This document shows positions 1 through 25,853 of a stretch of DNA of 25,853 nt, in pieces. Source of the DNA: a virus. The notes beneath the pieces were generated by a model. That model saw only the letters and a list, made by a program, of their open reading frames with translations. It did not search any database and was not told the origin of the DNA. Both the position numbers and the translations under genes were made by a program. Numbering within the stretch: the stretch's first letter is position 1; every line of letters begins with the position of its first letter. Location: positions 1 through 25,853 of the IMG/VR virus record IMGVR_UViG_3300034694_000334; one strand, 5' to 3'.

Positions 1-830
1 AACATTTTGTTTAAAACGTTTGCATCTTCTTTCTTAAGAATCATTTGTTTGCCGTCTTTAAACTTAAGAATACCCTGCGCAAATGCTTCATCTAAAGATT
101 CAGTACCTTCGTTGGTAGTAATCTTATCTTGACCACGTTCATCAGTCTTGTTATCTTTGGCTGTTTTGAAAACAGTACGTGTTTTACCATCTGTACCAGT
201 AGTAGTTACACCCTTTTTAAGAGCAGACATAGTAGTTTCGTCTAAGTCTTCTTTTTGGATGTGCTTAGGCTTGAACATACGGTTATCAGAAGCAGGATGC
301 ATATCGCCAGCTTTCTTAGCAGCTGCATGTCCTTTTTTAATTGCTTCACCAGTATTACGAGCTTTTACGGTATATGATTTAGTTGACTTAGTTGGATGTT
401 GAATTTTCCAATTAGAATACTCTTCCAACTCTTCCAACTCTTCGACTGATTCATTTTTCTTTTTCTTTTTGGCTCTTAACTTTGCAAAGTCGTCTCCATC
501 AATATCACCGTCTTTGTCGTGGTCAAGTTCTTTTTGTCCACCAACTAGTGCTTCTGTTTTTACAACTAGTGCTTCTGCGAATGCGCCATCAATTGCTGCG
601 TTCATGCCGTATGGGTATGCTAAATCGTAATTAGCAGATCCTTTTTGATCAGCAGGACGAGCAGCTTTAGGACTACCATCGCCTTCAACCGGTGCAATGT
701 CACCAGTAAACTGGGCATCTAATGCTACAGGGTGGGGAGCAACTTCGTATGTGTGTTGATCCTTAAATGCTTTTTCTTCTGGGGAATTTGGTTGAGCAAC
801 TTCCGCAATAACTTGTCTAAAGGACTTCAT
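1..830 (-). CDS. Partial EF-hand-containing phage protein after the portal gene
   Basis: An open frame starts at an ATG at 830-828 and runs without a stop to the window edge (276 codons, 3' end missing). It has a GGAGAT ribosome site 7 nt upstream and lies 33 nt after the portal gene. The product is hydrophilic, starting MKSFRQVIAEVAQ. Residues 103-114 form an almost canonical EF-hand loop (Asp at 1, 3 and 5, Gly at 6, Ile at 8, Asp instead of Glu at 12), so calcium binding is likely. A lysine run at 121-125 and an acidic ELEELEE stretch near 130-137 follow. In T4 this position holds the prohead core genes 67, 68 and 21, so a head or scaffold role is possible, but I see no diagnostic similarity to those proteins. 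Real gene: confident. Function: unknown. Confidence 0.8.
   Translation of the reverse strand, partial: MKSFRQVIAEVAQPNSPEEKAFKDQHTYEVAPHPVALDAQFTGDIAPVEGDGSPKAARPADQKGSANYDLAYPYGMNAAIDGAFAEALVVKTEALVGGQKELDHDKDGDIDGDDFAKLRAKKKKKNESVEELEELEEYSNWKIQHPTKSTKSYTVKARNTGEAIKKGHAAAKKAGDMHPASDNRMFKPKHIQKEDLDETTMSALKKGVTTTGTDGKTRTVFKTAKDNKTDERGQDKITTNEGTESLDEAFAQGILKFKDGKQMILKKEDANVLNKM
542..577 (-). repeat. 15-bp direct repeat, in-frame 7-codon duplication
   Basis: The 15-mer at 542-556 recurs exactly at 563-577, a period of 21 nt. It encodes EALVVKT followed by EALVGGQ in the partial EF-hand protein, so it is a small in-frame duplication just before the EF-hand. Confidence 0.75.
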
Positions 831-860
831 TTGAAATCTCCATTTACTTTAATTTGATTA

Positions 861-868
861 TATTTATC
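861..868 (-). promoter_or_regulatory. Probable T4-type late promoter (GATAAATA)
   Basis: GATAAATA on the minus strand differs by one base from the T4 late -10 box TATAAATA. It overlaps the portal stop codon and lies 30 nt before the ATG at 830, the same spacing as other boxes in this window. Confidence 0.5.
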
Positions 869-2444
869 CATTAACGACTTTTGAATCTCGTGGATCTGCA
901 TTACTTTGATTTTGTGGATCTGCATCTTCATCATCATCTTCTGCAGGAGCTTCAGCAGCTTCTTTGGTGATTTGCTTATCCATTTCTTTGATGTCCTCGT
1001 CAGACATACGAAGAACGTTTTTACGAACCCATTCTCTAGAATAGTATGTACCGATATGTTCATCAACTTCACGAAGAGTAGTAAGTCTTTCGCGGGTAAT
1101 CTCAGCTTCTTTTAATTCTGTAAAATAGTTATCTTGAATAAAGTCATAGCGTAAGTCATTTTTGATTTCAGCGAATTCTTCAGGTGTCATAATACCTTTA
1201 AGAATAAGTTGCTTTTCAAGAATTTGTGTGAATAGAGATGAGAAGCGATTTCTTAAGCGTTGGATAAATTTACCAAACTTAAGTTCGTCACGAGTAATCT
1301 CAGAACTACGTCCAAATGTTGCCAAAGTTTCTGGTTCTAAACGAGACAACGGTACTTTAAGTGATTTGTATAATTTACGTTGAAAGTATTGTAAGTTCTC
1401 GTCGCTTGTTAGACCAGCAGCATTACCGCCTGCTAGTGTATCAACTTCAGTAGTTCTTTCACCACCACGGCGAGGGAACCAAAGATCTTCAGTCATAGTC
1501 ATCATTTTACGAGCATCTGTAATTTCACCAGTAGATGAATTATACTGTAGCTTGTTTTTATGACGAACCATCATATCTCTTAGATATTGCTCAGCCTTCG
1601 ATTTAGGCAAGTTACCAACATCAATGTAGAACACTCTTCTTTCAGGAGCTCGTGTAAGAGTATAAATGATAACAGCATCTTCAAGCATCCTTAACTGGTT
1701 AATTGGCTTAATAGCAGCGTTAAGATGAGAAAGAACCAAAGCGTTATTTTCAGTCATTACACCAGATGTTACTCGAGCAATAGAATCTTTAGCGATTTTA
1801 AAACCCGATGTTCCCGTCTGTAATGAGTTGCCACCCTTTTCGCTACCAAAGCCATTTTCTGAATACATATAATATTCAGCTCTAACTTTTTTAACTGGGG
1901 TTCCAGAATGCTTGTCAGTACCTTTCTTATCTATTTCACGGATAAGTTTAAGTTTGCGCGGATCAACGTAACGTACTTCTTGGAGACCTTGCTTAATATT
2001 CTCAGCATCAATAATACAATGGTAATTAACTCTACCATCAACATAGAATTTGCTAAACGTATCGTATGCAGTATTAGTAAAATCTAATAAAGCTAGCACG
2101 TTCTCAAATTCTTCGGTTAATTTTTCTTTTACTTTATCTGGTAAGTCGATATCATCCATGATCATTTCAACAACTTTGTCGTCGCTGTCTACGGCAATAG
2201 CTTCGTTCACGATTTCATCTACAGCCTGAGTAATTTCAGGTTGCATTGCTAATCCACGATACTTCGATACGAGCTCTGATTCGGTTTTAGCATTACCTTC
2301 TAAGTCTAGAATAGTACTGTAAAATCCGCCCATAGCATTGCCGACAGTGATAGCACCGTCGTCGTTTGCAGGTTCGGCAAAAGAGACTGGTATATTACCA
2401 ATCTCTTCTCCGTCTCTTTTTATCTCAAAACCAAATAACTTCAC
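864..2444 (-). CDS. gp20: Portal vertex protein, T4 gp20 family
   Basis: Forms the dodecameric portal ring at the head vertex through which DNA is packaged and ejected. The 526 residues match the usual gp20 length (T4: 524). The most conserved gp20 block is clear: RAPERRVFYIDVGNLPK at about 265-281, followed by the EDLWFPRRGG segment at 319-328 and a TLAGG motif at 336-340. The start codon is GTG at 2444, chosen because the frame begins MKLFGFEI, typical of gp20, and a TGAGGA ribosome site lies about 8 nt upstream. The gene follows the tail tube gene by 22 nt, as in T4. The C-terminus is acidic (EDDDEDADPQ). Identification is from recalled family motifs and gene order. Confidence 0.97.
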   Translation of the reverse strand: MKLFGFEIKRDGEEIGNIPVSFAEPANDDGAITVGNAMGGFYSTILDLEGNAKTESELVSKYRGLAMQPEITQAVDEIVNEAIAVDSDDKVVEMIMDDIDLPDKVKEKLTEEFENVLALLDFTNTAYDTFSKFYVDGRVNYHCIIDAENIKQGLQEVRYVDPRKLKLIREIDKKGTDKHSGTPVKKVRAEYYMYSENGFGSEKGGNSLQTGTSGFKIAKDSIARVTSGVMTENNALVLSHLNAAIKPINQLRMLEDAVIIYTLTRAPERRVFYIDVGNLPKSKAEQYLRDMMVRHKNKLQYNSSTGEITDARKMMTMTEDLWFPRRGGERTTEVDTLAGGNAAGLTSDENLQYFQRKLYKSLKVPLSRLEPETLATFGRSSEITRDELKFGKFIQRLRNRFSSLFTQILEKQLILKGIMTPEEFAEIKNDLRYDFIQDNYFTELKEAEITRERLTTLREVDEHIGTYYSREWVRKNVLRMSDEDIKEMDKQITKEAAEAPAEDDDEDADPQNQSNADPRDSKVVNG

Positions 2445-2466
2445 TTTGTATTCCTCACATTATATA

Positions 2467-3000
2467 TTATGTTGTTGGTACGCCAGTGTTTCCTTCAACT
2501 CTCCATAAATCGTACTGGAATGTAACACCAAACTCTTCGATTGAATCTGTTTGGCTCCAGTCTAATTGGATACCGTCTACAGAAACAGGGAACATACCTT
2601 CAAAAACGTACGTGCGAAGTGGCGAACCATCTTTGCTGTACTGTGTTACTTGACCAGTTGACTTGTACTGTTGTGGCAAGCCTCTGGTGTTTGAATCGTG
2701 AGAGTTAATGAAATTCATCCACTCTTCTAGCGAGTTACGAACAGCGAAGTCTTCGTCGTTGATAACAGTTACGGTCCAGTCTGCGAATGTTCTATCACCT
2801 GCGTATTTGACCTGGCGCCCAAAATAGGGAACCGTGTATTGGCCAACAGTAGACTCCGGAATCCCAGCTGCTCTTATCATAAATGGTGCTTTGATATCGG
2901 CAGTTGGGTTAATCGGGTTGGTGATTTGACATTGGAAGAGCGTAGGACGCGCACCGCCACCGACAAGTTCGGATTTGAACTGGTTGATGTTAAATGCCAT
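2467..3000 (-). CDS. gp19: Tail tube protein, T4 gp19 family
   Basis: Major subunit of the rigid inner tail tube, which stacks as hexamers inside the sheath. The length of 177 residues is close to T4 gp19 (163). The N-terminus (MAFNINQFKSEL), the IRAAGIPESTVG segment near residue 42 and the FADWTVTVINDEDF segment near 72 are typical of T4-like tube proteins. The C-terminal half, with DSIEEFGVTFQYDLW near 153-167, is the usual last beta-strand region. An AAGGAG ribosome site lies 8 nt before the ATG. A one-mismatch late promoter box sits just upstream, so it can be transcribed separately from the sheath gene, as expected for a high-copy virion protein. Confidence 0.95.
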   Translation of the reverse strand: MAFNINQFKSELVGGGARPTLFQCQITNPINPTADIKAPFMIRAAGIPESTVGQYTVPYFGRQVKYAGDRTFADWTVTVINDEDFAVRNSLEEWMNFINSHDSNTRGLPQQYKSTGQVTQYSKDGSPLRTYVFEGMFPVSVDGIQLDWSQTDSIEEFGVTFQYDLWRVEGNTGVPTT

Positions 3001-3027
3001 GTGTCTTTCTCCTTAAATATATAATTG

Positions 3028-3035
3028 TATTTATT
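3028..3035 (-). promoter_or_regulatory. Probable T4-type late promoter (AATAAATA) for the tail tube gene
   Basis: AATAAATA on the minus strand, one mismatch from TATAAATA, overlaps the stop codon of the sheath gene and lies 27 nt before the tail tube ATG. Confidence 0.5.
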
Positions 3036-4950
3036 ACGCTAACTGACCGACGATTTCGTCAAACTCAACACCGGTTCTAGTTGCTACGAACGTAAGTTCA
3101 ATAACGTTAATAGAACGTGCTGGTTTAATGAAAATGCTCGCTCGGAATTTGTTCTGATCAATAACTTCTGGTGTATTAACTGTAGAATCAGAAACAACTC
3201 TAAAATCAATAATTCCACGACGTCCTTGGATGTCACGAAGGAATGGATCTACAATATTCTTAAACTGAGTTTGACTAAAGTCGTCGTTAAACTCGAATAA
3301 GAAACTTTCCGCTGCTGTTGCGATTGATTTCTCAACTGCAATAAACAATCTGCGAACGTTTAGACGATCAAATGCGCTTGCTGTTCCAAGTCCTGTCTTA
3401 TCACCAAAGAGTACGATTCCTCGTCCTGTCTGTGACATAACTGGGTTAACGTCTGCACTATATAGTTGATCACGTTGTGGTTTACTTGGGTTGAATGCTA
3501 ATTTAACAACATTCTTAATAACGCCTTTTCTGTAACCAGCTGGAGATTCAAAAGATTCTACTCTTGAGGCAAGACCTGCCATATCACCATTCAACGGTGT
3601 CCAACGATACGAATCATTAAACTTGTCATAACGATATTTATAACCGGAGTCCATGAACCAGTAAGAACTGTTCTGAACCTTGTTACGGTAAGCAATAGCG
3701 TTAGTCATTTTTGTATTTGTTTTTAGCTCGTCAACTACAGCTTCTTTAGATGGTGATAGGAATGCTACACAATCTTTTCTGTAATCAGCTACGTTGCTAA
3801 CAATATAGTTTGCAAGGTTAGCATTATTGTCGCCTTTACCTTGAAGAACTAAGGAAATATCAATTTCGTTTGCATTCTTAAAAGTATCGTAAGCAAACGC
3901 TAAGCTAGCAAGTGTTGCAGTACTTTCAGTAGAAACATCAGTACCGGCAGACATAGTTTCGTATGCGTTAACTGTTTGAGTAGCTGTTCCAATTACTGCG
4001 CTGTTAGCTAGTTTAATCCACGAAGAACTATTTTCAATAACTGTTGGGTAATAGTTAGTCGCACCTTGAGCGTTTGTAGATCCGGCGGTTGTTGATAAGT
4101 TATCAAAGGCTTCTAAAATACGCCCTGGAGTACCAGTAATTCCGCCATCTTTATCAATAACAGCAACATGTACGTGCCCAGCTTTTGGTGCAACGCCAAA
4201 CGTTGAATTATAAGACCATTTCTTTTCAAAAGAAATCCTAGAAAGATCAGTTTCAGCAAGGGTATAACGACTTGTGAATGTGAGAGCTTGATTGAACGCA
4301 ATGGTTGCAGTTACTGCAGTGTTACCTGTACCAAATGTCTCTTCAACATCAGTTACTACAGAAGTTAATACTACAAGTTCTTGATATCCAATGCTTGGAT
4401 TACCAATAACCATAACATCACCAGCATCAACTGTTGGCAAAGTTACTGTATTCGCAACTTCAAACGATACTGCAGAACTATTGAACGCAATAGTTTGAGA
4501 TACCGCTGTGTTAGAAATAGCGTTTGTATCAATATCACCTACTGCAGCAACACCAGTCTGAAAAGCGCCAGCAGTAGCCCAAGAAACTTCAATTGAGTTA
4601 CCTAAAGTTCCGGGATATTTTGCGTCGAAAGCTCCATATACACTAAGTTCTGGATCAGCGTCTATAGTAGTACTCGAAGCTGTTGCAGATGCATCATCAG
4701 CACGTACAACGTACAACGCGTTTGAGTACGCTAGAAAATCAGATGCGGTATAAAATGTTTCGTAGTTGTCGTCGGTTGGTTTACCAAAGCGGTCTACAAG
4801 GTCATTTTCTGAAGTGATTAGAATGGGATCATTAACAGGACCCCACTTAAAGATGCCGGCCAAAGCTGCCGGGGCAGTTGTAGCACCTGGCACTGTTTGA
4901 CTCGCATCCACTTCACGAACAATGACGGAAGGACTTACGGAAAAAGCCAT
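3034..4950 (-). CDS. gp18: Contractile tail sheath protein, T4 gp18 family
   Basis: Major sheath subunit that contracts to drive the tube through the host envelope. The 638 residues compare with 659 in T4 gp18. The N-terminus (MAFSVSPSVIVREVDASQ) and the C-terminal domain (ASIFIKPARSINVIELTF, about 605-622, then VATRTGVEFDEIVG) are the conserved sheath core strands that connect neighbouring subunits. The middle, roughly residues 90-350, is rich in Thr, Ala and Ser and corresponds to the variable outward-facing protease-resistant domains. The ATG at 4950 has an AAGGAGA ribosome site. A perfect TATAAATA late box lies 53 nt upstream in the 91-nt gap after the terminase gene. Confidence 0.96.
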   Translation of the reverse strand: MAFSVSPSVIVREVDASQTVPGATTAPAALAGIFKWGPVNDPILITSENDLVDRFGKPTDDNYETFYTASDFLAYSNALYVVRADDASATASSTTIDADPELSVYGAFDAKYPGTLGNSIEVSWATAGAFQTGVAAVGDIDTNAISNTAVSQTIAFNSSAVSFEVANTVTLPTVDAGDVMVIGNPSIGYQELVVLTSVVTDVEETFGTGNTAVTATIAFNQALTFTSRYTLAETDLSRISFEKKWSYNSTFGVAPKAGHVHVAVIDKDGGITGTPGRILEAFDNLSTTAGSTNAQGATNYYPTVIENSSSWIKLANSAVIGTATQTVNAYETMSAGTDVSTESTATLASLAFAYDTFKNANEIDISLVLQGKGDNNANLANYIVSNVADYRKDCVAFLSPSKEAVVDELKTNTKMTNAIAYRNKVQNSSYWFMDSGYKYRYDKFNDSYRWTPLNGDMAGLASRVESFESPAGYRKGVIKNVVKLAFNPSKPQRDQLYSADVNPVMSQTGRGIVLFGDKTGLGTASAFDRLNVRRLFIAVEKSIATAAESFLFEFNDDFSQTQFKNIVDPFLRDIQGRRGIIDFRVVSDSTVNTPEVIDQNKFRASIFIKPARSINVIELTFVATRTGVEFDEIVGQLA

Positions 4951-5003
4951 GTTTTTCTCCTTTAATTAATTAGAAACGCGTTTATATTCAATATTATTGT
5001 TTC

Positions 5004-5011
5004 TATTTATA
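5004..5011 (-). promoter_or_regulatory. T4-type late promoter for the tail sheath gene
   Basis: A perfect TATAAATA on the minus strand sits in the 91-nt gap between the terminase and sheath genes, 53 nt before the sheath ATG. In T4 this box is read by the gp55/gp33/gp45-modified host polymerase. A related late system here is inferred. Confidence 0.75.
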
Positions 5012-5041
5012 AATTATACGATTTGCTATGGAAGCAGGTAA

Positions 5042-6631
5042 TCATAGTCTAATGCCATCATCTTCGTAGAAATCGCTATCTCCTACGTCACAGAAGCCTA
5101 ATGGTAACATATCCTGTTCAATTTGCTCGTCTGTTTTTTCTCTTAACTTCGTTAATGTATTTATGTCAGTCATATCTTTAAAATATTGCTGCTCAGTCAT
5201 CCAAGCAAACAATACTAAGTTCATTACCAAGTCATCATGAAAACCAGATTCAGCCTCAAAGGAGTTAGCCTTTTTAGAAAACCTGCTCAGTTCTTGAATA
5301 GTATCATAATCTCTTATGAACAATTGGTTTTGCTCAACAAGCATCTTAAGCATAGAACAACCTACACCTTTTACAAGTTTAGTTGTTCTAACGCCTGCAT
5401 CAACGTTTTTGCCAAAACCGGGGCTTAACACTTTACCACTACGGCCATTATTCTGTGTGTAAAGTAAATTTTCATAACCAAGGTCTAATGTGAGGACGTC
5501 AGAAACTTGTCCTCCAATATCGTTAATTTCTACTAATATACCAGCTTCGTTGTAAATCATACCAGCTCTGTATAAAACTGATGCAAAATCAACTGGTCCA
5601 ATTAGATTATCTTTATAAACTGCTACTTGCCTATAAGGCATATCTGAAATATCAAAAATATTAAAAGTAGAAAAGTCTAACCCCTTACCTCTTGCAACGT
5701 CTGCAGTAATTACATATTGCTTATCAGGATCAGCTCTTTCGTATTGTATCAAGCCTTCTGCTTTAGCGATAGGTTGCTCGGGATATAATTCTTTTAATTT
5801 ACTACCACTAATAAGTGTACCAGATGATCCTAGGAACTCGCAACAATATTCTTGGTTAAACTTTGCTTCATCATGATCAAGAGCTTCAATTGTTTCTTTG
5901 CGCCAATTCTCATCACGGCCAGGGACATCGTACCACATAACTTCTTGGTATTCATATCCGTTAGTTCCTTCCTTAGCACCTTTACACGTTTTCCAAAAAT
6001 GATTCAAACCGTTTGGTGTAGAGGTCATTAATAGCTTTGTAGATTCACCAGATGAAATCGTAGGATAAACAGACGCGAAGAATTCATCGTAACCTTCAAT
6101 AAACGCAACCTCATCGAGGTATAGAAAGTTAACAGATTTACCACGAATTGCTGATGAAGATGTAGTACCAGCAAGTACTTGGCAACCATTTTCTAACGCA
6201 ATGTTACCTTTGTTCCATTCTTCGATACCTTGTTGCAACCATTTTGGCAGTGCTTCATATGCTAACTTAACACGGGCCATAACTTCTCTAGATGCGTCTC
6301 CCTTGTTTGCTAGGATAGCTACAGTTTTGAATTCATTAAACAAAATGTAGTGCAGAATAACAGCAACCGCGGTAGTAGTCTTGCCAGATTGTCTAGCAGT
6401 CAAAACAGCTACACGCCTGGATCTAAAGATCTTATCGCAAATTTCTTTTTGGTAATCATACATATCAAAAGGCACAAGACCTCTATCAACGTGAATAATC
6501 TTAATATATTCTTTTGAGAAATAGACAGGATCGCCAGCACACTTCGCGTATTCCTTGAGTAGCTCAGGAGTCCATTCAATTTCTGTTTGGCTTTTCTTGA
6601 GATGCGAATTACCTAGATAACCATCACCCAT
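5042..6631 (-). CDS. gp17: Terminase large subunit, T4 gp17 family
   Basis: ATP-driven packaging motor and headful nuclease that docks on the portal. 529 residues (T4: 610), so compact. ATPase domain: Walker A TARQSGKTT at 78-86, Walker B FLYLDEVAF at 169-177, and coupling motif TSTPNG at 203-208. Nuclease domain (RNase H fold): first acidic residue D311 in VITADVARG, second acidic segment VEIND at 367-371, and D466/D467 in GFHDDLVMN. All expected catalytic residues are present, so it should be active. The start overlaps the small subunit gene by 8 nt, with an AAGGCGAG ribosome site inside that gene, suggesting translational coupling and balanced output of the two subunits. Confidence 0.97.
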   Translation of the reverse strand: MGDGYLGNSHLKKSQTEIEWTPELLKEYAKCAGDPVYFSKEYIKIIHVDRGLVPFDMYDYQKEICDKIFRSRRVAVLTARQSGKTTTAVAVILHYILFNEFKTVAILANKGDASREVMARVKLAYEALPKWLQQGIEEWNKGNIALENGCQVLAGTTSSSAIRGKSVNFLYLDEVAFIEGYDEFFASVYPTISSGESTKLLMTSTPNGLNHFWKTCKGAKEGTNGYEYQEVMWYDVPGRDENWRKETIEALDHDEAKFNQEYCCEFLGSSGTLISGSKLKELYPEQPIAKAEGLIQYERADPDKQYVITADVARGKGLDFSTFNIFDISDMPYRQVAVYKDNLIGPVDFASVLYRAGMIYNEAGILVEINDIGGQVSDVLTLDLGYENLLYTQNNGRSGKVLSPGFGKNVDAGVRTTKLVKGVGCSMLKMLVEQNQLFIRDYDTIQELSRFSKKANSFEAESGFHDDLVMNLVLFAWMTEQQYFKDMTDINTLTKLREKTDEQIEQDMLPLGFCDVGDSDFYEDDGIRL

Positions 6632-7082
6632 CAGTGTTCTCGCCTTTCATCATTTTAAGTAGGTCAGCAGTTGATAAGATCAAATTGTTGTTTGTAACAT
6701 TTGTCTGTGCTGCTTCTTTTGGACCGTTTATTTCTTCTGTAGCAAATTTCTTTTTAGAAGAAATATCAGAATATTCTTTGTTAGCGTCAAGCAATGTTTT
6801 CATTAGGGTAGACACAACTTCAAATGCTCGGGGTTGCTCAGATTGTTTAGCGATCTCAAGCATTTCGTGCATAGCATCTTTACCAATATCAATAACACTT
6901 GCGATATTTTGACGTACTAATTCTATGTCTTGTAAGTTCTCATCGTCATCTGGATTAATAGGTACTATTTCTTTTGACGGAACGTCGAGTTGTACAACAG
7001 GGACTTGCTCCGCCTTTTCATTTTCATCAATATCAGACATGGCTCTAATGCCAAGGGCTGAAGATATCTTTTCGTCGCTCAT
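6624..7082 (-). CDS. gp16: Terminase small subunit, T4 gp16 family
   Basis: Regulates DNA recognition and ATPase activity of the large terminase. It has 152 residues (T4 gp16: 164). The sequence is acidic at the N-terminus, with a central helical region (about 55-125) expected to form the coiled-coil oligomerisation core, and ends in a short tail (LLKMMKGENTDG). Sequence similarity in this family is weak, so the call rests on size, helical pattern and position between gp15 and gp17 with overlaps on both sides. Its ATG shares one base with the gp15 stop codon (TAATG), and a GAGG ribosome site lies in the last gp15 codons. Confidence 0.88.
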   Translation of the reverse strand: MSDEKISSALGIRAMSDIDENEKAEQVPVVQLDVPSKEIVPINPDDDENLQDIELVRQNIASVIDIGKDAMHEMLEIAKQSEQPRAFEVVSTLMKTLLDANKEYSDISSKKKFATEEINGPKEAAQTNVTNNNLILSTADLLKMMKGENTDG

Positions 7083-9178
7083 TATACATCCTCAAATATT
7101 GTAATAATACCCCAGTCATCGTCAAATTCAATTTGTTGGTAAGGTACTGATACAGCTGCCGGATTTCCGACTGTAACGGTTGGCGCAGAACTATAGCCTA
7201 GTCCAGCATTGGTAACGGTAATACCTGTTGCCTGACCGGTACCATCAATTGCAATAGTTGCGGTAGCGGTTTCAGTAACAACGGCGTCTATAGCAACGTT
7301 TGCAGTTATATAGAACTTCCCAGTGTTATTTATAGTAATATCAGTCACCGCTCCATCAGTAAGAACAGCAGTTGCAGTTGCTCGGTAATCTACAGCAGCA
7401 CCATCGGGGTTTGAAACCGTAACAGTTGGTGTAGTGTTAGCATAATTAGCGCCAGCGTTTGTTACAGTGATTGCAGTTACTTCGCCTTCAAGCACTGTAG
7501 CTGTTGCAGTAGCAGGATCTTTATCAAAATCATCTGTGAAGTGACTACCTGTTTGAGCCGAGGTTGGAACAGTATATGAACCATCAGCTGTTACCCCAGA
7601 AATCTGTGTAATAATTAAGTTATCTAACGCACCGATGAAACTTCTTTCAGATCCAGAACGTTGACCAATATTTACCGTTCCACCGCCACCTTGTAGGTAA
7701 CCTTGTGGAGCATTGCCACCCGCGATTGCGGTACCGTTTAATAACCATTTTGCATCTGAGCCGTAATGCTCAAGTCTAACGTGATTCCATGCGTTTTCGT
7801 TTAAAGTATGTCCAGTAGATCTTACCGGAACTGTGTTGAGCCAAGGACGATATACAAGCACCCCACCATCTTCTATTTCAATTCTCATTGTTTGACCAGG
7901 AATATGAAGAATATGATAATCAGCAGTGCCTGCACCTGAGAATTCTGGACGAATCCAAAACTCTATAGCAAACCCGTTACCCGCAGTATTGAACGCGTAA
8001 TCAGTAACATGGCTAAAGGTTGTATCGGCTATGTTATGATATAGAGCATCATCGCCGTAGTAGACGTACGCAGATTTGGCCGGTGGTTCGTCCACAGAGA
8101 CGGTAGCTGAACTGTAATATGTGCCGCTGTTGGTTATATCAATAGATCCAACGGTGTCTCCAGAGATCACGACAGAGCCTGTAGCGGTGATTATGTTGCT
8201 GTCTGGAGCGCTAATTGTAACGGCTGGAACTGTAGAATAAAAGCCACCAGCTTCTGTAATAGTGAAGTCTGTTATAGCAGTATTTGTTATTGTTGGAGTA
8301 ATTTGTGCGTTTAATCCTGATGGAGCACTAATTGTAACTGGTATTACATTGAGTGGATCATAGTTTTCACCGTCGTTTATAATAGTGATACCAGTGAGAG
8401 ATCCATTAGATACCTGAGCAGTTGCCACGGCAGCTATACCATCTTCGTTAAGTGGCAGACCACCTGCAGTCATGCCTGGGCGAATAGTAATACCTTCTTC
8501 AGCAATAGCATCTCCAGCAGTGGATGTAGCCATATCAATATCAACGAACTTAATAACTTTCTTAGTTTTCTCAGGACCAAAATAGTATCCCTTTAAAGTA
8601 AAAGTTAAAGTGTAAAGAATTGTTTGTCTTGTTTCGTAATCACCCTCGTAAAGATCTTCGGTCGTAACACTATTCAACACAATAGGAATATCAATAGGAT
8701 CTAAGTCTGGTACCATCGATGCGGTAACAGTCCAATCTGGTGTAAAGAACGGAATGATTTGTTCCATAATCTTTGTTGCATCTTCAGCATACTTTGTCAT
8801 AATATACAAAGAGAACTCAATATCATATGGAACTGAAGCATACATAAAGGGTCTAGATGAATCAGTTTCGGTTTTTTGACTCTTGCGCATCTTCTGTGTT
8901 GATCCAATTTTTCTCGCTGGATCATATGATAGACTTGTAATTTCAAAAGACATACGCGGCAAAGACATAGCAGGTCTTGTGCTATTCAATAAATCTGGAT
9001 CTTCATTTAATCTTGAAAGAACTTTTTGGAATGGCGCGTATGACAACGGCACAATCATATCCTGTATTACCGTTCCGGCATTGTCTTTTCTTTCAATTTT
9101 AAGTTGATTGAAAATAGTACCGAATAACGCAACATATCTTCTCGTTGTTTCGTTATAGAAATAATTAGCAATAGCCAT
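7082..9178 (-). CDS. gp15: Tail sheath terminator gp15 with a large repeat/LamG insertion
   Basis: gp15 caps the sheath and tube end and joins the tail to the neck. T4 gp15 has 272 residues; this one has 698. Residues 1 to about 217 are gp15-like (start MAIANYFYNETTRRYVALFG; FTLKGYYFGPEKTKKVIKF near 193-211), and the last about 20 residues (IEFDDDWGIITIFEDV) resemble a gp15 C-terminus. Between them lie about 450 extra residues: three copies of a roughly 33-residue beta repeat (257-368), a concanavalin/LamG-like domain (about 370-525), and three more repeats (562-675). The reading frame is continuous, with no sign of frameshift. The start shares one base with the gp14 stop. The insertion probably projects from the neck-tail joint; a glycan- or surface-binding role is inferred. 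Confidence 0.9.
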   Translation of the reverse strand: MAIANYFYNETTRRYVALFGTIFNQLKIERKDNAGTVIQDMIVPLSYAPFQKVLSRLNEDPDLLNSTRPAMSLPRMSFEITSLSYDPARKIGSTQKMRKSQKTETDSSRPFMYASVPYDIEFSLYIMTKYAEDATKIMEQIIPFFTPDWTVTASMVPDLDPIDIPIVLNSVTTEDLYEGDYETRQTILYTLTFTLKGYYFGPEKTKKVIKFVDIDMATSTAGDAIAEEGITIRPGMTAGGLPLNEDGIAAVATAQVSNGSLTGITIINDGENYDPLNVIPVTISAPSGLNAQITPTITNTAITDFTITEAGGFYSTVPAVTISAPDSNIITATGSVVISGDTVGSIDITNSGTYYSSATVSVDEPPAKSAYVYYGDDALYHNIADTTFSHVTDYAFNTAGNGFAIEFWIRPEFSGAGTADYHILHIPGQTMRIEIEDGGVLVYRPWLNTVPVRSTGHTLNENAWNHVRLEHYGSDAKWLLNGTAIAGGNAPQGYLQGGGGTVNIGQRSGSERSFIGALDNLIITQISGVTADGSYTVPTSAQTGSHFTDDFDKDPATATATVLEGEVTAITVTNAGANYANTTPTVTVSNPDGAAVDYRATATAVLTDGAVTDITINNTGKFYITANVAIDAVVTETATATIAIDGTGQATGITVTNAGLGYSSAPTVTVGNPAAVSVPYQQIEFDDDWGIITIFEDV
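7154..8410 (-). repeat. Six beta repeats flanking a LamG domain in gp15
   Basis: Protein-level repeats at gp15 residues 257-288, 297-327, 337-368, 562-595, 605-634 and 644-675. The shared pattern is a short lead strand, then ITxITVTNxGxxY, then xxPTVTVSxP. Three copies precede and three follow the LamG-like domain. Individual copies have diverged in DNA sequence, so this is not a recent expansion. Confidence 0.8.
7604..8071 (-). other. LamG/concanavalin-like domain within gp15
   Basis: gp15 residues about 370-525 have the layout of a LamG-type jelly roll: FAIEFWIRPEF (403-413), the WNHVRLEHYGSDAKWLLNG strand pair (464-482, typical of laminin-G domains) and IGALDNLIITQ (515-525). Such domains often bind glycans or are purely structural. 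No ligand can be read from the sequence. Confidence 0.75.
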
Positions 9179-9861
9179 TAGTTGTTATCCTGAATAGTAA
9201 TGTTTTCGCTGAATGGATCCATTTCACTAAAGTCTAAAATATCATCCGACAGTTGTTCGAACTCAAGGTTTTGCGCCATCACATCATTATTTGCGACGTC
9301 TTCAAGAGTAGTAACGAATTGGCTGGTAGAATTAATATCATCAAAATAATTGTCAATATCATCGCGACCAGTGTCGAATCTTTCGTTAGAATATTCCATC
9401 AATTCGCATTTAATATCGTATACTTGTAAAGAACCAGATTGGTAGAAAACACTTTCGTGTTCTACGTATGTAATCTTATACATCTTCTGATTCAAAGGAA
9501 GCCAGATAATATCATTTTCGCGTGGACGAACTTTTGTTTGTGTTTTCCTAGTAACATATTGTTCGAATGTTCTGATAGCAACAGTGAATGTAACTTGGTC
9601 TCTGATCTGTAAACCAAACTTAGATAGGAAGTCGCCTTCGCCTTCAAACCCGTCAACATTTTTCACGTACACTTCAAAAGAATACATCTCATCATACAGA
9701 GGTGTATCATCTTCGTTAAAGATAGCATCTACGTTATTGAACAACCCACTTATATAGGTTACGTCAAGACCATAGATCTGAATAGACTCAATTACGAGGT
9801 CATCAACTAGATTTTGCTCGTTAAAGTTATCGTAGTTACTGAAGTATACGTTACTAGCCAT
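9178..9861 (-). CDS. gp14: Neck protein, T4 gp14 family
   Basis: Component of the head-to-tail connector that closes the filled head and accepts the tail. 227 residues (T4 gp14: 256). The N-terminus (MASNVYFSNYDNFNEQNLVDDL), the IYGLDVTYI segment near residue 29, and RPRENDIIWLPLNQKMYKI near 112-130 are typical of T4-like gp14. The C-terminal third is acidic and Asp/Asn-rich. The start lies 3 nt after the gp13 stop, and the ribosome site is weak (GGGT), suggesting coupling to gp13 translation. The stop codon overlaps the gp15 start by one base. Confidence 0.93.
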   Translation of the reverse strand: MASNVYFSNYDNFNEQNLVDDLVIESIQIYGLDVTYISGLFNNVDAIFNEDDTPLYDEMYSFEVYVKNVDGFEGEGDFLSKFGLQIRDQVTFTVAIRTFEQYVTRKTQTKVRPRENDIIWLPLNQKMYKITYVEHESVFYQSGSLQVYDIKCELMEYSNERFDTGRDDIDNYFDDINSTSQFVTTLEDVANNDVMAQNLEFEQLSDDILDFSEMDPFSENITIQDNN

Positions 9862-9864
9862 GAT

Positions 9865-10608
9865 TTACCCGATAAAATTATATGTTAGAGGCTGCAAATT
9901 ACTAATGGCGTCTTCTTCCATCTTTTCTCTTTCGGCTCTCGCCTCCGCTAATATTTGCTCACCATTAAAAGAAACACCACCAACTAATTGCATATTTGTA
10001 AATTTAGTTAGGTTAAGACCCCACTGTTCGCGTACAAGAGCTGATGCATAATTCTGCAACCATCTGTCTGACCAAACATCTGCGTATTCATCCGGATCAA
10101 TAATGTCGTATGCTTCAACGATAATGTAAGTACCAACTGTCCAGCGGTCTTTAGTATTATCGATATGCAATCTGTTCACATGTTTGTTGTAACGGATAAT
10201 AGGTTTACCAACAAGCATTTCTTGCATGAACTCAATATGCTGCATAGACATAAAGTAGTTAGTCATGCTATAACTCGCCATATCTTGAACATTGTTTAAA
10301 ACGAACTGATATTGAACGTTAAACATACCGCCACCCATAGAGATTGACGTATCAAAATTAAAGATCTTAGATATACCTAATAATTTTTCTGGTAAAGGGA
10401 TCCATCCATTTACTTTATCTTGTTCTGTAATTATGTGCTTTAGATAAACTAACTGGCTACCATTATAATGATAGTCTCTCCAAAAAGAAACAGCTTCATC
10501 TACTCGGTCGTCGATTTGTTCTTCAGCAACGTTAATTTGGATAACTGGCGCGCCAATTTTCCTTAAAATATATTGTATGAATTCATCTCTTGACTGTGGT
10601 TGTGCCAT
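9865..10608 (-). CDS. gp13: Neck protein, T4 gp13 family
   Basis: Neck protein that binds the portal with gp14 after packaging. 247 residues, shorter than T4 gp13 (309) but usual for marine T4-like phages. The N-terminal segment (SRDEFIQYILRKIGAPVIQINV, read in two parts: helix 6-19 and strand 20-28) followed by EEQIDDRVDEAVSFWRDYH and a YLKH motif is characteristic of the family. An AAGGGG ribosome site precedes the ATG at 10608. It is the first gene of the continuous 13-14-15-16-17 block, in the same order as T4. Confidence 0.93.
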   Translation of the reverse strand: MAQPQSRDEFIQYILRKIGAPVIQINVAEEQIDDRVDEAVSFWRDYHYNGSQLVYLKHIITEQDKVNGWIPLPEKLLGISKIFNFDTSISMGGGMFNVQYQFVLNNVQDMASYSMTNYFMSMQHIEFMQEMLVGKPIIRYNKHVNRLHIDNTKDRWTVGTYIIVEAYDIIDPDEYADVWSDRWLQNYASALVREQWGLNLTKFTNMQLVGGVSFNGEQILAEARAEREKMEEDAISNLQPLTYNFIG

Positions 10609-10618
10609 GGTTTTCCCC

Positions 10619-10951
10619 TTAAGCCAGTTCGTCTTTAATGATTACTTTGATGTAACCAGTATTTGGAAAGGTTTCAATCTGACCGTTGTTATATTCTATT
10701 TGAAATTCTGCACTATGGATGCCTGTGTTAGAAGTATCGCCAGATGCCCATTCATAAGCTACAATGCCCTTGGTTGCGTTAACGATAGTTCCTGTCCCAC
10801 CATCAATTGCAACAATTCCATCGTCAAGTTTCATATGAAATTTTACCAAAGACGCATTCGCCATTGATTTAACTCTACCGTTAGAATCTTTAAGAGCTAC
10901 CTCAATAGACGGTGCAGTGTCGTTCTGTTTAATGTAAAAGCTAGCCGCCAT
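10619..10951 (-). CDS. BppU-like N-terminal domain protein, probable baseplate or tail component
   Basis: 110 residues. The pattern FYIKQNDTAPSIEVALKDSN at 5-24, then VKFHMKL near 36-42 and a C-terminal strand TGYIKVIIKDEL, is that of the immunoglobulin-like N-terminal domain of phage upper baseplate proteins (BppU type). In Gram-positive siphophages this domain anchors receptor-binding proteins. In other phages it occurs as a small stand-alone protein of unclear role, and here it ends after this one domain. It has a GGAG ribosome site and a one-mismatch late promoter box 24 nt upstream of the start, so it probably heads its own late transcript with gp13-gp17. Confidence 0.75.
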   Translation of the reverse strand: MAASFYIKQNDTAPSIEVALKDSNGRVKSMANASLVKFHMKLDDGIVAIDGGTGTIVNATKGIVAYEWASGDTSNTGIHSAEFQIEYNNGQIETFPNTGYIKVIIKDELA

Positions 10952-10975
10952 TTTTGTTTCTCCAAGGTTTACTTT

Positions 10976-10983
10976 TATTTATC
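10976..10983 (-). promoter_or_regulatory. Probable T4-type late promoter (GATAAATA)
   Basis: GATAAATA on the minus strand, 24 nt before the ATG at 10951, with one mismatch from TATAAATA. It would drive the BppU-like gene and the neck/terminase block. A weak AT-only inverted repeat (AAAAGT/ACTTTT) lies just upstream. Confidence 0.5.
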
Positions 10984-10998
10984 AAAAGTGAAAACTTT

Positions 10999-11586
10999 TT
11001 ACTGTAGAATTTCAACCTGTGTCATTCCGGTGTTAGTTAATTTAATAGAGTTAGATTCGTCGTTAATAAGCAAGTCGTTGAAGTCTGTACTGTTAAATAC
11101 TGTGTAATTAGCACCATCTTTAGAGTAAGTACGTGTAGATATATTTAATCCAACGCTTTCAACACTGAAACTATAAGAACCAATACTATCGCCTTCTGAG
11201 AAAACGTAGATATTGGTGTCAAGTGTAAATTCTAAAGTAGGGTTGAAATTCGCGTGAGTAAGTACAAGACCAGAAGATTCCGAGGTGTAATCAAATAAAA
11301 CGTTATTTGCTACTGAAATGTATCTTTGAACACCAAACTCAATAAAGCTTGAACTAGTAAACCCAAAACTTAAATCTGTAGCTCTACCATATATTGTTGG
11401 TGTTTCTATTCCAGCAGTAACCTCAAAGTCTAATGTTACTGGGCTAATATAACCAGTGATCGGAACTTGAGCATAAGAAACAAAGGAAGTTCCAATTGTA
11501 CCTGAAACTTCCCCTGATAGCTGTAGATAACCACCGCCAAAGAATTCGAAATCTAATGTTGTCGAAAATGCTCCATTTGCAGACAT
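10999..11586 (-). CDS. Beta-rich hypothetical protein, probable virion component
   Basis: 195 residues, not recognised. The sequence alternates short hydrophobic and Ser/Thr-rich strands (LDFEFFGGGYLQLSGEVSG near 12-30; FTSSSFIEFGVQRYISV near 76-92) with almost no charged residues, as in phage tail or decoration proteins. There are no cysteines, no signal peptide and no membrane segment. The ATG at 11586 has an AAGG ribosome site about 11 nt upstream. It lies between two other small structural-type genes on the same strand under an upstream late promoter, so a virion role is inferred from context only. Confidence 0.75.
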   Translation of the reverse strand: MSANGAFSTTLDFEFFGGGYLQLSGEVSGTIGTSFVSYAQVPITGYISPVTLDFEVTAGIETPTIYGRATDLSFGFTSSSFIEFGVQRYISVANNVLFDYTSESSGLVLTHANFNPTLEFTLDTNIYVFSEGDSIGSYSFSVESVGLNISTRTYSKDGANYTVFNSTDFNDLLINDESNSIKLTNTGMTQVEILQ

Positions 11587-11608
11587 GAGGCTTACCTTAA
11601 GTTAAAGT

Positions 11609-12016
11609 TTATGCGCCGCCAGCTGTAATGGTGAATGTAGTAATATTGATTTGCTGACCAGTAGCAATGTTAGTATTATCTAACTGCATGTCGCCACCGG
11701 CGCCAGTCGCTGAAACTGTACCTTGCATATGACATACAGTGCCAGCATTATTATGTAATCTAAAATAACCTGCTGTACCTGAAGCATCTGCAGATAAGTC
11801 TTGCCAAGTTCCTGACAAAGCAATAGATCCATTAAGCGGTGCACCCAACCAATCAGATGGAAGTACCATTGTTGCTACAACTACACCAGTGTTGGCTGTT
11901 CCAGCGTCTGCAGGTGCCGATCCTGTTGAAATTGTAAGAATTGGATTAATACCAATCTCTGTTTCGATTGCAGATAACGTTGAGTTTCTTGCATCTGTTG
12001 ATAGCTGAAATGCCAT
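11609..12016 (-). CDS. Small phage structural-type protein
   Basis: 135 residues beginning MAFQLSTDARNSTLSAIE and containing LPSDWLGAP (53-61), SGTWQDLSADASGTAGYFR (68-86) and a C-terminal FTITAGGA. This pattern occurs in a common family of small phage proteins found near tail or structural genes; its exact function is not established as far as I know. The sequence is beta-rich with few charges. The ATG at 12016 has an AAAGGAA ribosome site and a perfect TATAAATA late box 32 nt upstream, so late expression is well supported. Confidence 0.8.
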   Translation of the reverse strand: MAFQLSTDARNSTLSAIETEIGINPILTISTGSAPADAGTANTGVVVATMVLPSDWLGAPLNGSIALSGTWQDLSADASGTAGYFRLHNNAGTVCHMQGTVSATGAGGDMQLDNTNIATGQQINITTFTITAGGA

Positions 12017-12048
12017 TAGTTGTTCCTTTATTTGTATTAATTTGTGTA

Positions 12049-12056
12049 TATTTATA
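12049..12056 (-). promoter_or_regulatory. T4-type late promoter
   Basis: A perfect TATAAATA on the minus strand lies 32 nt before the ATG at 12016. It sits back to back with a sigma70-type promoter on the plus strand (12075-12102). Confidence 0.72.
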
Positions 12057-12074
12057 AAATAACTAAAATAACTG

Positions 12075-12102
12075 TTGACACTAAATTAGAACGTGGTATA
12101 AT
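12075..12102 (+). promoter_or_regulatory. Consensus sigma70 promoter pointing antisense to late genes
   Basis: TTGACA at 12075-12080, a 16-nt spacer, then TATAAT at 12097-12102, preceded by TG one base away (extended -10). Both hexamers are perfect. It lies in a 112-nt intergenic gap and points right, into the 3' end of a minus-strand gene. No plausible plus-strand gene follows it closely. Confidence 0.65.
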
Positions 12103-12128
12103 AATCTTATGTTCTTTAATATAATAGA

Positions 12129-12902
12129 TTAAAACTTATTAATATCTCTTCTTTCTATATCTTCTTCAGACAATCTATCTCCCATCCAAACCTCAATTAC
12201 CTTAACTGGATTAACACCAACGTTAGTTGCTTTGTGCCAACAAAGTCTTGGAATATCAATACTATCACCAGATTTATAGATCTTAGAAGTACTGTAACCA
12301 TTAGGGAATTCTAATTCCATTCTAAGATCACCATCAACAATATGCCAATGCTCAGACCTAATGTAATGTTTCTGGTCAGACAAAGACTTTCCAACATCAA
12401 TGGATAATTCTTTTACTTTCCAATGACCGTTTTGATCTAAATCTCTGTATGTACCCCAGTTCCTTTGTGTCTTTGGTTTGTTCCAATTCTTTAGAATCCA
12501 TGATGAGCTATTCTTCTTATCTTCACCGCCAACACCAAACTCAAAGTGAACATCGTCAAACACCATCTCTGGAATATTATCTTTTGTTCTGTCTCCACCG
12601 TTAGCAAAAATAATTTCTGTATTACGAGGGAAGTAATCTTTAATATACGCTATGGCATCAATCGCTGTATCATCACTATCATCAAAACCAAAAACATGTC
12701 CAACACTCTTGATATTATTAACTATATTTATACGTTCTTCGTAGGACATAAATGGCTGCCCTTTCTTACGTGTTAACCATTCATCGCTGTTTACACCAAC
12801 ACATAAGATCTGACCAAGCTTTTTAGCTTCTTCAAAATATGCGATATGTCCCGAATGAAGTGGATCAAATCCCCCAGTTACGACTACTACTCTCATTACC
12901 AT
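12129..12902 (-). CDS. Cytidylyltransferase-like/cupin fusion protein
   Basis: 257 residues in two domains. Residues 4 to about 140 are a nucleotidyltransferase of the cytidylyltransferase fold: GGFDPLHSGH at 10-19 with the HxGH-type motif, GVNSDEWL at 36-43, and SSSW near 132-135 at the usual ISTS position. Enzymes of this type activate sugar or alcohol phosphates as nucleotide conjugates, as in the RfaE C-terminal domain. Residues 175 to about 250 form a cupin like the C-terminal domain of type II mannose-6-phosphate isomerase: RSEHWHIVDG at 182-191, IPRLCWH at 217-223, IEVWMGDRLSEEDIERRD at 236-253. The two domains suggest a sugar-nucleotide step in glycan synthesis. The start at 12902 has GGAGG 7 nt upstream. 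The substrate cannot be read from the sequence. Confidence 0.88.
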   Translation of the reverse strand: MVMRVVVVTGGFDPLHSGHIAYFEEAKKLGQILCVGVNSDEWLTRKKGQPFMSYEERINIVNNIKSVGHVFGFDDSDDTAIDAIAYIKDYFPRNTEIIFANGGDRTKDNIPEMVFDDVHFEFGVGGEDKKNSSSWILKNWNKPKTQRNWGTYRDLDQNGHWKVKELSIDVGKSLSDQKHYIRSEHWHIVDGDLRMELEFPNGYSTSKIYKSGDSIDIPRLCWHKATNVGVNPVKVIEVWMGDRLSEEDIERRDINKF

Positions 12903-12918
12903 TATAGTTCCTCCATCA
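12899..12918 (-). repeat. Duplicated translation-initiation segment, copy 2
   Basis: The 20-mer covering ribosome site and ATG of the nucleotidyltransferase gene matches 13131-13150 at 19 of 20 positions (GGAGG here, GGCGG there). Confidence 0.7.
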
Positions 12919-13134
12919 TATCATTATATCCACGAGCTGGCCTGTCATTTCCCCAATAGGTTTGTTTATTTCCCCATTAGCCGAGTAAACAACATATTCA
13001 ATCTTTTCTACTCGTACTACACCATTACGTTCAACATGATTTACATCAGTGCGAATAACATTATCACCGACATAATTCATTGAGGTGTATTTACTTAATA
13101 CTACTGCATACCCTGCTGCTGCTGTTATATCCAT
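12916..13134 (-). CDS. Small hypothetical protein
   Basis: 72 residues if started at the ATG at 13134, which shares its first base with the stop codon of the upstream methyltransferase gene (TAATG). This fits coupled translation better than a start 27 nt further up, inside that gene. The product (MDITAAAGYAVVLSKYTSM, then two short beta segments VVRVEKIEYVVY) has no recognisable motif. It is co-directional between the methyltransferase and nucleotidyltransferase genes, and its stop overlaps the ribosome site of the latter. Function unknown; reality supported by spacing and frame only. Confidence 0.6.
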   Translation of the reverse strand: MDITAAAGYAVVLSKYTSMNYVGDNVIRTDVNHVERNGVVRVEKIEYVVYSANGEINKPIGEMTGQLVDIMI

Positions 13135-13150
13135 TATAGTTCCGCCATCA
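13131..13150 (-). repeat. Duplicated translation-initiation segment, copy 1
   Basis: A 20-mer covering the ribosome site and ATG of the 72-residue gene, nearly identical (one mismatch) to 12899-12918, which starts the next gene. Confidence 0.7.
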
Positions 13151-14384
13151 CATAGTCCCAAGCAAAGTTAATCTTGTTAATAGATTTCATTTCAGGTTTC
13201 TTGTTTGCGTGCATTGGATGTACCCACCAATCTTCATAATTCTGTGATGTATCAGTTGAAATATCACTTACAAATAACACATAACCAATTTTATTAAGTA
13301 TTTTTCTAGACTCTTCTCTGAATTCAGGACCCCACCAAGCTGCGTTATGTTGGAACTGTATTACACCAAATTCATACTTGTCAAACGGAATTTTGTTTAA
13401 AGCTTCTATAGATGCGGTTTCTGCGTTTATTCTCAATAGATCTATATGCTGCTCTAAACAATTTTGCTTAAACAGCGCTTTATAATCTGTGTTAGCTGCA
13501 TCACCCAATGTAACATTTGTAGTTCTTTCGCGAGAAAATATATGGCACATTCTTTCAGAATTGTCTAATGAAATTCCTTTCCATTCAAACTCTTTTTCTA
13601 ATAAAAGCGTATTATTATATAACTCAGGGTGACCGCATCCAAGCTCAACGAATGTACCATTGCGCTTACCATCTAACAAAGATAATACAAACATATCTTG
13701 GAAGTGGCGAGAATAATTAGTATCAATATCTTCTAATCCAGCGAATGGATATTTAAATCTATCATAATCACTCGGTGTATATGGTAATGTACTTGGATAA
13801 CCATGCATTGCTAATAATTCTGTAGCGCCTTTTTGCACATCTGCATCTGTGTTATATCTATGCTTTAAATTAAACGCTAGATTTTTAGAATCATCCCTGC
13901 CATTTGTTTTCCACTTTGCTTCTGCATACAATAATTCTAGCATGCCATTGCCCGGATAACCAACATCGTTATCACCAGTACACCAACTGCTGCCAGGAGA
14001 TCCGGTTTTTACTGACAAACCGATCTTAGCATACATTAAGCATTCGCGCCAATCATTCTTTTCTTTTTTATATTTTGCAAGAAAGTAATAAGCGTCTGGC
14101 ATATCAGGTAGTGTATCAATTGCAATCTTAAGAAGACCCTCAACACTTTGACCACGATTACCGTTGCGTTCATAGATAAACGCGCTCAGAATCATACATT
14201 TATACTGCAACCATCTATCTTTTATTGTTTTTCCAGAAGACATATCAGCAGCTCTTAAATAGAAACCAAAGGCACCTGACCCTTGTTCTAATCTATCATA
14301 TTCACGCGCTAATTTATAGATTTTATCTGGATTGTTATAGTCTAAGACTACATCGGTCAATAATTGTGGATTTGTAAATTTCAT
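13134..14384 (-). CDS. TPR-like / FkbM-type methyltransferase fusion
   Basis: 416 residues. The N-terminal 210 are helical, with a repeat character (LLKIAIDTLPDMPDAYYFLA near 84-103; ECLMYAKIGLSV near 114-125) resembling TPR units that in sugar-related enzymes hold the substrate or partner. The C-terminal domain is a Rossmann methyltransferase: the SAM-binding motif TFVELGCGHPELYNNT at 244-259 and an acidic turn (GISLD, 270-274), then IDLLRINAETASIEAL at 314-329, which aligns with the DLLKIDVEG motif of FkbM-type enzymes although Asp-Val-Glu-Gly has become Asn-Ala-Glu-Thr. It sits in the glycan-type module, so methylation of a sugar or surface structure is inferred. It starts 7 nt after the upstream gene, with a GGGTGA ribosome site. 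Confidence 0.78.
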   Translation of the reverse strand: MKFTNPQLLTDVVLDYNNPDKIYKLAREYDRLEQGSGAFGFYLRAADMSSGKTIKDRWLQYKCMILSAFIYERNGNRGQSVEGLLKIAIDTLPDMPDAYYFLAKYKKEKNDWRECLMYAKIGLSVKTGSPGSSWCTGDNDVGYPGNGMLELLYAEAKWKTNGRDDSKNLAFNLKHRYNTDADVQKGATELLAMHGYPSTLPYTPSDYDRFKYPFAGLEDIDTNYSRHFQDMFVLSLLDGKRNGTFVELGCGHPELYNNTLLLEKEFEWKGISLDNSERMCHIFSRERTTNVTLGDAANTDYKALFKQNCLEQHIDLLRINAETASIEALNKIPFDKYEFGVIQFQHNAAWWGPEFREESRKILNKIGYVLFVSDISTDTSQNYEDWWVHPMHANKKPEMKSINKINFAWDYVMAEL

Positions 14385-14391
14385 TTTATAA

Positions 14392-15438
14392 TCACCCGTT
14401 ATCCATTAAAAAATCTAAAAATACTTTCTGAGGCATTCTAAGAATAAACGAAGCGTTATCTTGCCAACCAAAAGAGATTAAAATATCACCATTATCTGGG
14501 TGTACAGTCATACCAGTTACAAACTCAATACCATAATCGGTATCCGTAACGTGATCATAATATGTACCCATAAAATGGAAATTACGAGAAGCGTGGATTA
14601 GATTCCAATCATTATCCCATATAATAACACGATGTGAATACTCACCATCTTTGCGACCAAATGGATCTCTTAGTAAATTTGTTTCATGAATGAAAGCCAT
14701 ACGCTGATTATCATTAATTCTAATAACCTGTGATCCGCCACGGAAATCTTTACCAAAAGGTTTACGCTCGCCTTCTTCAATAAACGCATCTTCTGTAGTT
14801 CCTGCTTCAATATCGAATTTAACAACTTGAGTAGGATTACACCATTTAACAAAGTGGTATGGCATATCAATAACTGGCATCCAGTTCTTTTCACAGAAAC
14901 TACCGTCACCATTTGGTGCAGGAATAGGATGTCTTGAGATCTCAGTCCATTGACCATCTACGAATTCAATATGACACAATTCCATGCGGCCTGTGCCTTT
15001 ACTATCATAGCAATCGCGACGAACACCACAAAGATAAAGTTTATCATCCCACTCAAATAAACGAGCGTCTTCCAAACCAATAAAGTTCCAAGTAGGTTTA
15101 CCAGTATCCAGAGCCATATCTACGCGTTGTGCAGACTTCAAATTCAAGTTACTATCTAACTCACACATAACATTGTGCGTAGTTAAAGTTACGTCATTTT
15201 CTGGATGAATATATACGAGAGGTCCCCACTGATGCGGAAACTTTTTACCCTCACTATGATAGAGGATATAGTTGATGTGACGAATGTTTAGGAGTATCTT
15301 ACCTTCGTGTGTGAAGATAGATGGATTCATAACTCCTGTTTCGTTTCCTAGAACCGATTTTGGTAATAGGACTGGTGATAGCGACCCACCGCGTTTTAAA
15401 GCCCAGGCCGCTAAGCCACCCATATGCAAATCATGCAT
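14392..15438 (-). CDS. GH130/GH43-like five-bladed beta-propeller protein
   Basis: 348 residues with the spaced motifs of beta-propeller glycoside phosphorylases and hydrolases: MNPS at 37-40, GLEDARLFEW at 121-130, EKNWMP at 183-188, GGSQVI at 234-239 and EFVTGM at 305-310. GH130 enzymes split mannosides by phosphorolysis. Phage and glycosyltransferase-linked relatives often keep the fold without proven activity. I cannot confirm the catalytic Asp and phosphate-binding residues, so activity is open. It is first in the module with the methyltransferase and the nucleotidyltransferase-cupin gene, and has its own perfect late promoter 36 nt upstream and a GGAG ribosome site. Together these genes suggest late-stage glycan handling. 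Confidence 0.78.
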   Translation of the reverse strand: MHDLHMGGLAAWALKRGGSLSPVLLPKSVLGNETGVMNPSIFTHEGKILLNIRHINYILYHSEGKKFPHQWGPLVYIHPENDVTLTTHNVMCELDSNLNLKSAQRVDMALDTGKPTWNFIGLEDARLFEWDDKLYLCGVRRDCYDSKGTGRMELCHIEFVDGQWTEISRHPIPAPNGDGSFCEKNWMPVIDMPYHFVKWCNPTQVVKFDIEAGTTEDAFIEEGERKPFGKDFRGGSQVIRINDNQRMAFIHETNLLRDPFGRKDGEYSHRVIIWDNDWNLIHASRNFHFMGTYYDHVTDTDYGIEFVTGMTVHPDNGDILISFGWQDNASFILRMPQKVFLDFLMDNG

Positions 15439-15474
15439 TCAGAATCTCCATAATATAAAATAAGTTATTACGTT

Positions 15475-15482
15475 TATTTATA
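15475..15482 (-). promoter_or_regulatory. T4-type late promoter
   Basis: A perfect TATAAATA on the minus strand, 36 nt before the ATG at 15438, in the short gap after the upstream gene. It probably drives the glycan-type module. Confidence 0.72.
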
Positions 15483-15483
15483 A

Positions 15484-15813
15484 TTACCAGTTAGGGGTAA
15501 TTTCACGCCTGTCTTGTTTAGCCAATCTTTTATCTAGTTCAGCGTCGATTACGGCTGTTTTAGCAGTCCCAATCTCTGCTTCTAGCCACTCGATTGCCTG
15601 AACAGCAGTTACATTGTTTACAGCAACGAAATCAGCAGCTGAAGTTGTTTGCGGATACAATTTAGTATTGCCAACGTAACTCGCTTTATTTCCATCGCTG
15701 TCAACTAGTACTCTTTTCCACTTAAGATTTACGATAGCATTTTCAAGAAGAACATCATCTTGATTCAGTTCGTCGCTTAATCCAAGCTTTGTGATATTCC
15801 AAGTATAAGTCAC
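15484..15813 (-). CDS. Small phage protein, paralogue of the upstream gene
   Basis: 109 residues. The start is GTG at 15813 with an AAGGAAAT ribosome site, 12 nt after the preceding stop. The layout parallels the upstream 132-residue protein: an N-terminal strand (TYTWNITKLGL), NAIVNLKWKRVLVDSDGNKA (26-45), a central loop, then AIEWLEAEIGT (73-83) and a C-terminal helix. This pattern matches a family of small proteins common in T4-like marine phages (a DUF7936-type family, from memory), usually near structural genes and of unknown role. The two adjacent copies point to an old tandem duplication. Confidence 0.75.
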   Translation of the reverse strand: MTYTWNITKLGLSDELNQDDVLLENAIVNLKWKRVLVDSDGNKASYVGNTKLYPQTTSAADFVAVNNVTAVQAIEWLEAEIGTAKTAVIDAELDKRLAKQDRREITPNW

Positions 15814-15825
15814 AGTAGATTTCCT

Positions 15826-16224
15826 TTATTCAGGATCAATTGCATCAGCAGGAAGCGCTGGGGTTACATCTTCAGGTGCCCAAGGCATTGTAGCTTCTAC
15901 AATTGATACAGCATCAATTTCTTTTTGGATTTGAGATTCGATATGTGCTTTATAGCCTGGATCAGCTTCTACTACTGCAGTAATCCAACCGATAACCGCA
16001 TCTTCAGTTAATGATGCAAAATCAGTAAAGTTTGCTACAGAAACAGACGCAGCAGTAAACGGTGTTGCACCAGAGAATTCGCCGACCTTTGTATCGTCAA
16101 CTGTATCAGTTCCGACTACTTTCCAATATGTTTGACAAACCGCGTTTGACAACGTGTCGCCATCTGTGTTAACTTCGTCTTTGACTTTAATGCCAGTGAC
16201 GCTATATGCTAGTGTTAGTGCCAT
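15826..16224 (-). CDS. Small phage protein, DUF7936-like
   Basis: 132 residues: LAYSVTGIKVKDEV near 4-17, NAVCQTYWKVVGTDTVDD near 27-44, FSGATPF (49-55), FTDFASLTEDAVIGWI (66-81) and a C-terminal helix ending in an acidic proline-rich tail. The combination of xxVxWKVxGTD, FSGATPF and LTEDxVxGWI is what I recall for a small protein family of cyanophages and other T4-like marine phages; function unknown. The ATG at 16224 has a CGGAG ribosome site, and a perfect late box lies 55 nt upstream with a small inverted repeat between. Late, probably virion-associated, by context. Confidence 0.78.
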   Translation of the reverse strand: MALTLAYSVTGIKVKDEVNTDGDTLSNAVCQTYWKVVGTDTVDDTKVGEFSGATPFTAASVSVANFTDFASLTEDAVIGWITAVVEADPGYKAHIESQIQKEIDAVSIVEATMPWAPEDVTPALPADAIDPE

Positions 16225-16242
16225 GTTATTTTCTCCGTTATT

Positions 16243-16256
16243 TTAACCAAGGTTAA
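16243..16256. repeat. Short inverted repeat in a 5' leader
   Basis: TTAACC, two bases, GGTTAA: a 6-bp inverted repeat between the late promoter at 16280-16287 and the start codon at 16224. A two-base loop is too tight for a stable RNA hairpin, so a protein-binding site or chance is more likely. Confidence 0.35.
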
Positions 16257-16279
16257 TTAATATTTTGTTGATCTGGTTC

Positions 16280-16287
16280 TATTTATA
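16280..16287 (-). promoter_or_regulatory. T4-type late promoter
   Basis: A perfect TATAAATA on the minus strand, 55 nt before the ATG at 16224, just past the 3' end of the oxygenase gene. Confidence 0.7.
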
Positions 16288-16291
16288 CTCT

Positions 16292-16852
16292 TTAGCCGCT
16301 GTGTAGATAAAGGTCTATTGGTATAGCTATTCGTAAGCTAGAATAGTAAGGATTTACGTGGTGATATGTAAAACTTGGGAAAATTAAATAATCACCGGTT
16401 TGAGGAGTATGTTTAAATCTTTCAAACATTGGTTCGAATTCACTATCGTATCCTCTGTTAGCGTTTGATCTAGGATCAGAAAATACGATGTCACCACCTG
16501 AATTTTGATCTTCGGCCATAACATAAAATACTGCAGATAAATGAGCCCCAGAATGATTGTGAATAGTCATACTGTAATCTTTGCCATGGCCAGTAATCCA
16601 GCCTTTCATTTCATGGTTATTCCAATCACTTATTTCTTTATTAATAGTTTCTTTTAAATAAGAATTAAAATGATCGTAAACCAATTCTTTAAATGCGTGC
16701 ATTACATCAGAATCGTCGTCAAATATATTGCAACCGTCTACTTCCGCATCTAAATCATGCAAGTCGTAATTTGTAAATATATGTTCAATCAGTCCGTCAA
16801 CTTCAAACTTGCCACTACCAAACATTGTTGGCCATTGTGGTGTCATTTTCAT
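16292..16852 (-). CDS. 2OG-Fe(II) oxygenase family protein (phage type)
   Basis: Predicted non-heme iron, 2-oxoglutarate-dependent oxygenase. I chose the ATG at 16852 (186 residues) because GAGGAG ends exactly 6 nt before it; the ATG at 16858 directly abuts that ribosome site. Motifs: HNHSGAHLSAVFYVM with the first iron-binding His at 98-100, GGDIVFSDPRSNANRG (119-134), the G-x-x-LIFPSFTYHHV strand with the distal His at 164/165, and Arg at 174 for 2-oxoglutarate. This is the double-stranded beta-helix pattern of the small phage-type oxygenases common in marine T4-like phages (TIGR02466-like). The DPRxNANRG block is shared with the gene at 22375-22872, so they are paralogues. The substrate is unknown. 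A perfect late promoter lies 26 nt upstream. Confidence 0.88.
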   Translation of the reverse strand: MKMTPQWPTMFGSGKFEVDGLIEHIFTNYDLHDLDAEVDGCNIFDDDSDVMHAFKELVYDHFNSYLKETINKEISDWNNHEMKGWITGHGKDYSMTIHNHSGAHLSAVFYVMAEDQNSGGDIVFSDPRSNANRGYDSEFEPMFERFKHTPQTGDYLIFPSFTYHHVNPYYSSLRIAIPIDLYLHSG

Positions 16853-16878
16853 ATTCATCTCCTCATACTATATAAGGT

Positions 16879-16886
16879 TATTTATA
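16879..16886 (-). promoter_or_regulatory. T4-type late promoter for the minus-strand oxygenase
   Basis: A perfect TATAAATA on the minus strand, 26 nt before the ATG at 16852, in the divergent region and 13 nt from the plus-strand -35 box. Confidence 0.72.
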
Positions 16887-16899
16887 TGTATCTTTTCTA

Positions 16900-16928
16900 T
16901 TGACATTTTGATCTACTCGTGTTATTAT
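16900..16928 (+). promoter_or_regulatory. Sigma70-type (early) promoter of the radical SAM operon
   Basis: TTGACA at 16900-16905, a 17-nt spacer, TATTAT at 16923-16928 with a TG one base upstream (extended -10). It reads into the cupin-like gene that opens the plus-strand operon. It shares CGTGnTAT with the promoter at 12075-12102. Confidence 0.7.
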
Positions 16929-16933
16929 AAATA
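16926..16933 (+). promoter_or_regulatory. T4-type late promoter of the radical SAM operon
   Basis: A perfect TATAAATA on the plus strand, overlapping the sigma70 -10 box and lying 26 nt before the ATG at 16960. The overlap suggests that the same operon can be read by host polymerase and by the late-modified polymerase. Confidence 0.62.
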
Positions 16934-16959
16934 TATATCGCAGCACAGTAAGGATTTAA

Positions 16960-17427
16960 ATGAATTTTCAACAGTTTGAAGAATTTCTGTTATCAGAAGA
17001 TTGCTATATGAATCATGATGTATCTATTATTGATACAGATGGTCTTCAGCACTATATTAGTGAAACGGAATTCTTTACTTATCAAACGAAAATGACTAAA
17101 TATTTGGTACAAGAAAAGTATACTGTTAAAATTGAACAGATGGAAAATTATTGGAAATTTAATGATCGCACAATGCATTTATTTTATAATCCAAAGAACG
17201 GACCAACATTCAGTGAACATACAGATCCAATCGATGTTATTATCGAATGCAAAGACGGTATTAAACATATAGAAGTAGAAGGCTGGCAACATGATCTGCT
17301 CCCGAATGAACGGCTGTATATTCCAGCAGATACATTTCACAAGGCATTAAACTATGAAAAGGCATTGGTGATATCACATGGCATTAGCGACACAGAAACA
17401 CTTGAGCGTTTACGTAAAAACGACTGA
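16960..17427 (+). CDS. Cupin/JmjC-like protein opening the operon
   Basis: 155 residues. The C-terminal half follows the cupin/JmjC-like order: FSEHTDPIDVIIECKDGIK at 84-102 with a possible HxD iron-binding pair (H87, D89), a short W-containing strand (EGWQ), then LPNERLYIPADTFHKAL (114-130) with a possible third ligand H127 and a last strand ALVISHGI. Such proteins may be 2OG-dependent hydroxylases or merely metal-binding barrels; with so short a domain I cannot decide. The N-terminal half is helical and unfamiliar. It has an AAGGAT ribosome site 6 nt upstream of the ATG. The last 50 nt overlap the first radical SAM gene, so the two are probably coupled. Confidence 0.7.
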   Translation: MNFQQFEEFLLSEDCYMNHDVSIIDTDGLQHYISETEFFTYQTKMTKYLVQEKYTVKIEQMENYWKFNDRTMHLFYNPKNGPTFSEHTDPIDVIIECKDGIKHIEVEGWQHDLLPNERLYIPADTFHKALNYEKALVISHGISDTETLERLRKND

Positions 17428-18385
17428 AACATGTAATTTAGATTGCTCTCATTGTTTCACCTCAGGCTCTAAAGGTGCAAAAATCTATTTTGATCCGGTT
17501 CGGACTGCGAATTGGCTTAACCAGCTAGATAGAGACACAATCTTTTATGAATTTCACGGTGGCGAGCCTATGCTTGCTTCTGTAGAATCGATGATGAAGT
17601 TTGTTGAACTTACTAAAGGCGAAGGTGTAGAATACGGCACAACTACAAACCTTGTATATAAGTTAACAGATGAAAAGCTAAAGTTCTTTGATGAGGTTCT
17701 TAATAAAAGAATTGGTACATCATGGGATCCTACAATTAGATTTACTAATGAAAAGCAAAGACAGCTATGGGAAGACAATGTTAAATTCCTCGTTGCTCGT
17801 GGTTACACAATTAAAGTCTTTGTTAGTTTAAGTAAAGACGTAGTTAATATGGAACCAAGAGATATTTGTTCTTACATGGAAGATCTCGGTATTCAAGAAA
17901 TTGATTTCGAGCGTATTACTATGGACGGTAACGCTAAAGGTAAAATGTGGCCATCTAACATTGAGTTAGACGAATGGTTCGTAAGGTACCACTCTCAGAT
18001 TGAATCTAGAGATGGAATACAACATGTAATCATGGAAAACATATATGCTAAGTTTGAGGATAATAATCCATCGCGAGGCACATGGTGCAGAGACTGTGAA
18101 CAAAAACTATTAACTATTAACGCTAATGGATCTATAGCAGGTTGCCCTAACACGGCGCCAAGCAAGGCGTATGGTCATATCGATACACCAGCAAGTGAAG
18201 TCATGAAATCAGACGGACGCTGTAGTATTATCATAAAAGAACTAAACAGAAATCCAGCATGTTATGAATGTCCAGTGTTTGATGTGTGTGGTTCTGATTG
18301 TCACCAATTAGAATGGGAAGGCGACATATGCCCGTCTCCGAAGACTCTAATGATGCAATTAAAGAATGAATATAAATATAAATAA
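17378..18385 (+). CDS. Radical SAM/SPASM protein 1
   Basis: 335 residues. The CxxxCxxC motif CNLDCSHC (C19, C23, C26) binds the 4Fe-4S cluster that cleaves SAM, and GGEP at 61-64 is the SAM-binding motif. The C-terminal part has a SPASM-type layout for auxiliary clusters: C237, C240, C256 (GSIAGC), C282, then C295-x2-C298-x5-C304-x3-C308 and C318. SPASM enzymes mostly modify peptides or proteins (AlbA, anSME, PqqE, HxsB types). It immediately precedes the CHxS-tail gene, so that protein is the natural substrate candidate. The start at 17378 overlaps the cupin-like gene by 50 nt; only a late TTG would shorten it. It shares TSxDPxxRFxN (about 114-124) with radical SAM protein 2. Confidence 0.92.
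   Translation: MALATQKHLSVYVKTTETCNLDCSHCFTSGSKGAKIYFDPVRTANWLNQLDRDTIFYEFHGGEPMLASVESMMKFVELTKGEGVEYGTTTNLVYKLTDEKLKFFDEVLNKRIGTSWDPTIRFTNEKQRQLWEDNVKFLVARGYTIKVFVSLSKDVVNMEPRDICSYMEDLGIQEIDFERITMDGNAKGKMWPSNIELDEWFVRYHSQIESRDGIQHVIMENIYAKFEDNNPSRGTWCRDCEQKLLTINANGSIAGCPNTAPSKAYGHIDTPASEVMKSDGRCSIIIKELNRNPACYECPVFDVCGSDCHQLEWEGDICPSPKTLMMQLKNEYKYK
18371..18384 (+). promoter_or_regulatory. Two overlapping late promoter boxes before the CHxS gene
   Basis: TATAAATA at 18371-18378 and again at 18377-18384, within the last codons (Tyr-Lys-Tyr-Lys-stop) of the radical SAM gene and 29 nt before the ATG at 18414. The spacing agrees with other late promoters here. The coding context means chance cannot be excluded. 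Confidence 0.6.
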
Positions 18386-18413
18386 TGCAAAGAAAACTCG
18401 GAGTTAGTATAAC

Positions 18414-18998
18414 ATGGTATCATTAACAAATAACGTAAGCAGATCAAACGTCCGACAAAGATGGGAAGATTATGTTGCGGACGCTGCTCGTGCAGGTATT
18501 TCGTGGGGATACAACAGAAAGCCGTTTTCCCAAGCACCCAATAGCTGGTTTGGTGGTAATTACAACTCACCCCCAGCGAGAAGTTCTTATGCTAGTGATA
18601 ATACAATTGGTAGTTCTGGTGGATTGATTACTGCGTCTACACTTCGCAACGGTTTAGTCGGTGCTACTACTAACTGGACTCACTTACGAAATATGAATGC
18701 ACGAAGATATTATAACTATCAAGGCACAAATCAACTTCAATATAACTCAACAGCAAAAGCATATCAAACTACAGGTGTTAGAGCAGCCATTGCCGCTCCG
18801 GGTATTCCAACTAATGGCCCAAACGCAGGTAATCTTATTACAAAAGGTTCAGACTCAAGTAATACTGGTCTTGAAGAATACTTCGCCAGATTACGCAGTG
18901 CGTATTATACTCGCCGTAATCAAGCCGTGGGTCGGTATGCGTATGTATGTCATTACAGTTGCCATTCTAGCTGCCATGGATCGAGAGGACGTAGATAA
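18414..18998 (+). CDS. Candidate modified-peptide precursor with CHxS tail
   Basis: 194 residues, no family recognised. The N-terminal 150 residues are rich in Asn, Ser, Gly, Tyr and Ala (for example WGYNRKPFSQAPNSWFGG, 31-48), with no signal peptide. Residues 153-172 form a basic helix (GLEEYFARLRSAYYTRRNQA). The end is C179-HYS-C183-HSS-C187-HGS, then RGRR: three Cys-His-x-Ser tetrads at exact 4-residue spacing. The only cysteines in the protein are these three. The tail recalls His-Xaa-Ser repeat peptides, which are linked with paired radical SAM maturases, but the body is different. It follows a SPASM gene after the operon's only gap (28 nt), with a GGAG site and tandem late boxes. It may be a RiPP-like precursor, a modified virion protein or a metal-binding protein. 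The stop overlaps the next start (TAATG). Confidence 0.8.
   Translation: MVSLTNNVSRSNVRQRWEDYVADAARAGISWGYNRKPFSQAPNSWFGGNYNSPPARSSYASDNTIGSSGGLITASTLRNGLVGATTNWTHLRNMNARRYYNYQGTNQLQYNSTAKAYQTTGVRAAIAAPGIPTNGPNAGNLITKGSDSSNTGLEEYFARLRSAYYTRRNQAVGRYAYVCHYSCHSSCHGSRGRR
18948..18983 (+). repeat. Three CHxS tetrad repeats
   Basis: Codons 179-190 spell CHYS CHSS CHGS, followed by RGRR and the stop codon. Each unit is 12 nt. Cys, His and Ser are invariant and only the third residue changes, as expected for a selected motif. Confidence 0.85.
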
Positions 18999-19747
18999 TG
19001 ATAAAAAATACCGTGGCTCCTATTCCTATTGAGTTGCTTAAGGAATATTTTAGTGATGATACTATTGTTTTCAATATTGATTACGCCGAAAGTATTTTAA
19101 AAGGTGATAAGCTTATAACATATCTGAGTAACTTAGATGTGCCGTGCACCTTAACTGGCTGGGAAAAAGTATCAACTGAAGATAAGTTTTCTTTTATTAA
19201 AGATTACATGAATGCCAAGTTAGTTATTAAGAACTATGAATTAGAAGTATGTGTTCTAAAGATTTTATACGAACTGTCTTACTTAGAATTCTGGGCTGAA
19301 TACCCAGAAACTGAAAGCATTTTAACATATGAAGAGACTTGTAATTTCTGCGAAGCTAACCAAGATATGATTGAGCAATGGTTAACTATCGTGGCAAGTT
19401 GTTCTATATATGCATTAACGACCGTTGGCGAAGATAGTGATTTAACTGAGCTAGTACTAGAAGAATTCGAAACAATAGACGATTATGACTACTGTGGTGT
19501 AAACTTCGTAATGTTATTTAGACACGAATTAACACAAGAATTATTAAGCGCTGATCGCCCCGTATACTATTTCGATAAACAGTTTAACGAGCCAATGTTT
19601 AAAGGTCAAGACCTATTTACATATTGGGACCATAATAACAACACCATGGCTTGCATTACGCAGGGTATTTCATCCGGAGAAATTACCCACGACGAATTCA
19701 CTGCTAATATAGAAAAAGGATTGGACGATGTTTCTGCTATTCGATAG
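18998..19747 (+). CDS. Uncharacterised acidic protein next to the CHxS gene
   Basis: 249 residues, not recognised. The ATG shares one base with the stop of the CHxS gene, so translation is probably coupled. The protein is strongly acidic and mostly helical, with eight cysteines including a CNFC pair at 115-118, an aromatic helix (LYELSYLEFWAEYPE, 90-104), and a C-terminal YYFDKQFNEPMF...YWDHNN region at 190-215. There is no CxxxCxxC, no HxD and no membrane segment. Position directly after a candidate substrate fits a recognition or carrier protein for maturation, but that is inference. Relatedness to HxsD-like partner proteins was considered; I see no convincing match. Confidence 0.78.
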   Translation: MIKNTVAPIPIELLKEYFSDDTIVFNIDYAESILKGDKLITYLSNLDVPCTLTGWEKVSTEDKFSFIKDYMNAKLVIKNYELEVCVLKILYELSYLEFWAEYPETESILTYEETCNFCEANQDMIEQWLTIVASCSIYALTTVGEDSDLTELVLEEFETIDDYDYCGVNFVMLFRHELTQELLSADRPVYYFDKQFNEPMFKGQDLFTYWDHNNNTMACITQGISSGEITHDEFTANIEKGLDDVSAIR

Positions 19748-20885
19748 AGTTTATGTAAAGTACGACTTCATGATAGACAACAATACTGATAACTTAATTT
19801 GTACTCCTAACATTCCAAATCTTATCTGGGATGAATTAGAAGCCATCCATAGTGGTATGGGTGAACAGATGCATAGGGTAGATAGTTATGAAGATCTTGT
19901 TGGTATCGCTGAAGTTGGTGCCTTAGATGATAACGATGAGCAAATTGTTATTCCTTATCTTAATGACTTAGCGTTCTTTGATGCTCTATTAACAAAAGGC
20001 AAAGTAAACATTCACGTTGATACAACTGCGTATGATAAGATCTTTTCTAAGTTTTTAAAAATCTTTTTTCCAAGTATGTCGAGAGATGTTGCATGGAAAA
20101 CATATAATATCTTTAGAACAAATAGCCAACTGCTGAATACTACTAGCTTTGTATGGGGCGGAAATGGCGAGCAAACTCAAATTGATAATGCTGCCGCGTG
20201 GATACCTAGAACAAAAACAGAATTTCTTTCGGTTTATGATACAGTATCAAGAGATTTAGAAGATGATGCATATACTACTTTTATAGCCTCTGCAAAGCAA
20301 AAAATTGGTATTGAGTTTATGATTGCTAATAGACTAGCTGGCGATGAATCTTATGATGTTTTCCTTGGTGAAAAGATGTATAAGCTTATGGCTTCAAGAG
20401 TTAACGACGAAGGTACGTTCTTAAAATCTACATTGTTTAACAATATGTTCAGACCTTGGGTACAAACTGTGCTAGGTGTTACTGTAAATGCAAATGACGA
20501 CTTATTAGATCTTAAAGATACTAATGATATAACACGTTGGGTGTTTGACGATACTGAGCGGTATTTCACCGCAGATTACCAAACAAATCATCCAAATGTT
20601 CGATTTAGTGCTATTCGTACTGCAATGATAACAGCAGTTACGGGATCTACTTTAGAGGTAGAAGAAGCGCTCACAAACGAATCAATGGATTTTGTCCACG
20701 ATAATGTTTCAGTTCAAAACTTTACTTCTGCTAATATCACAACTATATTAAACACTGATAAAACTTACTTAGGGCCATCTGTATTTGAAATTGAAAATAG
20801 ACTAAAAGTTAATGCTCTGTTTATAGGTTATATGTATAAGTTATCCGTTGACGCAGATGCTGAGTTGAGTATGTTTAGCCTATGA
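19728..20885 (+). CDS. Uncharacterised protein of the radical SAM operon
   Basis: 385 residues, not recognised. It starts MFLLFDRVYVKYDFMIDN, with an AAGGA ribosome site 8 nt before the ATG, and overlaps the preceding gene by 20 nt. It is acidic, mixed alpha/beta to mainly helical, with one cysteine and no metal or cofactor motif that I can name. Blocks that may be family signatures are FFPSMSRDVAWKTYNIFRTN (about 113-132), FVWGGNGEQ and AAAWIPRTKTEF (about 155-166). It ends in ATGA, overlapping the next oxygenase. Size, lack of repeats and position suggest a scaffold or partner protein of the pathway, but nothing in the sequence proves this. Confidence 0.78.
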   Translation: MFLLFDRVYVKYDFMIDNNTDNLICTPNIPNLIWDELEAIHSGMGEQMHRVDSYEDLVGIAEVGALDDNDEQIVIPYLNDLAFFDALLTKGKVNIHVDTTAYDKIFSKFLKIFFPSMSRDVAWKTYNIFRTNSQLLNTTSFVWGGNGEQTQIDNAAAWIPRTKTEFLSVYDTVSRDLEDDAYTTFIASAKQKIGIEFMIANRLAGDESYDVFLGEKMYKLMASRVNDEGTFLKSTLFNNMFRPWVQTVLGVTVNANDDLLDLKDTNDITRWVFDDTERYFTADYQTNHPNVRFSAIRTAMITAVTGSTLEVEEALTNESMDFVHDNVSVQNFTSANITTILNTDKTYLGPSVFEIENRLKVNALFIGYMYKLSVDADAELSMFSL

Positions 20886-21424
20886 TACAAAACTGCTATG
20901 AATCTTCGATATGGGTTAAACAATTTGACAATAGCAACGAGTTCAATCAAGATGTTTTAAATGTCACTAAAGCAATTTCGGCTACAACTCCTGAGCCTGT
21001 AGCCGATCATAACGTTGATCTATGGGTGTCTGATAATATGCAGACTATTAGATCATATTTTATGGAAGGCTTTAAAGACTTGTGCAGTACATATAATGAA
21101 AAATCAGACTTTGATATAGATTCTATGAACATGGTTAATCCCATGAATCACGGTGACTTTAAGTCATGCCACAACCACGATGTTATCGACGCGTTCGGTG
21201 TTTATTATGTTAATGAATCAGACGAAGGCGGTAAGCTAAGATTATACGATCCAAGATTCCTTAGCAAGAAATCATTTTCACAAGGTCCTTATATTGAGAT
21301 AAAGCCACGAACTGGTCTTATGGTAATTGCACCATATTATGTTTGGCACGAGGTTACTCCATATCTAGGTAATGAAACCCGATACAGTTTAATATGTAAC
21401 ATGGTATTTAATAATGTCACTTGA
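20882..21424 (+). CDS. 2OG-Fe(II) oxygenase family protein A
   Basis: 180 residues, the same phage-type oxygenase group as the genes at 16292-16852 and 22375-22872. The metal-binding motif lies in CHNHDVIDAFGVYYV (first His at 97, second at 99). It is followed by EGGKLRLYDPRF (115-126), the IKPRTGLMVIAPYYVWHEV strand with distal His 156, and R167 in the last strand (TRYSLICN) for 2-oxoglutarate. The DPR motif is present without the NANRG extension seen in its relatives. Predicted activity: hydroxylation or related oxidation of an unknown substrate, possibly a peptide given the neighbours. The start overlaps the upstream stop (ATGA); the end overlaps radical SAM protein 2 by 11 nt. Confidence 0.88.
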   Translation: MIQNCYESSIWVKQFDNSNEFNQDVLNVTKAISATTPEPVADHNVDLWVSDNMQTIRSYFMEGFKDLCSTYNEKSDFDIDSMNMVNPMNHGDFKSCHNHDVIDAFGVYYVNESDEGGKLRLYDPRFLSKKSFSQGPYIEIKPRTGLMVIAPYYVWHEVTPYLGNETRYSLICNMVFNNVT

Positions 21425-22406
21425 TATAATAACAAAGACGGGTAAACGAGCAAACACTGGTGAGATCATTGTTACCCTCTTCGAATTCTGTAACCTAAGC
21501 TGCAAGTTTTGCAATCAAGATCATGATAGTCTAGAAGGTGTTAAGACTATAGCTGAAAAGGTCGACGTTGTAAAAAAGGTTATAATGCAAACACCGAGAG
21601 AAAAATACAGTATCCACTTTATGGGTGGCGAAGTTTTTGCTGACGCGTTGCCTTTACACGTATATACCGATTATCAATATGTATGTCACGAATTAAACTC
21701 ATGGGCAACCGAGCAAGATATCGAACTAGAGATATGCTTTACTAGTAATATGGTATTTGATAACATGGATGATTTAGATGAGTTTCTTCATATCTCTAAT
21801 CCTAAAATATTAACTAGCTTTGACCCTGCTGCACGCTTTAATAATGATACGTTTGAGATTTTTAAGCGCAATGTAAAGAAGTACAAAGACCATATTAAGT
21901 CTGTTAATATAATCATGACTAAGCCGACAATAAATAAGTTTATGAAAGGCGACGTTGAATTTTTTGATTATCTTTATGATAATTTCGACGTTTACTTTGA
22001 TTACTATACACCTGAAAAGAACATGGCGATGTTTATTCCTAATGATGTAATGCTACGCGACTTTATGATTTATATGCTCGAACATTATCCTAAGGCACTA
22101 CCCTTCGCGGATTACACGAGTAAGATTAAGAAACAAATGAGCTGTATGGATACGATGACTATTATGCCAGATAATTCGTTTGGCAATTGCACTATCCTAC
22201 TAAAAGATTTTAAAAATGTAACGACAACTAAGCAAGACATGGAACAAGAATGGTTTAAGCAATATAATTGTTTAACCTGTCCACACTTTCAATACTGTTC
22301 TATGGGTTGCTTTTTGTCTAATCACATGCAGAGTTTTAGAACTCAAGAAACGTGTTGGTTAAGTGAGGTTTATGATGTGGTCCACCCCGATTCAAATATT
22401 CAATGA
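21414..22406 (+). CDS. Radical SAM/SPASM protein 2
   Basis: 330 residues. The cluster motif CNLSCKFC (C26, C30, C33) is followed by the SAM motif GGEV at 71-74. The C-terminal cysteine set is C244, C259 (SFGNC), C286-x2-C289-x5-C295-x3-C299 and C314: a SPASM-like auxiliary cluster region. The core segment TSFDPAARFNN (134-144) matches TSWDPTIRFTN in radical SAM protein 1, so these two are paralogues with probably related substrates. The N-terminal 15 residues (MSLDIITKTGKRANT) have no ribosome site of note, and the gene overlaps its neighbours by 11 nt and 32 nt. Peptide or protein modification is the likely class of reaction; the bond formed cannot be predicted. Confidence 0.92.
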   Translation: MSLDIITKTGKRANTGEIIVTLFEFCNLSCKFCNQDHDSLEGVKTIAEKVDVVKKVIMQTPREKYSIHFMGGEVFADALPLHVYTDYQYVCHELNSWATEQDIELEICFTSNMVFDNMDDLDEFLHISNPKILTSFDPAARFNNDTFEIFKRNVKKYKDHIKSVNIIMTKPTINKFMKGDVEFFDYLYDNFDVYFDYYTPEKNMAMFIPNDVMLRDFMIYMLEHYPKALPFADYTSKIKKQMSCMDTMTIMPDNSFGNCTILLKDFKNVTTTKQDMEQEWFKQYNCLTCPHFQYCSMGCFLSNHMQSFRTQETCWLSEVYDVVHPDSNIQ

Positions 22407-22872
22407 TGGTTATAAAAAGCCAGTAGAAAGATATAGAGATTTTCTAAAAGAACATTTTAATCTTAATTTAGAAAATTTTAATTATGAAATAAGAGAGTGG
22501 GAAACAACCCCAGGCTCTGGCTATTGGTTAGCACCGCATAATCATGGGCATTCGCATTTTACAGCAATTCATTACAGTTATGTTTCCGGAGAAGGCGGTG
22601 AATTAATCCTGCATGACCCAAGAGTGAACGCTAATAGAGGATTCCCACAAGAATTTGGATCTGAGTTTGCGCCATACATAATTAAACCAGAAACCGGAAT
22701 GACTGCTATATTTCCATCTTATATCTACCATACAGTCGCGCCTTTTAGAGGCATGATAAGAGAAGGAAAGGTAAGTGAAATTCAATTAAATAGCCCACGT
22801 ACTATTGACAATTTAATAGAAGAAGGTTATATTAATATGGATAATGCGCATTTAGGAGCTACCCCAATATGA
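22375..22872 (+). CDS. 2OG-Fe(II) oxygenase family protein B
   Basis: 165 residues from the ATG at 22375, chosen because GAGG lies 6 nt upstream; a GTG at 22363 and an ATG at 22372 are alternatives. Motifs: PHNHGHSHFTAIHYSYV with HNH at 55-57, GGELILHDPRVNANRGF (74-90), IKPETGMTAIFPSYIYHTV with distal His 119. The position where relatives have Arg before the last strand reads GKVSEIQL, with Lys132, so 2-oxoglutarate binding may differ or be lost. The DPRxNANRG block ties it closely to the minus-strand gene at 16292-16852. It overlaps radical SAM protein 2 by 32 nt and ends in ATGA. Confidence 0.86.
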   Translation: MWSTPIQIFNDGYKKPVERYRDFLKEHFNLNLENFNYEIREWETTPGSGYWLAPHNHGHSHFTAIHYSYVSGEGGELILHDPRVNANRGFPQEFGSEFAPYIIKPETGMTAIFPSYIYHTVAPFRGMIREGKVSEIQLNSPRTIDNLIEEGYINMDNAHLGATPI

Positions 22873-23507
22873 ATATTAATAAATTCTATACAGACGGATA
22901 TGACGAATGGCAAATGCCACCACACTTATCAGCTATGGTTTGGGGACAGCTACTATGTGAGAATTGGATTGATCATCCCGTATATAAAGAAATTCCAGAC
23001 TGGAGTATTAATAAAGGCGGTGAAGCCCAAAACCAAGATCAAAAATATCTTAGAGGTAAAGAGCAAGAGATTAACGAACAAAGCTTATCTATCGTTCCGT
23101 CAGTATATAAAACAGTAATAGAAGAATTGCTCAAAGAAGATTACTATTCAGAATGGTTTGAGACTGTATGTGGTTATCAACAAAAGATTAAATTCATCGA
23201 TGTTTGGAATGGATCTGACGATCTTAAATGGCATTGGGACGGTGTAGAAGACCACGATATGGGATTTCTAATATACTTTACAGAACAATATCAATGGAAT
23301 GAAGAATGGAAATCATATCTTCAAATCGGCGAAAGAGAGTGGCCTAATGATAAAGAGATCAATATTAAACACACAGCATATCCTAGCAATGGTAAGATTA
23401 TCTTGCTAAATAACATGAACCCGAGATTCGTGCATTCTGTGGCAAAACTGACAAACGCTAATGTTAATAGATATACTATTAACGCAGGGATTTCTTTATG
23501 GAACTAA
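22869..23507 (+). CDS. 2OG-Fe(II) oxygenase family protein C
   Basis: 212 residues, from a second oxygenase group, different from A and B. Its facial triad is complete: H122-W-D124 in LKWHWDGVEDHD, distal H189 in NPRFVHSVAKL, and R201 in RYTINAGI for 2-oxoglutarate. The strand PSNGKIILLNN (172-182) leads to the distal His, as in prolyl-4-hydroxylase-like enzymes. The N-terminal part (MPPHLSAMVWGQLLCENW, 16-33) is shared in outline with protein E (VDPSFSAMLFAQLMSEEF), so C and E are paralogues. It has a GGAG ribosome site. It overlaps B by 4 nt and radical SAM protein 3 by 10 nt. Confidence 0.85.
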   Translation: MNINKFYTDGYDEWQMPPHLSAMVWGQLLCENWIDHPVYKEIPDWSINKGGEAQNQDQKYLRGKEQEINEQSLSIVPSVYKTVIEELLKEDYYSEWFETVCGYQQKIKFIDVWNGSDDLKWHWDGVEDHDMGFLIYFTEQYQWNEEWKSYLQIGEREWPNDKEINIKHTAYPSNGKIILLNNMNPRFVHSVAKLTNANVNRYTINAGISLWN

Positions 23508-24499
23508 TTATTAAACCAACCGAGAAATGCAATTTTAAATGCACATTCTGTTCAAGCACATCAATTGCAGATGATGCTACAGATGAACTAGGTTTAGAAC
23601 ATATTTACACGTTTCTTAAAAGATTTCCTGATACGAATACTATCATTGTAAACGGCGGTGATCCTTTAATGATGAAGCCGTCTTATTACACAAAGCTGCT
23701 TGATCATCTTGACGAACACGACTATCCTACTACAGTAGCCTTTACAACAAATCTATGGCCATTTTATATGAAGCCAGATAAGTGGATTGATATCTTCTTG
23801 CATCCTCGTATAGGCATTACAACGAGTTTTCATTATGGCGAATCAAGACTAAAAGGTGATTATTCTGTATTTACTGAAGAAGACTTCTGGGCAGCATCAG
23901 ACAAAATGCTAGAACTTGTTGGGTATCGGCCAGGATTCATATCAGTTATAGATGAACACAACGCAGACAGAGCACTTGATAATGTACGCCTCGCAAAAAA
24001 GATGGGTGTTGAATGTAAACTGAATTACACAATGGCGTCTGGTATTGCCGGTCGTCCTTATCAATTATCAAAAATGTATAGTATCTATTTAGATGTATAT
24101 GAGGCTGGTTTAACTGAGTGGGAATTCAATACTAAACAAATGGTTGTGAGACTTCGTAATGAAGCTTTGATGTGTCCTCAGAATAGAGCTTGTGATAGTA
24201 CTATTAGAGCATTGCAACCAAGCGGAGACTATTATAGTTGTGGAGCGATGGGTGATGATAGAGAATACGCTATTGATTTTGAACGAGAGATGGCTGGCGA
24301 ATTCTTTACCCCTCTACAGGAAGATCCTGATATCCAAACAATGCGGACTGACGGTGAATGTTATTCATGCCCAATGTTTCAAATTTGTAACGGATGCAAG
24401 AAAACAGTAAAAGACACTAAACGTCATAACATGGTTGAGACCCACTGCACTTTGATGAAACAATTAGCACCGAGGATTGTAGATGCAAATAACGGATAA
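23498..24499 (+). CDS. Radical SAM/SPASM protein 3
   Basis: 333 residues. The CNFKCTFC cluster motif sits right at the N-terminus (C11, C15, C18), with GGDP at 53-56 as SAM motif. C-terminal cysteines: C226, C232, C248 (DYYSC), C288-x2-C291-x5-C297-x2-C300 and C317. The x2 rather than x3 spacing in the last pair sets it apart from radical SAM proteins 1 and 2, and the TSxDPxxRF segment is replaced by TTSFHYGESRL (108-118), so it probably handles another substrate or makes another bond. An AGGGAT ribosome site lies inside the preceding oxygenase gene. It is followed by oxygenase D with a 17-nt overlap. Confidence 0.92.
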   Translation: MELIIKPTEKCNFKCTFCSSTSIADDATDELGLEHIYTFLKRFPDTNTIIVNGGDPLMMKPSYYTKLLDHLDEHDYPTTVAFTTNLWPFYMKPDKWIDIFLHPRIGITTSFHYGESRLKGDYSVFTEEDFWAASDKMLELVGYRPGFISVIDEHNADRALDNVRLAKKMGVECKLNYTMASGIAGRPYQLSKMYSIYLDVYEAGLTEWEFNTKQMVVRLRNEALMCPQNRACDSTIRALQPSGDYYSCGAMGDDREYAIDFEREMAGEFFTPLQEDPDIQTMRTDGECYSCPMFQICNGCKKTVKDTKRHNMVETHCTLMKQLAPRIVDANNG

Positions 24500-25055
24500 C
24501 GCGCTATCACCTATTGAATTTAAAAAAATACTAAATTACTTTACGTCAGAAGCACCAGATTGGAAATTTGTTACTAATGTAACCCACGGTTCTGTTACAG
24601 AACATGGGCGTGATAAGTGGGGATTCGCGTGCAGCATATATGATTGTGGTAATGGAATAGGCCGCAACTCAACAGAAAAGATAATAGATAGAACTGCTTT
24701 AAAAATAATTGAACCGATAATTATCGATAAAAATAAATTACTCAGAGTTCGCGTTGGTATGATAATAAATGTAGGTCCTGATGAACCACACAATCCTCAT
24801 ATAGATCAACATGGAATAGAGCATTTGACTCAAATATATTACTTAACTGCAAGTGATGCACTAACTAATGTATTTGAAGAATATGGTCTTGATGAAAAAT
24901 ACAAAACGTACAAACCTGAAGATTTTACTATTAAAATGCAGTCTAAACCTGAGCCTAACAGAATGCTTGTATTTGACGGCTTTCATTGGCATAGCTCATC
25001 GCACGTTTACGGGCCAGAAGTAAGAATATCGGTGAATATTAATTATGCTAAGTAA
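24483..25055 (+). CDS. 2OG-Fe(II) oxygenase family protein D
   Basis: 190 residues, a third oxygenase group in this operon. The triad is readable: H106-I-D108 in NPHIDQHG, a distal His in FDGFHWHSSSHVYGP (H170 is the likely ligand, H174 the alternative), and R181 in VRISVNINY for 2-oxoglutarate. The FDGxxxHxSxxxxxxxRxSxN ending is typical of phage and bacterial prolyl-hydroxylase-like enzymes. The N-terminal half is more variable (residues 1-95, with C50 and C55). It has a GAGG ribosome site 7 nt before the ATG. It overlaps radical SAM protein 3 and oxygenase E, so the rSAM-oxygenase alternation is translationally linked. Confidence 0.85.
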   Translation: MQITDNALSPIEFKKILNYFTSEAPDWKFVTNVTHGSVTEHGRDKWGFACSIYDCGNGIGRNSTEKIIDRTALKIIEPIIIDKNKLLRVRVGMIINVGPDEPHNPHIDQHGIEHLTQIYYLTASDALTNVFEEYGLDEKYKTYKPEDFTIKMQSKPEPNRMLVFDGFHWHSSSHVYGPEVRISVNINYAK

Positions 25056-25764
25056 TAGTCCAAACTTCAATAACTTATATCTTAAAGGCGCAGACATAGT
25101 TGACGTTGACCCATCGTTCTCTGCAATGCTGTTTGCTCAGTTAATGTCGGAGGAATTTTCTACAGAAAGTAGTTATGGCGCTTCTATAACTAACCCTATA
25201 TGGGATAGAGAATATAATGAAAGAGAAGAGCCCATTTATATTGAAGGTAAGAAGCCGTATGCAGAATTCTTCAAAGAGGTTATTAAATCTCCGTACTTTG
25301 ACTATTGGAGAAACGTTTACGGAGAGTTTGACGAGATACATGTCAATGTTAACAAAGTAATGGCTGGTGGCGAGATGCCTTGGCACTTCGATGGATATGA
25401 TGGAACATTTCTACAAATACTTTGCTATCCTAACATGGATGATTTTGATACTGATGATGGTGGACATTTGCTAGTAGGCAGACCTGATACGTTATATCGC
25501 GAAGGTGATCCTATGCCGCACTGGGTACCAGAAAAAAGCTTAGATGATATTCTAACAAGCAACGTAGAAGTAACACAGAGGTTTGTTCCTAATAGAAACC
25601 AGATAGTTGTTCTTAATAATAACGATCCATCGTTTGTGCATAGAGTAACAAAGCTTAGTGCTGAGAAAACAAGATATACTATAATTGCAACACTAGGATT
25701 TAGTTCTTTGTGGAAGACAAATAAATTGAAGTCTGGGTTCTATAAGGATATACAGTTACTATGA
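25045..25764 (+). CDS. 2OG-Fe(II) oxygenase family protein E
   Basis: 239 residues. Triad: H114-F-D116 in PWHFDGYDG, distal H199 in DPSFVHRVTKL, R210 in TRYTIIAT. GGHLLVGR (139-146) and NQIVVLNNN (185-193) are the strands flanking the active site. It is a longer paralogue of protein C: both share the FSAMxxxQL segment near the N-terminus, the WHxDG motif and the NPxFVH or DPSFVH ending. The start overlaps D by 11 nt; its ribosome site is weak. The stop overlaps the start of the fourth radical SAM gene (ATGA). All catalytic residues appear present; the substrate is unknown. Confidence 0.86.
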   Translation: MLSNSPNFNNLYLKGADIVDVDPSFSAMLFAQLMSEEFSTESSYGASITNPIWDREYNEREEPIYIEGKKPYAEFFKEVIKSPYFDYWRNVYGEFDEIHVNVNKVMAGGEMPWHFDGYDGTFLQILCYPNMDDFDTDDGGHLLVGRPDTLYREGDPMPHWVPEKSLDDILTSNVEVTQRFVPNRNQIVVLNNNDPSFVHRVTKLSAEKTRYTIIATLGFSSLWKTNKLKSGFYKDIQLL

Positions 25765-25853
25765 TTATATCATTAAACCCAACTTACTTGTGCAACTTTA
25801 GATGTGATTTCTGTTACCTAACGCCAGATCAATTAGCAGATAAGAATAAAATT
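25761..25853 (+). CDS. Radical SAM protein 4, cut by the window end
   Basis: Only the first 31 codons are present. The product starts MIISLNPTYLCNFRCDFCYL, with the radical SAM cluster motif CNFRCDFC (C11, C15, C18). The ATG overlaps the stop of oxygenase E by 4 nt, and AAGGAT lies about 11 nt upstream. The C-terminal domain, including any SPASM cysteines, is outside the window. It shows that the operon continues to the right with the same alternation. Confidence 0.85.
   Translation, partial: MIISLNPTYLCNFRCDFCYLTPDQLADKNKI

Follow-up and report, generated by a model that had tools for sequence, protein, structure and literature searches.

Why does a T4-like phage keep, directly behind a gene for a SPASM radical SAM enzyme, a gene whose product ends in three Cys-His-x-Ser units, and what might the enzyme do to that end? 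The question is raised by a viral record of 25,853 bases (IMG/VR record IMGVR_UViG_3300034694_000334, positions 1 to 25,853), which was analysed over its whole length and is hereafter called the window. The answer that we consider fairly probable is that the product is a tail-fibre or host-recognition protein whose Cys-His tail would be modified by the neighbouring radical SAM enzyme (r1), with the aid of oxygenases, and shown on the virion.

The cassette and the tailed protein

The window is DNA of a T4-like phage; genes for the portal, tail tube, tail sheath, two neck proteins and both terminase subunits were found in it, all on the minus strand. A compact plus-strand cassette runs from position 16,960 to the end of the record. 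It opens with a gene for a cupin/JmjC_2-like oxygenase (16960-17427, plus strand), followed by r1 (17378-18385, plus strand), the proposed tail modifier, and, 28 nt past the end of r1, by the gene for the tailed protein, the proposed substrate (18414-18998, plus strand). The next gene, as in most cassettes, encodes a conserved protein of phrog_20767 (18998-19747, plus strand; PHROG match E 3.2e-47), and the one after it a protein for which profile scans returned no Pfam or PHROG match and which has relatives at other loci (19728-20885, plus strand). The remainder of the cassette, also on the plus strand, consists of 2OG-Fe(II) oxygenase genes interleaved with two further radical SAM genes: an oxygenase (20882-21424, PF13759 over cut-off), the second radical SAM enzyme, r2 (21414-22406, PF04055 over cut-off), two oxygenases (22363-22872, PF13759 over cut-off; 22869-23507, PF13661 27.4 vs. 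a cut-off of 27), the third radical SAM enzyme, r3 (23498-24499, PF04055 over cut-off), and two oxygenase-like proteins with matches below cut-off (24483-25055 and 25045-25764). A divergent 2OG-Fe(II) oxygenase gene next to the cassette (16292-16858, minus strand; phrog_81, E 6.1e-28) is of uncertain membership. The cassette is placed at the structural region because the neck genes, encoding the head closure protein Hc2 (9178-9861, minus strand) and the head-tail adaptor Ad2 (9865-10608, minus strand), lie approximately 6 kb from it. Elsewhere in the window, one gene looks, by eye, like a nucleotidyltransferase-cupin fusion (12129-12902, minus strand), near genes without an assigned role (13134-15438).

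The r1 protein of the window carries the CX3CX2C motif and exceeds the curated cut-off of the SPASM model (TIGR04085, 27.3 vs. 27), and its PF04055 score lies below the cut-off (23.7 vs. 29.5). Across 23 r1 proteins, the CX3CX2C motif and eight further cysteines in the C-terminal part are invariant (23/23). The cupin of the window falls just short of the JmjC_2 cut-off (21.7 vs. 22), which is exceeded in the three cultured phages scanned; its H87-x-D89...K102...H127 residues correspond to an H-x-D...K...H pattern fixed in all 110-111 aligned sequences, and the HxD...H metal triad is present.

Translation of 18414-18998 bears out the initial annotation as to the 194-residue length, the three-fold CHxS tail followed by RGRR, the lack of any other cysteine and the position directly after the SPASM gene: the C-terminus reads YVCHYSCHSSCHGSRGRR, and the three cysteines of the protein are all in the tail. 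The proposed modification site is the tail itself, CHYSCHSSCHGSRGRR (18948-18995, plus strand), singled out by its conservation. In the AF2 model of the protein (pLDDT 84.7, pTM 0.80), the body is predicted confidently, whereas residues 181-194 have a pLDDT of approximately 53; the body is thus predicted to fold and the tail to be disordered. Compared with the PDB, the body gave no convincing fold match (nothing below E 1 in Foldseek; best Z of 2.0 in VIA-align). Among viral predicted structures (BFVD), it resembles a 296-residue protein of the Agrobacterium phage Atu_ph07 (gp170 by length) and a few uncharacterised phage proteins. Three longer proteins of Myoviridae sp. ctijX18 (A0A8S5USJ7, A0A8S5USJ8, and A0A8S5USV2; 504-660 residues) also have a body-like predicted fold; the comparison covered the fold, and they may include tail-less relatives.

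Conservation of the tail

The tail is kept in six related loci with 71-99% identity. A DNA pattern written for it matched 30 stretches of viral contigs, a few of which were junk, and a second form of the pattern matched at least 119 stretches; a search of 11.3 million cellular-genome contigs matched 10 stretches. When the distinct triple-unit proteins from these patterns and from the relatives described below are taken together, 142 of 144 stop exactly after RGRR, although the patterns impose CHxS, or CHxS and RGR, which leaves the last Arg and the stop as the sole independent evidence in the proteins they yielded. The two exceptions are a junk match (L023) and a fusion to a Hint domain (L031); the junk matches L016 and L021 were excluded by an S/T filter. 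At every fixed position of the tail, synonymous codons differ. A further search was anchored on an alignment of bodies with the tail cut off, so that the tail was not part of the query. It found 80 loci, five of them cut by contig ends, and the tail was present in all 75 complete proteins. Tail-less homologues with a conserved body, which the initial annotation had named as evidence that would refute it, were therefore absent from these 75 relatives. Thus, the common RGRR end, the varying codons and the relatives found blind to the tail establish that the tail is more than chance.

It had been claimed that only the third residue of each unit varies, which is true within the window but not across the 65 distinct relatives, where the fourth position may hold S, N or rarely A in units two and three, and the G of RGRR may be G, S or A. 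Invariant in all 65 are the three Cys, the three His, the first Ser and the Arg residues at positions -4, -2, and -1. In these 65 proteins the majority residue averages 61% in the columns of the body vs. 90% in those of the tail, and invariant columns make up 4 of 171 in the body vs. 10 of 16 in the tail. As Ala stands in for Ser in a few proteins, the tail seems to work through its Cys and His and not through the second and third Ser.

An unusual form of the protein is encoded in L031 (1-1239, minus strand). There, the tailed protein has a fourth Cys-His unit and continues into a Hint/intein-like domain (Hom_end_hint, E 2e-15), which replaces RGRR; a second Hint-like start is found ahead of the contig end.

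Genetic linkage, gene classes and the likely virion setting

The tail is very strongly coupled to a radical SAM gene. In the body-anchored search, such a gene lies directly upstream, with its end within 200 nt, in 72 of the 75 complete relatives; the three exceptions are a locus cut upstream (L248), one with a partial match (L304) and one in which the radical SAM gene is more than 2 kb away (L284). The linkage is also seen from the side of the enzyme. A search with r1 only was read over its best 80 loci, some of which belong to near-identical phages and are not all independent. Among these 80, all 22 complete next genes that do not encode a radical SAM protein end in the tail or in a variant of it (CHYSCHYDCHTSRGRR in L159; CHYSCFTSSCHFSRGRR in L160 and L161), the next gene is another radical SAM-like ORF in the other 56 of 56, and two next genes are cut. 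The tail occurs elsewhere in the locus in 7 of those 56. For the remaining 49, the records were examined beyond the locus, and the tail was found elsewhere in 13, including 9 of the 11 records of at least 40 kb, compared with 0 of the same 49 for a reversed control pattern; the 36 of 49 without a tail, including 2 of the 11 long ones, are linear records and possibly fragmentary. The variant tail of L160 and L161, in which one His is replaced by Phe and one residue is inserted, stands beside r1 and offers a natural test of the residues that r1 requires.

Conversely, 37 tail loci gave no match to an r1-type profile. With three contigs of cellular genomes left aside, 34 whole records were checked, and a PF04055 match with E <= 0.01 was present in 33 of them (over cut-off in 28). 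Tails in genomes with no radical SAM neighbour were the other refuting condition of the initial annotation; here, one record of 34 has no PF04055 match at all, and five or six others have matches below cut-off only; these, too, are linear records and may be fragments.

The tailed genes fall into two classes. Type A, to which the gene of the window belongs, is usually a single gene of approximately 140-310 residues directly after r1. A census of 91 non-redundant type A genes (ORFs of at least 145 residues, redundancy judged on the last 120 residues, each count restricted to loci with enough flanking sequence) found r1 adjacent in 69/76, the cupin gene upstream in 62/70 (absent in the other 8/70) and phrog_20767 downstream in 70/77; a 2OG oxygenase was present in 41/45, as judged by iterated in-house profiles of possibly broad reach. 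In four of the seven type A genes lacking an adjacent r1 (7/76), r1 lies within approximately 1 kb. The coupling to the neighbouring radical SAM gene that had been suspected from the window alone is therefore found in the census as well as in the body-anchored search, and neither of the sequence-based conditions that the initial annotation had set for its refutation overturned it.

Type B genes mostly come as two in tandem, each for a protein of 124-140 residues. Upstream sequence is available for 28 of 30 type B loci, and in all 28 the distance from the preceding ORF to the first tandem gene is -1 to 12 nt; this ORF, of up to 2,830 residues, is similar at its end to the L018 tail-fibre gene, and in L018 and L184 it matches phrog_19602, "tail fiber protein". 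An r1-type enzyme is encoded at a distance of approximately 5 to 11 kb. With L018 ORFs as seeds for the downstream genes, a divergent ORF with the CX3CX2C motif was found next after the pair in 18 of 23 loci with 1.2 kb of downstream sequence, and within 2 kb in 23/23. Two L018 members of this downstream group match PF04055 below cut-off (E 0.034 and 0.0029), and the group may be called radical SAM-like mainly by its cysteine motif. At this site in L018 (5361-6629) and in other tandem loci, a CX3CX2C family, phrog_31457 (a group without an assigned function), recurs with the segments GC...C..CF and IGPTDF, often as paralogues in a row. Types A and B share approximately 55 C-terminal columns (profile comparison E 1.3e-19, partly owing to the tail itself), and AF2 predicts for both a helix, a beta-hairpin and a helix followed by a low-confidence tail (pTM 0.80 for A and 0.61 for B). 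The tandem-class protein had no match below 0.001 among viral predicted structures. One 151-kb contig (G021) holds both a single tailed gene and a tandem pair (L074 and L084), together with eight radical SAM matches.

Could the tail be an unmodified metal-binding tip formed by its three Cys-His pairs, with the radical SAM enzymes acting elsewhere? Other phage tail tips are metal-loaded, and the residues behave as ligands would: Cys and His do not vary, while Asn and rarely Ala can take the place of Ser in units two and three, and the tail is modelled as disordered. Nonetheless, such a tip would explain neither the radical SAM gene directly upstream of 72 of 75 tailed genes, nor the tail on all 22 complete non-radical-SAM genes that follow r1 in its best 80 loci, nor the adjacent radical SAM-like gene that the tandem class has of its own. 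We therefore regard an unmodified tip as unlikely and prefer the modified, displayed tail.

Several observations suggest that the tailed protein belongs to the virion. The tandem class abuts tail-fibre-type ORFs wherever this can be seen, and the cassette of the window lies near the neck genes. In pelagimyophages, a host recognition cluster located between VrlC and gp14, next to the neck gene gp14, is described as gaining radical SAM cassettes (PMC7029224). The window shows the neck side of a region of this type; VrlC, the far border of the cluster, was not identified in the window. Because of this structural-gene context and the precedent of the pelagimyophage cluster, it is likely that the tailed protein is part of the virion.

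Cultured phages add to this picture. Matches to r1 were found in seven records of six cultured jumbo phages: Agrobacterium Atu_ph07 (two records), Sinorhizobium Phosso, Burkholderia FLC6, FLC8 and SURPRISE13, and Pseudomonas pPa_SNUABM_DT01. In the five phages examined (one record each; FLC8 not among them), the gene order is cupin-like, r1, tailed protein (5/5), and the FLC8 protein is identical to the tailed protein of FLC6. The ends found in cultured phages include CHNSRSRR and CHSARGRR. By tblastn, a phage collection gave no match with P0001 or with one tandem-class protein, nor with a 21-residue tail; the last result does not show that the tail is absent, since FLC6, which carries it, is in that collection. 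The tailed protein of Atu_ph07 is gp170. Proteomic analysis of Atu_ph07 virions described a cluster of particle proteins, "CDS 170-215", and the main text does not name gp170 as detected (PMC6102473). As the cluster begins at CDS 170, its boundary is a hint, short of proof, that gp170 was among the proteins detected. In FLC6 (L146, 18316-19529), gp77 and gp78 bear a "dihydrofolate reductase" annotation, which may be wrong; both cassette genes lie between radical SAM genes, a place taken by 2OG oxygenases in the window.

A second alternative is a RiPP-like peptide: the tail would be its core, would be cut from the body and released, and would act on the host or on competitors as a toxin or signal. 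The usual RiPP layout consists of a leader and a C-terminal core beside a SPASM enzyme, and a leader-like body with a Cys-rich C-terminus next to r1 fits it. However, no protease or transporter was recognised among the scanned cassette genes of the window, the body is a conserved and confidently predicted domain, and the tandem class comes directly after tail-fibre-type genes. A released peptide is therefore improbable. The initial annotation had favoured a peptide precursor, which is probably wrong on the same grounds of a body predicted to fold and of the tail-fibre-type neighbours; the virion protein carrying modified residues, which it had listed as an alternative, accommodates both better.

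Putative chemistry, known systems and implications

If the tailed protein is a displayed substrate, the question becomes which reaction r1 would carry out. By its sequence, r1 resembles peptide maturases: the PapB model matches 22 of 23 r1 proteins and the sulfatase maturase model 19 of 23 (E <= 1e-8), and the CXXX-repeat model (TIGR04115) matches 2 of 23, although none of the peptide-maturase models comes near its cut-off with the r1 of the window. In view of the linkage, the complete set of radical SAM and SPASM cysteines and this resemblance, r1 is likely to act on the tail. The assignment of the tailed gene as the substrate of r1, which we infer from adjacency, is strong by genetics.

Thioether formation at the cysteines would be the most likely option for the chemistry, and we put it forward tentatively, since the fixed cysteines are regularly spaced and since PapB makes thioethers on the Cys-X3-Asp/Glu motifs of PapA (PMC9413430). 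The likeness to the PapB/PapA ranthipeptides lies in the model matches; the differences are that the r1 of the window scores 35.1 vs. 340, that the phage target is a folded protein rather than a short peptide, and that the phage tails are almost devoid of Asp and Glu. Indeed, the 65 distinct tails contain no Glu and a single Asp, at an x position, and the variant tail of L159 has one Asp in the second unit. The acceptor of a thioether must therefore differ from the Asp/Glu used by PapB. The CXXX-repeat family (TIGR04115) is similar in having, by the name of its model, a Cys every four residues in the target, but the r1 of the window scores 20.2 vs. 350, a His is fixed after each Cys in the phage tail, and the setting is a phage.

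The resemblance to sulfatase maturases raises a different option, in which r1 converts Cys to formylglycine and so furnishes the phage with aldehyde groups. Among eight matched solved sequences, the anaerobic sulfatase maturases alone yield an alignment that spans almost all of r1 (E approximately 1e-7). The sulfatase motif is Cys-x-Pro/Ala-x-Arg, to which C-H-x-S-R in the last unit of the tail bears a loose likeness. However, the third residue of the last unit is G, S or T in 137 of 142 proteins, Ala in 3 and Pro in none. In maturases, an Asp after a conserved Cys has a catalytic role, whereas this position is Pro in nearly all r1 proteins, and the equivalog score is 41 vs. 349.45. Formylglycine formation is thus quite improbable. 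The kinship with His-Xaa-Ser (HxsABCD) systems suggested by the initial annotation can hardly be upheld, and membership in them is refuted by the model scores: these systems share with the cassette C-terminal HxS triplets, seen inside each phage unit, and several radical SAM enzymes, and the HxsB and HxsC models weakly match r1 and r3, but at 39.8 vs. 370 and 29.7 vs. 267.9 all models stay below their cut-offs, neither HxsA nor HxsD was matched (E 0.1) in ten window proteins including the tailed one, and the phage repeat is a unit of four residues, CHx[SNA], with replaceable second and third Ser and a phage setting.

Beyond r1, the oxygenases of the cassette may contribute. Histidine hydroxylase activity is known from relatives such as MINA53/NO66, and by analogy the tail might be hydroxylated, plausibly at its histidines, by the cupin and probably by some 2OG oxygenases as well, a proposal that we regard as possible rather than probable. 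In the PDB the cupin also matched MINA53, too weakly to be counted (E 0.0028).

The preferred reading, a modified tail displayed on the virion, can be put as a sequence of events. A flexible tail, with its three Cys-His-x-Ser units and basic R-x-R-R terminus, would extend from a folded body. The r1 enzyme would recognise this tail before assembly and modify its cysteines, most likely by forming thioethers, and the cupin, probably with some of the 2OG oxygenases, would hydroxylate it, plausibly at histidines. The modified tail would then be exposed on the particle; in the simplest case, it would serve in adsorption as a tip that binds metal or is reactive, the role in adsorption being a guess from position. 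Taken one step further, these phages might build a three-unit Cys-His warhead at the tip of the tail fibre, made by radical SAM enzymes and oxygenases, which captures receptors as a metallophore mimic or reactive anchor; such a modification would be almost only viral, and we offer this picture as a speculative one.

Radical SAM clusters have been reported previously in jumbo and T4-like phages, and FLC6 and SURPRISE13 hold the cassette described here. The same cassette is probably present in RSF1 (PMC8066314), S13 (PMC11898562), 332-Vera (PMC12390700) and pelagimyophages (PMC7029224). The reports differ from the present analysis in that, in their accessible parts, enzymes are listed but no substrate or Cys-His tail is named. 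Thus, radical SAM enzymes are listed without a substrate for FLC6 and RSF1 (PMC8066314) and for S13 (PMC11898562), and likewise for RP12 and RP31 and for 332-Vera, in which eight radical SAM genes among structural genes are called "highly unusual" by the authors (PMC12390700). A T4-like marine genome, TARA_ERS488813_N000010, is likewise described, without a substrate, as having 12 radical SAM genes and a gene for an Fe-S carrier (PMC5332604); Fe-S carrier genes of this kind might serve such cassettes. No description of the Cys-His tail was found in the open-licence PMC literature. The tailed protein would join the SPASM-modified proteins, but with a setting and a motif that we found described nowhere in the open literature.

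In a T4-like contig, well over 100 further viral stretches and six cultured jumbo phages, the tail goes together with a single enzyme subfamily. On the proposed reading, if it is true, the puzzling radical SAM and 2OG oxygenase enzymes of phages would gain a substrate, and its short, nearly invariant tail is one that can be tested. If the tail is modified, virions would bear residues made by radical SAM enzymes, a new chemistry at the contact between phage and host; to our knowledge, there is no other such case. In that event, host range and phage carriage of iron-sulfur genes would also become more tractable. Should the tail prove to be a warhead, this would explain why genes for radical SAM enzymes, 2OG oxygenases and Fe-S assembly, usually filed as metabolic extras, occur in phages, marine ones included.
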